From contig JARGPH010000031.1 in assembly GCA_029213065.1 (NCBI GenBank), forward strand, positions 1 through 64,000: DNA of 64,000 nt, in the 5' to 3' direction. Source of the stretch: Verrucomicrobiales bacterium. Its GTDB lineage: Bacteria > Verrucomicrobiota > Verrucomicrobiia > Verrucomicrobiales > DEV007. The notes beneath the pieces are model-generated. The model ran no database searches. It was given only the letters and a program-made list of their open reading frames with translations, and was not told the DNA's origin. How positions within the stretch are numbered: the first letter of the stretch is position 1; each line of letters opens with the position of its first letter. The translations under genes were made by a program, and so were the position numbers. Positions 1 through 64,000 of the stretch are shown here, piece by piece.

Positions 1-509
1 TCGAATCTCTCAAGTGGACTCAATGGATCGAAGTCGTCGAAACCGACAGCGTTCCGAAAACCTATCTCCGGGGCGGACTTCACATTCCCGTCGAAGGAGA
101 GGGAGCCGGAACTGAGCCGATTGGGAAACGCATCATCGAATCGCCGGTTGATCCACACGGAACGGAATTCCTCAGAAATCCCAGATCCGGCTTCGTCGCT
201 TACGTGCCGGTCGGATCACTCGAGAAAGGAGCCAAGCTCGTTCACGGGGGCGGGGCAGGCAAGACTCTCCAATGCGTGATTTGCCACGGTCCCGATCTCA
301 ACGGAATCGGAAACATTCCCGGAATCGCCGCCCGCTCCCCCAGCTACATGGCCCGGCAGCTAAACGACATGAAGCAGGGAACCCGCCACGGAGAAATGGC
401 AACTCTGATGAAACCCGTCGTAGCGAACCTCAGCTCCGAAGACATTCTGAACATCGTCGCTTACCTCGCCTCAATGCCGGCCCCCGAGCCGGAGTATTCA
501 AAGCCTTAG
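1..509 (+). CDS. C-type cytochrome, C-terminal part (runs in from the left edge)
   Basis: The reading frame is open from base 3 to the TAG at 507-509, so the gene starts outside the window. The visible 168 residues contain one haem-attachment motif CVICH followed by a class I cytochrome c pattern: the 'GPDLNGIGNIPG' stretch after the haem site, a candidate axial Met in 'EMATLMKP', and a last helix 'SSEDILNIVAYLASMP', typical of small periplasmic electron-transfer domains. About 80 residues precede the haem domain and show no feature I recognise. An internal ATG-like start at 204 would give only the haem domain, but codon use and frame continue upstream, so I treat it as partial. Electron donor and acceptor are unknown. 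Confidence 0.8.
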   Translation, partial: ESLKWTQWIEVVETDSVPKTYLRGGLHIPVEGEGAGTEPIGKRIIESPVDPHGTEFLRNPRSGFVAYVPVGSLEKGAKLVHGGGAGKTLQCVICHGPDLNGIGNIPGIAARSPSYMARQLNDMKQGTRHGEMATLMKPVVANLSSEDILNIVAYLASMPAPEPEYSKP

Positions 510-625
510 CGCTCGTGCCGAGAGGATCTACCTTATTGAGTTTCTGATACGGTTAGGGATGGATGACAACTGGAAGCGGACACTTCGCCTGATTCTCAAC
601 CGGCGAAATTATCCGGCTCGCCACT

Positions 626-1333
626 TCACTGCACTCCCGAAGCTTCATTGAGCACTTTGATCAGTGCGGCACCCGCGACCGTTGGCCGAAACCTGTCGGA
701 AAAAAGGATCTGCTCCAACGAAGCGCCGTAAGCGGTTTCATTCTTCTTTTTCGACTCGACTATCGCGCCCGCCTCAAAAGCGGCGCCGATAAAAGCTCCC
801 TGGGCGTCGCTGTATACGAGGACCGGTTTCTGAATTACGGTGCTGTCAATAGCACCTCCCGCGTCATGCGGGCCGGCGACGGCCTCGACCGAAAGTCCGA
901 CATTTCCCGAACCACCGCCCTTCAGTATCTGGAGACTCTCATCGGTCATGAGAAGCATGATGGTGACAACCTCATTCGCTCCGATTTGAAAACCGTAAGA
1001 TCCCTTTGATAGAGAAACAAATCCGGGGGTTCCCCACCTGCCATCCGCCCGCTTCACCGACGCCACCCCATTACCGAATTCAGCTCCAATCCCGAGACCG
1101 GCCTTCACCTGATGCATAATAACGATCCCCTTCGCCTCTGCGAGCACCTGCTGAGGGATCGCCGTGCCGCGCGTGAGCTGACGCTGCTCGAACCGCAGGC
1201 GATTCTCGCCAATACGAACTTCAAGATCTTCTTGAGATTTCTTAAAAGGATTCGCCAGGGCAGCCCCCGAAAAGAACAAGCAAAGGAGAATGGTGGCCAC
1301 GGGACCGATTCCGAAGGAAGAGTAAATTTTCAT
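626..1333 (-). CDS. SYLF/Ysc84-domain lipid-binding protein, exported
   Basis: 235 residues. Residues 1-27 form a Sec signal peptide ending in ALA before NPFKK. The rest matches the SYLF (DUF500/Ysc84) family: 'AKGIVIMHQVKAGLGIGAEFG' style opening, then Gly-rich strands ('GFVSLSKGSYGFQIG', 'IMLLMTDESLQIL', 'NVGLSVEAVAGP') and the closing 'AFEAGAIVESKKKNETAYG'. The family binds membrane lipids; bacterial members are exported and of unclear role. It is monocistronic here, flanked by the end of a cytochrome gene on the other strand and by sialidase genes. Family assignment is firm; function in the cell is not known. Confidence 0.88.
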   Translation of the reverse strand: MKIYSSFGIGPVATILLCLFFSGAALANPFKKSQEDLEVRIGENRLRFEQRQLTRGTAIPQQVLAEAKGIVIMHQVKAGLGIGAEFGNGVASVKRADGRWGTPGFVSLSKGSYGFQIGANEVVTIMLLMTDESLQILKGGGSGNVGLSVEAVAGPHDAGGAIDSTVIQKPVLVYSDAQGAFIGAAFEAGAIVESKKKNETAYGASLEQILFSDRFRPTVAGAALIKVLNEASGVQ

Positions 1334-1671
1334 GATGAAGAGTAGGAAAGGCCCGGGAGTAGAGCCATGGAAATAAAATCCACCTCTCGCCTCCCCGCAA
1401 CTGAAGTCCGTTCATTTCATCCTCTCAGGGAACAGGCCGGAATGGCACTGCATTCAGGAGTGAAGTCGTATAAAAAGGCCCAATGGGTCGAATTCAAACC
1501 GGCTCGAGACAAGCCCCCGGGGAATCCACTACCACGATCCAAGAGGATATCGTCAACGAACAAACCCTGTTGGATCGCCAGAGATCCCGGAAGTTGCCCG
1601 CCCCGTATATGGCACATGTGAGGATATCTGCGCGTCTTGACAGTTACCTGACCACTCGCGACCGATAGAGG
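1334..1671. other. 338-bp intergenic region, no clear gene
   Basis: Lies between the divergent SYLF and sialidase genes, so it should carry both promoters. A TTGACA hexamer sits at about 1637, but no convincing -10 box stands 17 bases behind it. Short open frames on both strands here look random. I see no repeat or RNA structure. Confidence 0.4.
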
Positions 1672-2745
1672 ATGAGGAACTGCCCACCATTGATCATCGT
1701 TCTCGCCTTGATAGGCTTTTTTACCGGCGTCATTCCGCGAGCGACGACTGCGGCGGAATTCGGCGAACCCCGCATCGCCGTTCCCGCGCCCGAAGACCCT
1801 CGTTTTGCGCACCTTTCCTGGCCGAAGGTGGTCACCGCCCCTGACGGAACACTCGTGCTCGCGTACATCGCAGGACGGGAGCACGTCAACGGCGACGGGT
1901 GCCCCGCCGTGTCGATTTCCAGCGACGGCGGCAAAACCTTCAGCGAACCGAAGATCCTGCGGGAATTCGACAAGAGCACCAAATATCAACACGGTGCCAA
2001 TCTCGCAATGGGCGTGACCGATGATGGTGCCATCGTCCTCATGGTGATGGCGTTCACGAATGACGAACGCAATTCAATCTTCGGCTGGCGCTCGGAGGAT
2101 TCAGGAAAGAGCTGGACCACAGTCGACACCTCCTCGCTGGCAGATAGCAAAACCGGCTCCGTCTTCGGACTCATCTTTTCGGTGCCCGGAAAAGGGCTCG
2201 CCGTTACCGGTCATTATCGTAAACCGAAGGGGTCCGGCATTTGGATGGCCTTCTCCCCCGATCACGGAAAAACCTGGGGCGACCCGCAGACGATCACGAA
2301 TGAGGGATATTTCGAACCCACCTTTCTCTACGCCGGAAATAAGCTCATCGGTCTGATTCGTGAGAACAAAGCCCATGCCTACCATGAGTATATCAGTGAT
2401 GATCTCGGAGAATCCTGGCAAGCAGAGAAAAGCGCACTTCAGGGAGATGCCTCGGCGACGCATCCCAGTCCGTTTCTGATCGAGGATCCTGAGCATCCCG
2501 GCCAGCTCTACGCCCTGCAGACCCAACGCGGCAAAAACAACCAGGTCCATCTCTGGAAAGCGGATGCGAATCGGGATGACCTGGAATGGGAACATCTCGA
2601 CAAGGTCATCGAGGTCCCAGCGGATCAGGATTTCGGATACCCCTGGATGACACCCCTCGGCGACGGAAAGTGGTTTCTCGTCTACTACGCCGGCAAAAAA
2701 GTCGGCGCCAATTCGATTTACGGCATTGAGCTTTCGCTGCCTTGA
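1672..2745 (+). CDS. Exported exo-sialidase-like protein (BNR/Asp-box repeats)
   Basis: 357 residues. Residues 1-25 are a signal peptide (hydrophobic LIIVLALIGFF, then ATTAAEF). The body is a six-bladed sialidase fold: an RIAVP sequence near the mature N-terminus resembles the FRIP motif that carries an active-site Arg, and four Asp-boxes of the S-x-D-x-G-x-(T/S)-(W/F) type lie at about residues 83-90, 141-148, 195-202 and 242-249. Such enzymes cleave sialic acid or related sugars, but many BNR proteins in this phylum have unknown substrates. The next gene is a second BNR protein 43 bp downstream on the same strand, so the two are probably co-transcribed. The GAGG directly abutting the ATG is too close to be a good ribosome site. 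Confidence 0.82.
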   Translation: MRNCPPLIIVLALIGFFTGVIPRATTAAEFGEPRIAVPAPEDPRFAHLSWPKVVTAPDGTLVLAYIAGREHVNGDGCPAVSISSDGGKTFSEPKILREFDKSTKYQHGANLAMGVTDDGAIVLMVMAFTNDERNSIFGWRSEDSGKSWTTVDTSSLADSKTGSVFGLIFSVPGKGLAVTGHYRKPKGSGIWMAFSPDHGKTWGDPQTITNEGYFEPTFLYAGNKLIGLIRENKAHAYHEYISDDLGESWQAEKSALQGDASATHPSPFLIEDPEHPGQLYALQTQRGKNNQVHLWKADANRDDLEWEHLDKVIEVPADQDFGYPWMTPLGDGKWFLVYYAGKKVGANSIYGIELSLP

Positions 2746-2788
2746 TATTTTTAACTAACTGTTAGAATCAAAAAACCGTTTTCAGATC

Positions 2789-4348
2789 ATGCGAATTTTT
2801 CTCACCGCGATAGCCCTGCTTGCCGTTCTCAGTGTAAATTTAAAAGGAGGCGATTCCACCTGTTCTCCGCTCTACCTGACCGCGAATGACCTCTCAATTG
2901 CCACGGGCAAGCCCTCTCTCGTCCTCATGTCGAAGGTCTCTACGCACATTCCGGTGTGGTCGCTATCCGGCGGCACCGAAGGGCAATCGGTCTCCGGAGT
3001 CATCGGGGCACTCCCCGACGATTGCGTCGCGGTAAAGGTTGAGATTGTCGTGACTTCGAATGACCCGGAGACGAGTCCGGACTACGCAGACATGTATCGG
3101 GTTCACCTGTCGCAGATGGTGGAGAATGCCCCGTTCACCGATCGTTACTTGCTGGGCAAGCCGGTGGAAACACCACTGTCCGACGCGCCTTTTCACTCCC
3201 GGACGATCCTTCTCGAGTCCTACTACGAAGTGGTTCCGAACGCTCCCCTGACGGTTCGAATTCAACGTGAACCCGGCCTACCCGGTGACACTTTCACGCG
3301 ACCGACCGGGCTCGCGGTAGTGAAGGTAACGCCCCTGAAACCGCTCCCGAAGGCGCATCTCGTGCAGGACGTGAGCGGCTACAACTCGTGGCCGATGACA
3401 CAGGCGATCGGTGACAAACTGGTCTGCACCTACAGCCGGGGCTCGAAGCATACCATCCATGAAGACGCCCGCGCCGTTTACGCCCGCACTTCCACCGACG
3501 GCGGGAAAACGTGGACAGTGGAAACCGTCGTCGCGGACACACCGGGCTACGGTGAAGTCACTGTCGGCAAAGGCCTCGATTCCACAGGGGCGATGTTGCT
3601 CTGGGTGCGCCGGATCGGAAAGGAGTGGAACCACGATCTCTACCGGACCACGGACGGAGTAACGTTCGAGCTTTTGGCAACGCCGAAACTTGCGGTTCAG
3701 CCGATGCAGGTCACCGACGTCTTTGCCGTCCCCGAGGTTGGATTGATGTCCTTGTGGTTTGCCGGAAACTACAGCGACAAACCGGTTCACTCGTGGGGCA
3801 TCATGACCAGTGCCGACGACGGCGCCACCTGGGAACAAACCACGATCGAGTCTGATCTCTTGAAAGCGGACTGGCCGACGGAACCTGCCGCCGTCTCCCT
3901 GGGCGATGGACGGATTCTCTGCGTCGCACGAACCGAAACGGGGCCGACACAATTCCAGATCACCTCAACTGACAACGGCAAAACCTGGACCCGCAAACGA
4001 ACCAACATTGGCGATATTCACGCCTCGACCCCGACCCTGATCCTCGATCCCGAAACCGGTTTACTGAGTAATTACTACTACGAGCGCGGACAGGGAAAGC
4101 TTCGCCGTAGAGTCGTCGATCCGGATTCCGTATTTGATCATCCCGGGAGTTGGCCGGAATCCGAAGTGGTCACGACCGGAAGCACGATTGCGTGGGACTC
4201 CGGCAACACGAACGCCACCGTAATCGGCGACAGGCACTACGTTTCGTATTACTCGGGTAAAGCACCTGACACGTCCGTATTTGTCCTGGAACTTCCGGAG
4301 CCGGTGGCTGAGAATGGGCGGAGTAAAAATGGTAAAGAGGTAGAGTAG
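2789..4348 (+). CDS. Exported sialidase-superfamily protein with N-terminal beta domain
   Basis: 519 residues with an N-terminal signal (MRIFLTAIALLAVLSVNLKGG). Residues about 25-190 form a beta-rich domain I do not recognise. The remainder carries Asp-boxes: 'STDGGKTW', a degenerate 'TTDGVTF', 'SADDGATW' and 'STDNGKTW', i.e. a sialidase-type beta-propeller. It follows the 1672-2745 sialidase by 43 bp and the pair likely acts on extracellular glycans. The two proteins are not close copies: this one has the extra N-terminal domain. Catalytic competence cannot be judged by eye. Confidence 0.78.
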   Translation: MRIFLTAIALLAVLSVNLKGGDSTCSPLYLTANDLSIATGKPSLVLMSKVSTHIPVWSLSGGTEGQSVSGVIGALPDDCVAVKVEIVVTSNDPETSPDYADMYRVHLSQMVENAPFTDRYLLGKPVETPLSDAPFHSRTILLESYYEVVPNAPLTVRIQREPGLPGDTFTRPTGLAVVKVTPLKPLPKAHLVQDVSGYNSWPMTQAIGDKLVCTYSRGSKHTIHEDARAVYARTSTDGGKTWTVETVVADTPGYGEVTVGKGLDSTGAMLLWVRRIGKEWNHDLYRTTDGVTFELLATPKLAVQPMQVTDVFAVPEVGLMSLWFAGNYSDKPVHSWGIMTSADDGATWEQTTIESDLLKADWPTEPAAVSLGDGRILCVARTETGPTQFQITSTDNGKTWTRKRTNIGDIHASTPTLILDPETGLLSNYYYERGQGKLRRRVVDPDSVFDHPGSWPESEVVTTGSTIAWDSGNTNATVIGDRHYVSYYSGKAPDTSVFVLELPEPVAENGRSKNGKEVE

Positions 4349-4724
4349 TCTGTGCGTTTGTCTGATTTGGGGAGGGCAACAGGGTAAGATCAATAACCAC
4401 CCCCCTGTTGGATCGGGATGTCACGGCTTTGAACAGTCGCGGATTGTCAGCTTCCCCGAATCGCACAATCGCGATGCGGTCAGCTCTCGCTCCCTGAACA
4501 ACAGGCGTCGTTGGGATAGAGGTGGCAGCGCTCACGATTCCCCGGCGTGGAGTCCCCTGTTCCGTTCCGGAAAAGTGCGAATACCCCGGGCCTGTCCCTT
4601 TTACGCCCCTGAAATCGTCAACCGGGGAAGGGACGGTCAATGTTTCAATCTGTTCCCGGTGTTTTCGGGCGGCCCTTCAGGTCGCTCCGGATTGCTGGTT
4701 TATACCCGGGACTGAAGTCCCGGG
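4349..4724. other. Non-coding stretch leading into a repeat cluster
   Basis: No credible gene. Bases 4664-4690 are an inverted, slightly diverged copy of a 27-base segment that occurs at 4858-4884 and again in the second repeat unit. A perfect hairpin with 8-base arms (CCCGGGAC, loop TGAA) lies at 4705-4724. The word CAACAGGGTAA at 4377-4387 resembles the CAACAGGGTTGAGT words at 17072 and 43048. Confidence 0.55.
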
Positions 4725-5259
4725 CTGGGGACGATAGGGCCTTCAGCCCTGTTGGGGAATCCTCGGTCCGGCTCCGAAATCTACGCGGCCACTACCGAGC
4801 TGTAGGCTCGAACGAAAACAGCACGGGGTTTCAACCCCGTGGAAACCATCATCCCACCCGGAGCGTCCTGAAAGGCCGCCCGAAAACGTCGGGTCGCCCC
4901 AAAATTCCCGGGGCCGAAATTCCCCTCCGGGGGCTGCCCCGTCATCAAGCGGGGAGCAATAATTCACCTGTCCCCGGAAGCATTTACCAGGCTGGGGACG
5001 ATAGGGCCTTCAGCCCTTTTTGGGGATCCACGGTCCGGCTCCGAAATCCAAGCAGCCACTACCGAGCTGTAGGCTCGAACGAAAACAGCACGGGGTTTCA
5101 ACCCCGTGAAAACCATCATCCTACCCGGAGCGTCCTGAAAGGCCGCCCGTAAACGTTGGGTCGCCCCAAAATTCCCGGGGCCGAAATTTCCAGAAATCCC
5201 CCGGGGGTTGTCCCGTCTTCAAGCGGGGAGCGTTAGTTCACCTGTCCCCGGAAGCATTC
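4725..5259. repeat. Two tandem copies of a 267-bp hairpin-rich repeat
   Basis: Unit 1 is 4725-4991 and unit 2 is 4992 to about 5259, both opening with CTGGGGACGATAGGGCC and ending near CCCCGGAAGCATT. Each unit holds a series of short perfect palindromes: AGGGC-CTTCA-GCCCT (4736-4750, 5003-5017), CGAGC-TGTAG-GCTCG (4796-4810 and its copy), and CACGGGG-TTTCAA-CCCCGTG (4822-4841, 5089-5108). The copies differ by scattered substitutions and small indels, mostly outside the palindromes. There is no coding frame with protein-like composition. The cluster sits between convergent genes (sialidase-like and peroxiredoxin). Confidence 0.85.
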
Positions 5260-5299
5260 AAAAATCGCACTACTCACGGGCATCTCCCCCGCCCAGTCC

Positions 5300-6418
5300 T
5301 CACTTCGTGAGACGCTGGTGCAATTCCCAGGCGGATCGCTCAACCCAGTTGTGGGCGAGCTTTCCATCGCTGATTTCCCAGATCGCGATGCCGGTGAATT
5401 CGATCTCCCTGTCGTCCGCCCCGGTGCCGAGGACTCCGCCGTTTCGTCCTCTCGCGATCCATCGGCTCACGACACGCGATCCGTCCGCGCTCGCAAAGCA
5501 ATCCAGATTCTCCAGTCGCAGGCCTTTCGCCTTCTCCTGAAAAGCCGCGACCCACTTCTTAAATTCATCGCGTCCTTTCACCTCATTGCCGGCACTGGTG
5601 ATCACAAAATCCTCCGTCATCAGCCTATCGATCAGCGAAAGATCGTAGGGCGGATTCCAGACGTTTTCCCAAAACTGCAGAACGAGATGTTTCCCGAACG
5701 GGCCATCCTTGAGAGACCGGAGGGCTTCGACAACGCGAACAGGTTCGGCACGGCGGCGGTAGTCCGCATCGGCGAAAACATAGGTAATGATCCCGTCAGG
5801 TGCGATCACGTAAGTCGCCGGCAAGGGAAGGCGATCCGCGGCATCCTTACCGCTGCGCTCCTCCAGCTTGAATTTTTCCTGATACCGCTTCTGCGTATCC
5901 GCGTTGAGAGGAAAGGTCAGGCCAAATTGATCCGCGACGGCATGGCCCTGATCGGTCAGGACCTCAAACTCCAGCCCATGCTCCTTCACCGATTCATTCG
6001 TGGCATCCGGCAGCTCCGGAGTCACCGCGACAAAGGTCGCGTCAAGCGCGCGGAACTCGTCATTCTTCGCAGCAAAGGCTGCCAACGCGATATTGCAATA
6101 GGGACACCAGCCGCCCCGATACCAGGTAAGAACGACCGGCCCGCTTTTCAAAAGCGCGGAAAGTTTCACCTCCTCACCCTCGTGATTTTTCAGACTGAAA
6201 TCCGGTGCCTCGTCGCCGACTTTGAGAACACGCTCATAAACACCGGAAACCTCAAGCTCCCGCAAAGCCCGGTTCTGACTTTCAATCAACTCAGGCGCCG
6301 CCCGCTCAGCAAAGGCGTTTTTGCGGGCATCGAGTGTTTCCTGGAGGCTCTCATCGGCGTGGAGATCTGAAGCGAAGGTAGCTAGAAAGAGAAGAAGCGA
6401 AAGGCTTTTGAAGGGCAT
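5300..6418 (-). CDS. Exported peroxiredoxin-like (AhpC/TSA) protein with C-terminal SnoaL-like domain
   Basis: 372 residues from the ATG at 6418, chosen because it starts a clean signal peptide (MPFKSLSLLLFLATFASDLHA); an in-frame ATG at 6502 would add 28 unlikely residues. Residues about 65-235 are an AhpC/TSA peroxiredoxin-like domain with GGWCPYC (C105 and C108) and the 'PATYVIAPDGIITYVFAD' strand. Residues about 245-372 are a SnoaL/NTF2-like fold ('FWENVWNPPYDLSLIDRL', 'GRDEFKKWV', 'IAIWEISDGKLAHNWV'). The first domain would reduce peroxides or act in thiol exchange in the periplasm; the second is a small-molecule pocket of unknown ligand. Both domain calls are good; the joint function is open. 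Confidence 0.83.
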   Translation of the reverse strand: MPFKSLSLLLFLATFASDLHADESLQETLDARKNAFAERAAPELIESQNRALRELEVSGVYERVLKVGDEAPDFSLKNHEGEEVKLSALLKSGPVVLTWYRGGWCPYCNIALAAFAAKNDEFRALDATFVAVTPELPDATNESVKEHGLEFEVLTDQGHAVADQFGLTFPLNADTQKRYQEKFKLEERSGKDAADRLPLPATYVIAPDGIITYVFADADYRRRAEPVRVVEALRSLKDGPFGKHLVLQFWENVWNPPYDLSLIDRLMTEDFVITSAGNEVKGRDEFKKWVAAFQEKAKGLRLENLDCFASADGSRVVSRWIARGRNGGVLGTGADDREIEFTGIAIWEISDGKLAHNWVERSAWELHQRLTK

Positions 6419-6593
6419 AGGAGAACGTCCTGCCGCGATAGGAGAATGCAAGTGACACGGTTTGCGCGAGGCTGTTGCCAGGATTCGACAGGGTATGATC
6501 AACGAGCATACAAAGCAGAGAACACTACTTTAAACTGACGACGGTTCAAACTTACTTTGAAATCAGGTGGGTTCCACAGGTCCTATTGAAAAC

Positions 6594-7289
6594 TCACAAG
6601 ACACTATCTTTTTTGGTTGGCGTCACTCTGGCAGAGTGTGACCCTTTTAAATTTTCCTTCGCACTGATAATTCGTAGAATCGCCATTTTTGTGTGAAATA
6701 AATCGAATTTCTCCGCTAGCGCTTTGTCGGAGAACTCTACCCCAATAATTCCTATTCGGTTGTATTCGAGTTTCGCCAAATCAATCGAATTGGCGACCAT
6801 GAAGCTCTTAGCAATGACTGAAAAAGTTAATGGAGATTTGTGATCAACATGGGCCTGGGAAAAAGTGAGACTTTCTCCGGTGATAGCACACTTCAGGTAA
6901 TTTCCATCCATTTGTTGGGTTTTCCATCGATGAAGGCGTTTTTCGACTGCTCTCCTACAAGCGTAGGAAAATTCTGTAATCGGATTGTGGTCTCCATCAA
7001 TACATTTTGGGTAACTAAAATCGTCCTCGGTGCCGTCAATACGATGGAGTTTGAAGAATCGGTTTCCGTATTTTGAATGGCAGCTAATGGAAACGGATTC
7101 TACTCCGCTTCCTATCTTTTCATCCGCACGAGGATGCCTTATGAGCAGATCCATCAAGTGCTCGAATTCCATATCATTCACCCTCCTTCCAACTTCACCG
7201 GCATTGAGAATTGCCTTGAAGAAATCTTTCGCCTTTCCTTTTCCAGAAAACTCTAACTCGCCTATGATTGTCTTTTGCCCTGCCATCAT
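6594..7289 (-). CDS. DUF3223 (DCL-domain) protein with HNH-like C-terminus
   Basis: 231 residues. The N-terminal part matches the DUF3223/DCL family: 'LLIRHPRADEKIGSG' followed by 'RFFKLHRIDGTEDDFSYPKCI', the family's signature. The C-terminal half holds 'CAITGE' then 'AHVDHKSPLTF', a Cys/His arrangement like an HNH nuclease core, although the second Cys pair and later His/Asn are not obvious. The DNA is clearly more AT-rich than neighbouring genes, which suggests recent acquisition. A GAGG about 10 bases upstream supports the start at 7289 (or the adjacent ATG at 7286). Plant DCL proteins act in plastid RNA maturation; the bacterial role is unknown. A defence role is a guess from composition and the adjacent toxin-antitoxin pair. 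Confidence 0.72.
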   Translation of the reverse strand: MMAGQKTIIGELEFSGKGKAKDFFKAILNAGEVGRRVNDMEFEHLMDLLIRHPRADEKIGSGVESVSISCHSKYGNRFFKLHRIDGTEDDFSYPKCIDGDHNPITEFSYACRRAVEKRLHRWKTQQMDGNYLKCAITGESLTFSQAHVDHKSPLTFSVIAKSFMVANSIDLAKLEYNRIGIIGVEFSDKALAEKFDLFHTKMAILRIISAKENLKGSHSARVTPTKKDSVL

Positions 7290-7376
7290 GAAATAGTATG
7301 CCTCTTACCGTTGAGCTCCAACAGCAAATGGTTCCGGTGGAATCGCCACTACCATTCCAGTCAGAATTCGAGAACA

Positions 7377-7676
7377 CTAAATTCTACGTTTCCAGCGATC
7401 AGGGTGCTGGCTGGTGTGACTGACCGCCAGAATATGAACGGCCTGAGCAATTTCGTCGATTTCAAACACAATCTTGTATGGGAACCGTTGGCACAACACG
7501 CGGCGATAATGCTCGTAGATCCGCGAGTATTGCTCAGGAGCCACCTGCGCGAGTTCCATCGTGCTGTATGCTTCAGCAAGAAAGCTCTCGGTAAGTTCCG
7601 GATCGATCTCCAGATACCAGGATTTGGCCTGCTCCAGATCGTCAGCAACCTCGGGATGGATTCGCAGATTGGTCAT
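7377..7676 (-). CDS. RelE/ParE-family toxin
   Basis: 99 residues, the usual length for ParE toxins. Features are the opening 'IHPEVADDLEQAKSWYLEIDPELTESFLAEA' (helix pair), 'RRVLCQRFPYKIVFEIDE' (central strands) and the ending 'VHILAVSHTSQHPDRWKRR', which matches the family's 'V.A..H..R.P..W..R' tail. ParE-type toxins poison gyrase and RelE-type ones cleave mRNA; the sequence alone does not separate the two. The start lies 3 bases after the stop of the antitoxin gene, so the pair is translated together. Confidence 0.85.
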   Translation of the reverse strand: MTNLRIHPEVADDLEQAKSWYLEIDPELTESFLAEAYSTMELAQVAPEQYSRIYEHYRRVLCQRFPYKIVFEIDEIAQAVHILAVSHTSQHPDRWKRRI

Positions 7677-7679
7677 CCG

Positions 7680-7895
7680 CTATCTTGCGCTCACTTGCTG
7701 CTTGAGCTGGTCGAGCGTCAACGGCGTGACCGATCCGTCCTTCATCTCTTGCGAACGTCGGTCAAGCGTAGCCCTTTCATCATCCGTTAAATCGCGTTCG
7801 TCATCGAGACTTTCGATGAGCTTTTGAGCGAGATAACCGCGATCTGCTCGTGACAGGCTGAGAACCTCGTTCATAATTTCGGTCACCGTGGTCAT
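7680..7895 (-). CDS. Addiction-module antitoxin (short, acidic)
   Basis: 71 residues resembling the putative addiction-module component family often found upstream of ParE toxins: 'VLSLSRADRGYLAQKLIESLDD' forms the amphipathic helix, followed by acidic 'LTDDERATLDRRSQEMKDG'. It should bind and neutralise the product of the toxin gene that follows 3 bases downstream. No separate DNA-binding domain is obvious, so autoregulation would depend on the short N-terminal helices. Confidence 0.82.
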   Translation of the reverse strand: MTTVTEIMNEVLSLSRADRGYLAQKLIESLDDERDLTDDERATLDRRSQEMKDGSVTPLTLDQLKQQVSAR

Positions 7896-8082
7896 GGGTT
7901 CATTTTAGCAGTTTCAGTGGGTTTTGTCGCGTCACTTTATCCGGCTGGTTGCGAGAAACGTAAAAGTCGAAGTCAAAAGAGCTAATTGCCGGATAGGATC
8001 CGTAAATCGTCGAGATAGATCTCGTCACCGTTTACTCCCACCCCCATTTGAAAACCCCGCACACCCCGCCTACCCTCTCCCT

Positions 8083-8745
8083 ATGAACATCATCGAAGCG
8101 ATCCGGGGCAGGGCCTCTACGCGTGCCTTTCTCGATCGACCCGTCGAGCGCGAAACCATCGAAGCGATCCTCGAGGCGGCGCGCTGGGCACCTTCCGGGG
8201 GGAACACTCAGCCATGGGAGGTTGCGGTCGTGACCGGAGACCTCAAAAAAGAGATTGGTGACCGTATGGTCGAAGCGCTGCGTTCCGGCGACAAGGGGAA
8301 TGCGGATTATCAGTACTACGCTCACCGGTTCCCTGAGCCCTTCCGCACGCGCCGTTTCACTTGCGGTATGGCGCTCTACGATGCGCTCGGGATCGCGCGG
8401 AGCGACAAGGAAGCCCGGGGTCAGCAATGGGAGCAGAATTATCACGGCTTCGGCGCTCCGGTGGAGTTGTATTTCTTCGTCGATGAAGCGCTTGAGATGG
8501 GGTCATGGGTCGACACCGGTATGTTCATTCAAACCGTGTTGCTCGCGGCCCGCGCCTACGATCTCGAAACCTGCCCTCAAGCCGCACTCGCCGAATACCC
8601 TGACATTGTCCGCGATGTCCTCAATATCCCCTGCGGGAAGAAGCTCGTCTGCGGCCTCGCGCTCGGCTACCCGGACCGCGAGGCGCCGGTGAACAACTAC
8701 CGAACCGAACGCGCGCCGGTCGATGAGTTCACGCGCTGGTATTGA
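8083..8745 (+). CDS. Nitroreductase-family flavoprotein
   Basis: About 220 residues from the ATG at 8083. The open frame extends back to 7924, but those 53 residues are Arg-rich and not family-like, and nitroreductases begin at 'MNIIEAIRGRASTRAF'. Seen: 'RASTRAFLDRPVERETIEAILEAARWAPSGGNTQPWEVAVV' (FMN-binding region, split here only for description), a central 'MGSWVDTGMFIQTVLLAARAYDLETCPQ' helix, and the late 'CGLALGYPD' strand. These enzymes use FMN and NAD(P)H to reduce nitro, quinone or similar substrates in the cytoplasm. Substrate unknown. It stands alone on the plus strand after the toxin-antitoxin pair. Confidence 0.9.
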   Translation: MNIIEAIRGRASTRAFLDRPVERETIEAILEAARWAPSGGNTQPWEVAVVTGDLKKEIGDRMVEALRSGDKGNADYQYYAHRFPEPFRTRRFTCGMALYDALGIARSDKEARGQQWEQNYHGFGAPVELYFFVDEALEMGSWVDTGMFIQTVLLAARAYDLETCPQAALAEYPDIVRDVLNIPCGKKLVCGLALGYPDREAPVNNYRTERAPVDEFTRWY

Positions 8746-8852
8746 ATGAAAATCCCGACTCACCAGTCCCGGGGCCAAATTATCTAATACCTTACACTGA
8801 AGGAACATATTTTTGAACAACGTTCGTCACATTATGACTAAGAGAACTGAAT

Positions 8853-8869
8853 CACGGTTTCAACCCCGT
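8853..8869. repeat. Degenerate copy of the TTTCAA-loop palindrome
   Basis: CACGGTTTCAACCCCGT matches the CACGGGG-TTTCAA-CCCCGTG palindrome of the 4725-5259 repeat but lacks three Gs in the left arm, so the hairpin is decayed. It lies just upstream of the Cys-repeat gene. Confidence 0.5.
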
Positions 8870-8912
8870 TCAACCTTACAACAAGCAAACCTCAATCCCT
8901 GATAAATACCCT

Positions 8913-9635
8913 ATGACTGAATCTAGAATTTTCTCACCAGTGGCAGCCATTTTCGGACTTGCCCTCCTCACACTCCCACTACATGCCGACCCGGGCAAAA
9001 AAGGCGAAGCCTGTCAGAAACAGGAATGCAAGACTGACGGGAAGTGCAAAACGGACGGAAAATGCAAGACCGATGGAGCCTGCTGCAAGTCAGACGGGAA
9101 GTGCAAGAGCGACGGAGCCTGCAAAACGGACGCATCCTGTAAAACCGACGGGAAGTGCAAGACCGACGGAGCCTGTAAAACCGACGGGAAGTGCAAGAGC
9201 GACGGGGCCTGCAAAACGGACGGGGAGTGCAAAACCGGAGCGAAATGCGGAGGGGACGAAGAAGCGCTTTATAAGGCAATGGAGGATGGTATCCGCGCAG
9301 CAGTCGAACTCGGAAAAATCAGCCCCGAGGAAGCCAGAAAGTTGATGGAAGGCCTCGCAAAAGATCGTCACGAACTGGAGCTGAAAAGAGTCATGAAGCG
9401 CGGCATCGAAGCAGCCGTCAAACTTGGAAAGATCTCCAAAGAGGATGCTAAGAAGATGTTGTGCGACGAGGCCAAAGAATGCCCTCACGCTAAAGCAGAA
9501 GCTGAGAAAGCAGCAGCAAAACCTTCCAAAAAGGCGGAACCGAAAGCAACTGAGAAGAAACCGGTAGCGCCCAAGGTCGAGCCGAAGCCTAAAAAAGAAG
9601 GCGCTGAGAAAGCGGCTCCTGCCAAAGGTGCCTGA
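8913..9635 (+). CDS. Exported Cys/Lys repeat protein (CKxDGx hexapeptides)
   Basis: 240 residues. A signal peptide (residues 1 to about 25, ending LPLHA before DPGKK) is followed by roughly twelve tandem hexapeptides of the form C-K-(T/S)-D-G-(K/A) at about residues 39-108, one interrupted by a double Cys and one by DAS. Then come two copies of a roughly 33-residue helical unit ('AMEDGIRAAVELGKISPEEARKLM' and 'VMKRGIEAAVKLGKISKEDAKKML'), and a Lys/Ala/Pro tail like a histone H1 tail. I do not recognise a named family. Regular Cys plus Asp suggests metal binding or disulfide cross-linking in the envelope; this is inference. The gene is alone and is followed by a strong terminator. Confidence 0.75.
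   Translation: MTESRIFSPVAAIFGLALLTLPLHADPGKKGEACQKQECKTDGKCKTDGKCKTDGACCKSDGKCKSDGACKTDASCKTDGKCKTDGACKTDGKCKSDGACKTDGECKTGAKCGGDEEALYKAMEDGIRAAVELGKISPEEARKLMEGLAKDRHELELKRVMKRGIEAAVKLGKISKEDAKKMLCDEAKECPHAKAEAEKAAAKPSKKAEPKATEKKPVAPKVEPKPKKEGAEKAAPAKGA
9027..9248 (+). repeat. 18-bp tandem repeats inside the Cys-rich gene
   Basis: Imperfect 18-base units beginning TGCAA(A/G)A and encoding C-K-x-D-G-x. Copies differ mainly at third positions and at the sixth codon (Lys or Ala), which is what unequal crossing-over plus drift would give. Confidence 0.85.
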
Positions 9636-9691
9636 TACACCCTCGCAACCTTCCTCTACAAGCCACGTGCTTTAGTGGAGATGTGAATTTC

Positions 9692-9725
9692 GCCCTCGCA
9701 GTCTCATGATTGCGGGGGCTTTTTT
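9692..9725 (+). terminator. Intrinsic terminator after the Cys-repeat gene
   Basis: A 9-base stem (GCCCTCGCA with TGCGGGGGC, one G-U pair) encloses a loop of about 10 bases and is followed directly by six Ts. It lies 57 bases after the stop codon at 9635. Confidence 0.85.
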
Positions 9726-9992
9726 GTGTCCACGTTGCAGAACTCGCTCCCGGAATGGCTCACACTCGCATGACAGAATGCCATTCGCGTAGATGCATCT
9801 GTAGCGAATCCGCGCGGCCCATCGCCTCCGCTGATAAATGGGACAAAAACGCCTCTTTTCCGACGAAACAATTCTTCATAACACGCGATCTATTCAGTTG
9901 CCCGCGCTGTTTTTCGGGACGATCTCATAGGGATACATATAGAAATACTTCCTATCGTCCCGCCCGTCGACACCGACGCGTTACTTGATAAC

Positions 9993-10595
9993 TTGCTGCA
10001 GGGACTTGCCGAAACCGGGTATGTCATCATTCCCAACTTTCTGGGTCTTTCCGACACACGGAACCTCATCGCCGAATGCGTTGCCCGGTCGGAAGAAGGC
10101 GACCTGAGACCGGCAGCGATTGGCCGCGGGTCCGGGAAGAATATCCAACCCGAAATCCGAACCGACCACATCCATTGGCTGGAACCCGGCAACCTCAGTG
10201 AATCGCAGACTCTTTACCGGGACAAAATGGAGGACATCCGCGAACGACTCAACCGGACCTTATTTCTCGGATTAGTCGAGCTGGAGGCGCACCTTGCCCG
10301 TTTTGCTCCCGGCGGCTATTACAAGCCTCATCTGGATTGCCACAAGCAAACCAAATCCCGGATCCTTTCCGCGATTCTCTACCTCGACGAAGGCTGGATC
10401 GAAAGCGACGGTGGGCAGCTCCGCCTCTATATCGATACCACCAGCGGAGTCAACGGGCCCTGGATCGATATCTTCCCCGAACCCGGCAAGCTCGTCATTT
10501 TCGTTTCCGCCGAGTTCTGGCACGAAGTCCGCAAGTCCTCCCGGTTTCGCCACAGCCTCACCGGCTGGTTCCGTGGCCGCGAGTTGGTGAATTGA
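9993..10595 (+). CDS. 2OG-Fe(II) oxygenase
   Basis: 200 residues from a TTG at 9993. The frame is open back to a TAA at 9879, but no ATG or GTG lies in it, so the real start may be this TTG or a rare codon further up. Fold markers of the prolyl-4-hydroxylase-like family are clear: 'FAPGGYYKPHLDCH' with iron ligands H113 and D115, 'SAILYLDEGWIESDGGQLRLY', then 'FVSAEFWHEV' with the third ligand H177 and 'RHSLTGWFR', whose Arg (about R186) would hold 2-oxoglutarate. It is similar to small SM-20/PKHD oxygenases that hydroxylate protein or small-molecule targets in the cytoplasm. Substrate unknown; no obvious operon partner. Confidence 0.82.
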   Translation: MLQGLAETGYVIIPNFLGLSDTRNLIAECVARSEEGDLRPAAIGRGSGKNIQPEIRTDHIHWLEPGNLSESQTLYRDKMEDIRERLNRTLFLGLVELEAHLARFAPGGYYKPHLDCHKQTKSRILSAILYLDEGWIESDGGQLRLYIDTTSGVNGPWIDIFPEPGKLVIFVSAEFWHEVRKSSRFRHSLTGWFRGRELVN

Positions 10596-10703
10596 GGCCC
10601 TGACCAAAGGAGGAAGATTCAGCATCTTCCGCTACAGGACCGGGGCTGAGAAAAAGTTCCGGTGCCTGGATCCCGCCGGGCCGATCTCCCTTCCCGAAAT
10701 TGA

Positions 10704-11513
10704 TCAGCACTCTCTTTGATCGGCAGTAATGCGATGGAAACTGAAGAGCAGGCCGAGTCCGATCGACAGCGAGAAGACAACGTCTGAGGCGTAGTGAGCG
10801 CCGAGGATAACGCGACTCGCGGCGACCGCTATGGCCCACGCAAACAAAGGGACAAAGGCGACGGCTCGGAGACGAGGTGGAAAATACAGCACGAGAAAAC
10901 AGGCCATGACCCCCATCGCGGTGTGTCCGGAAGGAAAGGAATGGTGATCATTGATTCCCTGCGGAAGATACCAGGGAGTGAAATGAGTGACTCCCTCCTC
11001 CAGATTATTGAATCGTGCTCGTCCCCATAATTTTTTGAGAATCTGCACAAGGAAGAGCGGATGCAGAACGCCGGCGAGAACGACCAACCCCGCGCTGCGG
11101 GCCATTGCGGCTCTCGTCATAAAACGCTGCGCGCCGAGGATTGCGGCGAGAGGAAAAAGAAGAAGAAACCAGACAAAAAGCCCCTCAATCCTTGAGGCCA
11201 CCGGATGGTGTTTCTCGATGAAAATATAAATCTCCAGACAAAACGGCACCAACATGAGAAGCCGGATAGCAAGACGCCGCCCATAGACGAGATAGACTCC
11301 GGACGAAACGAGAATAAGAGCGTGCCCGGGATACTCTCCAAACTTCCGAAGGAAGAGGCCGAACCGGCTTTCCGGCTCGTAGGCCGCCCGGGCAATCTGA
11401 AGGTCAAACAGCCCGCAAAGCACGAGGAGGCCAAGCGTCAATCCTGCGAGTATCCAGTAACCCTTCTTCTCAAGAGAGATATCGCGACCAGGCCGTGGTG
11501 GAAGTGCTTTCAT
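10704..11513 (-). CDS. PAP2-family membrane phosphatase
   Basis: 269 residues with about six hydrophobic segments (residues 20-40, 64-80, 82-99, 112-128, 140-158, 200-218, 220-250). The three PAP2 phosphatase motifs are present: K160/K161 to 'WGRAR' (R165/R167), 'SFPSGHTA' (S195, H197) and 'SRVILGAHYASD' (R234, H240, D244). It would remove phosphate from a lipid carrier such as undecaprenyl pyrophosphate or phosphatidic acid at the membrane. The 'P' of the usual KxxxxxxRP motif is replaced by Ala. Convergent with the 2OG oxygenase, 108 bp apart. Confidence 0.87.
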   Translation of the reverse strand: MKALPPRPGRDISLEKKGYWILAGLTLGLLVLCGLFDLQIARAAYEPESRFGLFLRKFGEYPGHALILVSSGVYLVYGRRLAIRLLMLVPFCLEIYIFIEKHHPVASRIEGLFVWFLLLFPLAAILGAQRFMTRAAMARSAGLVVLAGVLHPLFLVQILKKLWGRARFNNLEEGVTHFTPWYLPQGINDHHSFPSGHTAMGVMACFLVLYFPPRLRAVAFVPLFAWAIAVAASRVILGAHYASDVVFSLSIGLGLLFSFHRITADQREC

Positions 11514-11751
11514 GTTCGGGGGAGAGATACGCGCAGGGTGGCCCGGGAATCAAATCACTCTGAACAGTATGACTAACCGCGATCCCTTCTCATCGAAATG
11601 CTGGATTCGCGTATCGAATCAGATTCCTTCGCGGGAGGAGGCACGGGAAGAAGCCCCTGAAATCCCCTTTCCAAACCCACCACTCCACCTAGACTAATCG
11701 CGCCCTGGCCGCATACGCCCCATCACTTTACGCATCGATATACCGCACCCT

Positions 11752-13035
11752 ATGAAACCTCTAATTTTGGCCCTGACAGGATTCGCCTTTCTTTTGAACA
11801 CGGGATTTTCGGAGGACAAACCGCTTTGGGATCTCGCTACTGACACGATTCCGGCGGAACTGAAATCGGGAAATATCGAGAAAGCCGACAGCAAGGTTAC
11901 CCTCCGGGACGGCGCGGCCTTTGCAGTTCCAGCTGAAGCATTCCCCGACCAGAAGAACTTCACCGTCGAGATCACTTTCGAGTTTAGCGAGCTCGTCGAA
12001 CAATCGCTCTTCACCGTCATGAGCAAGCAGACCGATGCCGATTCGGACGACGGCTTTACCGTCGATATGAATTACCGGGAAACGCCCTACTACGCCCGCC
12101 GCATCGCTTCCTACATCAACAATATCTTCATGAAATCGTCAGGCATCGGAGGACAGAAAGCTCCGGAAATCAATAAGCCTTACACCGTCACCCTCGCGGT
12201 GCGGGAAGGGTTAGCCACCTTCTATCTCGACGAGCGACCAATCAAACAGTGCTACATGGAAATGGTCCCGAACGACGAGCCGATGTGGATAGGAAAGAAC
12301 CTCAAAGGCTCCGACAAACCGATGCCTACGGTGATAAACAGCGTCAAAGTCTACGGGCCATCCTTCGACTATGTTTCCCCGAAAGAGACCAAAAGCGACA
12401 ATCCCCGGGGTGCCGTTGCCGGAAAAGGCTGGGCGCTTGATGTCCCCAAAATCGAACACGAGGACTGGCCCAAAATTCTGATCTACGGAGACTCGATTTC
12501 GATGGGCTACCGGGGATCCTTCATTCCTGAAATGTTGAAAGAAAGCGCCTACGTTTTTCACTGCGTTCATTTCGTGGGCGGCGACGTCCCCAAGGCGGCC
12601 CTGACTGAAATGGCAGGCCGCTACCAGTTCGATGCGATCGTGTTCAACAACGGACTGCACTCGCTGAACTGGACTCCGGACAAAGTTTCGGATGAACTGG
12701 TTCACCGGAGAATGAGCGACCTCGCACAGTGCTTCAAGACCGGTGCGCCACAGGCTGAAATATTCTATCTCATGACGACCCCGCACACCGCCCCGAAGCC
12801 TGCAAAGGACAAGCCGGTCGACAGCCTCGGAGAAAAAAATGATGTCGTTGTCAGGCTCAACACGATTTCCGGGGAGGTCATGAAGGAAGAAGGAATCGAG
12901 ATCATCGATGTCTATTCCATCCTCGCGGACAAGCTCGAACTGGCGAGCGGCGACGGCTATCACTGGGGCAGGCCTGCCTACGAAATCATCACCCGCGAAA
13001 TCACCGCAAAGGTTTTGCCTGTGATCAGCGAATAG
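11752..13035 (+). CDS. Exported SGNH/GDSL hydrolase with N-terminal lectin-like domain
   Basis: 427 residues with a signal peptide (MKPLILALTGFAFLLNTGFS). Residues about 25-205 look like a LamG/concanavalin-type beta sandwich ('KNFTVEITFEF', 'FYLDERPI', 'NSVKVYG'). Residues about 235-427 form an SGNH hydrolase: GDS with the nucleophile S248, the block II Gly in 'GGDVPK', the block III Asn in 'FNNGLHSL', and the 'DGYHWG' catalytic Asp401/His404 pair. This fits a carbohydrate esterase that removes acetyl groups from polysaccharide. It lies 40 bp before a GH105-like gene; rhamnogalacturonan acetylesterase plus GH105 is a sensible pair, which is inference. Confidence 0.85.
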   Translation: MKPLILALTGFAFLLNTGFSEDKPLWDLATDTIPAELKSGNIEKADSKVTLRDGAAFAVPAEAFPDQKNFTVEITFEFSELVEQSLFTVMSKQTDADSDDGFTVDMNYRETPYYARRIASYINNIFMKSSGIGGQKAPEINKPYTVTLAVREGLATFYLDERPIKQCYMEMVPNDEPMWIGKNLKGSDKPMPTVINSVKVYGPSFDYVSPKETKSDNPRGAVAGKGWALDVPKIEHEDWPKILIYGDSISMGYRGSFIPEMLKESAYVFHCVHFVGGDVPKAALTEMAGRYQFDAIVFNNGLHSLNWTPDKVSDELVHRRMSDLAQCFKTGAPQAEIFYLMTTPHTAPKPAKDKPVDSLGEKNDVVVRLNTISGEVMKEEGIEIIDVYSILADKLELASGDGYHWGRPAYEIITREITAKVLPVISE

Positions 13036-13075
13036 AATCCGGTTAGAAGGGGGAATCCCTGAGATTATTATCTGA

Positions 13076-14569
13076 ATGAAAAGACGTCACTTTATTCGAA
13101 ACAGCGGAGCGATATTGGCAGGTTCCGCCACTTTGGGCATTTCGCAGGATTCGAGTGGATCGGAAATCGTTTATCAGCATCCTCATATTTCCAATCTCGC
13201 GGGTTTGCCGATGGCTGAAGGAAAGCGCCTCCCTTTTGGATGGAACGCCTTTGCCGTGCCACTGCCCGGATCCACCGAATACCCCGTTCTGAAATGGGCC
13301 AACCTCCCCGCAACCGGCGCAGGCCGGCTACGCTTTACGATTGCGGTCGACCTGAGGGAGGAAATCGCGATCGATGTCCGCCTCGCAAAGTCGGGAGAGA
13401 AAATCGGTCAGCTGGATATTCGGTTCGCTCCGGTCCTCGAGCCCTTCGAGATAATCCTGACCGACGCACAAACCCGAAAAGTCGCTGAAGAGGGAATTTC
13501 ATTGGTCATGACAAAGGGAGAGAATCCCGTCTGGTTTTTCGAAGTCGACCCGGAGCAAAAAGAGCACGCCGCGCTTCAACCTCATTTGTTGTTCTCAGAT
13601 GATTCGGGTTCCCTCTCAGAGTTTTATAATCTGATGTCATCACCGGTCAGCCTTCAGCCATGGGGCTGGATGGAGGGTTGCGTCATGGACGGGCTTAACG
13701 ATCTGTTCCACGCCACAGGTGAAGCGAGATTTGAAAAAGCACTCCACAGTCACGTGAATCACTTTTTTGATGAGAACGATCGCCTCATTTACGAAGATCC
13801 CAAAAGTCGCCCCAACGACGGAGTGGTCTCGGACATTGAATCGACCCTGCCCCACGCCGTCATCGCGAAACTCCGGCCTGACCATCCCGTTTTTGACAAG
13901 GTAATCAATTTCTGGGCGACCCATCAGGATGAAGAAGGGTGTGTTAGAGATGGCGGAACAACTTCGGCCGAAGGCAGTTACACGATCGCCTATCCCATGA
14001 TGGTCATCGGAACCCAAAGAGGAGATGAAGCGTTGATCTCACTGTCATTGAAACAACTCAGGCTCCGTCGTGAGCGGCTCATTCACAACGACGATTGCTG
14101 GTTGCGCTATCACAAGGGCGGCAATCGCTCTTTTCAAAATTGGGCGAGAGGAGTTGCCTGGTATTCCCTCGGCCTCGTGAGAACTCTCAGCGAATACAAG
14201 GGTGATGAGGATATCTCGGATCTGAAAGCGGAAGTGGAGCGCTTCGCCCAATGGGTGAGCGGGCTCCAAAAGGAGAACGGGCTATGGAACTGTTTTCTCC
14301 ATAAGGATGTTCCGGTGGATACTTCGGGCTCAGCCGGGATTGCAGCGGCCCTCGCACTCGCTGTGAGAAACGGACTGTTGCCTGATGAGTATCTTCAGGT
14401 TTCCAGAAAGACACTTCGCGGCCTTGAGGGGTATTTGACTCCGGATGGATTTCTTACCGGAGTGGCGCAAAGCAACCGGGGTGGTCAGGCTCTCCAGGAG
14501 AGTGACTACCGCGTCATCTCACAAATGGGAATGGGATTGATGGCTCAATTAGCCGCCGCGCTTCCCTAG
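13076..14569 (+). CDS. Exported GH105/GH88-like unsaturated glycuronyl hydrolase
   Basis: 497 residues. It starts with a twin-arginine-like signal (KRRHFIRNSGAILAGSATLG). Residues about 30-165 are a beta-rich region. From about 190 on is an (alpha/alpha)6 barrel typical of GH105/GH88: 'WMEGCVMDGLNDLFHATG', 'PNDGVVSDIESTLPHAVIA', 'NWARGVAWYSLGLVRTL', 'ENGLWNCFLHKDVPVDTSGSAGIAAALALAV' (quoted in parts) and 'YRVISQMGMG'. The family removes the unsaturated uronic acid left by polysaccharide lyases. The upstream SGNH esterase gene suggests joint action on a pectin-like or other anionic polysaccharide. The exact GH family is uncertain because the N-terminal domain is unusual. Confidence 0.75.
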   Translation: MKRRHFIRNSGAILAGSATLGISQDSSGSEIVYQHPHISNLAGLPMAEGKRLPFGWNAFAVPLPGSTEYPVLKWANLPATGAGRLRFTIAVDLREEIAIDVRLAKSGEKIGQLDIRFAPVLEPFEIILTDAQTRKVAEEGISLVMTKGENPVWFFEVDPEQKEHAALQPHLLFSDDSGSLSEFYNLMSSPVSLQPWGWMEGCVMDGLNDLFHATGEARFEKALHSHVNHFFDENDRLIYEDPKSRPNDGVVSDIESTLPHAVIAKLRPDHPVFDKVINFWATHQDEEGCVRDGGTTSAEGSYTIAYPMMVIGTQRGDEALISLSLKQLRLRRERLIHNDDCWLRYHKGGNRSFQNWARGVAWYSLGLVRTLSEYKGDEDISDLKAEVERFAQWVSGLQKENGLWNCFLHKDVPVDTSGSAGIAAALALAVRNGLLPDEYLQVSRKTLRGLEGYLTPDGFLTGVAQSNRGGQALQESDYRVISQMGMGLMAQLAAALP

Positions 14570-14640
14570 CCAATCGCCCTTAACCTCCGATTCGGAACCT
14601 TTCCGCAGAAGCGAACCTGTGGGGAAGGCTCCTATAAAGT

Positions 14641-16014
14641 TTGTCATTTGAAGCCCTTTATGAAAAAATATCGGGCATGGCGGCCGATACGTATTCCAGC
14701 GACTTAACCGAATTTTTGAAGCGGGCGCTCGGTGCACAGTGTGCTGATTCGGACTCACCTTTAACCGAAGAAAAGCTCCGGGAGATCGCCGAGAACGCCG
14801 GATTGACCGGGGAAGACTGGGACAATCTTTGCAACCAACTGAACGCTCATCTCGCGAAGGGGCGGAACTTCCTGAAGTTCTCAAACTTCACCGATGCGAT
14901 CACCGAGTTGGAACACGCCTCCGCGATCGCCCCCTACAGGGCCGATGTTCTCGTCGATTGTGGAAAGGCTCATTTCGGCCGCTGGAAGGAAACGAACTCC
15001 CGCTCATCAAAGGAACGTGCTGAAGAATTGTTCCTCAAAGCCCTCGAAATCGATCCCGACAATGTCGATGCGGCCGAGCACATCAGCGACCTGAAGCAAC
15101 CGAGAGCAACTTCGCGTGCCGCGAAAAAAAAGGCGATCATCGCTGCAGGATTGGCTTTAGCGCTGGCTTGCGGCATTCCTTTCTGGATGGGAAACAGTGG
15201 AGCCTCGACTGAACCTGCAGACACCGTTGCAACGGTTAGTGAGACAGCGAAACGTCAGATCTACCCACCGGCGATGCTTCCTCAAGACGGAGAGAGTTCC
15301 GCCCTTCCCTTCGAGCGTGATCTCGTGGCCCACTGGACCTTCGACGAGGCGCCCTCGGAACAGCCTCTTCTCACCCGGGCCGGATCGGTTGAACAAAGTC
15401 AGGGCGTCGACGGGAATGCCGTTCGCTTTTTTTCCGACCGGAAATCAGGAATGTACACGGAACCTTCAACGCAGTTCGAGCTTCTCGATTCCATGACCGT
15501 TTCAGCATGGGTCAAGCCGGAGACTCGAGGAGCGACAGGTCAGATTGTCTGGTTCGGCGACCGGCGCGGCGGGAGGGATCCCTGGCAGCTCACCCTCCTC
15601 GGCAACGGCCAGGTTCGCTTCCGAACCGATCGGGCGGTTACGAGTAAACCCACTTTCCCCGTGCGGCAGCAGGAGATCGTCGTTGCCGATGATGGAGTCT
15701 CCCATCTCAATCAACACATCGCGGCAGTGTCTCCCGATATGCTACCGCTCAATGAGTGGTCCTTCGTTACCGGACGGATCGAAAAAGGGCCGGGGAACGA
15801 AAGCGTCATTACCATCTTCATCAATGGCGAGGCTGTCAACGAGGTGCGAACCACGGAATCCGTGGACTACGAGACCGCGGGAATGTGGCTCTCTATCGGT
15901 GCGGTGCATCAGGGCGACACCCAGAACTTCGGAGGGTCGATCGATGAAGTTCGCGTCTATCGGAGCGCTCTCTCCGAAGATGAAATTCGGGAGATCTACC
16001 GGCACGCCCGCTGA
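14641..16014 (+). CDS. TPR membrane protein with external LamG-like domain
   Basis: 457 residues from a TTG with GGGGAAGG about 12 bases upstream; the ATG at 14677 is an alternative that drops 12 residues. Residues about 70-155 are TPR-like helices ('AKGRNFLKFSNFTDAITELEHASAIAP', 'ADVLVDCGKAHFGRW', 'ALEIDPDNVDAAEHI'). A single membrane segment lies at about 163-182. The external part (225-455) is a concanavalin/LamG fold ('DLVAHWTFDEAPSE', 'SMTVSAWVKPE', 'FGGSIDEVRVYRSALSEDEI'). It would join a cytoplasmic protein-binding module to a glycan-binding one. No catalytic residues are recognised. Confidence 0.78.
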   Translation: MSFEALYEKISGMAADTYSSDLTEFLKRALGAQCADSDSPLTEEKLREIAENAGLTGEDWDNLCNQLNAHLAKGRNFLKFSNFTDAITELEHASAIAPYRADVLVDCGKAHFGRWKETNSRSSKERAEELFLKALEIDPDNVDAAEHISDLKQPRATSRAAKKKAIIAAGLALALACGIPFWMGNSGASTEPADTVATVSETAKRQIYPPAMLPQDGESSALPFERDLVAHWTFDEAPSEQPLLTRAGSVEQSQGVDGNAVRFFSDRKSGMYTEPSTQFELLDSMTVSAWVKPETRGATGQIVWFGDRRGGRDPWQLTLLGNGQVRFRTDRAVTSKPTFPVRQQEIVVADDGVSHLNQHIAAVSPDMLPLNEWSFVTGRIEKGPGNESVITIFINGEAVNEVRTTESVDYETAGMWLSIGAVHQGDTQNFGGSIDEVRVYRSALSEDEIREIYRHAR

Positions 16015-16040
16015 GAGCGCAGCCGAAGCGGCCGGGTGAA

Positions 16041-16059
16041 TGGCAGAGAGAGTGGGATT
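16041..16059. repeat. Near-copy of the tRNA-Ser 3' end
   Basis: TGGCAGAGAGAGTGGGATT matches 18 of 19 bases of the tRNA-Ser 3' end at 16184-16202, in the same orientation and 143 bp away. The similarity stops abruptly after this point. Such tails arise when elements integrate at tRNA genes, but no integrase is present between the copies. Confidence 0.6.
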
Positions 16060-16138
16060 GTCCGCGTCGTCGTTCGCTGCGCTTTCTCCTTTGGCCGACC
16101 TCTTCGAGTCGAACTCGGTTCGAACCCTTTCTCTGAAT

Positions 16139-16184
16139 ATCAAAATAGACCAAGCCCGCTACGCCGGGCCTGGTCTATTTTGAT
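16139..16184. repeat. 46-bp near-perfect palindrome abutting the tRNA-Ser gene
   Basis: Arms of 20 bases (ATCAAAATAGACCA followed by AGCCCG, and its complement) with one mismatch and a 6-base loop CTACGC. It begins exactly where the tRNA 3' CCA end stops, so in the tRNA's direction of transcription it would form a hairpin right after the tRNA and may serve as terminator or processing signal. There is no long T tract after it. Confidence 0.75.
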
Positions 16185-16273
16185 GGCAGAGGGAGTGGGA
16201 TTCGAACCCACGGTAGTTTGCACTACACTCGATTTCGAATCGAGCGCCTTAAACCGGACTCAGCCATCCCTCC
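16184..16273 (-). tRNA. tRNA-Ser(CGA)
   Basis: 90 bases with an encoded CCA end. Acceptor stem GGAGGGA pairs with TCCCTCT (first pair G-U), discriminator G. The anticodon stem CTCGA/TCGAG holds the loop TTCGAAA, giving anticodon CGA for UCG codons. A long variable arm (TGTAGTGCAAACTACC region) is as expected for a class II serine tRNA, and the T arm contains GTTCGAATCCC. Confidence 0.95.
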
Positions 16274-16407
16274 AAAAAGCTTCACCTTAAATTCGTGAAT
16301 CGTTCCCGGCAATCGAGTCGGTGGGACTGCACGGAAGGGATCGCTATTTTCCTCTGCATCCACCTATTTTCAACCGCGAATTCAGATCTTTCGCGCACGC
16401 TCAATTG

Positions 16408-17001
16408 TCACTTCTCGGGATGATAGCGGTAATGACCGACGACCTCCCACTGCCCGATTCCGCGCTCTTTGACGGGTCCACTGCCGATATTGTGGACAAA
16501 TTCGTCCTTACCAGTGACAACTCCGATGTGCCAGAGACCGTTTCCGGTGAGATCCCAGGCGACGAGATCTCCGGGGAGGTAGCCGGTTTGCCCGCCCTCA
16601 GCCACTTCGGCTCCTTTGCGTTTGAAAAAGCGCTGCAGATTGGGAACCCGTCGATGATCAATATTTTTATCAGGACGCGTCAGCCCCCAGTTTTTGGGAT
16701 AAGAGGAAAAGTTATACTTCATGTCCTCGTGAAGCCGCTTCTGCAGATCAATCCCGAGAGCGCGGTAGCTGCGCACGATTACATCGGAGCAGACACCTGT
16801 GTCGGCGGGAACGTCTCCATTCGGATAGTCAATCACCACGTAGGCGGGATCATAGCGGACGCTCTGTGTGGTTCGGAAATTGGCAGCCTCAACGAGTCGA
16901 CCGGCAAATGTCTCCGGCGACGCAATCGCTCTCGAATCCTGCGCTGAAAGCATTTCAGCAAGAACCCAGACTCCAAATAAAACTAACGAAAAATACTTCA
17001 T
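16408..17001 (-). CDS. Exported DUF1287 protein
   Basis: 197 residues from the ATG at 17001, preceded by a good ribosome site (GAGGGAG about 4 bases upstream); the ATG at 17040 is in frame but lacks one. A signal peptide (MKYFSLVLFGVWVLAEMLSA) is followed by the DUF1287 pattern: 'YDPAYVVIDYPNGDVPADTGVCSDVIVRSYRALG' (quoted across the conserved 'DYPNGD' and 'GVCSDVI' cores), 'PDKNIDHRRVPNLQRFF', 'YLPGDLVAWDLTGNGLWHIGVV' and 'HNIGSG'. The conserved Cys and late His recall an NlpC/P60-like papain fold, so a cell-wall role is possible. The function of the family is unknown. Confidence 0.88.
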   Translation of the reverse strand: MKYFSLVLFGVWVLAEMLSAQDSRAIASPETFAGRLVEAANFRTTQSVRYDPAYVVIDYPNGDVPADTGVCSDVIVRSYRALGIDLQKRLHEDMKYNFSSYPKNWGLTRPDKNIDHRRVPNLQRFFKRKGAEVAEGGQTGYLPGDLVAWDLTGNGLWHIGVVTGKDEFVHNIGSGPVKERGIGQWEVVGHYRYHPEK

Positions 17002-17071
17002 CGCTCCCTCTTTACGTAGAGACGAGCGAATCTCTTTCAAATGACATTAATTTAACAAAAATAAGCCGACC

Positions 17072-17111
17072 CAACAGGGTTGAGTGCTCGACCTAACCCT
17101 GTCTGACAGGG
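17072..17111. other. Structured element with two mutually exclusive hairpins
   Basis: CAGGGTT at 17075-17081 can pair with AACCCTG at 17095-17101, or CCCTGTC at 17097-17103 can pair with GACAGGG at 17105-17111. The two hairpins share bases 17097-17101, so only one can form. It lies upstream of the DUF1287 gene (minus) and after the end of the DUF389 gene (minus). The 14-mer CAACAGGGTTGAGT at 17072-17085 recurs exactly at 43048-43061. Function unknown; a leader or terminator switch is possible. Confidence 0.45.
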
Positions 17112-17160
17112 CCGGACCTTGCTGCTGAGGGGCTGCCGGGACGATTGAGGTCAATCTCCC

Positions 17161-18984
17161 CTAGGGTTGCGCGCGGGAAACGAGAGCGGTTGTGACACGG
17201 ACGGTGGCTTTTCGTCCCGGGGTTCCTTCCCGAACCCGTTTTGCGAGATTTTCGACAAACTGGTCGGGCACGGCCCGGGTAATCTCAATCGCGTAGGTAA
17301 CCTGGAGATTTCCGTCCTGATCTTTTCCAAGCGACATCTGTGAACGCTCAATCTCGAAACCTTCCGCTTCCGCCTCCTCTTCGAGCGCTGCCTTGGCGAC
17401 CGCGGCGATTCCGGGTTCATTGGAAATCGTTTTTCCCGCTTGAGAGAGCAACACGGTTCCGAGAGGGACCATCAGGATCGCCAGCAAAATGAGGAGAAGG
17501 ACGATGGATCGACGCGCCCAGAGCTTCCCCGCTTTAATCTGTCCGCGGAGACCACTGGCGAAAAACGCCGCAGCAGCGGAGAGAATAATCGCGACGACAT
17601 TGGTCCCGAAGAGGAGAGCGGCGCCCTTGGCATTGAGCCATTCCCCGAGACTGAGCGAAATCCCCACGGTGGCGATTGGAGGCACCAGTGCTGCGGCGAT
17701 CGCAACCCCTGCGAGCGCCGACGACAACCCGGGACGGGCCACGCAGTAACTCGCTGCCAGCCCCGAGAGAGCGGCGACTCCACAATCGAGCAAATTGGGG
17801 TTTCCGCGCGCGAGCAGCTCAGCGGTGAGTCCTGCTGACGGCGAAATGAGGCCGGCGAGCAATCCAACAACGAGGGCCGCGAAAAAGCCGAGAACGATGG
17901 ACTTGAGACATTCCCGCATCATCGGGAGGTTTCCCTGCACGAGGGCGAGTCCGCTCCCCAGCAAGGGGGTCATGAGAGGGGCAACTAGCATCGCTCCGAT
18001 GACAACGGCGGGGCTGTTCTGCAGCAATCCCAGCGAAGCGATCCCCGTCGCCAGAAGCATGAGAGCCATGAAGTCAAAACTCCAGCGCGACTGCGTTTGA
18101 AGCCGCTCAAAAAGCGTGATGCGATCATCCCGTTCCAACTGCGGGACCCGCAGGGAAAAGAACCTTTCCACAAAGTCTCGAATGCGATGCCCCATTGAAT
18201 GACGCTTCCGAATCACCGCAATCGTCGCAGCGTTATCGCCATCGAGGAGCCCGGGTGGAAGCGCTCCGAAAAGTTTTCTCTTCACGGAAACGCTGTTGGA
18301 AGCGCCGATGAGAATGAGATCGTAGTCGCTCCCTTGAACCGCCTCGGCAATCCCCTTCCCGACCCCGTTGGCCACGATCACTTCGGGATGGACTTCGCAA
18401 TCCCGGTTGTTCACCCCAGCACTGGAAATCACCTTGGCTAAAATCCGGTGTCCAACGGCCTGACCATCATCTTCACCGATGTCGGGAGCGATGTAGAGCG
18501 GGGTGACACTGCCGAAAAATCGACTCGCAATCCGGCTCGCCTTTTTCAGGGCAACCCGCGAATGAGGTCCACCCGCGGAGGGAACGAGAACCCGGTCGCA
18601 TTCATCGAGAATCTGATTTCCAAGGCGGAGGAGAATCGAATCGCAGACCGCGCGGTCGTAGATGCGCCGGTTCAGCTCGCGCGCGCCCGGATCAACGCCC
18701 GCATCGCGATTCTGACCGAAGATCGCGAGAGTGATGAACGGCCGCCTCAATTGATCGAGAATCGCCTCTTCATCACGAACATCAAGTGCAATGAACTCCC
18801 TTTCGGGAACGACCTGATGCTTTTCCTCCCAGCGATCGATAATGGATTTGAGCTCCGCCTCCTCGACGGCTTCCGGATGAAGAATGATCAATCGCTCGTC
18901 GCCATCCGCGAGCGCGAAAAGCATGCTCCAGCGGACGAGGCCCTCGGCTTCCTCCGATGAATGAATCAAGGTGGCGACAGCCAT
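17161..18984 (-). CDS. DUF389 multi-pass membrane protein with N-terminal Usp-like region
   Basis: 607 residues. Residues 1-280 resemble stress-protein/Usp folds in tandem, the second with 'RVLVPSAGGPHSRVALKKASRIA' like beginnings and 'DYDLILIGAS'. Residues about 300-490 hold the DUF389 membrane domain: 'SPAVVIGAMLVAPLMTPLLGSGLALVQGN' region, then several further hydrophobic segments, ending near residue 530. About 75 soluble residues close the protein. The domain is found in many bacteria without a known transport substrate; the Usp-like part suggests nucleotide-linked control. Downstream on the same strand is the DUF1287 gene, 159 bp away. Confidence 0.85.
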   Translation of the reverse strand: MAVATLIHSSEEAEGLVRWSMLFALADGDERLIILHPEAVEEAELKSIIDRWEEKHQVVPEREFIALDVRDEEAILDQLRRPFITLAIFGQNRDAGVDPGARELNRRIYDRAVCDSILLRLGNQILDECDRVLVPSAGGPHSRVALKKASRIASRFFGSVTPLYIAPDIGEDDGQAVGHRILAKVISSAGVNNRDCEVHPEVIVANGVGKGIAEAVQGSDYDLILIGASNSVSVKRKLFGALPPGLLDGDNAATIAVIRKRHSMGHRIRDFVERFFSLRVPQLERDDRITLFERLQTQSRWSFDFMALMLLATGIASLGLLQNSPAVVIGAMLVAPLMTPLLGSGLALVQGNLPMMRECLKSIVLGFFAALVVGLLAGLISPSAGLTAELLARGNPNLLDCGVAALSGLAASYCVARPGLSSALAGVAIAAALVPPIATVGISLSLGEWLNAKGAALLFGTNVVAIILSAAAAFFASGLRGQIKAGKLWARRSIVLLLILLAILMVPLGTVLLSQAGKTISNEPGIAAVAKAALEEEAEAEGFEIERSQMSLGKDQDGNLQVTYAIEITRAVPDQFVENLAKRVREGTPGRKATVRVTTALVSRAQP

Positions 18985-19005
18985 AATTCCCGGTGGGGAG
19001 CCCGA

Positions 19006-19875
19006 CTACTTAAGCTTCACCGTGATCTCCTCAGACAGTTCCACTGTCATCGCTTCGATCTCTTTGAAGAGCTCTTTCACTTTTTCCGGAGTGACCATAT
19101 CGGGATCTTCGACTGAAGCATCGAGGAAGGCTCCGAAATCCGGGTCCTGCATCACTTTGGGAATATCGGCGTCGGAAAGAATAATCAGATTTCCGGAAAC
19201 GTGGGTCGCATCCGTTTCAACAATACCGTCTTCGGCCCGGACAAAGAAGCCCGCTCGCATTCCCTGAGCCATTCCAGCGCTCATATTCATCGCCTGAGAC
19301 GGTGCCATATTCATTGCCTTGGCCTGATCCAGCTTTTCCTGGTCAATCATACTCCCCATCCCCGCTTTGGCGAAAGTGGAGTAAATCGTCAAGGTATCGT
19401 CCTTCAAATCGAAAGTGAGCTTCCCTCCCTTTTCCGCATCGATATCCTCGCCTGAAGCCTCGACGAATTCCTTCGCCTTTCCGGGAACCGAATTTTGATC
19501 GATCTGAATTTTCGTCACGTCATCGAATTCGTAGATCACGGTGTAGCCCTCCCACCCTTCGTCATCTTTCCCGGGTTCATGTTTGGCGTAGCGAACGCCT
19601 TCGCCGAAATGGAAGGCATCCGCCACCAGTGTTTCTTTGTCAGGCTTGGCCATGTCGGCGATCATCCCGAGATTGCCGGCCGGACCGGCTCCTCCCTGCG
19701 CCTGCATCCCCGAAAGCTGATCGATCATCGCCAGCATCTGAGGAGAAAAATAATAGCGGGAAATGATAGTCCCCGTCCCGTCCTTCTTCACACTGACAAC
19801 GGTGGAGGTGCGCATGCACGACGTCGTCAGCAGTAGGCACACTACAGAAAGCAGATATATAAATTTCTTTCTCAT
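19006..19875 (-). CDS. Putative lipoprotein of unknown function
   Basis: 289 residues. The N-terminus (MRKKFIYLLSVVCLLLTTSC) is a lipoprotein signal with lipobox Cys20, so the mature protein should be anchored to a membrane by lipid. The remainder has beta strands ('TVVSVKKDGTGTIISRYYFS', 'GYTVIYEFDDVTKIQID', 'KLTFDLKDDTLTIYST'), a Met/Ala-rich helical stretch (about residues 178-205) and an acidic C-terminal helix. The pattern resembles beta-rich envelope lipoproteins whose first strands follow the lipidated Cys, but I recognise no family. It precedes DUF389 by 21 bp on the same strand and is probably co-transcribed. Confidence 0.7.
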   Translation of the reverse strand: MRKKFIYLLSVVCLLLTTSCMRTSTVVSVKKDGTGTIISRYYFSPQMLAMIDQLSGMQAQGGAGPAGNLGMIADMAKPDKETLVADAFHFGEGVRYAKHEPGKDDEGWEGYTVIYEFDDVTKIQIDQNSVPGKAKEFVEASGEDIDAEKGGKLTFDLKDDTLTIYSTFAKAGMGSMIDQEKLDQAKAMNMAPSQAMNMSAGMAQGMRAGFFVRAEDGIVETDATHVSGNLIILSDADIPKVMQDPDFGAFLDASVEDPDMVTPEKVKELFKEIEAMTVELSEEITVKLK

Positions 19876-19946
19876 AGGTTCATATCCTAAACCTGAGAGG
19901 AAACAACTGGCAAGCGCTGAGACGCCCCGAAAATGCTATACTTCAA

Positions 19947-22289
19947 CTAGCGGCGTTTCCGCTTGAAGATCTTTTCAAAGAAACCGCCACCGTTTGATCG
20001 TGGCCGTCCCTGCACTTCCGTCGGCTGGGGCACCACTTCCTGGATCACTCCCTCCGCCGCCGCATTGGACGAACGGAAGATAGATTTAATCGGCTCACGG
20101 TAGGAATAGTCTTCAACACCTGACTCCTCGACTTCGCCTTTCAGCTCGTTGGAGCGCTCGCGAACCTTGTTGTAATTTTCCTCGGTGAGATATTCTTCAA
20201 GAAACGCTCCGACAACAGGGGCGGCGTTTTTACCGCCTCCAACGCTTTCACCGGGATCCCCTTCGTAAATCACCGCGAAAGAGTAGACCGGAAATTTCGA
20301 AGGAAAGTAGCCGGCAAACCACGCGATATTCTGCTTCTGAGCAGGTTTCCACTGACCTGTTCCCGTTTTGCCTGAGACAGTGATTTTGTGATAAGCCGCT
20401 TTCCCGGTTCCGTTTCCGGCGTTGACGACGTCATACATGCCGCGCTGCACCGCCTTGAGATTGTAGGAATCGACATTCAGATTATTCGCAACATCGACGG
20501 GATAAGTCCGCTCGATCTCGTGATTCAAATCCTGAATCTGCAAGACAAGCCGGGGTTTCAAAACCTGATCGCCATTTCCAACCGCTGCCATCATCCGGGC
20601 CACCTGAAGCGGAGTCGTCTCCACTTTGCCCTGACCGATACTCATGACGGCCTCGTCGCCATCAGACATCATGTGACCATACTGATCGAGCCACCAGCGG
20701 TTGTTCGGAACGAAACCCTCTGCCTCGTTCAGCGGAATTCCGGTTTTCTCCCCAAGCCCCAGTCGACTTGCCATATAACTCATTGAATCACCACCGGCAC
20801 TGATCGCGACTTCATAAAACCAGGTGTTACAGGAACGGGTCAAAGCGCCGACGACGTTCATGGAGCCCTCCCCCTTGGAGTTCCAGTTACGCATTGTCAG
20901 GTTACTGATCGTCCACGATGAAGGGCATGGATAGACATCGTGGGGTGAGATGTAACCACTCTCGAGAAAGCCTAGGGCGGTTGCCACTTTGAAAGTCGAA
21001 GCGGGAGGGTATCCCGCGCGGAAAGCACGTGGAAAGAGCGGTTTGGCCGGGTCTTCAATCAGTGCAGTATAGTTTTCCTGACTGATCGCGGGAATGAAAA
21101 CATTGGGATCAAACTGCGGGAAGCTCGCCATCGCCATGACATCCCCGTTTCGAACATCCATGATCACCATGGCACCGCGCTTCACTTTCTCCGAAAGGAG
21201 CTTTTCGCACAGGCGCTGCATCTCCAGGTCAATTGAAGTAACGACGTTGTATCCCGGTCTGGGACGGGAAAGGACATCCTCTTTCACCTTGGTTCCGTCA
21301 GCCTCAAAGAGGACATTGATTCGCCCCGGTGTTCCCCGGAGATCCGGATCGAACGCTTTTTCCAAACCGTCGACGCCTTCCCCTTCACCCCACAAAGGCT
21401 CCCCGTTCACGATCTCCCCGCGGGGGTTCGGGGGACGTTTCCCTACGTAACCAATCACGTGCGATAGCGCCTCGGCTTGCGGGTAATGCCGCATGTAAAC
21501 GGGATGGAGCATGAGCCCCTCCATTTTTTGACGGCGTAACTCATCCACCTCTTCTGCACTGAGAACGGAAGAAAAACGCAAGGGCACCCAGCGACGATTT
21601 CGATAATGCTCGACGGCCCGTTTGTCCGACATATCCCAGGTCGCACCGAGAATGTTGTTCACATGCAAAACGCGCTCACCCGCATAACGCGCAATCTCTT
21701 CATCTTTCACTTCGGAACCGAGGAAAGGGAACGAAATCGCCGCGTAATGCACCACTTTGCTCTGCGCGAGCGGGTAACCGTTTCTATCCAGAATCTGTCC
21801 CCTCGGAGCAGGAATCTTAAAAGTAAATGTCCTCGCTTCAGTCCGCGTCAACACGGACGACCCCAGCTGTCCCGATCGAGTCGGGCTGGACTTCGCTCTG
21901 AGATCCTGTGCCGTCGTCGGTCTTCCCGAAACAGGAACGTTTTTAAACAATTCGATAATCGACTCGGTCCGCGCCACCTTCTCCTCCAGATCCGCTTCCA
22001 CCTCGATCTTCACTTCCGTGGCCTCAGGCTTACTTTCCATGAGCTCAGCGGGGATCTCCACTGCCTCAACTTCTTCAGCAACGACCGGCTGGGCAATCGC
22101 GGCCCCGTCTTCGAACCGGGGAATCGCCACGGAATCAGGTTGCGCCGGTGCCTCCTCCATTTCAACCACTCCCTCAAGCACGAAACCGCTGTCAGCTTCC
22201 TGCGCCTGCGCCGTTGAAAGAAAAAGAGCGACAACTGCGACGGCAGCGGCCGGGAAAAGTGTTTTGAAAGCGTTCTGGAAAACGTTCAT
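19947..22289 (-). CDS. mrdA: Penicillin-binding protein 2 (class B transpeptidase)
   Basis: 780 residues from the ATG at 22289; a GTG at 22328 would add 13 residues. A membrane anchor lies at about 10-30 and ends in AQAQ, so it could also be a cleavable signal. An acidic linker of about 100 residues (Glu/Ala/Val) follows, longer than usual. The dimerisation domain begins near 'PAPRGQILDRNGYPLAQS'. Transpeptidase motifs are all present: S431-T-F-K, S486-C-N and K641-T-G. It cross-links peptidoglycan for side-wall growth, normally with RodA and MreB, but none of those genes is adjacent. It is followed 71 bp downstream by the lipoprotein gene on the same strand. Confidence 0.88.
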   Translation of the reverse strand: MNVFQNAFKTLFPAAAVAVVALFLSTAQAQEADSGFVLEGVVEMEEAPAQPDSVAIPRFEDGAAIAQPVVAEEVEAVEIPAELMESKPEATEVKIEVEADLEEKVARTESIIELFKNVPVSGRPTTAQDLRAKSSPTRSGQLGSSVLTRTEARTFTFKIPAPRGQILDRNGYPLAQSKVVHYAAISFPFLGSEVKDEEIARYAGERVLHVNNILGATWDMSDKRAVEHYRNRRWVPLRFSSVLSAEEVDELRRQKMEGLMLHPVYMRHYPQAEALSHVIGYVGKRPPNPRGEIVNGEPLWGEGEGVDGLEKAFDPDLRGTPGRINVLFEADGTKVKEDVLSRPRPGYNVVTSIDLEMQRLCEKLLSEKVKRGAMVIMDVRNGDVMAMASFPQFDPNVFIPAISQENYTALIEDPAKPLFPRAFRAGYPPASTFKVATALGFLESGYISPHDVYPCPSSWTISNLTMRNWNSKGEGSMNVVGALTRSCNTWFYEVAISAGGDSMSYMASRLGLGEKTGIPLNEAEGFVPNNRWWLDQYGHMMSDGDEAVMSIGQGKVETTPLQVARMMAAVGNGDQVLKPRLVLQIQDLNHEIERTYPVDVANNLNVDSYNLKAVQRGMYDVVNAGNGTGKAAYHKITVSGKTGTGQWKPAQKQNIAWFAGYFPSKFPVYSFAVIYEGDPGESVGGGKNAAPVVGAFLEEYLTEENYNKVRERSNELKGEVEESGVEDYSYREPIKSIFRSSNAAAEGVIQEVVPQPTEVQGRPRSNGGGFFEKIFKRKRR

Positions 22290-22367
22290 GAGGGAAAAAG
22301 AAAAGAAGAGACTTCGCAAGTTTAGCACGAAAAAGCCCCCCGATACACTGCGAATACGCAGGGTTTC

Positions 22368-23966
22368 TTAATGACTTTTCAAAAAATGTACGATTTCCGT
22401 GGCGAGCTTGGCGGTAATCCCCGTCACTTCCGCGATTTCGTCTGCGGAAACCTTTCTCATCCGGCTCACTGAACCGAATTTTTCAAGCAGTCGCTCTTTT
22501 CTCGCCCGGCTGATCCCGGGACAATCATCAAGGATACTTTCCTCGACGCGTCGCTTCATCAGAATCTGGTGATACCCGTTGGCAACGCGGTGGGATTCAT
22601 CGCGGATGCGTTGGAGGAGCTTCAAAGCCCCCGTCGAATGGGGAATGACCAGCGGCTCGGGGTTATCTGGTCGGAAGACCTCCTCCCGCTGCTTCGCGAG
22701 CCCGATCACAGGTAGATCATGCAGCCCGAGCCGGTTCAGCTCTTTCACCGCCATGCTGAGCTGTCCCTTTCCTCCGTCGACAATAACGAGGTCCGGGAGA
22801 CGCACGAAGGGCTTTCGCTTTTTCCCGTCTTCAAATTTTCCCGCCTCCTCATCGGCCTCAATCCGCCGCATCGCCTCAAGCGGGCTCTCCTGGTTCGCAT
22901 CCGCGACCTCATCCCCGACATGCTCGCGAGCCTCGAGAAGGATGCGCGAATAACGACGGCGCACCACCTCGGCCATGCTCGCAAAGTCATCCTGCCCTTT
23001 CACCGTCTTGATTCGATAGCGACGGTAATTGCTGTTGTCGGAAACCCCGTTTTTGAAGCGAACCATCGAGGCCACGATGTGATTCGAGGAGATATTCGAA
23101 ATATCGAAGCATTCCATCACCGTGGGGGCACGGTCGAGCTGGAGGTATTCCTGAAGCTCTTTGACGTCCTCCTCGGGATTGATCGCCTTTCCCGGAACGC
23201 CGCGTTTCCGGAACTGACGGGTCGGCCGGAGCGTTTTTTTCAAATTGTCGACCATGTCGCGCAACTCAGCGGCCCGCTCAAAATCGAGCGACGCCGCAGC
23301 CTCCGCCATGTCCTCCTCGATCGAGACAATGAGATCTTTGGAATGCCCCTTTAGAAAGTCACAGGCCTGATCCACCTTCGCCATGTAATCCTCGCGGGTG
23401 ATCCGCCCGATGCAGGGAGCGGTGCAGTTCTTGATGACATCGTCGTGGCAGTGCTGGTAATCCTTCTCGCCCGGCTTCATGGGGCGGCAATTGCGAAGCC
23501 CGAACTCGCGATTCATCCACGAAATCGTCTGCCGAAGCGCTCCGGAATGCGCAAAAGGGCCGAAGTAGCGGGCTCCATCGTCCTTTTTAAGCCTGGTGAG
23601 CTGAAATTTCGGCCACGGTTCCTCGGGGTGCATTTTGACGAGCAGGAACCGTTTATCATCCCGGAAGGCGATGTTGTATTTCGGCCGGTATTCCTTGATC
23701 AGCTTGCCCTCAAGGAGCAATGCCTCAGGTTCATTGCGCACTTCGTGAATGTCAAAATCCCAAATACTTTGAATGAGAGCACGCGTCTTGTGCTCTGCCA
23801 TTCGCTGCCTCGAGGGGGTAAAATACGAAGCGAGGCGTTTTCGCAGATCCCGCGCTTTTCCCACATAAATGACACTGCCAAGCCGATCCCGGTGAATGTA
23901 GACCCCGGGCTTATGGGGCACTTCACGGAGCTTTTTCTGAAGATCGGGTTTTGCGTCGCTGGGCAC
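22368..23966 (-). CDS. uvrC: Excinuclease ABC subunit C
   Basis: 532 residues, shorter than the roughly 610 of E. coli. Domains in order: GIY-YIG nuclease at about 15-95 ('PGVYIHRDRLGSVIYVGKA'), the Cys-containing 'CTAPCIGRITREDY' segment, a UVR UvrB-binding helix pair at about 200-235 ('DFERAAELRDMV'), the RNase H-like endonuclease ('MECFDISNISSNHIVASMV', 'LPDLVIVDGGKGQLS', 'PHSTGALKLLQRIRDESHR') and a C-terminal helix-hairpin-helix pair from about 475. It makes both cuts in nucleotide-excision repair. The gap to mrdA is 78 bp on the same strand. No LexA-like palindrome is visible upstream. Confidence 0.95.
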   Translation of the reverse strand: MPSDAKPDLQKKLREVPHKPGVYIHRDRLGSVIYVGKARDLRKRLASYFTPSRQRMAEHKTRALIQSIWDFDIHEVRNEPEALLLEGKLIKEYRPKYNIAFRDDKRFLLVKMHPEEPWPKFQLTRLKKDDGARYFGPFAHSGALRQTISWMNREFGLRNCRPMKPGEKDYQHCHDDVIKNCTAPCIGRITREDYMAKVDQACDFLKGHSKDLIVSIEEDMAEAAASLDFERAAELRDMVDNLKKTLRPTRQFRKRGVPGKAINPEEDVKELQEYLQLDRAPTVMECFDISNISSNHIVASMVRFKNGVSDNSNYRRYRIKTVKGQDDFASMAEVVRRRYSRILLEAREHVGDEVADANQESPLEAMRRIEADEEAGKFEDGKKRKPFVRLPDLVIVDGGKGQLSMAVKELNRLGLHDLPVIGLAKQREEVFRPDNPEPLVIPHSTGALKLLQRIRDESHRVANGYHQILMKRRVEESILDDCPGISRARKERLLEKFGSVSRMRKVSADEIAEVTGITAKLATEIVHFLKSH

Positions 23967-24021
23967 GAAAGATTATACGCCTGTGATCCTGAAAAAGAAA
24001 GATCCCCGGCGGATCGAAGGT

Positions 24022-24594
24022 TCACTCCTTGATATCCATGGGAAAACCGATCACGAGCCCGGCGACACGCTCTTCCAGCGAAGTCCGGTTGCGCACATGG
24101 CACTTGAGGCACTGATTGTGAATTTTAATTGCCCCCGCAAACCGAAATTGAGTCCCCTCGACCGCCTCGTATTCCTGCGCCCCTTTTTCGAGAGCCTTTG
24201 CAGCGGCCTCTTCAAAGCGGTCTTTGGGCCGGTGATCAACCCCCTGCATCGCATTGACACCAAGCCAGCGAATGTCGACATCCCAGGATCTCGACATCTC
24301 AGCAAAGACATCGTCCAGCGATTGCGAAGGCAGAGCAAGCGCCTCATCGTCCCCGTCCCCGAAGAAATCACGGTGCATCACCTGAAGCGATCCGTGTATC
24401 AATTCATTCATCCAGCGGGCGCGACCACGGGCCTCCTCGACCGTTTTCGGAAGGTTTTTTACGATCTTTTCCTCCGATTCTTTATCCACCTCCTCAGCGA
24501 TGAGCCGTGAATACAAAGTCACCGTGCCCAGCACAACCAACAGCATGCCCGGGAAGATCCACCGCCCCGGAAATTGAACGTCTAAATGTTTCAT
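24022..24594 (-). CDS. DUF3365 (Tll0287-like) haem-binding sensor-type protein
   Basis: 190 residues. One membrane anchor (about 13-30) is followed by a helical domain that ends with a CLKCH haem site (C162, C165, H166) and 'GLVIGFPMD'. This is the Tll0287-like/DUF3365 pattern ('RWLGVNAMQGVDHRPKDRFEEAA', 'QFRFAGAIKIHNQCLKCH'). Family members bind haem c and are seen alone or fused to signalling domains, so redox sensing or electron transfer in the periplasm is likely. It is divergent from the DUF1549/1553 cytochrome gene; 162 AT-rich bases separate them. Confidence 0.83.
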   Translation of the reverse strand: MKHLDVQFPGRWIFPGMLLVVLGTVTLYSRLIAEEVDKESEEKIVKNLPKTVEEARGRARWMNELIHGSLQVMHRDFFGDGDDEALALPSQSLDDVFAEMSRSWDVDIRWLGVNAMQGVDHRPKDRFEEAAAKALEKGAQEYEAVEGTQFRFAGAIKIHNQCLKCHVRNRTSLEERVAGLVIGFPMDIKE

Positions 24595-24756
24595 TTCGAA
24601 AAAAGAGTAAAGTTACATTTTGAATATACCTTAAAAACTCTCTGCAAAATTCTGAGATTTTCAACCGCCATTCGTATCGCAGGTGCGTGAAACGAATCTA
24701 TCTTACGCAACGTATTTACGGATTTTTGAATCAACCTAAATGCGCTACGCTGTCCT

Positions 24757-27669
24757 ATGGCGAGTTTGAAAAACGGGGCAGTGTGGGCGGTTTGGGGAGC
24801 AGGTTTGCTCTGTTCAGGACTCAGCCCCGCCTCTGCCGAAGTGGATTTCGCCCGCGATATTCGTCCCATTTTGAACGCGAAATGCACCGGCTGTCACGGA
24901 GGCGTCAAACAGGCCGGCGGAATCTCCTTTGTTTACAAAGATCAGGTCATCGGGTTTGAAGGCGAAAGTGGCAACCCCGTTGTTGTCGCAGGTGAGCCGG
25001 AGAAATCGGAACTGTTTTACCGCATCAAAACAGATGATGAGGACGACGCGATGCCTCCGAGAGAGGACCATCCCGAAGGTCTTTCCGATCAGGAGAAAGC
25101 GCTTATCAAAAACTGGATCAGGGAAGGAGCGGAGTGGTCGGGGCATTGGTCCTTCGAGCCACCGGTGGTGCCGGAAATCCCCTCGATTAAAGACAGCGAA
25201 AACGCGAAGACCACGATCGATCGCTTTGTCGTCTCAAAACTCGAAGAGGAGAATTTGAAACCATCCCCCCGGGCACAACCGGGACGCCTCCTCCGCCGGA
25301 TCTCGCTCGATCTTACGGGTTTACCACCCACCCTCGATGAACTTGCCGCCTTCGAAACCGCTTTTGAAAAATCATCGGACGACGCGATCCGGGCGGTCAT
25401 CAACGATCTCATGGACCGTCCCGCTTTCGGCGAAAAATGGGCGACGATGTGGCTCGACCTCGTTCGCTACGCAGACTCACGCGGCCTCGGGCTCGACGAC
25501 CGCAGAACGATCTGGCCCTACCGGGACTGGGTCATCAATGCCTTCAATGAGGACATGCCCTTTGATCAGTTTACAATCCGGCAACTCGCAGGAGACCTTC
25601 TCCCCGAACCGACCATCGACGACCTCATTGCGACCGCGGCTCACCGCAACACCCAGACCAACAACGAAGGCGGCACCGACGATGAAGAGTTCCGTGTTGA
25701 GGCCATCGTCGACCGCGTCAACACCACCTGGCAGACCTGGGGCTCGCTCACCTTCGGATGCACCCAGTGTCATGACCATCCCTACGAGGCATTTCGGAAC
25801 GAAGAATACTATGAGTTCATGGCCTTCTTCAACAACACCGCCGACTCCGATCTGAATAACGACGCCCCGCTCCTGAGAGTTCCCTCAGACCGGTCACAGG
25901 ATCAAAAGGCCGCAGAACTGGACCGCGCCATCGCCGCATCGCAAAAAAGGATCTGGGAAAAAGGACGCGCTGTCGCTGAGACCACCACCTGGGCGGCCAC
26001 GGAGAACCTGGAAGTCTCGACCAATAATCAGACCCGCTACGTCGTCGAAAAATCGGGAGAAAGAGAACAATTCACCACTCAGGGAACCGTCGAGAGAGGC
26101 CCCCTCCTCACCGTGCTGTCGAACATTCCCGGGGCAACCAAAGCAATCACAGCGATACGCCTCACGATCCAACCCAAAAACACAGAGAAAGCACTCAAGG
26201 ATTCGGAGTGGGGATTCGGGATCGACAAACTGCGGGCCGACATGATCGGAAAAGACGGGACCGAACGCCCCATCCTCTTCGAACTCTCCGTCGCTGACGT
26301 TCCCGCGATGCCTCACGATCCGCTCATCGAAGTCAAAGCCGACGGGACCGGTTTCTCCGCTCAAACCCGAATTCATCACCAGCGTGAAATCATCCTCGTC
26401 CCCGCTAAACCGATTCCGGTCAACGATGACCGACTCCGCCTCCAAATCACCAGCAACGGCTTTGCTCTCGGTGCCTTCCCCCTCGTGATCCAGCGTGGGC
26501 ACATCGACATCACCGGTGAAACCGCCTGGACCGATCTCGCACAAGACCCCGGGCACAAAGCAGCGCGAAAAGCCCTTCGAACCACAATCGCAGAGAGAAA
26601 GAAAATCCCGTCGGTAAACATCCCCATGACGAGTGAACGCCCCGCTCAACTGACGAGGCCCACCCACGTTTTCGGAGGCGGAAACTTTCTCGAAAAGGAA
26701 GCACACGTCACGACCGACTTTCCCGAAAGCCTTCCCTCACCGGAAGGCGACAGCCCGGACCGTCTTGCCATGGCGAAGTGGTGGGTTTCGCCGGAGCATC
26801 CGCTCACGAGCCGGGTATTCGTAAACCGGGTCTGGGAGAGACTCTTCGGAACCGGGATCGTTGCGACCCTGGAAGACTTCGGCTCCTCCGGCGAAGACCC
26901 CAGTCATCCTGAACTGCTCGACTATCTCGCGCTGCGCTTTCAAAACGATTACGCATGGAGCATGAAATCCATCATCCGGGAAATCGTCTCTTCTGCTACC
27001 TATCAGCAAAGCGCCATCACCACCCCGGAAGTTCTCGAACGGGACTCCGCAAACCGACTTCTATCCCGCGGGCCGCGCACCCGACTCTCCGCTGAAGTCA
27101 TCCGCGACCAGGCTCTCGCTCTTTCCGGCCTCATCACCGACGAGGTGGGCGGGACACCGGTGCATCCGCCAATTCCCGCCGGCGTCTGGAAACCCTTTTC
27201 CTCGGGAGACAAATGGACCACTCCAAAATCCGGAGACAAAAACCGCTACCGTCGCTCCATCTACACCTACGCGAAACGGAGCATCCCCTACCCCACTTTT
27301 GCGACCTTCGATGCCCCCTCCCGGGAATTTTGCACCCCTCGCCGACTCACCTCGAACACCCCGCTCCAGGCGCTCACGATGCTAAACGACGAAGCCTTTG
27401 CAGAAGCTGCCGCCGGTCTCGCGCGGCGCATGAAATACGATACCAAAGGCGACGTATCGACAAAGCTCGCAACCGGCTACCGCATCACCACAGCCCGTGC
27501 CCCCTCTCCCGAAAGGCTGCAGGAACTCCTCAGTCTCTTCTCCAATCTCGAAGCGCAATACACCTCCCAACCGGACCTGAAAAAAGGTCTCGCCGGAACC
27601 GCCGACGGGGCCGCTTTCACCGTCGTCGCGCAGGTTTTACTCAACCTCGACGAAGTGCTCAGCAAGTAA
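24757..27669 (+). CDS. PSCyt1-DUF1549-DUF1553 cytochrome protein
   Basis: 970 residues. A signal peptide (about 1-27) is followed by a planctomycete cytochrome C domain with haem motif C43-T-G-C46-H47 and a candidate axial Met in 'AMPPRED'. Next is DUF1549/PSCyt2 (about residues 145-360, 'RFVVSKLEEENLKPSP', 'RRISLDLTGLPPT', and a second haem site C335-T-Q-C338-H339). A beta-rich insert of about 250 residues follows, and DUF1553/PSD1 fills the C-terminal third ('PLTSRVFVNRVWERLFG', 'SHPELLDYLA', 'TPLQALTMLNDEAF'). Reaction unknown; two haems suggest electron transfer in the periplasm. The DUF1501 gene starts 12 bp after its stop, the usual two-gene arrangement. Confidence 0.92.
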   Translation: MASLKNGAVWAVWGAGLLCSGLSPASAEVDFARDIRPILNAKCTGCHGGVKQAGGISFVYKDQVIGFEGESGNPVVVAGEPEKSELFYRIKTDDEDDAMPPREDHPEGLSDQEKALIKNWIREGAEWSGHWSFEPPVVPEIPSIKDSENAKTTIDRFVVSKLEEENLKPSPRAQPGRLLRRISLDLTGLPPTLDELAAFETAFEKSSDDAIRAVINDLMDRPAFGEKWATMWLDLVRYADSRGLGLDDRRTIWPYRDWVINAFNEDMPFDQFTIRQLAGDLLPEPTIDDLIATAAHRNTQTNNEGGTDDEEFRVEAIVDRVNTTWQTWGSLTFGCTQCHDHPYEAFRNEEYYEFMAFFNNTADSDLNNDAPLLRVPSDRSQDQKAAELDRAIAASQKRIWEKGRAVAETTTWAATENLEVSTNNQTRYVVEKSGEREQFTTQGTVERGPLLTVLSNIPGATKAITAIRLTIQPKNTEKALKDSEWGFGIDKLRADMIGKDGTERPILFELSVADVPAMPHDPLIEVKADGTGFSAQTRIHHQREIILVPAKPIPVNDDRLRLQITSNGFALGAFPLVIQRGHIDITGETAWTDLAQDPGHKAARKALRTTIAERKKIPSVNIPMTSERPAQLTRPTHVFGGGNFLEKEAHVTTDFPESLPSPEGDSPDRLAMAKWWVSPEHPLTSRVFVNRVWERLFGTGIVATLEDFGSSGEDPSHPELLDYLALRFQNDYAWSMKSIIREIVSSATYQQSAITTPEVLERDSANRLLSRGPRTRLSAEVIRDQALALSGLITDEVGGTPVHPPIPAGVWKPFSSGDKWTTPKSGDKNRYRRSIYTYAKRSIPYPTFATFDAPSREFCTPRRLTSNTPLQALTMLNDEAFAEAAAGLARRMKYDTKGDVSTKLATGYRITTARAPSPERLQELLSLFSNLEAQYTSQPDLKKGLAGTADGAAFTVVAQVLLNLDEVLSK

Positions 27670-27681
27670 CCACGACCGATT

Positions 27682-29163
<1,482 letters not shown>

Positions 29164-29184
29164 CGGGACTCCGGACGAAGCCCG

Positions 29185-30657
29185 TCACCCGAACAATTCT
29201 GCGAGAGGCTCGCCGTGATACAACGGCATCGGTCTCCCCGCAGTATCGACCCAGTGGCCGTCACGGGGCAAACCGAGCGCTTCGTAAATCGTTGCGGCAA
29301 GATCCTCGGCACGACGCCCATCGCTCACAGGATGGCCTCCGAGTTTATCCGTCTCCCCGAGGACAGCACCTCCGCGAATCCCGCCACCGGCGAGCATGAC
29401 ACTTTGAACTGCGCCCCAGTGGTCGCGACCGGGCAACTTTGCACCACCCAGCGTCGAAATTTTCGGGGTGCGCCCGAACTCGCTCGCGAGGACCACGAGG
29501 GTGTCATCCAACATCCCGCTTTCCGACAGGTCATCGAGCAGCGCTGAGACAGCACGATCCGTCGGTGGGAAAAGGTAGTCCCGAAGATTCGGGAAAATCG
29601 CCTGGTGATTGTCCCACGTTTCGTTGTTCCCCAGATTCACCTGAACGAGCCGGACACCGGACTCAACCAACTGACGGGCCATCAAAAGGGACCAGCCGAA
29701 CGCATTTCGTCCGTAACGATCCTGAGTCTTCGCGTCAGCGGCATGAACATCGAAGGCGGACTGCGTCTTCGGATCAGAAAGCAAACGCACCGCCATTTCG
29801 CGGTAGCGATCGAGACCGTCAGCGTTCGCCGCTGATGCGAGATACTGCTCCTGTTCATCGAGTTGCTGCCGAAGCTGGAGGCGTTCCTGAAAACGCTCGA
29901 AATCAATCGTATCCGGAAGATCGAGACTGAAGGTCCGGAACTGGAGGTCGTCCCTGTTTTGAAATCCATCGGCGTGATGAAAATGATACCCGGGAAAGGC
30001 ACCGTATCCCTTCGGATTGAATTTCGAAGCCTCAAGAAAAAACGGATCATTCTGACGTCCTAACAATCCTCCAAACTGACCGGGCAAAGTTCGCCCGGTG
30101 CGGTGAACCATTTTTTCGGGAAGAACGAGCGACGACGGCAAGGTCCCCGTGGAAGGCAGGAGCGTTCCCGCCAGTGCCGCGATCGATGGCCAATCGGTAT
30201 CCTTCGGTTTGGTGCGATCAAACCCCGGAGGGAGATCAGTCCGCCCCGTCATCATGATGTAGTGCCCGTCGGAATGCTCGTTCGAACCGTGCGAGAGACT
30301 GCGGCAGAGTGCCCAGGTTTCGCTTCGCTTCGCCAACTCCGGGAGGTGCTCACAAATATGCACCCCGGGAGTCTTCGTCGCGATCGGCCTGAACTCTCCC
30401 CGAATCTCAGACGGCGCATCCGGCTTCATATCAAAACTCTCATGCTGCGAGAGCCCTCCCGACAAAAAGATGTAGATCACCGACTTCGCTTTTCCTGATC
30501 CAGCGTGATCAGACTTCCCGCTCGCCGCTTCAAGCGCAGCGAGTTGATCCATCCCGAATCCACCCATGAGTCCGAGCGCTCCTGCTTTCACCGCCGCGCG
30601 GCGGGTCGACATCGCAGCAAAAGAGCGACCACAGGGAGAGCGAAAATCAATGCTCAT
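29185..30657 (-). CDS. DUF1501 protein, orphan copy
   Basis: 490 residues. A Tat-like signal (STRRAAVKAGALGLMGG) leads into the DUF1501 domain: 'VIYIFLSGGLSQHESFDMKPDAP', 'GRTDLPPGFDR', 'SGMLDDTLVVLASEFGRTP' and 'GRDHWGAVQSVMLAGGGIRGG'. It has no DUF1549/1553 partner on its strand. It is head-to-head with the 30836 operon across a 178-bp gap, so the two may share a control region. It is more like the second and third copies ('GRDHW') than the first ('GRDHN'). Confidence 0.92.
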   Translation of the reverse strand: MSIDFRSPCGRSFAAMSTRRAAVKAGALGLMGGFGMDQLAALEAASGKSDHAGSGKAKSVIYIFLSGGLSQHESFDMKPDAPSEIRGEFRPIATKTPGVHICEHLPELAKRSETWALCRSLSHGSNEHSDGHYIMMTGRTDLPPGFDRTKPKDTDWPSIAALAGTLLPSTGTLPSSLVLPEKMVHRTGRTLPGQFGGLLGRQNDPFFLEASKFNPKGYGAFPGYHFHHADGFQNRDDLQFRTFSLDLPDTIDFERFQERLQLRQQLDEQEQYLASAANADGLDRYREMAVRLLSDPKTQSAFDVHAADAKTQDRYGRNAFGWSLLMARQLVESGVRLVQVNLGNNETWDNHQAIFPNLRDYLFPPTDRAVSALLDDLSESGMLDDTLVVLASEFGRTPKISTLGGAKLPGRDHWGAVQSVMLAGGGIRGGAVLGETDKLGGHPVSDGRRAEDLAATIYEALGLPRDGHWVDTAGRPMPLYHGEPLAELFG

Positions 30658-30835
30658 GGTTTCGTCGCGTCCCCTTCATTAACCGAACCGTCTCACAAAT
30701 TCATGAACGAGGTAAAGGACTCAGTATAACGTCTTTACGGCTCGTCGAACCCGTGAATGCGTAGAGCAAACGTCTCGAAGAGTCGCAGTAGCATCATTAT
30801 TCTTTCAGGGCTCTTAGAAGAACCCCCGACCCTTC

Positions 30836-32194
30836 ATGCTAACTATTCTCGGCGAAAACTCAGGACGCTTTTGCGACGGACACTCTAGACGATCCTTTCT
30901 CCAAATCGGGGGAATGGCGCTCGGCGGGATGTCGTTGCCTCAACTTCTCGCAGCGGAATCAGCGAACGGCGCATCCTCGCGGGGAATCAATCACAAGGCG
31001 GTCATCATGATCTTCCTTCCCGGCGGACCGCCCCATCAGGACATGTGGGATTTGAAGATGGACGCACCGAGCGAATACCGCGGTGAATTTCGCCCTATCA
31101 AAACCAATGTCCCCGGAATCGAAATCTGTGAAGAGTTTCCGCGCATGGCGAAGATGGCGGACAAATTCAGTTTCGTTCGTTCCATGGTAGGAGCCGAGGG
31201 TCCGCACGATCTCATGATGTGTCAGACGGGACGCCCCGGAAGATCCAACGTCCCCGCCGGCGGATGGCCAAGCTTTGGCGCCGCCGTATCAAAACTGGAA
31301 GGCAGCACCAATGACTCCTGCCCGCCCTTTGTAGGACTCTCCCCCAAGTGTCGGCACGATGAATGGGGCGACCCGGGACAGCCCGGCTTTCTCGGACCGG
31401 CCCACTCCCCTTTCACCCCTTTCCGCGGCGGCGGAAAAGAGGACATCGCTCTTCAGGGAGTGAGCATCGAACGCCTCAACGATCGCAAAGCCCTCCTCGG
31501 GAGCTTCGACAATTTCCGCCGCGAAGTGGATCAGTCCGGAATGATGGATGGTCTCGACACCTTCAATCAACAGGCTTTCGGCGTGCTCACCTCGAGCGCG
31601 CTCGGTGACGCCCTCGACCTTTCCAAAGAAGACCCCGCCCTCGTCGAAAAATACGGAAAAGGGACCGAGAAGCTTCAGCTCGACGGCTGCTGGAAACGCC
31701 TCGACCAGTTCCTCATGGCGCGACGTCTTGTCGAGGCCGGAGCCAGGTGCGTCACCATCGGATTTTCCCGCTGGGACTGGCACAGCGCAAACTTCAAACG
31801 GGGACGCGAAGACTTCCCCCTGCTGGATCAGGGACTGAGCACACTGGTGCAGGATCTTCACGACCGCGGACTCGACAAGGATGTCAGCGTCGTCGTCTGG
31901 GGCGAATTCGGACGCACCCCTCTGATCAATAAAAACGGAGGGCGCGATCACTGGCCGAGAGTGAGTTCAGCAGTCATCGCGGGAGGCGGCATGAACCATG
32001 GGCAGATTATCGGCGCAACGGATCGCAATGGCGGAGAAGCGACCGAACGCCCCGTCGAATTTCAGGAAGTGTTTTCCACCCTCTATCACAACGTCGGCAT
32101 CGATGCGCAGAACACCACCATCGAAGACCTAACGGGACGACCAATGTATCTCGTCGACCCGGAGCACTCCCCCATGAAGGAACTGGTCGGCTAA
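30836..32194 (+). CDS. DUF1501 protein, first gene of a four-gene operon
   Basis: 452 residues. A twin-arginine signal ([16 protein letters not shown]) is followed by DUF1501: '[24 protein letters not shown]', '[19 protein letters not shown]', '[14 protein letters not shown]' and '[21 protein letters not shown]'. It stands 12 bp before a DUF1549/1553 gene, then a PPC/coiled-coil gene and a WD40/cytochrome gene, all on the plus strand with gaps of 12, 16 and 36 bp. The gene order is reversed compared with 24757-29163, where the cytochrome comes first. Function unknown. Confidence 0.92.
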
Positions 32195-32206
32195 TCCATT
32201 CATCGC

Positions 32207-34720
32207 ATGAGACTCTCCCTACTACTTCTCCTCGCTCTCGGCTTCCTCCCTGCTCAAGCGCAGGAAGCCAAAGCGACGACGCCTGCACCCGCAGCCGAAG
32301 CGGCACCGAAGCCTGCGGCAAAACCGGCGACCGCTCCGCCAGCCGCACCGAAGCACGCCGCACCGAAGCCGGCCGCACCATCACTCCCCGAAGTGTCGCT
32401 CACGTTTCGATTGGATCAGATCTCGCTGAAAGGCTCACGTGCGACGCATCAGTTTCTCGTCACACAGCAACTCGACAAAACTGAAAAAGACGTCACCCAC
32501 GAGGTGACCTTCACCGCGAACCCACCCGGCATTGTCGCGATCGATGACTACGGTCACATGACGCCACTGAAAAATGGAGACGTCACCGTGACCGCAACCC
32601 TCGCGGGAAAGAAAGCGAAATCGCCTTCTTCCGTTAAAGTCAAAGTCACCGATCAGGAGGTGGCGCAGAATGTCCATTTCGCTCAGGAAGTCGTTCCCGT
32701 CTTCACCAAATACGGATGCAACGGAGGAGGCTGTCATGGCAAGTCAGGAGGGCAGAACAATTTCCGACTTTCTCTCTTTGGATACGAACCCTGGAATGAT
32801 CACGACTGGCTCGTCCGCGAATCACGGGGGCGTCGCCTCTCACCTGCCGCTCCCGAAAACAGCCTTCTCATGATGAAGGCGACCGGTGAGATTCCACACG
32901 AAGGCGGAATCCGACTCGAGAAAAATTCAGCGGACTACAACACCATCACTTCCTGGATTCGTCAGGGCATGGAATATGATCCGGACAATGAGTCCGACCT
33001 GAAAATCGATCGCATCGCCGTTTTTCCTTCGGAGCGGGTCTGCAAACCTGGCGGGGAACAGCAGCTCGCCGTGACCGCCTACTACAGCAACGGAAGCTCA
33101 AAAGACATCACCCGTCTCGCGATTTTCGAAGCCAACCAGAAAGGCATGGCGGAAGTCGATGAGAACGGTCTCGTTTCTCTCAAATCCGAAACGGGAACGA
33201 CCTCGATCATGGTGCGCTTTCAGGAATACGTGGACGTCTTTCGCGCCACGATCCCACTGGGCGGAACGATCAGAGAACTTCCCGAAACCAGGAATTTCAT
33301 CGACGAAGAGGTTTTCAAAAAACTCTCTCTCCTCGGCCTTCCACCTTCACCACTCTCCGACGACGAATCCTTCATTCGACGGGTTACGATTGATGTCACC
33401 GGCCGACTTCCCTCTCCGGAAGAAACCCGCGAATTTCTCGCCTCCAAAAATCCTGAGAAACGTGCCGCGAAGATCGACCAGCTTCTCGACTCCCCCGACT
33501 ACGCCGCCTACTTCGCGCAAAAGTGGGCCGGCATTCTCCGGAACAAACGCACCAAGGACACCTACCAGCGCGGCACCTACGCGTTTCATGACTGGATCCG
33601 CACGAGCCTCCAGGAAAACAAACCATACAACGAGCTTGTCACAGAGTTAGTGACCGCCTCCGGTGAAGTGGGACGGAATCCCGCTGTCGCATGGTATCGC
33701 TCCGTCAAAGACAGCAAAGAACAAATGGCGGATCTCGCCCAGGTGTTCCTCGGGATCCGCATGCAGTGCGCCCAATGCCACCACCACCCCTACGAGAAAT
33801 GGTCGCAGGACGACTACTACAGCTTCGCCGCTTTCCTTTCCAGCGTTGGTCGCAAAAAGGGCGAGCAACCTGATGAGGAAATCATCTTCCACAAACGCGT
33901 CGCCCCCGCGATGCAAAATCCCAATACGAAAGCAGTTCTCTGGTTTTCCCGCATGCTCGTGAACCGCTACTGGAAACACTTTTTCTCGATCGCCCTCGTC
34001 GAACCGGAAGATGACATGCGGGTCACGAATCCCGCCACGCACCCCGCGCTGCTGGACCGACTCGCCTCCGACTTCGCAGGAAACGGATTCGATCTTAAAG
34101 ACTTGATCCGCAAGATCTGCAACAGCCGCACTTATCAACTCAGTTCCGAGCCGAACGATCACAACCTGACCGATACCCAAAACTTCTCGCGTTACTACCC
34201 GCGTCGGCTCCAGGCCGAAGTCCTTCTCGATGCGCTGAACTTTGTCTCCGATTCAAAGGACAAATTCACCAACCAACCCGACGGGGTTCGCGCGACCTGG
34301 TTACCGGATGACAAATTCAACAACGACTCCTTTTTCCTCACTGTTTTCGGAAGACCTGAAATGGACAGTGCCTGCGAGTGCGAACGGGTCGCCGACGCCA
34401 ACCTCGCGCAGAGCCTACACCTCATCAATTCCGACACCGTTCAGAGCAAATTGAGCCACGACGGAGGACGCGCCGCAGCACTCGCGAAGGAAGTGAAGCG
34501 TCCTGACAAAGACCGCGTCACCGAACTTTACACCTACGCCCTCGCCCGCAGTCCCAACGCCACCGAACTCAAGGCTGCGGAAACCCACCTGAGCCGGAAG
34601 CGGGAACGCGCCGCCAACTCAGAGGACAAAGAAATAACCGCGGAGAAAGCCGAACGTGAAGCCTTTGAAGATATTCTATGGGCGCTCGTGAACACGAAGG
34701 AGTTTCTCTTCAACCATTGA
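32207..34720 (+). CDS. DUF1549-DUF1553 cytochrome with Ig-like domain, internally shortened
   Basis: 837 residues. After a signal peptide (to about residue 20) come an Ala/Pro/Lys linker (22-65) and an Ig-like (BIG2-type) domain (about 68-145). A variant haem site follows, C171-N-G-G-G-C176-H177 (CX4CH), then a second Ig-like strand set, DUF1549 ('RVTIDVTGRLPSPEET', haem site C521-A-Q-C524-H525), and DUF1553 ('RMLVNRYWKHFF', 'NPATHPALLDRLASDF'). Between 'MQNPNTK' and 'AVLWFSRMLVNRYWKHF' the usual roughly 35-45 residues that begin DUF1553 are missing, so an in-frame deletion is likely. Probably periplasmic electron transfer with its operon partners. Confidence 0.9.
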   Translation: MRLSLLLLLALGFLPAQAQEAKATTPAPAAEAAPKPAAKPATAPPAAPKHAAPKPAAPSLPEVSLTFRLDQISLKGSRATHQFLVTQQLDKTEKDVTHEVTFTANPPGIVAIDDYGHMTPLKNGDVTVTATLAGKKAKSPSSVKVKVTDQEVAQNVHFAQEVVPVFTKYGCNGGGCHGKSGGQNNFRLSLFGYEPWNDHDWLVRESRGRRLSPAAPENSLLMMKATGEIPHEGGIRLEKNSADYNTITSWIRQGMEYDPDNESDLKIDRIAVFPSERVCKPGGEQQLAVTAYYSNGSSKDITRLAIFEANQKGMAEVDENGLVSLKSETGTTSIMVRFQEYVDVFRATIPLGGTIRELPETRNFIDEEVFKKLSLLGLPPSPLSDDESFIRRVTIDVTGRLPSPEETREFLASKNPEKRAAKIDQLLDSPDYAAYFAQKWAGILRNKRTKDTYQRGTYAFHDWIRTSLQENKPYNELVTELVTASGEVGRNPAVAWYRSVKDSKEQMADLAQVFLGIRMQCAQCHHHPYEKWSQDDYYSFAAFLSSVGRKKGEQPDEEIIFHKRVAPAMQNPNTKAVLWFSRMLVNRYWKHFFSIALVEPEDDMRVTNPATHPALLDRLASDFAGNGFDLKDLIRKICNSRTYQLSSEPNDHNLTDTQNFSRYYPRRLQAEVLLDALNFVSDSKDKFTNQPDGVRATWLPDDKFNNDSFFLTVFGRPEMDSACECERVADANLAQSLHLINSDTVQSKLSHDGGRAAALAKEVKRPDKDRVTELYTYALARSPNATELKAAETHLSRKRERAANSEDKEITAEKAEREAFEDILWALVNTKEFLFNH

Positions 34721-34736
34721 TCAAAGCCAGGAGGAG

Positions 34737-37262
34737 ATGATCAACCAACACATAACCTCAGCGCTTCTCGCGCTGTTCATCGCTCTCTTCGTGACTACGA
34801 AGAGTTATGCCCAGTTTCCCACTCCCGAGATACACTCCATCGCCCCCCCGGTGATTGAGGCCGGAAAAACCACCGAAGTTTCCCTGAACGGAACCAACCT
34901 TGACGACCTCACCGGGCTTACCTTTTCCGCTCCGGGTTTGACGGCGAAACCGGTCATGCTCCCCGCTACCGAGTTCAGACCGAAACCGGGTCAAAATGGC
35001 AGCAAGTTTCTCGTCACCGCTCCGAAGTTCACTCACGCGACCACTGTCGAGATCCGCGCGGCGGGCTACTTTGGATTGTCGACCTCACGTCCCATCCTCG
35101 TCGTCCCAACCGGACAGTCCCTCTCCGCCGACAAAGCAGGGGCAGCTCATCATCAACTCGAGACTGCCCCCGAGCTGGCCCGCGAAACTATCGCTTACGG
35201 AAATACCGACGCCGATCAGACTGACTGGTGGAAGGTCACCATGAAAAAAGACGAGCGACTCCTCTTCCATTGCCGGGCGGAAAGAATCGAATCCCAGGCA
35301 GATATCTCACTTAAGCTGGTCGACAAACGGGGCTACGAACTCGAAACCGATCGCGACACGATCGGCCGGGATCCCATGATCGATTTCATCGCCCCGGCAG
35401 ACGGCGATTACTGGATCGGAGCTCACGATGTCTTCTACCGCGGAGGCACCCAATACACTTACACCCTCAAAGCGAGCGCCGCCCCCTGGATCGACACGGT
35501 GAATCCGCCCGCAGGTGTTCCGGGGACGACCTACCGCGCAACCCTGATGGGAAGAAACCTGCCCGGCGGCTCGCGCGGCGAAGACGTTTCGCTCGAGGGG
35601 AAGCCACTCGAAACCCTTTCCGTCGAAATCACGGTTCCGGAGAAAGCACCTGAGATGGCGTTCTCGACAGCAGACCCGGCCACGGCCCTGCTCCCCGGTT
35701 TTACCTATCGGTTAGGACAATCGAATCCGGTGAAACTCGGATTCTCAAGCACCCCGGTAATCGTCTCCCGCGAAAACGTGGAGCCACCCCTTCTTACAAT
35801 ACCATCCGAAGTATCGGCACAATTCGATTCAAAAGAAGACACCGATCACTTTTCTTTCTCTGCTAAAAAGGGAACCGCCTACTGGATCGAAGTCATCGCA
35901 GATCGAATTGGCGACGATTCCGATCCTTTCCTCCTCGTCGAGAAAGTGAGCGTCGATAAAGAAGGAAAAGAATCAGTAAAAACAGTTCGGGAAAGTGATG
36001 ATTTCAGCAACCCCGGCGGGATCACCTTCAACAGCGGATCGCACGACACAGCTCTCGGATTCACCGCCGACGAAGACGCCAATTATCGTATCACAGTGAT
36101 CAATCAATTCAGCTCAGGCAGCCCGATTAGTACCTACCGCCTACAGTTAAGAGAGGCAAAACCCGACTTCGAGGTCATTGCCGTGACTGAGCGACCCTAC
36201 CTCGATCAACGGCAGGTTTTCCCCGCCGCCCCCTTGCTGCGCCGCGGAGGCACCGCACCCCTGCGTCTCCTCGTGCAACGCAAAGATGGTTTCACCGGGC
36301 CCATTTCAGTTAAAGCGGACGGCCTTCCCGAGGGAGTGACCTGCCCCGGTGTTTCGCTGCAGAATCTCGAGACGAGCGCTTATCTCACACTCGCCGCGAA
36401 CGATACAGCGCCCGCGTGGGCCGGCACTATCAAGGTCACCGCGACCGCCACGATTGGGGAAGCTACGATCACTCATCCGGTCAGAGCGGGAACGATCACT
36501 CTGGGAAATAATGACTACAACCTCGCCCGGGTAAAAAGCCGGCTTTCTCCGGACTTTCCTCTCGCCGTGAGCGCGAACGAAGTCACCCCCGTCCGGATCG
36601 AAGTGGAGAACGGCGGGAAGCTCTCGGTCACACAGGGACAGAAACTATCGATCCCTTTCAAACTCGTTTCCAAACACGAACTCAAAGGAAGTCTGACCGT
36701 CACTCCAATTGGGCTTTACGGACTCAAGAAACCTCCCGTCGTCACCGTCGCCGAGGACAAAAGCGAAGGAACCTTCAATCTGAATTTCACTCCACAAAGA
36801 AATGTCTTCGACGTCAAACCGGGAACGTGGAATTTCGTCCTCAAGGGGACAGGAGTGACGAAATACAAACGCAACCCCGCAGCCGCGGAACACGCGAAGA
36901 AAGAGCTCGCTCACATCGAAGGCTTGTCGAAGAAATACACCGCTGAAGCGGCAGAAACCAAGAAGTCAGTGGAGGAGAAAAAGAAGTCGCTCGCCGTTGC
37001 GACAGCAAACCTCGCAACCGCGACAGCGGAGGCCAAGCCGGCTCTCGAGAAATCCGTTGAGCAGGCAAAAGCAGATTTAGCCGGGGCAGAAAAAGCCTTC
37101 GCGACGGCCGAATCAAACCAAACCCGGGCTGAGAAGGAACTCGCCGCGGCAAAGGCACGTTCCACAGCACTGACGAAAAGCGCCGCACAAAAAGATCTCA
37201 AATTCGCCGTCTGGTCACTCCCTCTTTCTGTCGAAATCCTTCCTGAAGAAAAGAAAAAGTAA
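34737..37262 (+). CDS. Exported PPC/Ig-like protein with C-terminal coiled coil
   Basis: 841 residues with a signal peptide (to about residue 25, SYAQ). The N-terminus has an IPT/TIG-like Ig domain ('PEIHSIAPPVIEAGKTTEVSLNG'). Two PPC (pre-peptidase C-terminal) beta domains lie at about 135-240 and 365-475, and further Ig-like strands follow. Near residue 700 the motif 'KYKRNPAAAEHAKKE' starts a coiled coil of about 110 residues (Ala/Lys/Glu heptads), after which a last strand ('KFAVWSLPLSVEILPEEKKK') returns to the beta fold. It is third in the operon and has a close homologue at 40341-42878. It may be a structural or docking partner for the cytochromes. Confidence 0.82.
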   Translation: MINQHITSALLALFIALFVTTKSYAQFPTPEIHSIAPPVIEAGKTTEVSLNGTNLDDLTGLTFSAPGLTAKPVMLPATEFRPKPGQNGSKFLVTAPKFTHATTVEIRAAGYFGLSTSRPILVVPTGQSLSADKAGAAHHQLETAPELARETIAYGNTDADQTDWWKVTMKKDERLLFHCRAERIESQADISLKLVDKRGYELETDRDTIGRDPMIDFIAPADGDYWIGAHDVFYRGGTQYTYTLKASAAPWIDTVNPPAGVPGTTYRATLMGRNLPGGSRGEDVSLEGKPLETLSVEITVPEKAPEMAFSTADPATALLPGFTYRLGQSNPVKLGFSSTPVIVSRENVEPPLLTIPSEVSAQFDSKEDTDHFSFSAKKGTAYWIEVIADRIGDDSDPFLLVEKVSVDKEGKESVKTVRESDDFSNPGGITFNSGSHDTALGFTADEDANYRITVINQFSSGSPISTYRLQLREAKPDFEVIAVTERPYLDQRQVFPAAPLLRRGGTAPLRLLVQRKDGFTGPISVKADGLPEGVTCPGVSLQNLETSAYLTLAANDTAPAWAGTIKVTATATIGEATITHPVRAGTITLGNNDYNLARVKSRLSPDFPLAVSANEVTPVRIEVENGGKLSVTQGQKLSIPFKLVSKHELKGSLTVTPIGLYGLKKPPVVTVAEDKSEGTFNLNFTPQRNVFDVKPGTWNFVLKGTGVTKYKRNPAAAEHAKKELAHIEGLSKKYTAEAAETKKSVEEKKKSLAVATANLATATAEAKPALEKSVEQAKADLAGAEKAFATAESNQTRAEKELAAAKARSTALTKSAAQKDLKFAVWSLPLSVEILPEEKKK

Positions 37263-37298
37263 TCGCTTCCTTTTCATCACCCTGACTCTGCCTCACTC

Positions 37299-40200
37299 AT
37301 GAGACTCCACCTTCTTCTAGCCTGCCTTCTCCTCTCCGCCTTACCACTGAAGGCACAACTGCAGGTCGCCGAGCTGAAGCGCGACACGCCGGTCAACTTC
37401 GCCACAGAGGTTTACCCCTTTCTGAAAACGAACTGCCTCGCCTGTCATAACACAACCAAGGCAAAAGCGGATCTGATCCTCGAGTCGCCACAGGACATGA
37501 TCAAAGGCGGCGAATCCGGTCCGGCGATCGAGCCGAAGAATGCCGACAATTCATTCCTCTTCACCACTGCAGCCCACATTGAAGAGCCGACAATGCCGCC
37601 GGCGAACAACAAGTCGAAGGCAAAAAACCTCACCCCCGACCAACTCGCCCTTCTGAAACGATGGATCGATGAAGGGGCCGAAGGCGACAGCGTTTCCACC
37701 GCAGCCCCCGAGTCGTGGACAATCCTGACAGGACCTCAACCAATCTACACCTCAGCACTCACTGACGACGGGCGTTTCGCTGCTGTGGGACGGGGCCAGA
37801 AAATTAATTTATACGATCTTCGGCTCGGCAAACTGGCGGCGAGCTTGAAAGATCCCTCGCTGCAACACCCTGCTGCGCACCGCGACCTCGTTCAGTCACT
37901 GGACTTCAGCTCAGAGGGAACCCTCGCCTCTGGCGGCTATCGCACCGTCAAAATCTGGAATCGCGCAAAAGAGACTTCCGGAGAACCGCTTACCCTCACC
38001 GCCGATGCGACAACTTCCCGCCTTTCCCCGGGTCGGGATCGTCTCGCGGTGGGATACGCCGACGGAACCCTCTCCGTCTTCGACCTCAAAGCGGAAAAAC
38101 AATCCGTCGCGACAGTCAAAGACCACTCAGGGGCCATCAATGGCTTCAGCTTTTCACCCGATGGAAAGTGGCTCTATTCGGTCAGTGCCGACAAAACGAT
38201 CCGCCGCAGACCGGTTTCGGACATTTCCAAGTCAACCGCCCTGACACTCCCCTCACCCGCGAATACCATCGCGGTCGTTAACGGAGGAAAACATCTCTTT
38301 GTGGGTGGTGACGATCAGGTCATGCGTCTCTGCTCGTCCGATCTTGTAACACCACTTCTCGCTGCCGTCGCGAGCCCGACCCCTTCACCGGAAGCCAAAG
38401 TAACCGAAGCACCGAAAGCGCAGCCCGAACCCGCAACGCCTGCACCAAAACCTCCCGAACAAAAAGCACCTCCCGCAAAAGCGCCCGCACCAGCCAAAGC
38501 AAAGGCACCAGCCCCGGCTACGGCCCCAAAGGCAGCCTCGAAACCGGCAGAGAAACCTGCGACTGCGCCAAAAGCACCGATGCAGACGAAGGCGGCACCG
38601 GCCACTCCCGCTCCGAAGCCGGAACCCGCTCCCGCTCCAAAACCGGAGCCGCAAATTCTCGTGCAATTCAAATTCCAATCACACCCTGTCATCGCGCTCG
38701 AGACGGTCAATGCAGGAGGGACCGAACTGCTCGCAGCGCACAGGGACGGAACCGTGATCCATTTTAAAATCGATCCTGCGAAAATCACCGCGACACCTGC
38801 ACAAGTGAGACGCTTCGCGCACGGCGCACCGCTCAACCAACTCGCAGTCTCACTCACCAGCACGTCGACACCGCGCGTTGCCACCGCCGGACCTGCCGGA
38901 GCCGTCAACCTGTGGAATCTTGCCGACGGAAAGAAAGTCGCCGAGATGAAGAGCGACCCTAACACTCAGCCAACTCTCGATTCCTACACACGCCAAACCG
39001 CAGTCGCAAACCGCCTCAAGGCGCACTGGGAGAAAGCGGGGCCTGTCGCGGCCAAACTCTCGAAAGATGAATCGGAGAAAGCAAAAACCTCCGGTGACGC
39101 CATTGCGAAAGCGAAACGGGAAAAAGCAGCGAAGAACGCCGCATTAAAAACCCTGAAGAATCAGGAACCACCCGCCAGCGAAGCAGATCTCGCCAAAGCG
39201 GCGGAGGCATCCGCAGAAGCCGACCGGGCCCTCACCAGTGCACTCCGAAACCGGGATTCGTCAGCCCGTCTCGCCGGTGACGCCTATGCCGATCAAATCG
39301 CCGCGGAAGCTGCCGCACTCGAAGCCGCCGCTCTCGCCGCCGCGCTGAAAGCCGAATCGGATGCTCTCAGTAAATCCGCTGCTGAGGCATTGAAAACCCT
39401 CATCAGCCTCGACCTCGCTTTCAGCCCTGACGGATCAACACTCGCCGTTGCCCTGAAAGGCGGAGGCCTGCGTCTCTGGTCTTCCGAAACGGGCAGCTGG
39501 CTCGAAGACATCGAGAGACCTAGAGCCACCGGGCCGCTTCACTTCACGACCGACAGCCGGGTTCTTGTCACCTCAGCGGATAAGAAAATCATCCCCTGGA
39601 CGCTTCCGGGCGGTCAATGGCCCCTGACAAAAACACTTGGCGACGGCACCTCCCCTGAGCCCTTCGTCGATCGTGTTCCCGCCCTCGCCTTTCATCCCAA
39701 TGGAGGAAAGCTCGCCACCGGAACCGGAGTGCCTTCCCGCAGCGGCGAAATTGCGATCTGGGACACCACCACCTGGGAACTCATCGCTGAAAATGCGGAA
39801 GCGCATCATGACACCATCACCTCCTTTGCTTTCTCCCCCGATGGTGACCGACTTGCAAGCGGAGGAACCGATCAGTTTGTCAAAGTGTTCGCGACCGATT
39901 CCCTGGAACACCAAAAAACCTTTGAGGGCCACACCAGCCACGTCCTCGACGTTGACTGGAATGCTGACGACCTCACTCTCGTGAGTTCCAGCGCCGATCT
40001 TCAGGTCAAGGTGTGGGACATTTCCAACACCCAGCAGAAATCAAAAGTGGAAGGCTTTCAGAAAGAGGTCGCCTCGGTTTCTTTCGTGGGTGACACCGAC
40101 ACACTGCTGACCGCGAGCGGCGACAAAACGCTGAAGCTCGCCAACCAGCCTCTCCCCGGCGCGGGGACAACCTTCCTTCACACCGCGAACGTCAGTGCTG

Positions 40201-40325
40201 ATGGAAAAAGCATCATTGCGGCAGGTCAGGACAGTGTTCTCCGGGTCTGGGATGCCTCGACGAAAAAGCTCATCAAAGAGTTTCCTTCACCCGAAGCCAA
40301 CTCAGCGAAAGTGGCCTCGGAATAA
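37299..40325 (+). CDS. Cytochrome c - WD40 repeat protein with Pro/Ala linker and coiled coil
   Basis: 1008 residues. A signal peptide (about 1-20) precedes a PSCyt1-like domain with haem site C46-L-A-C49-H50 and a candidate Met in 'EEPTMPPANN'. WD40 repeats follow at about 145-350 ('GAINGFSFSPDGKWLYSVSADKTIR'-type blades). A Pro/Ala/Lys linker spans about 360-455, then more WD blades. A charged Ala-rich coiled coil of about 110 residues sits at about 585-695, and a final WD set closes the protein (about 705-1000). The gene ends the four-gene operon. It probably is a large periplasmic scaffold carrying one haem; interaction partners are unknown. Confidence 0.86.
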   Translation: MRLHLLLACLLLSALPLKAQLQVAELKRDTPVNFATEVYPFLKTNCLACHNTTKAKADLILESPQDMIKGGESGPAIEPKNADNSFLFTTAAHIEEPTMPPANNKSKAKNLTPDQLALLKRWIDEGAEGDSVSTAAPESWTILTGPQPIYTSALTDDGRFAAVGRGQKINLYDLRLGKLAASLKDPSLQHPAAHRDLVQSLDFSSEGTLASGGYRTVKIWNRAKETSGEPLTLTADATTSRLSPGRDRLAVGYADGTLSVFDLKAEKQSVATVKDHSGAINGFSFSPDGKWLYSVSADKTIRRRPVSDISKSTALTLPSPANTIAVVNGGKHLFVGGDDQVMRLCSSDLVTPLLAAVASPTPSPEAKVTEAPKAQPEPATPAPKPPEQKAPPAKAPAPAKAKAPAPATAPKAASKPAEKPATAPKAPMQTKAAPATPAPKPEPAPAPKPEPQILVQFKFQSHPVIALETVNAGGTELLAAHRDGTVIHFKIDPAKITATPAQVRRFAHGAPLNQLAVSLTSTSTPRVATAGPAGAVNLWNLADGKKVAEMKSDPNTQPTLDSYTRQTAVANRLKAHWEKAGPVAAKLSKDESEKAKTSGDAIAKAKREKAAKNAALKTLKNQEPPASEADLAKAAEASAEADRALTSALRNRDSSARLAGDAYADQIAAEAAALEAAALAAALKAESDALSKSAAEALKTLISLDLAFSPDGSTLAVALKGGGLRLWSSETGSWLEDIERPRATGPLHFTTDSRVLVTSADKKIIPWTLPGGQWPLTKTLGDGTSPEPFVDRVPALAFHPNGGKLATGTGVPSRSGEIAIWDTTTWELIAENAEAHHDTITSFAFSPDGDRLASGGTDQFVKVFATDSLEHQKTFEGHTSHVLDVDWNADDLTLVSSSADLQVKVWDISNTQQKSKVEGFQKEVASVSFVGDTDTLLTASGDKTLKLANQPLPGAGTTFLHTANVSADGKSIIAAGQDSVLRVWDASTKKLIKEFPSPEANSAKVASE

Positions 40326-40340
40326 TTGAGAAAGGCCATC

Positions 40341-42878
40341 TCACTTCTTCGCCTCTTCCGTCACGACCACTGTGATCGGCATCGAATAGGTGGCAAACTG
40401 GGTCGTCTTTTCAGCGGCGACGGTTGCAGCTGCTTTGGCCTCCTTCTCCGCCAGAGCCAACTCCCGCTTCGCCACAATCGCCTTTGCCTTTTCCGCTTCG
40501 AGCACTTTCTCAGCCGCCGCGACATCAGCGGTTGCCTTGACCGTTGCCGCCTCACGCGGAGCCCGCACTTCTTCGTTCGCAGCGGCGGCTTCCTTCACCT
40601 TCGCTGAAGCCAGCACTTCCTCTGCCAAAGCAACCTTCTCCGTCGCGTCTTTGATCGCAGCATCGATCGCCACCCCGAGTGCCTTGAGGCGCTCCACCTC
40701 TGCTGCGGTGTGTTTCTCCGCAGCGGGATTCCGCTGATACTTCGCATTTCCAACTCCCTGAAGAACAAACTGAAACTTACCGGGAGCGATTTCAAAGTTC
40801 CCGGATTTCTTCATCGGAATTTTCAAAACGCCCTCCTTCGCCGTCTCCGCAATCGAAACGTTGGGCGGGGACCGGTGCATCCCCGGAAACCCGTGAACAT
40901 TGACCTGAAGGTTCCCGGTGCGCCGCCCCGTTTCGATCGTTTTGATTGGAAGCTCAAGTGTTTCCCCCATCGCCACGGTCCAGACCTTATCCTCTACCGG
41001 AAGCAACTTCGTCGGTTCAACCTCACTGCCAATCACAGAAAGAACCGTCTCCAGATCCAGCCGCGAGCGCACCTGCGAAGCGTTGGCAAAAACCCGCTGC
41101 CCCCAGAGAATCGAAGCCGGATGAGCGACCCGGCGAACGGTCTCTTCGCCCCTTTTGGCGACACCTGAAATCTCAACCGCCCCGTTCCATTCCTTAGCAT
41201 CGTCACTCGCCTGCACAGTGAGAAATCCTTCCTGAGTCTCTCCGCTCAGAACCAGCGGCACGGCACTAACACCATCAGGAAGGCCCTTAACGGTCACTTC
41301 AATATCCCCGTCAAACCCATCCTCACGGAACGCAAAGACACGATAGATGACAGAACCGCCGCGTCGAACGATGGGGGAAACCGGCCACGCGTCATTGTTA
41401 ATTGTCTTCGTCAGTTCAGTGCTGACCATCATTTGAAAATCCGGTTTTGCCTCGCGAATCGCGAGGCGGTAGAGATGCGCGACACTGCCTCCCGCACTCT
41501 GGTTCATCAAAGTGACACGAAACTCCCCGTCCTCATCCGGCATGAACGAAACCGTCGAGTCGAGCGTATCCGCGTTCAGGTCATCGAGATAATCGAGCCC
41601 GTAGAACGAAGGCGGATCGTCATTCTCGGCCACCTTGGTAAATATCTCCGCGTCCTCCTTGTCTTTTCCGACTTTCTCGATCAATAAATAGGGATCGGTC
41701 AGGGTTCCGAGTCGTTGTGAAATCACTTCAATCCAGTATTCCGTTCCCTTTTTCCCTTCAAAGCGAAAGACGTCGTAATCCCCCGGCTCATTGAAACGCC
41801 CCGCAATCTCGACCGGTGGATTCACGGTTTGTTCTGCCGACTCGATCTCCTCCTCGATCACCGGAGCAGTCGCAAATCCGATTTTCACCTCGTTCGAATT
41901 CGGCAGCCCGGTATAGAATCCGGGAATCATTCCCTGACGGGGAACACCCGGATCAAAAACCGCGGGAATCGCCTTCACAGCGGGCACCGCCACCACCTTC
42001 TCCAGAGTTTCGAGCGGCTTTCCATTCAGGATCCAGTTCTCACCCGGAGACCCACCCGGGAGATTTTTCCCGAAGAAAGTGAGCCGCGGAGAGGTGCCCG
42101 GCTCACCTGCCGGTGGAAAAACGAAATCGATGAAGGGATCGCGACTCACCGTGACCCGGTAGAAATAATCTTTCCCGCCTTTGTACAAAGCATCAGACAA
42201 CCGAACATAGTAGGTGCCGTCCTCCTCCGGAGTGAAATCGACGAGCGGGTCACGCCCTGAATGAAACCGACTCGTTTCAAGCTCCCGCCCGTCCTCACTC
42301 ACAATCGTAAGAAGCACATCCGCTTTGGAATCGAGCCGCTCCGCCCAGACCTGCGCGACAATTCGTTCGCCCTTTTTTCCCGAAAACTTGAACCAGTCAA
42401 ACTTTCCATTCCCCAGTATTCCCACCGCGCCGGCCCCGACCGAAAGTTCGTGCGCCGCTTCCCGGCTCGTTCGATCGCCAGTTAAGATGACCTCGTCAGC
42501 TTCCGCCGGAACGACCAGAAACGGCCTCGCGGTGGAGAGCCCGAAGTAGCCCAACGAACGCACTTCATACACCCCCGGCTTCACTGACGCCGGGATCGTC
42601 ACCGTGAACCTTCCCTCGACCGGCCTCCCTTCCGGATAAAAATCATCCGCCGGTTTCATTACCGGAGCCGCTGTGATGGCAGGATCGGAAAAGCGAAGCC
42701 GCCTCAACTCATCGAGGTCCTTCCCCGCTACAGTCACCTCCACGGTCGATCCGGCTTTTGCCACCGCAGGGCTCACCGTGAGCAAATCCGAGTACGGCAT
42801 AAACCCGAAAGAGAGACTTTCCGAAGCAAATGAAAGGAGAATCGAGAGAGCCAGAAACTTCATGAAAAAGCGGTTCAT
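40341..42878 (-). CDS. Exported PPC/Ig-like protein with coiled coil, paralogue of 34737-37262
   Basis: 845 residues from the ATG at 42878; the frame extends to 42929, but those residues are Cys-rich and not signal-like, and the ATG at 42863 is also possible. The signal peptide is 'MKFLALSILLSFASESLSFG'. Architecture matches the 34737 protein: IPT/TIG-like start, PPC domains ('DWFKFSGKKGERIVAQVWAERLDSKADVLLTI', quoted from two strands), 'KYQRNPAAEKH', then an Ala/Glu/Lys coiled coil of about 110 residues and a final strand. It is convergent with the WD40 gene (15-bp gap). The coiled-coil sequences of the two paralogues differ while the flanking motifs match. Confidence 0.82.
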   Translation of the reverse strand: MNRFFMKFLALSILLSFASESLSFGFMPYSDLLTVSPAVAKAGSTVEVTVAGKDLDELRRLRFSDPAITAAPVMKPADDFYPEGRPVEGRFTVTIPASVKPGVYEVRSLGYFGLSTARPFLVVPAEADEVILTGDRTSREAAHELSVGAGAVGILGNGKFDWFKFSGKKGERIVAQVWAERLDSKADVLLTIVSEDGRELETSRFHSGRDPLVDFTPEEDGTYYVRLSDALYKGGKDYFYRVTVSRDPFIDFVFPPAGEPGTSPRLTFFGKNLPGGSPGENWILNGKPLETLEKVVAVPAVKAIPAVFDPGVPRQGMIPGFYTGLPNSNEVKIGFATAPVIEEEIESAEQTVNPPVEIAGRFNEPGDYDVFRFEGKKGTEYWIEVISQRLGTLTDPYLLIEKVGKDKEDAEIFTKVAENDDPPSFYGLDYLDDLNADTLDSTVSFMPDEDGEFRVTLMNQSAGGSVAHLYRLAIREAKPDFQMMVSTELTKTINNDAWPVSPIVRRGGSVIYRVFAFREDGFDGDIEVTVKGLPDGVSAVPLVLSGETQEGFLTVQASDDAKEWNGAVEISGVAKRGEETVRRVAHPASILWGQRVFANASQVRSRLDLETVLSVIGSEVEPTKLLPVEDKVWTVAMGETLELPIKTIETGRRTGNLQVNVHGFPGMHRSPPNVSIAETAKEGVLKIPMKKSGNFEIAPGKFQFVLQGVGNAKYQRNPAAEKHTAAEVERLKALGVAIDAAIKDATEKVALAEEVLASAKVKEAAAANEEVRAPREAATVKATADVAAAEKVLEAEKAKAIVAKRELALAEKEAKAAATVAAEKTTQFATYSMPITVVVTEEAKK

Positions 42879-43090
42879 AATGAGAGTCTTACACTTTGCG
42901 ATACCGCTGCAAAGGCCGCATACAGGCACCTCTGAACCGATTCAAGACGCGCACACGCCGCGGAACCTCACGACCATTTCGCGAACCGGCCCGAAGAGAC
43001 ATTTGCCCCCCACCCGCACCATCTGCCAGCCACTGAGAACGCCGATTCAACAGGGTTGAGTCGATGACATAACAGGGTTAAACTTCGCGA

Positions 43091-44128
43091 ATGAAATTTG
43101 ACCGCCGCCATTTCCTCAGCACCGCCGCCACTCTCTCATCCGGAGCCTTTCTCACCGCATGTGGAGGGAGGAAAGAGGAAACCGCCATCGAAGAGCCCAA
43201 GGATACAGGGCCCCGTTATCAAATCTCACTGGCTCAGTGGTCGAACCACATCGCACTGAAGGCGGGTGAACTCGACAACCTCGACTGGCCGAAATTCACT
43301 CAGGACAATTCCGGTATCAACGCCCTCGAATGGGTGAATCAGTTTTTCGGTGAAAGCCACGAGAAACTCGGTTTCCAGCCGAAAGGACAGGACTACCTCA
43401 CGGAGATGAAAAAGCGGACCGACGACCTCGGGATGAAAAACATTCTCATCATGTGTGATCGGGTCGGTAGCCTCGGGAATCCCGTCAACACGAAGCGCAC
43501 CGATGCGATTGAAGGTCACTACGCCTGGCTCGACGCCGCGAAATTCCTCGGCTGCCACAGTATCCGCGTCAATGCCGCCTCCGACGCATCGCTCAGCCCG
43601 GAGAAACAAACCGATCTCTGTGCCGATGGCCTCCGTCGTCTCTGTGAACACGCCGCCCCCATGGGCATGAACGTGATCGTTGAAAACCACGGTGGTCTTT
43701 CCTCCAATGGCGCCTGGCTTGCCGGTGTCATGAAAAACGTCGGAATGGAAAACTGCGGCACGCTTCCCGATTTCGGGAATTTCTACGTCGCGAAGAATCG
43801 CGGCAAAGCCGAGGCCTACGAGAAAGCGAAGGAGCCATACGCTCATGATCCCGCCTACACCGAAGACGAAACCGGTCTGAGCTACGATCGCTACAAAGGC
43901 GTCCACATGCTGATGCCCTACGCCAAAGGAGTTTCCGCCAAATCACACGATTTTGACGAAGCAGGCAACGAAGTTCACACTGACTACAAACGCATGTTCG
44001 AGATCATCGGCGAATCCGATTACACCGGCTACGTCGGCGTCGAATACGAAGGCAAAGAACTCAGCGAAGTCGAAGGGATCAACAAGACCAAGGCATTGCT
44101 TGAGAAGACCTTTGCGGCAGTTGGATGA
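43091..44128 (+). CDS. Exported TIM-barrel sugar isomerase/epimerase-like protein
   Basis: 345 residues. The start combines a twin-arginine motif (DRRHFLST) with a lipobox ending in Cys22 (FLTAC), so it is probably a Tat-exported lipoprotein. The rest is a xylose-isomerase-like TIM barrel: 'NVIVENHGGLSSNG' and 'MENCGTLPDFGNFY' carry metal-ligand Glu and Asp residues, and 'GYVGVEYEGKELSEVEGI' the last Glu. Relatives include hydroxypyruvate isomerase-like and sugar-phosphate epimerase proteins; exported ones in this phylum have unknown substrates. Upstream is the CAACAGGGTTGAGT...TAACAGGGTTAA word pair (43048-43081). Confidence 0.86.
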   Translation: MKFDRRHFLSTAATLSSGAFLTACGGRKEETAIEEPKDTGPRYQISLAQWSNHIALKAGELDNLDWPKFTQDNSGINALEWVNQFFGESHEKLGFQPKGQDYLTEMKKRTDDLGMKNILIMCDRVGSLGNPVNTKRTDAIEGHYAWLDAAKFLGCHSIRVNAASDASLSPEKQTDLCADGLRRLCEHAAPMGMNVIVENHGGLSSNGAWLAGVMKNVGMENCGTLPDFGNFYVAKNRGKAEAYEKAKEPYAHDPAYTEDETGLSYDRYKGVHMLMPYAKGVSAKSHDFDEAGNEVHTDYKRMFEIIGESDYTGYVGVEYEGKELSEVEGINKTKALLEKTFAAVG

Positions 44129-44144
44129 TTAATCCCACTGAAAA

Positions 44145-44508
44145 ATGACACCTGAAAAAGTGACTGTGGCGTGGAGTATCGCGGCAGCGCTTGGTGTCGT
44201 GTTGCTGCTTTCCTTGTTTATCCCGATAAAATCGGGCCCCCATGGAATTTCGCCAGAATCCAGAGCAGGCAAAGTGGATTTCAAGGAGGAGTTTCCGCCT
44301 TCACTCAGCTCTCTATTCCCGGACTACATTGACATTGAAGACTGTTTCTTCGCGACCGATGGCAACGGAGCCCCCCATTATTTATAGAGGTAAGAATTTG
44401 CCGGTAGATGATGAAAAACTACCTCTGCTCGAATGGCCTATACGATTCGGAGACAAAAAGATCGTTTCCTTCATGAACGGACATGTAACGGAGGAACGAG
44501 TAAAATAG
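44145..44508 (+). pseudogene. Small membrane-anchored protein, frameshifted at a C6 run
   Basis: The first frame (44145-44387) gives 80 residues: one membrane segment (about 9-27) and 'SSLFPDYIDIEDCFFATDGNGAP'. At CCCCCC (44371-44376) it would have to shift by one base to continue in the next frame as 'IIYRGKNLPVDDEKLPLLEWP' and end 'MNGHVTEERVK' at 44508. The joined protein matches the next gene end to end ('SPMIYFSG', 'GGHVTMEKV'), and one C fewer restores the frame. It could be a pseudogene, a sequencing error in the C run, or a +1 ribosomal frameshift. Its role is as for the neighbour: a pseudopilin-derived small protein. Confidence 0.72.
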
Positions 44509-44517
44509 TGGCTCGAT

Positions 44518-44949
44518 ATGGACGAGGAAGAAGACAATCATTGGCTGAACCGCTGGGGCATTCCGCTCGTGGTAATTCTCCTGGTGGGCATACTTGTCGC
44601 TAGCGTGGTTATCCCGATGCAGAATGGAGTGTCCGAACGAGCACCAGTCACGATTGCCTACAACAACGTGAAACAGCTACTCCTTGGGTGTCGAGCCTAC
44701 GCGGCAGATAATGAAGGCAAGTACCCTGCGAATCTGAAAATTCTCTACCCTTACTACATTGACCATCTTCCCTTATTCGAGGGACAGGATGTAAAAAGCG
44801 GAAAGAAGAGTCCAATGATCTATTTCAGCGGCCTTACTGATACCAGCCCTTCTCGCAGCCCTCTTATCGAACATCCCTTTACTTTTAAAGGGAAGAAGGT
44901 CATTGGCTTTGCCGGCGGTCACGTCACAATGGAAAAAGTGAAACCGTGA
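44518..44949 (+). CDS. Small membrane-anchored pseudopilin-like protein
   Basis: 143 residues. A charged N-terminus (MDEEEDNHWLNRW) precedes a single membrane helix (about 15-35), then 'NNVKQLLLGCRAYAADNEGKYPANLKILYPYYID', a pattern common in the small proteins derived from type II pseudopilins in this phylum, and a final 'KKVIGFAGGHVTMEKVK' resembling the FADGHV ending of that group. It lacks the G-F-T-L-x-E processing site, so it would not be a processed pilin. It sits 9 bp after a frameshifted paralogue, forming a tandem duplication. Confidence 0.72.
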   Translation: MDEEEDNHWLNRWGIPLVVILLVGILVASVVIPMQNGVSERAPVTIAYNNVKQLLLGCRAYAADNEGKYPANLKILYPYYIDHLPLFEGQDVKSGKKSPMIYFSGLTDTSPSRSPLIEHPFTFKGKKVIGFAGGHVTMEKVKP

Positions 44950-45006
44950 TTGGATTAGAAAGGTGGAATTCACCGGCTCCCCCCTCCTTGCGATCACCCT
45001 ATGAAA

Positions 45007-45065
45007 GTCGGGAGGGATCCCGACCCTCCAATAATCAGACGTGGAGGGTCGCAGTCCCCTGCGAC
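45007..45065. repeat. Doublet of GGGA/TCCC-loop hairpins
   Basis: Two perfect hairpins with 7-base arms: GTCGGGA-GGGA-TCCCGAC at 45007-45024 and GTCGCAG-TCCC-CTGCGAC at 45048-45065, separated by 23 bases that contain GACGTG. The same design occurs at 46483-46547. It lies upstream of pabB. Confidence 0.7.
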
Positions 45066-45174
45066 TTTGTAAAAGCCATGCTCATGAAGTCATCGCGTGA
45101 AGATCGAAAAATGAACATTTCCGCTGGCACCTCGTCCAAACTTGCGGCTTCTTCCCGGAGAAACCTGCCGATTT

Positions 45175-46452
45175 ATGGGCAACGCAACTGACAGTCTCTC
45201 TTCTCTCGATTCTCTTCCCCTGCCGGCGGAGTTGGCGCGCGAACTCTGCCATCTTCCGGGCTTTGTCTTTCTCGATTCTTCTGCGGCCGAGGCATCGCAG
45301 GAGAAAAGCAACGCGTCGCTTTACTCTATCATTACCGCCTGTCCGAAGGCGACTTACAGAGGCAACCTTTTCAACCAGCGGGATCGCGAGTTTCTTCAGT
45401 GCGCTTATCACAGTCAGCTTCAGCCCGACCGGGTCACGCCTGACATTGGGGTTCCCACGGCAGGATTTTACGGAACGATTTCCTACGAAGGGGATTTTCT
45501 TTTCGGCGAGTATCACGACTGCCTCATTTACGATCACCTTCACGAACGCTGGACCGAGATCGGCAACCTCTCCGAACGGCGCATCGAACATCCCGACGGC
45601 GCGACTTCGGCGAAGGCGGAACCGCTGAACTTCACCAGCAACGTAGAGAAAGAGCAGTTCTGCGAAATGGTGAGCGCGGCGCAGGAATACATCGCGGCGG
45701 GACACATCTATCAGGTCAATCTTTCCCACCGCTTCAGCGCTCCCCGGCCCGGTCAGTTTGATGCCTTTGCCTTTCACGAACGGCTCCGCGAGCAGTCCCC
45801 CGCGCCCTTTGCAGGCTTTCTTTCACTCGGAGAGTATCAGGTCATTTCGTCATCGCCCGAACAGTTTCTCAACATGAGCGGGAGTCACATTCAGACGCGC
45901 CCGATCAAAGGAACCCGCCCCCGTTTTCGCAATCGCGAAGAGGATGAAAAATCGGCCTACGATCTCATCACCTCTCCCAAAGAGATCGCTGAACTCGTCA
46001 TGATCACCGATCTGGAGCGCAATGATCTCGGGCAAATTTGCGAATTCGGCTCTGTCGAGGCAACTGAACTTCTGAAGCTGGAGCGCTTCGCTCAGGTCTT
46101 TCACCTCGTCTCAACCGTTGAAGGAACCCTTCGCCCTGAGATTGATCACATCGACGCCCTCCTCGCCTGCTACCCGGGAGGCAGTATCACCGGGGCCCCG
46201 AAAAAGCGGGCACGGGAGATCATCGAAGAGCTCGAATCCGTTCCCCGCGGACTCTACACCGGGGCGATCGGCTGCCTCGGGTTCAACGGGGAGAGCCGTT
46301 TCAACATCGCGATCCGAACCGCGATCGCAGACGGGGATTCGGTGCACTTTCATGTCGGCGCCGGGATCGTCGCCGATTCGGATCCGGCGCTGGAATGGGA
46401 TGAGACGCTCCACAAAGCTGCGGGGATTTTTCAGGCGTGCGAAGCGATCTGA
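45175..46452 (+). CDS. pabB: Aminodeoxychorismate synthase component I
   Basis: 425 residues from the ATG at 45175; a TTG at 45142 is in frame but adds 11 residues with no support. The chorismate-binding domain is clear: 'PIKGTRPR', whose Lys is the one that marks PabB rather than TrpE, 'DLERNDLGQICEFGSV', 'HLVSTVEGTL', 'CYPGGSITGAPKKRA' and 'VGAGIVADSDPALEWDET'. The enzyme turns chorismate and ammonia into aminodeoxychorismate for folate synthesis, with PabA supplying ammonia. PabA and PabC are not in the window. It is convergent with trmD; the hairpin doublet at 46483-46547 lies between them. Confidence 0.9.
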   Translation: MGNATDSLSSLDSLPLPAELARELCHLPGFVFLDSSAAEASQEKSNASLYSIITACPKATYRGNLFNQRDREFLQCAYHSQLQPDRVTPDIGVPTAGFYGTISYEGDFLFGEYHDCLIYDHLHERWTEIGNLSERRIEHPDGATSAKAEPLNFTSNVEKEQFCEMVSAAQEYIAAGHIYQVNLSHRFSAPRPGQFDAFAFHERLREQSPAPFAGFLSLGEYQVISSSPEQFLNMSGSHIQTRPIKGTRPRFRNREEDEKSAYDLITSPKEIAELVMITDLERNDLGQICEFGSVEATELLKLERFAQVFHLVSTVEGTLRPEIDHIDALLACYPGGSITGAPKKRAREIIEELESVPRGLYTGAIGCLGFNGESRFNIAIRTAIADGDSVHFHVGAGIVADSDPALEWDETLHKAAGIFQACEAI

Positions 46453-46476
46453 TTAGCCATCCAGCCCGGCTTACAT

Positions 46477-46554
46477 CCGTTGTGTCGGCATCCCTGCCGA
46501 CAAATTAGCGACGTGCTGAAATGATTCTCGTCAGCAGGGATGCTGACACAACGG
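46477..46554. repeat. 21-bp inverted repeat made of two TCCC/GGGA-loop hairpins
   Basis: Outer arms 46477-46497 and 46534-46554 match over 20 of 21 bases. Each also folds alone: TGTCGGCA-TCCC-TGCCGACA (46483-46502) and GTCAGCA-GGGA-TGCTGAC (46530-46547), with 27 bases between that include GACGTG. It lies between the convergent pabB and trmD genes and could stop transcription from both sides, but there is no T tract. Confidence 0.8.
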
Positions 46555-46587
46555 GTGAGCTACATTCAAGAGGCGTATTATTTCCCT

Positions 46588-47268
46588 TCACGACTCCTCC
46601 AGCAAATCAGGACGATTCTCACGCGTGCGCTGATCAGCCATCTCCTCACGCCACTCGTCGATCTTCGCGTGGTTGCCTGACAAAAGCACCTCGGGAACTG
46701 CCATCCCCTTAAATTCAGCCGGTCTCGTGTAGTGAGGTGCTTCGATGCGTTTGCCGTCACCGGAAAAAGATTCCACTTCCGCCGACTGGTCATCACCAAG
46801 GACCCCGGGAAGCAGACGAACCACCGAATCGACGACGACCGCAGCCGCAATCGTTCCGTTCGTGAGCACATAGTCACCGATTGAAATCTCCTCATCAACG
46901 AGCGCTTCGACAACGCGGTGATCGACGCCCTCGTAGTGGCCGCAAAGAAAAATGAGATGCGTCTCCTTCGACAGGTCAACCGCGATGGCCTGCTTATACT
47001 GCTTTCCCTGCGGCGTCAGGAAGATCACCTTCGCACCCGGTGTTTTGATCTTTTCCATCGCCGCAAAAAACGGCTCAGGCTTCATTAGCATCCCCGGACC
47101 GCCTCCAAAGGGCATGTCATCGACCTTTCGGTGTTTGTCAGTCGTGAACTCGCGAAGATCGTGGAAATTAATCTCAACATGCCCACCGGCAATGGCCCGC
47201 CCCATGATGCTGGATTTCAGCGGAGCTTCGGCGATCTCCGGAAAAATGGTGACGATATCGATTTTCAT
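46588..47268 (-). CDS. trmD: tRNA (guanine-37-N1)-methyltransferase
   Basis: 226 residues, near the usual 230-250. TrmD signature stretches are present: 'MKIDIVTIFPE', 'DDMPFGGGPGMLMKPEP', 'LTPQGKQYKQ', 'LICGHYEG'-type 'FLCGHYEGVDHRV', 'EISIGDYVLTNG', 'LPGVLGD' and 'HYTRPAEFKGMAVPEVLLSGNHAKI' (several pieces). It methylates G37 of tRNAs from S-adenosylmethionine using a trefoil knot, which prevents +1 slippage on proline codons. Usually next to rimM, rpsP or rplS; here it instead follows gspK by 27 bp as the last gene of the pseudopilin operon, which is unusual. Confidence 0.95.
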   Translation of the reverse strand: MKIDIVTIFPEIAEAPLKSSIMGRAIAGGHVEINFHDLREFTTDKHRKVDDMPFGGGPGMLMKPEPFFAAMEKIKTPGAKVIFLTPQGKQYKQAIAVDLSKETHLIFLCGHYEGVDHRVVEALVDEEISIGDYVLTNGTIAAAVVVDSVVRLLPGVLGDDQSAEVESFSGDGKRIEAPHYTRPAEFKGMAVPEVLLSGNHAKIDEWREEMADQRTRENRPDLLEES

Positions 47269-47295
47269 AGAAACGTGGAAAATCCAAGACTATCC

Positions 47296-48234
47296 CTATT
47301 TCCGAAATCTCGCCACCGGAACCACGGTTCGATTTCCGTTCTCCTCCGATTCTCTCGCGAGAAGAATACGGGTTTCTTTAAACTCCCCGATCGTTCCGAC
47401 ACTCTCGATCCGGAGAACATCTCCCGACATCGTGATGAGACTGGAAATCTCGCCCCACTCGCCGTCGCTGAGGCCGAGAACCGCCTGGACCTCACCGGCG
47501 TCTTCATATCGGTAATCGTCGACCGTTCCCTCCTGTCCGTCATCGCCATTTCGGACCGCCACAAAGTTCAGCGCTGAATCCTCGGTGGTCCCCGTAATCG
47601 ACATCACGATTTCCCAGGGGGCCGCATTCAGGTCGATGAGCCCGTCACTGTGAATCGTGAAATAATCCCGCCACATCGGTTGATAGCGGGCAACTTCATC
47701 CATCCCCGAAATGAAAAGCATCTCTTCCAGCGAGGCGATATCGGCATTGGCGGGAAACTCAGGGTAATTCACTCCTGAATAGAACGCATTCTCGGCTCCA
47801 TTGGGAAGCATGTCAGAATCCTCGTCGACCCAGTCGGCAATGGAATCCGCAGCACGGCTGGCGGCAGCGGCATCAAGCCCCCACGAGACGAAAAGCTCCT
47901 CGGTGGCGTCGCGCAGGATCTCATTATCCAGATCGTTGACCGGAATACGACCGCTCTCGCTTGTGATTTTTACTTTAAAGTTTTTCCCGGTGGCCTCTCC
48001 CTGAATCAGTGCAACATCCCCGGGTTCAACGTCCGGATGCGAAGCAATCACGAGCCCGCTTTCGGCGAGCAGCCCTGCCTGAAACCGTGCGCGTTCCAGG
48101 GTGCTCTCCTCCCACGAGGGTTGTGAAGCTTCCCACAATCCCGTCACGATGATGGAGAGCGCCATGACCGCCACGAGGACTAACAAAAGCGCCATCCCCC
48201 GCTCCTTTGATCGGTGATTGGAAGAATTCTTCAT
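47296..48234 (-). CDS. gspK: Type II secretion minor pseudopilin GspK
   Basis: 312 residues. Positions 12-33 are a pseudopilin leader and first helix (RG cleavage then MALLLVLVAVMALSIIV), though the +5 Glu is replaced by Leu, as GspK proteins allow. The body has the expected 'ADSIADWVDEDSDMLPNGAE' calcium-region type sequence, 'NADIASLEEMLFISGM', and 'SDGLIDLNAAPWEIV' helix-hairpin-helix-like segment. GspK caps the pseudopilus tip with GspI and GspJ. Its start overlaps the gspJ stop by 4 bases (ATGA), showing translational coupling. Confidence 0.85.
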   Translation of the reverse strand: MKNSSNHRSKERGMALLLVLVAVMALSIIVTGLWEASQPSWEESTLERARFQAGLLAESGLVIASHPDVEPGDVALIQGEATGKNFKVKITSESGRIPVNDLDNEILRDATEELFVSWGLDAAAASRAADSIADWVDEDSDMLPNGAENAFYSGVNYPEFPANADIASLEEMLFISGMDEVARYQPMWRDYFTIHSDGLIDLNAAPWEIVMSITGTTEDSALNFVAVRNGDDGQEGTVDDYRYEDAGEVQAVLGLSDGEWGEISSLITMSGDVLRIESVGTIGEFKETRILLARESEENGNRTVVPVARFRK

Positions 48235-49310
48235 TGTCCAGCTCCTCCTCCGCCGCCAGCTGCGGGACCACCACCTGTTCCACCACCGCCGGGGCCTTGA
48301 CCTCCGCCGCCGCCACCACCTCCGGGGCCACCTCGTCCTCCTTCACCTCCTCCACCGGGACCGCGGCCTCCTCCTTCACCACGACCGCCGGGACCTCGCG
48401 GACCCCCTTCACCGCGACCACCTTCACCTCTGCCGCCACCGTTTTCTCCACGACCACCCTCTCCCCGGCCACCGCGATCGCCTTCACCTCTTCCACCTTC
48501 GCCACGACCACCGGCTCCCTCGCCGCGACCGCCCTGCCCACCACCGCCACCGTTGTTTCCGGTAGAAGTGGTCGTCGTCGCACTGGATCCGGCACTTGCG
48601 GCCGCCGCGGCCGCCTCGGGATCGACCGCCTGCGTAGGCACGTTAAAAACCACCCGTATTGGAACAGGCCGGAACTCTCCGCCCAGAGAAAATTCGAGGA
48701 GCGGAGGCATCTTCTCATCGTCGGTCCATTCATCGAGCCACTCGCGCTGCTCCTCGGCCCAAAACCGCCACGACGCCACCGTGACCCCGGTCATGAGAGG
48801 CAACCAGTAGCGACCTTCTTCATCCGCCTGCATGAGATCATCGGGCCCCGCACGGAAAACCATTCCCCCGTTGCTCTCTTCATCCGGACCGAAGTCAGCT
48901 CTACTGATAGAGAGATCAAAAAGGGACTCCCCGTTCGGCCCCGGAAGCGCCGGACGCAGTGCGATCACGGTTTCTTCACTGCCACCCACTTTTTCACCGA
49001 AGGTAAAAGCGGTCGCACTGTTCCCGATCACCAGTTCATCATAACCCGAAGTGGACTCGGATGCCGGAGTCATCGCGAGAGTTCCCTCAGGCGGAAGATT
49101 TTCAATCGATTCGCGGAGCAAAATCAAAAAGCGGTTCACCTCTTCATCGTTGCGGTCGAGGTCGCGAATCTCAGAAGCCGTGTCACCGGCCTGCCAGAGA
49201 ATCGAGAGGACCGCGCTGGAAATGATTCCGAGAATTGTCATCGATACGACGATCTCGAAGAGCGAAAAGCCCGCCTCGTTTCTTCGCGGTTGCTTGCGGG
49301 AACGCTTCAT
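48231..49310 (-). CDS. gspJ: Type II secretion minor pseudopilin GspJ with Gly/Arg/Glu-rich tail
   Basis: 359 residues. The prepilin site is G14 followed by FSLFEIVVSMTILG, with the conserved Glu at +5. Residues about 60-235 are the GspJ-like beta region. The last about 120 residues are pure low complexity (Gly with Arg, Glu, Gln and Pro, in GRGEG-like repeats), absent from well-known GspJ proteins. The tail would be surface exposed at the pseudopilus tip if the protein folds as usual. The gene overlaps gspK and gspI by 4 bases each. Assignment as GspJ rests on position and leader; sequence identity in the core is low. Confidence 0.72.
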   Translation of the reverse strand: MKRSRKQPRRNEAGFSLFEIVVSMTILGIISSAVLSILWQAGDTASEIRDLDRNDEEVNRFLILLRESIENLPPEGTLAMTPASESTSGYDELVIGNSATAFTFGEKVGGSEETVIALRPALPGPNGESLFDLSISRADFGPDEESNGGMVFRAGPDDLMQADEEGRYWLPLMTGVTVASWRFWAEEQREWLDEWTDDEKMPPLLEFSLGGEFRPVPIRVVFNVPTQAVDPEAAAAAASAGSSATTTTSTGNNGGGGGQGGRGEGAGGRGEGGRGEGDRGGRGEGGRGENGGGRGEGGRGEGGPRGPGGRGEGGGRGPGGGGEGGRGGPGGGGGGGGQGPGGGGTGGGPAAGGGGGAGQ

Positions 49311-49705
49311 GATTCCGGTTGGTAAATAATGAGGTCGGCCCGCTCCACTTGATCCCCTCCGTCATCGGTGAAGCTAGCCTCAATCGTGAGCTGATAAAGA
49401 TCCGCCAGTTCATTCCCTTCGCCGTTGTCGACCTGGAAAGGGGCCGCATAACTTCGGAACGTGACATCGAGAAGTTCGTCGTAACTCTCCGAGGCGATCT
49501 CCGCGACGGGAAGGGAACGCTTCTCGTAGAGCATCGCCTCAATATGCTGCTGGATCATACGGTCCCGCGCGAACTCTCCCGAGGTGCTGTTGATCCGTTG
49601 CATCACCTGCACAAGCCCCGTCACCGTGATCGCAAACAGAGCCACCGCGATGACGACATCGAGGAGCGCGTAACCCGCATTCGGCTGTCTCCGGGATGTC
49701 ATCAT
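49307..49705 (-). CDS. gspI: Type II secretion minor pseudopilin GspI
   Basis: 132 residues. The prepilin leader is MMTSRRQPNAG11 followed by YALLDVVIAVALFAITVTG; the +5 residue is Asp rather than Glu, which keeps the negative charge. GspI normally forms the tip heterotrimer with J and K. The stop of gspH overlaps the two start Mets here. A start at 49702 is equally possible. The identification is supported by gene order (H, I, J, K), small size and the leader. Confidence 0.78.
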   Translation of the reverse strand: MMTSRRQPNAGYALLDVVIAVALFAITVTGLVQVMQRINSTSGEFARDRMIQQHIEAMLYEKRSLPVAEIASESYDELLDVTFRSYAAPFQVDNGEGNELADLYQLTIEASFTDDGGDQVERADLIIYQPES

Positions 49706-50373
49706 TCCACCCAGGACCTTTCTGATTTCACATCGGCTGTGAGGGGATGGAATTCGATCTCAAAAAACGAATCATCCGCTTCGACCCGGATCCTCATCGG
49801 CTCACACATTCCGGAAGGTTGAAAAATCCAGCGCCGAAATTCTCCTCCTGACAAATTCACCCAATCCACTTCATCCCACACCTTCAAACTGACCCGAAGC
49901 GACGGATCAAACTCAACCGATTCATAAAACTGCAATCCCCTCTCAACTTCCTCGCGTTTTAAATCCGGTTCCTGAAGCCCCTCGTTGAGATCAATCCCGC
50001 GGGCACGGGACGCTTCGATAATTTCCTGCTCCCGCACCGCTTCCTCCAACTTCACCCGAAGCGTTTCGAATTCTTCGATGCCGCCATAGGGCTGGAAAAA
50101 ACGTGCCGCTTTGAAACCCGAACTGTCAAAAACGATCTGGTAAGGACGCTGCTCCTTCATCGCCCGAAGCCGCACTTCGCGGGCGAGAATCAGAAGCGCA
50201 TTGACCGGTTCACGTGCGAGCCGTTCGCGCTGAACACTGGTGATCGCCGGAACCGCAATGCCCGTCAAAATGCCGAGCACCGAAATGGCGATGACCAGTT
50301 CGACCAGCGTAAAAGCACTGCGACGGGCGGCATGAGGTGCCTCAAGAGAGGAGCTACCAGTTGCCGATGTCAT
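49702..50373 (-). CDS. gspH: Type II secretion minor pseudopilin GspH
   Basis: 223 residues from the ATG at 50373, chosen because GAGAGCGAGG precedes it; an ATG at 50415 would overlap gspG by 62 bases. The leader ends at S19-A20 and the helix begins FTLVELVIAISVLG. The residue before the cut is Ala instead of the usual Gly, which prepilin peptidase tolerates poorly, so processing may be slow or differ. Residues beyond contain 'REPVNALLILAREVRLRAMKEQRPYQIVFDS' (in pieces), the GspH-type helix-strand. Role: minor pseudopilin below the tip. Operon overlap with gspG and gspI. Confidence 0.8.
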   Translation of the reverse strand: MTSATGSSSLEAPHAARRSAFTLVELVIAISVLGILTGIAVPAITSVQRERLAREPVNALLILAREVRLRAMKEQRPYQIVFDSSGFKAARFFQPYGGIEEFETLRVKLEEAVREQEIIEASRARGIDLNEGLQEPDLKREEVERGLQFYESVEFDPSLRVSLKVWDEVDWVNLSGGEFRRWIFQPSGMCEPMRIRVEADDSFFEIEFHPLTADVKSERSWVE

Positions 50374-50800
50374 CCTCGCTCTCAACGCCGTCTTCACCAA
50401 GGGAAAAGATGTCATATTTCTTTGAACTCTTCTGTGCGGGAACGCGATACTCGTATGGCTGCCCCCAGGGGTCCATCATCGGCTCTTCGAGATAAGCTCT
50501 CCAGCGCTCCGGCTGGGGCTCGCCAGTAGGGCGTTCTGTCAGAGCCGTGAGCCCCTGATCCTCTGTTGGTGGCTTGAAGTAATTGTTCCGCTCGTAACTT
50601 TTCAACGCGAGATCGAGCGCCTTGATATCGGACTCGACCCGGGTGTATTTGGCATCATCGATGAATCCGACAATGAGGTAGATTCCGGATCCTGACAGGA
50701 CCGCAATAATCGTAATTACGATGACCAGTTCCACGAGGGTGAAACCCGATGCTGATCTTTTTGATCGTTGTGAGGATGAATTGAGAGAGACGTTTTTCAT
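50354..50800 (-). CDS. gspG: Type II secretion major pseudopilin GspG
   Basis: 148 residues, the expected size. Leader ends at G19 before FTLVELVIVITIIAVL, with Glu at +5. The GspG body is unmistakable: 'VESDIKALDLALKSYERNN', 'PPTEDQGLTALTERPTG', 'WRAYLEEPMMDPWGQPYEYR' (cut at the conserved DPWG.PY) and 'YDIFSLGEDGVESEDDIGNW', including Asp residues that bind calcium in other GspG proteins. It polymerises into the pseudopilus that pushes substrates through the outer membrane. The gap to gspF is 18 bp. Confidence 0.95.
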   Translation of the reverse strand: MKNVSLNSSSQRSKRSASGFTLVELVIVITIIAVLSGSGIYLIVGFIDDAKYTRVESDIKALDLALKSYERNNYFKPPTEDQGLTALTERPTGEPQPERWRAYLEEPMMDPWGQPYEYRVPAQKSSKKYDIFSLGEDGVESEDDIGNW

Positions 50801-50818
50801 AACGGTTTTGATAAAATT

Positions 50819-52057
50819 TTACTTTCCGCGAACTCCTGACATCGAGCCAAAAATCGTGGTAATCATGCAATAGGCGACGATCCCGACAATGATCGCGACA
50901 AAGACCAGCATGACGGTGGGAACAATTGTCGTCAATCGCGAGATACGGACATCGAGATCTTCGTCATATTTGCGGGCCGCTTTCGAAAACGCTTTTCCCA
51001 GCTCACCGGTTTGCTCGCCAATCGCGACACGATCAACGAGCTGTTCGGGGAATGCTGCGGTTTTCTCCATCGCTTTTGCGAGGCTGGTTCCTTCACCCAC
51101 ATCCAACACCACCGTTTCGAGATGGCTGCGAATGTAGCGGTTAGGAGTCCCCCGAGTCACTAGGCGTAGACCGTTTAAAAGTGGAACGCCGTTGTTCACG
51201 AGGTTCGACATTGTGTGGCAGAACTGCGCGTAAAAGCGCCCGAGAATCACCGGCCCGAAAGCGGGAATCCTCATCTTGTAGCCATCCCACCACTCGCGCC
51301 CGTTCGGCGTTGAGATCGTGACTTTGAAAGCGACCGCAGCACCAATCATAATCGAGAGGAGAAGCCACCACCATTTCGCCATGAAGTCGGTGAATTTGAT
51401 GAGGAGATCAGTGATCATGGGAAGATCCTGTCCCGTTTTCTGCATCATGCTGCTCAGCGACGGCATCAGAACGGTGCTGAAAACAAAGATCAAAACGACG
51501 CAGGCCAACATCACCGTAAGCGGATAAATCATCGCGCCAACGGTTCGGCGTTGCAGGTCGAAGAGCTGTTTCAAATTGACGACGAGTCGTCGAAGAATGT
51601 CGGGAAGCGATCCACTCGCCTCACCGGCGGCGACGAGACTGCAATACAACTCGTCGAAGGACGGGGAAGCCGCCGGCAGGGACTTCGAAAAACGTCCTCC
51701 CTCGCGGATGTCGTCACGGAGGCAGTTCGCGACCCCGCGAATCGAGGCATTGGTCTGACGATCACCGAGAATTCTCAGAGCCCGCTCCAGATTCATGCCC
51801 GCATCGAGGAGGTCGGCAAGCTCTTCGGTGAAAAGGACCAGCTCGGGCCGCTTCAATTTGACCCCGCCTTTCGGCATTCCTTTGCCAGCCCCCGATCCTG
51901 ACTTTTTCGCTCCAGCGGTCTCGCCCTCCTGCACCAGAACCGGAGTGAGCGATTTGGACTCCAGTTCGCGATACGCCTCCGACTTATTGCGCACCGTGAC
52001 GCTTCCGGAAACTTTCTTTCCGGAGAGGTCGATGGCAGTATAGCTGAAGGCGGGCAT
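50819..52057 (-). CDS. gspF: Type II secretion inner-membrane protein GspF
   Basis: 412 residues. Two repeats of the GspF domain lie at about 80-200 and 285-405 ('FTEELADLLDAGMNLERALRIL', 'GSLPDILRRL', 'FCHTMSNLVNNGVPLLNGL', 'VAIGEQTGELGKAFSKAA' in pieces), with three membrane helices (about 178-200, 232-250, 380-405). GspF anchors the assembly platform for the pseudopilus. It starts the gspFGHIJK operon. gspD and gspE, which usually lie just upstream, are absent; hipBA occupies that place. Confidence 0.93.
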   Translation of the reverse strand: MPAFSYTAIDLSGKKVSGSVTVRNKSEAYRELESKSLTPVLVQEGETAGAKKSGSGAGKGMPKGGVKLKRPELVLFTEELADLLDAGMNLERALRILGDRQTNASIRGVANCLRDDIREGGRFSKSLPAASPSFDELYCSLVAAGEASGSLPDILRRLVVNLKQLFDLQRRTVGAMIYPLTVMLACVVLIFVFSTVLMPSLSSMMQKTGQDLPMITDLLIKFTDFMAKWWWLLLSIMIGAAVAFKVTISTPNGREWWDGYKMRIPAFGPVILGRFYAQFCHTMSNLVNNGVPLLNGLRLVTRGTPNRYIRSHLETVVLDVGEGTSLAKAMEKTAAFPEQLVDRVAIGEQTGELGKAFSKAARKYDEDLDVRISRLTTIVPTVMLVFVAIIVGIVAYCMITTIFGSMSGVRGK

Positions 52058-52107
52058 GTGAGGGCGACAGGGGATTCAACCGTAAACCCCGTGAGTTGTC
52101 ATTAGTT

Positions 52108-53430
52108 TCATCGGATTTGCCTGAAAAAGCGAGCTGTTACCGCAGCCGATTCTTCTGAAATTCCAGCTGCCGCGGCGCATTCGGGCCACGTTTCAAGGGC
52201 ATCCTGCACTGATTCGATCACGGTTTTCGCCCGTCGCGTTTTCAACCGGGCATGACGCCCCAGGGCAACGAGATCATCCAACTCGAAATCGTCCCGCTTT
52301 CCGTTCACGCTCATCTGATGCTGACCGGTCCAGGCCCCGTCCGGATTGTAGGAAAAAGTGACGTCGTAGGCGGGGGACAGCCGCCACTCACCCGCCTTGT
52401 TCATCAGAAACGCGATGTTCTTGGTGTGATCGTCCTGATTCCTCAAGAGGACATTGAAAACGGTCCGTCGAAACTGCTCCTCGAGCTGATCATCGGGCAA
52501 CCCCAGCTGCATCATGACCTGCAAGGCCTGCTCGTAACTGGTCGCGCCAGCCAAATTAAAATCGTAATGCGCCATCGCGCAGAGGCTTTGCATGTGAAGC
52601 TTCCTCCCCGTGAGGGTGCGATCAAAACGACGCGTCATGAAGTGTGCCCGCCCGCTTTCCCGGAGGAGACGACATTCGCTCATCTCGATTCCCGCCGCCT
52701 TTGCCATGAGATAGTATGCAAACTCGGTTTTTCCATACCCGAGCGGATCCGCGATTTCTTTGTCACGGTTCCCGGAAACGCCGTCGAATTTGATCAACCA
52801 GGGTTCGTATCCGGGGAGGTCTTTAATCTGGCCCGACCGAACCTCCCCCGTCTCGGGATGCCAGGCGACGACGGCTTTGGCCCGCGCACCGCCGGCGGAA
52901 GTTCCCACCTGAATGATCTCGCGCAACGCCTCCGCTTTTACCTCTGACCCATCATCAGGGTTAAGTTGAGTATGCAATACCGACTTTTCGGCCAAAGCCT
53001 CATTGGCGAGGCGCACGAGATTGGCGATCTCCAGCGGGGCCGAATCGGCGGTTCCGCTTTTGAGGACGGGATGAAATTCGAGCGCCCCCATGCCACGCTC
53101 CCCGATATAGCAGAGCCGCTCCACCGGACTGAACCCTTCAGGATTCCTCCCCTGTCCAGCAAGCCACTGATTGATCAGCAAATTTCCAAATCGATCGGGG
53201 AGCGAATCGCTCAGAAACCCGGGCAGCCCGTGAAAGGTCTCGCGCCTCAGCTCAGGGAATTCAAACACACCGGCCCGAAGCGGCATCGTCAAAGGCGAAG
53301 GCTCGATCCCGCTTTCAAGAAAGGGCCGGGCATACTCAAATCGCCCGATTTTATGGTCCTCATCCCAGGCAATCGCCCCGATGAGACGACCCCACATCCG
53401 GATCTCAGCGATGTCGACACGGCCGGCCAT
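52108..53430 (-). CDS. hipA: HipA-family serine/threonine kinase toxin
   Basis: 440 residues, usual for HipA. The N-terminal domain ('FHGLPGFLSDSLPDRFG', 'NQWLAGQGR', 'CYIGERGMGALEF') and kinase core are present. Motifs: G-rich loop 'VGTSAGGARAKA' (175-186; the family has P where the second A of ARA stands), 'PWLIKFDG', catalytic 'NQDDHTKN' (331-338) and 'SPAYDVT' (D356 for metal). HipA phosphorylates glutamyl-tRNA synthetase in E. coli, halting translation. hipB overlaps by one base (TGATG), so the two are coupled. The pair sits 50 bp upstream of gspF on the same strand. Confidence 0.93.
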   Translation of the reverse strand: MAGRVDIAEIRMWGRLIGAIAWDEDHKIGRFEYARPFLESGIEPSPLTMPLRAGVFEFPELRRETFHGLPGFLSDSLPDRFGNLLINQWLAGQGRNPEGFSPVERLCYIGERGMGALEFHPVLKSGTADSAPLEIANLVRLANEALAEKSVLHTQLNPDDGSEVKAEALREIIQVGTSAGGARAKAVVAWHPETGEVRSGQIKDLPGYEPWLIKFDGVSGNRDKEIADPLGYGKTEFAYYLMAKAAGIEMSECRLLRESGRAHFMTRRFDRTLTGRKLHMQSLCAMAHYDFNLAGATSYEQALQVMMQLGLPDDQLEEQFRRTVFNVLLRNQDDHTKNIAFLMNKAGEWRLSPAYDVTFSYNPDGAWTGQHQMSVNGKRDDFELDDLVALGRHARLKTRRAKTVIESVQDALETWPECAAAAGISEESAAVTARFFRQIR

Positions 53431-53786
53431 CAGTCATCCCACTCCCATTTCTCACTGGTTTCTTCGACGACACCACGGTCTCCCCGCTTGTGCTTTCCAC
53501 TGGCCCGCTGACGAACTTTTCCTTCCAGTTTCAACAGCTGCATCGGGCTCACCCCGGGATCGGGAAGAAAACTTTCGAGGGCAGCGAGCTTATTGAGCCC
53601 CCTCAAGACCGCAACCAAGGTGCCCAGTGTTCCACCAGCTCCGTTCTCGAGATTGGTAATCGTCTTACGTGAGACCCCGGCGCGCTTCGCCAACGCAGCC
53701 TGACTCAAGTTTTGATTCAAACGCTCCCTCTGAAGCCGATGCCCGATCTCAACGACTACGGCATCATCTGTATAGGCGCCTTTCAT
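53430..53786 (-). CDS. hipB: HipB-like HTH antitoxin
   Basis: 118 residues. An XRE-type helix-turn-helix lies at about 15-65 ('RLQRERLNQNLSQAALAKRAGVSRKTITNLENG', in parts), followed by 'GTLVAVLRGLNKLAALESFLP', the usual tail that contacts HipA, and a basic C-terminus. It binds its own operator and the HipA kinase, so both are autoregulated. GAGTAA/TTACTC words in the AT-rich DNA upstream (53802-53925) are candidate operators. Confidence 0.93.
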   Translation of the reverse strand: MKGAYTDDAVVVEIGHRLQRERLNQNLSQAALAKRAGVSRKTITNLENGAGGTLGTLVAVLRGLNKLAALESFLPDPGVSPMQLLKLEGKVRQRASGKHKRGDRGVVEETSEKWEWDD

Positions 53787-53801
53787 TTTCTTGGTAAAAA
53801 G

Positions 53802-53925
53802 TTACTCTAAAAAGCCAAAATTAGCAATTATGAGTAATTAGTTTTACATTGTTTTATTTTTAATGAGCAATAAATTACGCAAAAAGGCTTTAATTGGTAA
53901 TATTGAGTAAATTAAAACTCATTAA
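53802..53925. promoter_or_regulatory. AT-rich hipBA control region with repeated TTACTC/GAGTAA words
   Basis: The word TTACTC at 53802-53807 faces GAGTAA at 53832-53837, forming a spaced inverted repeat; another GAGTAA is at 53905-53910, with ACTCATTAAA next to it. The spacing and symmetry are what a dimeric HipB-like repressor would use. The whole 142-bp gap is very AT-rich, unlike the flanking genes. Confidence 0.5.
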
Positions 53926-53928
53926 ACC

Positions 53929-55365
53929 CTATGCGTTTACTTTCCATCCCGCCCGATAGTCGCGGCGGACCAATGGATCGAGATCAGGACGGTCTTTCAC
54001 GCTCATACTTTCAGCGTCCCATTTGAGCGTGTCACCCGGATTTCTCTGGGCAAGACAGCCGAGGAGAACCGTTTCGGTGAAAGGCCCTGAATGAGCAAAA
54101 TCAGATTGTCCCCGCTCGACCTTACCCTCAATCGCATCGGCCCATTCCTTATAATTATTCTCATCACGGGCACGAGGCACCGTGATTTCCGGAGAGGCAA
54201 AGCCATCAAACAAATGAGCGGGTTTCACAAACCAATCGCTCTTCCTCGCGAAATACATCTTCCCACGCTCACCGACGACGACGCTGCCATACTTCCGATA
54301 ATCAACGCCTTCGAGGATCGATTCAGGAGGCCGGTTGAACTCACCGGGAACAAAACGCCAGCCGTCACGATGAAATTCGGCTCCAATCTGCCCATCATAC
54401 CAATGCAGTTTCACCCCCTTGTCGGCAAAGTCGTAGGTAATGTTGGAATTGATCGGAGCAGAAATATCCGTGCCCCCGTTTTCGGTCGCCTCAATCGTCG
54501 TCGGCGCTCCCAAATCGAGCGCCCAATACGGCATGTCCATGATATGACAGGCCATATCACCCAGCGCCCCCGTTCCGTAATCCCACCATCCGCGCCACGC
54601 GAACGGGGCAATCTTTGCACTGTAATCGACCCACGGAGCCGGCCCGATCCACTGTTCCCAATCAATCCCCGCGGGAACAGGATCAGCCTCCGGAGCAGTT
54701 TCAAAACCCTGCGGCCAAATCGGCCGGTTCGTCCAGGTATGGACCTCTTTCACCTCACCGAGAATCCCCGCGCGGATCAATTCAACGGCGCGGCGCATGT
54801 GGTCATTGGCATGTGCCTGATTCCCCATCTGCGTTTTCACCCCCGTTTCGGCAGCCAAAGCCGTGAGGGTTCGCGCCTCCCAAATCGAATGCGTGAGCGG
54901 TTTCTGGCAATAGACGTGCTTCCCGGCCTTCATCGCGAGCATCGAGGCGTGAAAATGATGATGATCAGGAGTCGAGACCGTCACCGCGTCGATCTTGTCG
55001 CCCATGTCGGCAATCATCTCGCGGTAGTCCGTGTAAAATTTCGCGTCGGGATACTTGGAGCGAGCCTCCGAGATCGACTTCATCCTCGAGCGAATCGAAC
55101 CGGAATCGACCTTTCCCGATTCCAGCTTCTCAACATCAACGATATCAACAATCGCTGTCGGATGCATCCCCGCAGCCACTGCCCCGCTGATGTCAGCCTT
55201 TCCCTTACCTCCCGTTCCAATACCACCCAGTTGAATCCTCGAATTGGCTCCCCAGACATGAGAAGGGACAAACTGAAAACCAAAGGCCGAAGCCGCAGCC
55301 GTTTTCACGAAACGACGTCGAGTCGACGAACCTTCGGAAGGTGTTTTAGAAGAAGGTGAAATCAT
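53929..55365 (-). CDS. Tat-exported Gfo/Idh/MocA-family oxidoreductase
   Basis: 478 residues from the ATG at 55365; upstream residues in the open frame are not signal-like. A twin-arginine motif 'TRRRFVKTAAASAFG' shows export after folding, with cofactor. The NAD(P)-binding fold begins 'IQLGGIGTGGKGK' and continues 'AIVDIVDVE', 'ITVSTPDHHHFHASM'-type strand, and 'GKHVYCQKPLTHS', where the catalytic 'EKP' Lys motif is CQKP. The substrate domain has 'WAWRGWWDYGTGALGDMACHIMD'-like sequence. Exported members of this family in this phylum are thought to act on sugars or cyclitols; the substrate is unknown. A long frame on the opposite strand is a shadow. Confidence 0.9.
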   Translation of the reverse strand: MISPSSKTPSEGSSTRRRFVKTAAASAFGFQFVPSHVWGANSRIQLGGIGTGGKGKADISGAVAAGMHPTAIVDIVDVEKLESGKVDSGSIRSRMKSISEARSKYPDAKFYTDYREMIADMGDKIDAVTVSTPDHHHFHASMLAMKAGKHVYCQKPLTHSIWEARTLTALAAETGVKTQMGNQAHANDHMRRAVELIRAGILGEVKEVHTWTNRPIWPQGFETAPEADPVPAGIDWEQWIGPAPWVDYSAKIAPFAWRGWWDYGTGALGDMACHIMDMPYWALDLGAPTTIEATENGGTDISAPINSNITYDFADKGVKLHWYDGQIGAEFHRDGWRFVPGEFNRPPESILEGVDYRKYGSVVVGERGKMYFARKSDWFVKPAHLFDGFASPEITVPRARDENNYKEWADAIEGKVERGQSDFAHSGPFTETVLLGCLAQRNPGDTLKWDAESMSVKDRPDLDPLVRRDYRAGWKVNA

Positions 55366-55440
55366 GCCCGAATAGTGGCAGGCCACCATTCCCCGGTCGA
55401 TCACGCAATAAGGGAAATCCCCGGGAATTTCTCCCCGCAG

Positions 55441-55845
55441 CCTGTCCGATCGCACGTCACTCCAGTTGCGACCTCCGAAATCGGGAAGGAGTTTCCTTCC
55501 TCTACTCTCTATGAAACGACTCTACGCGAAGCACGCAATCCAAGTAGAGGCACGAGAATCGTGCCACCGTCACAGCCTATCCGATCGCACGTTCCTCCAG
55601 TTGCGACCTCCGAAATCGGGAAGGAGCTTCCTTCCTCTACTCTCTATGAAACGACTCTATGCGAAGCGCGCCCTCCGTAGCGGCACGAGAATCGTGCCAC
55701 CATCACAGCCTATCCGATCGCACGTCACTCCAGTTGCGACCTCCGTAATCAGGAAGGAGTTTCCTTCCTCTACTCTCTGAGAAACGACTTTAAGCAAAGC
55801 ACACCCTCCGTAGCCGCACGAGAATCGTGCCGACCACACAGCCTC
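55441..55845. repeat. Three tandem copies of a 134-bp element with two hairpins each
   Basis: Copies start at 55441, 55576 and 55709 (periods 135 and 133) with CCT(G/A)TCCGATCGCACGT. Each contains GGAAGG-AGTTT-CCTTCC (55484-55500 in copy 1) and the palindrome GGCACGA-GAA-TCGTGCC (55549-55565, 55682-55698; shorter at 55816-55830). Copies are highly alike, so the duplication is recent. The copies abut directly with no unique spacers, so this is not a CRISPR. It lies between the divergent oxidoreductase and ssb sides; no protein-coding signal. Confidence 0.9.
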
Positions 55846-55853
55846 CGCATCTC

Positions 55854-56255
55854 TCACCCTGCCGCATAGCCTGCGTGAGCCGGCTGCCCGCCCTGCACTC
55901 CCTGCATGTGCGCAGCCTCCTGCCCACCGCCCATGTACTGAACGCTTTCGGCCACGACCCGGAGCTTCGACCTCGATTGCCCCGACTGACTGTCCTTCCA
56001 CGTATCCAGCTGAAGCCGCCCTTCCACGAGAACACTGCGCCCCTTTTTGAGATACTTGACCGCATTCTCCGCATCCCGCCCCCAGACGATGACATCGACA
56101 AAAGTCGCCTCGTCCTGCTTCTGCCCGTTCTCCAGGGTCCGGGTTCGGTTCATCGCCATACCAAGCTCAGTTACCGAATTCTTATTTTTCGTCTGCCTCA
56201 GCTCAGGATCACGAGTGAGGTTGCCTACAAGTGTTACACGATTAAAACTACTCAT
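55854..56255 (-). CDS. ssb: Single-stranded DNA-binding protein
   Basis: 133 residues, shorter than E. coli Ssb (178). The OB fold is clear: 'SSFNRVTLVGNLTRDPELRQT', 'MAMNRTRT', 'FVDVIVWGRDAENAVKYLKKGRSVLVEGRL' (in parts) and 'LRVVAESVQYM'. The C-terminal tail is a Gly/Gln/Ala stretch that ends GYAAG and lacks the acidic DDDIPF tip that recruits repair partners, so it may be an auxiliary Ssb. A 14-base palindrome of the kind bound by Verrucomicrobia LexA stands 21 bases upstream, consistent with DNA-damage induction. Confidence 0.9.
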   Translation of the reverse strand: MSSFNRVTLVGNLTRDPELRQTKNKNSVTELGMAMNRTRTLENGQKQDEATFVDVIVWGRDAENAVKYLKKGRSVLVEGRLQLDTWKDSQSGQSRSKLRVVAESVQYMGGGQEAAHMQGVQGGQPAHAGYAAG

Positions 56256-56276
56256 AAGAACACATGTTACATGAAC

Positions 56277-56290
56277 TGTTCAGTAGAACA
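56277..56290. promoter_or_regulatory. Candidate LexA box of Verrucomicrobia type (TGTTC-N4-GAACA)
   Basis: TGTTCAGTAGAACA is a perfect 5-4-5 palindrome located 21 bases from the ssb start codon and 88 bases from the permease start. I recall TGTTC-N4-GAACA as the LexA-binding motif described for Verrucomicrobia. It overlaps a likely ssb promoter region. Whether it also controls the divergent permease gene is open. Confidence 0.7.
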
Positions 56291-56378
56291 ATCTTTTTCT
56301 CGATTTTTTTCCTACCTGTTTCAGGATTTGCGATACTGCCGACCGCTGCTTAAACTTTGAGGTCTCACGTTTCCCCTT

Positions 56379-57365
56379 ATGCAACCTGACGAACTCAGTC
56401 CCTTCACCGACTTTTGCTATCTGTTCCTCAGCATCATTCTCGAAGGTGCTCCTTTCATTCTTCTTGGAACCCTGATCTCCGGCTTTATCGACGCCTACCT
56501 TCCCGCGGGCCTGATTGACAAATGGCTTCCGAAAAACAAGCCGCTCGCGGTCATTCTGAGCGGCCTTCTCGGGGCGATTTTTCCCGTCTGCGAGTGTGCC
56601 GTCGTGCCGGTGATCCGGAGACTGATCCGGAAAGGGCTTCCCGTTTCCTGCGCGATCACCTACATGCTCTCCGCGCCGATCATCAACCCCATCGTGATCA
56701 TCAGCACAATGAAAGCCTTCTCCACCTCGGTGGGTCAGTTTTCGATTCGCCAGACGGAAACCGCCGTCGCATTCGGCCCCGGCTTCATGACCTCGAGCCG
56801 CCTCATCATCGCCTTCCTCGTCACCGTTGGTGTGGGTCTCGTCGTGCTGAAATTCCGCTCATCATCCATCCTCAAACCCGGCGTTCTTCCCAGAAACCTG
56901 AACAACCCCGCGAGCGACGACGACTCAGATCATGCTCACGGCCACAACCACGACCATGGAGATACAGGCCCCAACAAGCTCGTTCTTGCGATGCGGACAA
57001 CGATGCGGGACTTCATGGAGACCGCGATGTATTTCACGATAGGCGTGGCAATCACCGCCGTTTTCAAAGCCTACGTGACCCAGGATCTGATCCTTCTTTT
57101 CAATCAAAGCGAAGCCACCGGAATCGGCCTCATGATGGTTCTCGCCTTTGTTCTCAGCCTCTGCAGCACCTCCGATGCCTTCATCGCAGCCAACTTCCCC
57201 GTGCCGCAGTCTGCGAAACTCGCCTTCCTCATCTTCGGACCGATGATGGATGTGAAACTTGTTTTCATGTATCTCAGCGTCTTCAAATCGAAGTTCGTCA
57301 TCATCCTCGCAACCACACTTTTCTTCGTGATCGGCATCCTCAGTTACCTCTGGATCCGTCTCTAA
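56379..57365 (+). CDS. Membrane permease (COG0701 type) with His-rich loop
   Basis: 328 residues with about eight membrane helices. It matches the two-component permease family: 'EGAPFILLGTLISGFIDAYLP', 'GAIFPVCECAVVPVIRRLIRKGLP', 'TYMLSAPIINPIV', 'LCSTSDAFIAANFP' and 'GPMMDVKLVFMY', including the conserved Cys of 'CECAVVP' and 'CSTSDAF'. A short His-rich loop ('DHAHGHNHDHGD') in the middle probably binds metal. With the TIGR03943-like gene 18 bp downstream it forms a metal (likely zinc) transport or metallochaperone-linked pair. No Zur-like palindrome is obvious upstream. Confidence 0.88.
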   Translation: MQPDELSPFTDFCYLFLSIILEGAPFILLGTLISGFIDAYLPAGLIDKWLPKNKPLAVILSGLLGAIFPVCECAVVPVIRRLIRKGLPVSCAITYMLSAPIINPIVIISTMKAFSTSVGQFSIRQTETAVAFGPGFMTSSRLIIAFLVTVGVGLVVLKFRSSSILKPGVLPRNLNNPASDDDSDHAHGHNHDHGDTGPNKLVLAMRTTMRDFMETAMYFTIGVAITAVFKAYVTQDLILLFNQSEATGIGLMMVLAFVLSLCSTSDAFIAANFPVPQSAKLAFLIFGPMMDVKLVFMYLSVFKSKFVIILATTLFFVIGILSYLWIRL

Positions 57366-57383
57366 TCCCACCCCTGATTTCTC

Positions 57384-58562
57384 ATGAGAAAATTCCTTCA
57401 AAGCCTCGCGATCCTCACGCTCCTCATCTGGGGCGGGCTCTTCCTCTTTTTCTACCTCACCGGAAGAATTGAGAGACACCTCGATCCCAGCTTTCGCATC
57501 TACGCGCTGATCTCGGGAATAGGGATGATCCTCCTCGCGGCCTTCAATTTCATCAATCGCAAGGTAGATATCGGGGACTGCTGCCACGATCACGCACACG
57601 GGGATGACTGCGAACACAGCCAAACTCACGAACACCATCACGATCACTCACCTGGAGCAAAAACCTGTGATCACGCTCATTCACACGACCACAAGCACGG
57701 CGAAGACTGCGGTCACGATCACGGAGCACATGAGCACGATCACGAACATTCGAAAGACTGTGACCATGACGATCACTCCCACGGCGATGACGACCATGTC
57801 CACGCGCATGATCATGAAGAAACCACTTCCGGTCTCGCCTTTTCGCTGGCGGTGCTTCTCATCCCCGTTCTCATGGCGACCGGGATTTCCAAGGATAAAT
57901 TCAGCAGCGAATACCTCGCAAAGTGGGGAAAAATTGAACGCCAGATGATGCAAATGCGCATCGCCAAGGAACGGGAGGCAAAAGCCGCGACGATGAAAGT
58001 CGCCGAAACCGCTCCGAATCCTTATACCCGGGAAGGCATCGAAGGGACTGCCCCCGGCGCTGCCGACACCCCGCCGAATCCTGACGAACCCACTATCGGA
58101 ACAGACGCCGATGCGACCGCTGAAACCGAAGGCGGCGAAAATGAAGCCTGGGGCACCTTCACCCTCGAGGACCTCAAAAACATGGTTCCCCAGAGCGACA
58201 AAGGGGACTTTCTCCTCGATGTCCCGCAAATCTTCTACACCGCCGGAGACAAAGAACTCATGCAGGTAATGGAAGGCATCCCCATCGAAACGACCGCCCA
58301 GCTCATGGAGGAAACAATGAGCAACGCCAACGGACAGCGCCTCAAAGCCTTCCGACTCTTCATCGAGTGCTGCGCCGCCGATGCCCGCCCCCTTTCCATC
58401 CCTGTCGACTTTGGAAAAGCCCCGCCCGAATACACCGAAATGGGTTGGTATAAGCTCTTCGGAAAACTGCACTACGCGGAAGAGGACGGGGAAATTATTC
58501 CTCTCATCAATATCGAGCGCATCGAAGAAGCCCTCGAACCGACCGACGGGCTGCTCTACTAG
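57384..58562 (+). CDS. TIGR03943-like partner of the permease, strongly His-rich
   Basis: 392 residues. Two N-terminal membrane helices (about 7-25 and 38-55) precede a His/Asp/Cys-rich segment (about residues 66-150) with more than 35 His; then a third hydrophobic segment (about 158-170), an acidic linker, and a C-terminal domain with 'RLFIECCAADARPLSIPVDF' typical of the family, where the CCAADA Cys pair is conserved. Relatives occur next to COG0701 permeases and in Firmicutes respond to zinc limitation. The very long His stretch suggests metal capture or storage at the membrane face. The stop is at 58560-58562. Confidence 0.85.
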   Translation: MRKFLQSLAILTLLIWGGLFLFFYLTGRIERHLDPSFRIYALISGIGMILLAAFNFINRKVDIGDCCHDHAHGDDCEHSQTHEHHHDHSPGAKTCDHAHSHDHKHGEDCGHDHGAHEHDHEHSKDCDHDDHSHGDDDHVHAHDHEETTSGLAFSLAVLLIPVLMATGISKDKFSSEYLAKWGKIERQMMQMRIAKEREAKAATMKVAETAPNPYTREGIEGTAPGAADTPPNPDEPTIGTDADATAETEGGENEAWGTFTLEDLKNMVPQSDKGDFLLDVPQIFYTAGDKELMQVMEGIPIETTAQLMEETMSNANGQRLKAFRLFIECCAADARPLSIPVDFGKAPPEYTEMGWYKLFGKLHYAEEDGEIIPLINIERIEEALEPTDGLLY

Positions 58563-58954
58563 GCGCAGCTTCGCTATGCAGTAGGAAGGTAAGAAAGTCG
58601 TTCACACGGACCTCCTCGATCCCGGCAGAGCCCCTTTTTCTTTTTCCTAATCTTACTCTTAATCCGGGGATTGCCTGGCGGAAGACGCGAGGGCCTGCCT
58701 TGGAAAAAGATAAGGATAATGATAAGGAAATAGCGCTTCGCTAAGATCCCAATTCGCACGTGCCGAGTCCGAGCCCGCGATGCTGAAAGCATCAACCGGA
58801 ACAGGCCCGGATTCTAATCCGGGTTTTGTCGAAGATTTCGCTACCGCGGCCTGAAAGAACGCCCGAAACCCATCGATTCAGGGCAGTTGAAAAAATTCAA
58901 AAAATGGCGTAGGTTGCCGATACGGAATGTCGATTCCGCCAATTTTCCCAATAT
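58563..58954. other. Intergenic region upstream of tmRNA with hairpins
   Basis: No gene seen. It contains a pyrimidine-rich stretch (about 58625-58665) facing a GATAAG/GATAAT purine stretch (about 58707-58728), a GATGC-TGAAA-GCATC hairpin (58779-58793), and CCCGGATT-CT-AATCCGGG (58806-58823) followed by TTTT. The last is terminator-like on the plus strand, about 250 bases after the permease partner gene. Confidence 0.5.
58887..58915 (+). promoter_or_regulatory. Possible promoter of tmRNA
   Basis: TTGAAA at 58887-58892 (5 of 6 to the -35 consensus) is followed after 17 bases by TAGGTT at 58910-58915, a weak -10. It is 39 bases before the mature 5' end, which RNase P would trim. Confidence 0.3.
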
Positions 58955-59309
58955 GGGGGTGTACTGGTTTCGACTGACAGTTTGATAGATAAATTGCGTG
59001 TCGAGGTTGATCGGTTGGCCTCGTAAAAAGCCGATCAAAAAACAAATGCAAATAACGAACCTGAACTTGCGCTGGCTGCCTAATTAGGCAACCCGGGAAG
59101 TGGCCGACGCCGGCTGAGTCACTCCCGCTAATTTAGTCGGCTTAGTCTCCAGACGGGTGTCCGGTCTGAAAGATGAAAGGTTACAGGGCAACCGGAGTGA
59201 AGGAATTCTGTTGATCGAAGTCCCCACTGCTAAAGCAAAAGACCAACTATGCACGTAGAGGTTTATTGAGATGATTGTTAGGACAGGGGTTCAACTCCCC
59301 TCACCTCCA
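58955..59309 (+). ncRNA. ssrA: Transfer-messenger RNA
   Basis: 355 bases. The 5' end GGGGGTG pairs with CACCTCC near the 3' end (G3-U pair), with discriminator A59309 and no encoded CCA. Characteristic words: 'GTGTACTGGTTTCGACTGACAG' at the start (quoted in part: TACTGGTTTCGACTGACAG) and the T arm 'GGGGTTCAACTCCCC'. The tag frame begins at GCA 59048 and gives A-N-N-E-P-E-L-A-L-A-A before the TAA at 59081. The ending A-L-A-A fits ClpXP recognition. tmRNA rescues stalled ribosomes with SmpB, which is not in this window. Confidence 0.97.
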
Positions 59310-59344
59310 TTCTTCGCTCAAGCCGTAGGCGCCGAGCGAAGAAT
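59309..59344. repeat. 11-base-arm hairpin right after tmRNA
   Basis: ATTCTTCGCTC at 59309-59319 pairs with GAGCGAAGAAT at 59334-59344 around a 14-base loop. The second arm is partly repeated just downstream (GCGAAGAAT, near 59363). It may mark processing or termination; there is no long T tract. Confidence 0.6.
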
Positions 59345-59477
59345 GTCCTTCGTAGCTTCAGCGAAGAATGGACCGAGTCACATTTTAACGTAATTCGCGG
59401 CTTGAGCTTCAAATGGCAGGCCAACTTAAAGAAACCACAGGTTCCTGTTCGACCCACGACTCCTCACCCACCCATCA

Positions 59478-59669
59478 TTGCCCCGCTCCAAATTCACCTG
59501 CGTTTATCTTCTGCGTAGTGAATCTGACCCAACCAAAACCTGCGTAGGCGTCACCTCCGATCTCCGGAAACGGCTCGATGTCCACAACGCAGGGAAGGCG
59601 AAACACACCCCGAAATTTCGCCCCCGAAGTGATGGACAGCGATTAAAAAACTTGGTTTCCTCTTCGCCA
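59478..59669 (+). pseudogene. GIY-YIG nuclease N-terminal fragment, in frame with the next gene
   Basis: The frame from a TTG at 59478 encodes 'FTCVYLLRSESDPTKTCVGVTSDLRKRLDVHNAGKAKHTPKFRP' (cut here only for mention): the first about 45 residues of a small GIY-YIG family protein (YhbQ-like), with C-V-Y replacing Y-V-Y and C-V-G replacing Y-V-G, so both signature Tyr residues are affected. The second half, with the catalytic Glu, is missing. The frame runs on into the PQQ-propeller gene, so it could make a fusion, but a separate start at 59670 with its own signal peptide is more likely. Confidence 0.6.
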
Positions 59670-60905
59670 ATGAACTGGCCCACTTTCCTTGCGCTATCGG
59701 CTTCTCTCGCTCTCACCGCCAACCTCCCTGCCGACGACTGGCCGTGGTGGCGCGGGCCGGATCGCAATGGGGTTGCCTCACCGACCCAGGATCCACCTCT
59801 CACATTCGGTGGCGAAGAGAATGTGGTTTGGTCAGTCGAAATTCCCGGTCGCTCTCACGGCTCCGCTATCGTCGTCGGGAAAAAGGTAATTCTCGCTGCT
59901 GCCGATGAAGAACACGATACCCAGTCGCTTCTCTGCTTTGATCGCGATTCAGGAAAAGCGATCTGGTCTTCGCTGATTCACGAAGGCGGCCAAACGCAGA
60001 AATCGAATAAGAAAGCCTCATGGGCATCGAGCACGCCGGCCTCTGACGGCGAAGGTGTTTTTATCAATTTCGTAAACGGCGATGCGGCTTGGACCACCGC
60101 GGTCAGGCTGGAGGATGGAAAGCAGCTCTGGCAGAAGAAAATCTGCGACTATCAAATTCACCAGGGCTACGGATCATCCCCTGCGATTCACGAGCATCTC
60201 GTAATCGTCTCAGCCGACAATAAACTCGGCGGAGCGGTCGTCGCTTTTGAACGTGCTACCGGCAAAGAAGTCTGGCGGGTCGCCCGAGCGGAAATGCCGA
60301 ATTACCCGTCACCGATCATTCTCAAGGCAGCTGGAAAAACACAGCTTTTCCTAACTGGAACCGAAAAGGTCTCCAGCTTTGATCCGCTCACCGGGCAGAT
60401 TAATTGGGAGATCGATGGAGCAACCACTGAATGCGTTACCTCGACGGTTACGGACGGCAAGCACATTTACTCCAGCGGCGGCTATCCGAAGAATCACGTC
60501 GCCGCAATCACCGCCGACGGTTCTGGCAAGGTCGCCTGGGAAGTGAATGACCGGGCCTACGTGCCCTCCCTCCTCGTCAAAGGCAGTCATCTCTATGGCA
60601 CTCTCGACAGCGGGATTGGAATCTGCTGGGACTCCGCGACAGGAGAAGAGAAATGGAAGGGGCGACTTGGAGGAAACTTCACTGCCTCGCCGGTTCTGGT
60701 CGGTGATCGAATCTACGCCGTCAACGAATCCGGGGACTGCTTTGTTTTCAAAGCAGATCCGGGGAAATTCGAAATTCTCGCAAAAAGCAAAGTAGGCGAT
60801 GAAGTCATGGCGACGCCGACGATCTGCGGAGGTCGAATCTATCTTCGAGTTGCTTTTCACGATGGTGAAAAGCGGAGCGAACGGTTGATTTGTTTCGGGA
60901 AATAG
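59670..60905 (+). CDS. Exported PQQ/BamB-like beta-propeller protein
   Basis: 411 residues from the ATG at 59670, which opens a signal peptide (MNWPTFLALSASLALTANLPA). The mature N-terminus 'DDWPWWRGPDRNGVA' is the standard beginning of PQQ-binding-like propellers of this phylum. Repeated blades of the type 'G..LWQKKI', 'TGKEVWRVARAE', 'TGQINWEIDG' and 'SGKVAWEVND' follow, each with the A/G-x-x-x-W structural Trp. Probably a scaffold or a quinoprotein without an obvious catalytic Asp/Glu set. It is preceded in frame by a GIY-YIG fragment. Confidence 0.85.
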   Translation: MNWPTFLALSASLALTANLPADDWPWWRGPDRNGVASPTQDPPLTFGGEENVVWSVEIPGRSHGSAIVVGKKVILAAADEEHDTQSLLCFDRDSGKAIWSSLIHEGGQTQKSNKKASWASSTPASDGEGVFINFVNGDAAWTTAVRLEDGKQLWQKKICDYQIHQGYGSSPAIHEHLVIVSADNKLGGAVVAFERATGKEVWRVARAEMPNYPSPIILKAAGKTQLFLTGTEKVSSFDPLTGQINWEIDGATTECVTSTVTDGKHIYSSGGYPKNHVAAITADGSGKVAWEVNDRAYVPSLLVKGSHLYGTLDSGIGICWDSATGEEKWKGRLGGNFTASPVLVGDRIYAVNESGDCFVFKADPGKFEILAKSKVGDEVMATPTICGGRIYLRVAFHDGEKRSERLICFGK

Positions 60906-61032
60906 TCAGTCCTCTGTTTCAACCCCGAGCTCCACCTGTATATCCTGTCTACCCCGGTATTTACCCGGTCTTTTTTTTCACCGGGTACGCTTGACACTTC
61001 CCGTTCACAGGAAACCATATTAAAAATGTCCT

Positions 61033-63447
61033 GTGCCAGAATCGAATTCCAGTTTTTGTAACGCCTGCCAACGCCCTATCCCGGAAGCCTCTCCGGGAGG
61101 GATCTGTCCGCGATGTCTGCTTCGCGAAGGAATCGATTCGGATAACCCCAGAGGGATGCCGCACCATGCCTCGGCTGCTCCGCCCCCCTCTCCGCCGCAG
61201 GGGGCTGAAATTTCACCCCTCGAAGGAGACGACCTCGAAAAGTGGTTTCCCCAACTCGAGATTCTCGAGCTGCTCGGCGCCGGGGGAATGGGTACGGTCT
61301 ATAAAGCCCGACAGACTCATCTCGACAGAATCGTCGCACTGAAGATCCTATCCTGTCCTCCCGAGTCTCACGAGGCCTTTGCCCTGCGCTTCGAACAGGA
61401 GGCAAAATTGCTCGCGAGGCTCCATCACCCTAACATTGTTACTTTGTTTGATTTCGGTGTCATCAAGAGAGACAGCGACACGCGCCCTCTCTATTACTTT
61501 CTGATGGAATATGTGGAGGGGGCCAACCTGCAGGAATACATTTCCAGTAAAGAAATTTCACCGGCCCAGGCTTTTCAAATCACCGCCGAGGTATGCGAAG
61601 CGCTTCAGTTCGCGCATGATAAAGGAATCCTCCACCGCGACATCAAACCGGCCAACCTCCTCCTCTCGTCCCCTGAGACAGTCAAACTTGCCGACTTCGG
61701 AATCGCAAAAATCATATCAGGCAACCTTGAAGGGAAAGAAACCGGCATCACGATAACGGGAACCTCTGTCGGCACCCCTTTCTATATGGCCCCCGAAATC
61801 TGGGCGACGCCCGAGGAAGCCGATCAGCGGGCCGACATCTACTCACTGGGCGCGGTTCTCTATCATATGCTGACCGGGGACAGTCCCTCGGGACGTTTCG
61901 AGCGCCCCTCAACTGAGAAGAATCTCCCGAGAATCGTTGACGCGCCGATTTGGAAAGCGCTCGCCAGGAACCCGGAAGATCGCTACGAAGATGCGAGATC
62001 TTTTGGAAAAGATGCTGCCAGGGTTTGCGCTCAGTTGAACAACCTCCACCGGGCGCGCCGCAACCGAGCCCTTCTACTCACAGGCCTCGCCCTCTTTGGA
62101 ATCGCCCTTTTGATTTGGAATCCATTCGATCGTTCGCGTGCTCAAGACGCCGCCGGTTCCACTCCCCTTGCTGAGCCGGAATCTGTGAGCGCCCCGGCCG
62201 ATTCACGCGGCCGGGTTTACCTTCATTACTCGGGGAACCATCAGGAAAGGAACCTCGACGCCACCGCGAATCGACTGAGCGATGCCGATTTCACTCTGGT
62301 TTACTCGCGTGATATTCAGTCCCTCGAAAATCTCCCCATCGCGACCGAGATTCGCTACTTCCGCGAACCGCAGGAGAAAGGAGGTGCCGAAGAAGTTCTT
62401 TCTCTACTCAAAAAATCAGAAGGTTTCGAAGACGCCCGCATTCTCTATGTATCCGGCTACGGAGACGTCAATCGCAGGAACCATTTCGAGATCTGGCTGG
62501 GTAAGAATTCTTTTGCCGGCAGGAAATCGATTGGGAGATTACTGCGCGAGAGTAGCCGCTCCCGGGGGAATGGCTCACTTCGAGTCGCAACAACCTCGAG
62601 CACTGCCGACATCGACCTTGGGAAGGTTGAGAACTTCTCCGATCTGGTGGCAATTCGTTCGACGGAATCTCATTGGTATGCGCTGCGCGCGAATGGGAGC
62701 CTCATTTCGTCCAACCCGGATCATGAGCGGCTCTACATCGATTCTATTTCGGGAGGTCCGGATCAACCGGTTGCAATTGTGGATACGGGAGGAAAAATCG
62801 AGCTCCTCGGGAATCAGGGCTTTTTTCCGTCGGCTGATTATCCTGCCAAACTTGATCAACACCCTGCAGTCGCGTGCGAAGTGGGCAGCGGTCACGCTCT
62901 CGCACTGCTCGAAAACGGTGAAGTTGCCGCGTGGGGCCCCCGCTATGATCACGAAATGAAAGCTCCGGATGTAAAGCCGGAATATGCCACAACGCGCTGG
63001 CCGGAGCCACCGCCCTCCGGGACAGGCAATATCGCGATAGCGGCCACACCGACCTCGGCGGCGACACTTCAGACCACCGGCACAGTGACGATATGGGGGC
63101 CGGAAGGCGCGATCGAATTGGAAGAATTGAAGCGACACTATCCCGTTGAATCGCTCCAGAGTGCCGGGAACAACCTTCTCCTGCTCAGTGCCTCAGGACG
63201 TCTGATAAAGGTCATCCTACCGACCGCGGAAGGAGAGGCGCTCCGCATCCTCAAAGTTGCGGAGAATGTCTCGGTTCTGTCTTCGCACTTTTACTACACC
63301 GACGGCAAGGGCTGGCAATCCGCCCTTCTCCCCGAAGAGTCGTCCGGGCTGTTGAAGGACCTCCCCAAAGTCGCGGCAGGACAGATCAGCGGGTTTGCAG
63401 GTTCCACCGGAAATCAGTCCGCAGTGTTGTGGATCGAACCGAAATAG
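61033..63447 (+). CDS. Membrane Ser/Thr protein kinase with zinc ribbon and RCC1-like sensor domain
   Basis: 804 residues from a GTG. Residues 9-28 hold a CNAC...CPRC zinc ribbon. The kinase domain (about 75-325) has the glycine loop G82-A-G-G-M-G, Lys104 (ALKIL), the catalytic HRDIKPANLL (H201, D203) and D221-F-G, with 'GTPFYMAPEIW' after it, so it is catalytically complete. A membrane helix (346-362) separates the outside part (about 380-804), which has beta strands and RCC1-like blades ('SGHALALLENGEVAAWGP', 'TLQTTGTVTIWGPEG'). The outside domain probably senses a ligand and the inside phosphorylates target proteins. Phosphatase partner not in the window. Confidence 0.9.
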   Translation: MPESNSSFCNACQRPIPEASPGGICPRCLLREGIDSDNPRGMPHHASAAPPPSPPQGAEISPLEGDDLEKWFPQLEILELLGAGGMGTVYKARQTHLDRIVALKILSCPPESHEAFALRFEQEAKLLARLHHPNIVTLFDFGVIKRDSDTRPLYYFLMEYVEGANLQEYISSKEISPAQAFQITAEVCEALQFAHDKGILHRDIKPANLLLSSPETVKLADFGIAKIISGNLEGKETGITITGTSVGTPFYMAPEIWATPEEADQRADIYSLGAVLYHMLTGDSPSGRFERPSTEKNLPRIVDAPIWKALARNPEDRYEDARSFGKDAARVCAQLNNLHRARRNRALLLTGLALFGIALLIWNPFDRSRAQDAAGSTPLAEPESVSAPADSRGRVYLHYSGNHQERNLDATANRLSDADFTLVYSRDIQSLENLPIATEIRYFREPQEKGGAEEVLSLLKKSEGFEDARILYVSGYGDVNRRNHFEIWLGKNSFAGRKSIGRLLRESSRSRGNGSLRVATTSSTADIDLGKVENFSDLVAIRSTESHWYALRANGSLISSNPDHERLYIDSISGGPDQPVAIVDTGGKIELLGNQGFFPSADYPAKLDQHPAVACEVGSGHALALLENGEVAAWGPRYDHEMKAPDVKPEYATTRWPEPPPSGTGNIAIAATPTSAATLQTTGTVTIWGPEGAIELEELKRHYPVESLQSAGNNLLLLSASGRLIKVILPTAEGEALRILKVAENVSVLSSHFYYTDGKGWQSALLPEESSGLLKDLPKVAAGQISGFAGSTGNQSAVLWIEPK

Positions 63448-63706
63448 GGGCTCCTCGCTTTTACGTGCGCTCCTCAGGACGCACCTATACACAGTTGCAA
63501 ACCCGCGCTCAGAGATGCCTACCCGATCCGGGTAAATCTACCCCCCATCCTATACAATCTGTGCAAAAATTCAGAGGCTTTGAATTTCAACACAGATTCA
63601 AAACGGATTTGTCAGATTCACACAGATTGATCTCGTTGTCCGGCACCCTCTGAAACCCCATGCCCGGCCTGAAAACTGAAAACTGAAAACTGAAAACTGA
63701 AAGCTC
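63448..63706. other. Intergenic region between kinase and mpl
   Basis: Convergent 259-bp gap. It contains two short CACAGATT words (about 63592 and 63620) and a 7-base microsatellite next to the mpl stop. No gene or terminator recognised. Confidence 0.4.
63670..63702. repeat. Four 7-bp tandem repeats (TGAAAAC)
   Basis: Exact TGAAAAC units at 63670-63697 then TGAAAG. They directly precede the mpl stop codon on the other strand, so copy number changes would not alter the protein. Confidence 0.85.
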
Positions 63707-64000
63707 CTAAAGCTTCGTAAGCAGCTTGTCGTGAATCCCGCCGAAGCCGCCGTTTGAGAAAACGATGATGACATCGCCATCCTTCGCTTCGCTTTCGAGA
63801 CGTGCCACGATGGCATCGGCATCGGGTTCGTAGAAGGCAGGCGTTCCGGTATCGCGGATCGTTTTCATCAGCAAATCGGTGTCGAGGCGCTCGTCTTCAT
63901 CGAGGCTGTCGGCACGCGCGACTTCAGCGAGACAAACCGCATCGGCTTCACTCAAGGCAGCGGGGAGCGTCTCCTGAAAAACATTGCGACGAGTCGTGTT
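63707..64000 (-). CDS. mpl: UDP-N-acetylmuramate:murein tripeptide ligase, C-terminal end (runs off the right edge)
   Basis: 98 residues are visible, in frame from base 64000 to the TAG at 63707. The sequence starts 'NTTRRNVFQETLPAALSEAD' and ends 'IIVFSNGGFGGIHDKLL', matching the C-terminal domain of Mpl (E. coli Mpl has 'SNTMRRG.FQ' and 'SNGGFGGIHQKLL'). Mpl attaches recycled murein tripeptide to UDP-MurNAc in the cytoplasm. MurC lacks the FGGIH ending, so Mpl is preferred. The start and ATP-binding part lie outside the window. Confidence 0.85.
   Translation of the reverse strand, partial: NTTRRNVFQETLPAALSEADAVCLAEVARADSLDEDERLDTDLLMKTIRDTGTPAFYEPDADAIVARLESEAKDGDVIIVFSNGGFGGIHDKLLTKL

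What the first reader, a model, noticed from the sequence alone, without database searches (positions are those of the whole stretch)
30836..40325. Four-gene operon: DUF1501, DUF1549/1553 cytochrome, PPC/coiled-coil, WD40-cytochrome
These genes are tightly linked (12, 16 and 36 bp), all exported, three haem sites (one variant CX4CH), beta-propeller and coiled-coil scaffolds. A second cytochrome-DUF1501 pair and a PPC/coiled-coil paralogue flank it. It looks like a periplasmic redox complex coupled to a sulfatase/phosphatase-fold enzyme; the reaction is not known to me. This is my best candidate for an undescribed system in the window.
Basis: partly seen in the sequence, partly recalled or inferred. 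Interest (0 to 1): 0.65.

Follow-up and report, generated by a model that had tools for sequence, protein, structure and literature searches.

The report
Four-gene exported haem-protein module, Verrucomicrobia
Four neighbouring genes for exported proteins, carrying three predicted haem sites, form a gene set that recurs across two bacterial phyla; its core pair looks like a haem-bearing version of a wider haem-free pair, but nobody knows what reaction it runs.

Summary
In detail: four ORFs with gaps of 12, 16 and 36 bp and three haem motifs, one CX4CH. It is a real module, not a chance row. Among the 80 nearest relatives of the cytochrome (Verrucomicrobiota, Planctomycetota), DUF1501 adjoins in 61 of 72 loci with room, the PPC protein in 54 of 63, WD40-cytochrome in 29 of 43. 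In its own genome 46 of 48 DUF1553 genes pair with a DUF1501 gene. Seven of the 48 belong to this operon's class; six of the seven have the WD40-cytochrome (order shuffled, once fused), against 0 of 41 others. Six of the seven carry CX4CH, against 0 of 37 others checked. DUF1501 has an alkaline-phosphatase-superfamily fold, but no Ser/Thr/Cys is conserved where motif mapping expects the nucleophile, so ordinary sulfatase chemistry is doubtful, not excluded. New here: DUF1549/1553 shows profile similarity to DUF1800, which has no haem motif in 43 of 43 sequences and sits beside DUF1501 in 36 of 43 loci. The core pair therefore need not be redox-active; haem looks like an addition. The general DUF1501/cytochrome module is in print; its reaction is unknown. 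A redox complex is the best reading, unproven.

The parts
30836..32194 (+). DUF1501 protein (P0004), alkaline-phosphatase-superfamily fold, twin-arginine type signal
   Evidence: conserved H124, D314-x-H316, E357, H372
32207..34720 (+). Big_2 - CX4CH - Big_2-like - PSCyt2 (DUF1549) - PSD1 (DUF1553) cytochrome (P0005)
32717..32737 (+). variant haem motif CX4CH (residues 171-177)
   Evidence: exact CX4CH in 80 of 80 rows of alignment A1
33767..33781 (+). haem motif CX2CH (residues 521-525)
   Evidence: exact CX2CH in 80 of 80 rows of A1
33940..33941 (+). junction of an in-frame 96-bp (32-codon) deletion relative to congeners
34737..37262 (+). PPC/coiled-coil exported protein (P0006)
   Evidence: homologues downstream of the cytochrome in 54 of 63 loci with room
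37299..40325 (+). PSCyt1 haem domain + WD40 stretches on both sides of a coiled coil (P0007)
   Evidence: homologues in 29 of 43 loci with room
37434..37448 (+). haem motif CX2CH (residues 46-50 of P0007)
24757..27669 (+). PSCyt1-PSCyt2-PSD1 cytochrome of the ordinary class (P0001), two CX2CH
27682..29163 (+). its DUF1501 partner (P0002)
29185..30657 (-). divergent third DUF1501 (P0003); homologues best matched to it lie divergently in L038, L039, L040 and (cut off) L057
40341..42929 (-). PPC/coiled-coil paralogue (P0008), of the type that follows other cytochromes of the P0005 class in relatives

Best explanation
The operon encodes one exported assembly. Its core is a DUF1501 protein (alkaline-phosphatase-superfamily fold, folded and probably metal-loaded before Tat export) bound to a helical PSCyt2-PSD1 protein. 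In this class that partner carries two c-type haems, one at CX4CH, and Big_2-type domains. The PPC/coiled-coil protein is a scaffold, and the WD40 protein adds a third haem (PSCyt1) as electron relay to an outside partner. I infer that the DUF1501/PSD1 pair handles an anionic, probably saccharide, substrate at a metal site and that the haems move electrons to or from it. Shown by computation: linkage, co-divergence, fold of DUF1501, restriction of CX4CH to this class in the genome, similarity of PSD1 to DUF1800. Inferred: physical complex, haem loading, metal, electron flow, substrate.
For: Synteny across two phyla. 46 of 48 PSD1 genes of the genome have a co-directional DUF1501 nearby. 44 pairs co-diverge, Mantel r 0.85, 0 of 2000 permutations reach it. 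WD40-cytochrome in 6 of 7 loci of this class (once inside the cytochrome's own 1732-residue reading frame) against 0 of 41, p 5.7e-7. CX4CH in 6 of 7 against 0 of 37. DUF1501 fold: Foldseek E 1.7e-5 to a sulfatase, VIA Z 19.3 (254 aligned, 3.2 A) to an NPP-type phosphodiesterase. CX4CH, CX2CH and H231 present in 80 of 80 aligned relatives.
Against: No interface was predicted or measured. DUF1501 adjoins DUF1800, without haem motif, in 36 of 43 loci, so redox is not intrinsic to the pair. 11 of 72 loci with room lack an adjacent DUF1501 by the rule used, 9 of 63 lack PPC and 14 of 43 lack the WD40 protein; all four are present in only 25 of 41. The closest paralogue in the genome (C37, 56% identity) has only DUF1501 beside it. 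One class member (C11) has no CX4CH. Co-divergence of linked genes can come from joint duplication alone. Sulfatases are not enriched nearby: 14 of 44 pairs against 12.8 expected.
Confidence: 0.56

Rival explanations
1. Non-redox surface scaffold or polymer-processing machine: DUF1501 plus a DUF1800-like helical partner handles a cell-surface polymer, and the c-type motifs are structural or vestigial additions in PVC bacteria.
For: DUF1800 similarity of PSD1 and DUF1800/DUF1501 pairs without haem motif; the residues shared by both DUF1501 groups do not depend on haem in the partner; DUF1501/DUF1800 genes lie beside chitin synthase genes in other bacteria (PMC5122149, passages).
Against: Both haem motifs of the second protein and H231 are present in 80 of 80 aligned relatives, which is unlikely for vestiges; an extra haem protein is the most class-specific partner.
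Confidence: 0.25
2. A true sulfatase/phosphatase coupled to a redox step: DUF1501 hydrolyses sulfate or phosphate esters of polysaccharides.
For: Fold; Asp, His, Glu and His at candidate metal positions conserved; several Ser/Thr columns are conserved, T131 in all three DUF1501 groups (98, 93 and 92% Ser/Thr/Cys), so a nucleophile is not excluded; the genome holds 144 sulfatase matches, and published context links planctomycete cytochromes with sulfatases (PMC5615132, passages).
Against: The positions where motif mapping puts the nucleophile are not conserved Ser, Thr or Cys (column 66: P46 S43 A5 C5 T2 of 101; columns 120-122 mixed); sulfatase neighbours not above chance.
Confidence: 0.13
3. 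Extracellular electron transfer conduit: the haem proteins pass respiratory electrons through the outer membrane.
For: Three haem sites and exported scaffolds.
Against: No porin family and no multihaem cytochrome among the 19 window proteins scanned with Pfam; only three haem motifs; I recall no known conduit with a DUF1501 protein.
Confidence: 0.05

Closest known systems
DUF1501 genetic module / DUF1501-containing genomic clusters of PVC bacteria (Kamneva et al. 2012; original not held, seen through passages of PMC4452313 and PMC4960237)
   Same: DUF1501 in a conserved cluster with exported proteins in Planctomycetes and Verrucomicrobia
   Different: I could not read which genes it contains; it may be this very module
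Planctomycete-specific cytochrome genes PSCyt1-3/PSD1-5, groups I-III (PMC5615132)
   Same: PSCyt2+PSD1, some with Big_2 or WD40; PSCyt2 genes usually next to a family of unknown genes. The listing counts DUF1501 three times in this paper but the main text held none, so its supplement or legends probably name DUF1501 as that neighbour
   Different: The passages I read do not name the PPC protein, the CX4CH class or the four-gene set; supplementary figures not seen
WD40 genes neighbouring DUF1501 in Planctomycetes (PMC5587647)
   Same: WD40/DUF1501 neighbourhood
   Different: The word cytochrome does not occur in its text, so the haem domain and the cytochrome partner are not described there; neither is PPC
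DUF1800-DUF1501 gene pair (PMC5122149; Pfam PF08811, PF07394)
   Same: DUF1501 next to a large partner whose profile resembles PSCyt2-PSD1
   Different: No haem motif in 43 of 43 DUF1800 sequences examined; DUF1501 column 66 is Asp in 38 of 38 there
NPP phosphodiesterases / alkaline phosphatase superfamily
   Same: Fold of DUF1501
   Different: Glu-Phe where the superfamily has Asp-His, and no Ser/Thr/Cys at the mapped nucleophile (mapping by motif, from recall)

Membership tests
DUF1501/planctomycete-cytochrome module of PVC bacteria | DUF1501 gene adjacent to a PSCyt/PSD gene | tested here: met
   window ORFs; 46 of 48 PSD1 genes genome-wide
DUF1501/planctomycete-cytochrome module of PVC bacteria | full gene list as published in 2012 | not testable with these tools
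   paper not held
Alkaline phosphatase superfamily (for DUF1501) | fold | tested here: met
Alkaline phosphatase superfamily (for DUF1501) | conserved Ser/Thr/Cys nucleophile of hydrolytic members | tested here: inconclusive
   Mapped positions (column 66, columns 120-122) are not conserved Ser/Thr/Cys in 101 sequences, but T131, and within cytochrome-type sets S116, T361, S378, T395 and T415, are; no residue-level superposition was possible
Alkaline phosphatase superfamily (for DUF1501) | metal-binding Asp/His set | tested here: inconclusive
   D314, H316, H372 and E/D357 conserved; coordinates of the model were not available to check geometry
c-type cytochromes | CX2CH or CX4CH motif in an exported protein | tested here: met
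   export judged by eye
c-type cytochromes | haem covalently attached | not testable with these tools
   needs haem staining or mass spectrometry
DUF1800 family (for PSCyt2-PSD1) | profile similarity along the region | tested here: met
   local hhalign score 47.6 against 100 column shuffles with maximum 23.9; the confident part is 63 columns, the rest only at low stringency
DUF1800 family (for PSCyt2-PSD1) | match above Pfam's DUF1800 cut-off | tested here: not met
   DUF1800 does not appear for P0001 or P0005; six reading frames of relatives matched below the cut-off
Porin-cytochrome conduit | outer-membrane porin gene beside multihaem cytochrome | tested here: not met
   none among 19 window proteins scanned, the operon and its direct neighbours included
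Sulfatase-linked polysaccharide utilisation locus | sulfatase genes near the pair above chance | tested here: not met
   14 of 44 pairs against mean 12.8 in 1000 random placements on the pair-bearing contigs, 387 reach it (141 of the 144 matches used)

The most novel reading that the evidence does not exclude
DUF1501 with a DUF1800-type helical partner is a bacteria-wide two-protein machine of unknown chemistry. In PVC bacteria it was turned into a redox device by adding haem sites to the partner, with a matching change in the first motif of DUF1501 (Asp against Ser/Pro at column 66), and then multiplied to dozens of copies per genome. The four-gene CX4CH class is its most elaborate form.
Probability: 0.4. 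Interest if true: 0.72.

Novelty: new variant of a known kind. Interest (0 to 1): 0.5.

Why it matters
This genome carries 48 PSD1 and 49 DUF1501 genes, and He et al. 2017 write that nothing is known about the functions of such genes (PMC5615132, passage). The link to DUF1800, which also occurs in Caulobacter vibrioides and Deinobacterium chartae among the control genomes, would let the core function be studied in more easily handled bacteria. It also gives a clean test of whether haem is essential or an addition.

Tried and rejected
Sulfatase coupling by neighbourhood: not supported in this genome, 14 of 44 pairs against 12.8 expected (141 of 144 matches used because second pieces of three split hits were left out; random placements drawn only on the 27 contigs that bear pairs). 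First profile comparison of the narrow cytochrome alignment with 13 DUF1800 sequences was weak, probability 7, E 0.005; the broader sets gave 62.6 and 7.2e-5. Global mode gave probability 96 and score 50.9, but one of 100 column shuffles reached 126.5, so I do not lean on the global value. The PDB search with the cytochrome model listed 50 of 1355 rows, mostly Ig-like, S-layer and cadherin-type chains; the listing gives no aligned ranges. The haem-bearing helical part was not folded alone, so absence of a known fold for it is not shown. Sequence search of PDB with the DUF1501 profile found sulfatases and lipoteichoic acid synthase only at E 0.3-1. A draft of this report said that DUF1501 has no conserved nucleophile candidate; a recount showed conserved Ser/Thr columns, so I softened it and moved 0.03 of probability towards the hydrolase rival.

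Rows dropped. For the mirror test, 4 of 48 PSD1 genes (C20, C37:11897, C39:305, C21:273404) were left out: no, truncated or split DUF1501 partner. 44 pairs hold 43 distinct DUF1501 genes, because the nearest-neighbour rule used one twice. The haem-motif census used the same 44 cytochromes. The count of WD40 and PPC neighbours used all 48, with flanks cut short at contig ends for some (L158, L179 and others); P0001 is counted among the 41 without, although this operon lies a few kb from it. In the synteny count a 500-bp rule scored L043 as without DUF1501 although one lies about 730 bp before its cytochrome frame. Alignment A1 holds 80 of 95 candidate cytochromes after a redundancy filter, A2 101 of 140 DUF1501 candidates. 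The 43 DUF1800 loci are those fetched, not every match.
Full report
What is there. The four reading frames are real and closely spaced. They encode a DUF1501 protein, a Big_2/DUF1549/DUF1553 cytochrome, a PPC/coiled-coil protein and a PSCyt1-WD40 protein. The second protein carries CX4CH and CX2CH, the fourth CX2CH. The PPC hit of the third protein is below Pfam's cut-off (E 1.2e-4), while its paralogue P0008 passes (3.9e-13). Signals are read by eye: SRRSFL (twin-arginine type) for DUF1501, Sec type for the rest. In 88 of 101 DUF1501 relatives a twin-arginine pattern was found near the N-terminus.

Conservation of the set. A scan of one genome per species with P0005 gave 589 confirmed stretches, of which the best 80 were kept; they come from Verrucomicrobiota and Planctomycetota records. 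Counting only loci with room, DUF1501 adjoins in 61 of 72 (54 upstream and co-directional, 6 divergent, 1 downstream), PPC follows in 54 of 63, a WD40-cytochrome follows in 29 of 43, and all four occur in 25 of 41. Of five same-genus orthologues with short flanks, 5 of 5 have DUF1501 before and PPC after (L213-L217). L101 and L110 are Planctomycetota records with all four types (in L101 DUF1501 is divergent), so the set spans both phyla.

Inside one genome. The genome (5.9 Mb, 80 contigs) has 49 DUF1501 and 48 PSD1 genes after joining pieces. 46 of 48 PSD1 genes have a co-directional DUF1501 within 5.5 kb: 41 with DUF1501 after the cytochrome, 5 with it before. Pairwise distances of 44 cytochrome-DUF1501 pairs correlate at r 0.85 (0 of 2000 permutations reach it); the 38 pairs with DUF1501 after the cytochrome give r 0.89 (0 of 2000). 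Since the pairs are paralogues in one genome, shared speciation does not explain this, but joint duplication of linked genes can.

A distinct class. Seven of the 48 belong to the P0005 class: their score against P0005 is 368 or more, the next is 172. Their layouts are DUF1501-cytochrome-PPC-WD40 (this operon), DUF1501-PPC-cytochrome with WD40 divergent (L142), WD40-cytochrome-DUF1501-PPC (L161), DUF1501-PPC-cytochrome-WD40 (L169), DUF1501-cytochrome-WD40 (L178), a cytochrome fused to WD40 followed by DUF1501 (L139), and DUF1501-cytochrome alone (L156). The WD40 frame of L178 also matches the PPC proteins (E 7e-12), a second sign of fusion. So WD40-cytochrome is present in 6 of 7 against 0 of 41 others (p 5.7e-7), and a separate PPC gene in 4 of 7 against 0 of 41 (p 1.8e-4). 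CX4CH occurs in 6 of these 7 and in 0 of the 37 other cytochromes checked. Shuffled order with kept content, and fusions, argue for a working unit rather than inherited order. A more diverged WD40 or PPC neighbour of the other 41 could have been missed at the E 1e-5 limit.

DUF1501. The AlphaFold model of P0004 (mean pLDDT 86.4, pTM 0.84) matches sulfatases in Foldseek (best E 1.7e-5, TM-score only 0.36) and, by VIA-align among Foldseek's own candidates, NPP-type phosphodiesterases at Z 19.3 over 254 residues at 3.2 A. Conserved residues are H124, D314-x-H316, E/D357-Phe-Gly-Arg and H372. The positions where motif mapping puts a nucleophile are not conserved Ser, Thr or Cys (column 66: P46 S43 A5 C5 T2 of 101; columns 120-122 mixed). 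Against this, T131 is Ser/Thr/Cys in 98, 93 and 92% of the three DUF1501 sets, and S116, T361, S378, T395 and T415 are conserved in the two cytochrome-type sets. By motif T131 looks like the Thr of the superfamily's Thr-Gly (recalled), not the nucleophile, but I could not superpose residues, so a nucleophile is not excluded.

The cytochrome. A close orthologue from L039 that has the full domain was modelled (mean pLDDT 92.5). Sequence and fold searches of PDB bring up Big_2/Ig-like chains; nothing in the rows shown speaks for the helical haem part. CX4CH, CX2CH and H231, a candidate axial ligand, are present in 80 of 80 rows.

The DUF1800 link. The DUF1800 profile hits reading frames with a CX2CH motif weakly in relatives (six below the cut-off, E 4e-5 to 6e-4). 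Comparing 44 PSCyt2-PSD1 regions with 43 DUF1800 sequences gave a local profile score of 47.6 (E 7.2e-5, probability 62.6). 100 column shuffles had mean 15.4, standard deviation 2.7 and maximum 23.9, the reversed alignment 23.6, and two unrelated comparisons 15.4 and 18.6. The confident part is a 63-column stretch in PSD1. Weaker collinear stretches lie at both ends in the low-stringency alignment. None of 43 DUF1800 proteins has CX2CH or CX4CH, and 36 of 43 have a co-directional DUF1501 within the 1.5-kb flank; six of the seven misses have 1.4 kb or less of sequence on the downstream side, and one (L122) has about 1.5 kb. The 38 DUF1501 frames found in those loci share with the cytochrome-type ones the twin arginines, H124, D314-x-H316, E/D357 and H372 (one to two exceptions each at most), while column 66 is Asp in 38 of 38 there and mostly Ser or Pro in the cytochrome-type sets. 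This may be no more than two old clades. DUF1501 and DUF1800 ring in the same 2 of 14 control genomes, and PSD1 in none.

What it probably does. The steady element is a pair, DUF1501 plus a helical partner. In PVC bacteria the partner bears haem motifs, and in this class a third haem motif and scaffold proteins are added. I commit to an exported metal-and-haem oxidoreductase assembly, probably acting on saccharide or another anionic surface polymer, at 0.56 for the assembly-with-electron-transfer reading. The substrate is a guess from published context (carbohydrate-binding modules on some such cytochromes, PMC5615132, passages; chitin-synthase neighbourhood of DUF1501-DUF1800, PMC5122149, passages). 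In this genome sulfatases are not nearer than chance.

Prior print. Searches for DUF1501 (10 papers), DUF1549/PSCyt/planctomycete cytochrome/DUF1553/PSD1 domain (8, several unrelated), DUF1800 (4), DUF1552/1592/1588/1585/PF07587/PF07394 (5), DUF1501 with DUF1553 together (0) and a Kamneva/planctomycete-specific set (3) were run. Passages were seen in PMC5615132, PMC5587647, PMC4452313, PMC2754498, PMC11495043, PMC5122149, PMC4960237 and PMC3597751; no whole paper was read. [quoted passage not shown] 2012 (PMC4960237). That paper is not held, so I cannot say whether it already lists these four genes. PMC5615132 is listed with three mentions of DUF1501 that are not in the main text searched, so its supplement probably names this neighbour. 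No passage that I saw links DUF1800 with DUF1549/DUF1553.

Flanking observations. P0008 is of the PPC type that follows other P0005-class cytochromes in relatives (L054, L083, L093; in L057 beside a cut-off one). The window has no such cytochrome beside it, while a 56%-identical one on contig C37 has no PPC, so P0008 may be a parted partner. The 32-residue gap in P0005 is absent in the four same-genus orthologues whose sequence was read across it (L213-L216); a fifth (L217) matches with the same break in the alignment.

Noticed in passing
window 33940-33941: In-frame loss of 96 bp (32 conserved residues at the start of the DUF1553 domain) in P0005 compared with congeners; real or an assembly slip cannot be told.
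   Followed up: partly
window 40341-42929 (-) and L156: P0008 looks like the PPC partner of another P0005-class cytochrome, whose closest copy in this genome (contig C37) has no PPC beside it.
   Followed up: partly
L139:7118-12313 (-); L178:2665-5514 (-): Cytochrome and WD40 part in one 1732-residue reading frame (L139); WD40-cytochrome and PPC similarity in one frame (L178). G066, G187 and G190 have cytochrome frames of similar length to L139, not checked for WD40.
   Followed up: partly
own genome, contig stretches L138-L183: 48 DUF1553 genes and 49 DUF1501 genes in one 5.9-Mb genome, and 144 matches to the sulfatase family.
   Followed up: yes
window 52108-53430 (-): HipA-like kinase, usually part of a toxin-antitoxin pair; the antitoxin was not looked for.
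   Followed up: no
window 59478-63447 (+): PQQ-type beta-propeller protein followed by a Ser/Thr protein kinase with a weak RCC1-like match.
   Followed up: no
window 43091-44128 (+): Exported-looking xylose-isomerase-like TIM barrel protein with a twin-arginine type signal by eye, downstream of the operon.
   Followed up: no
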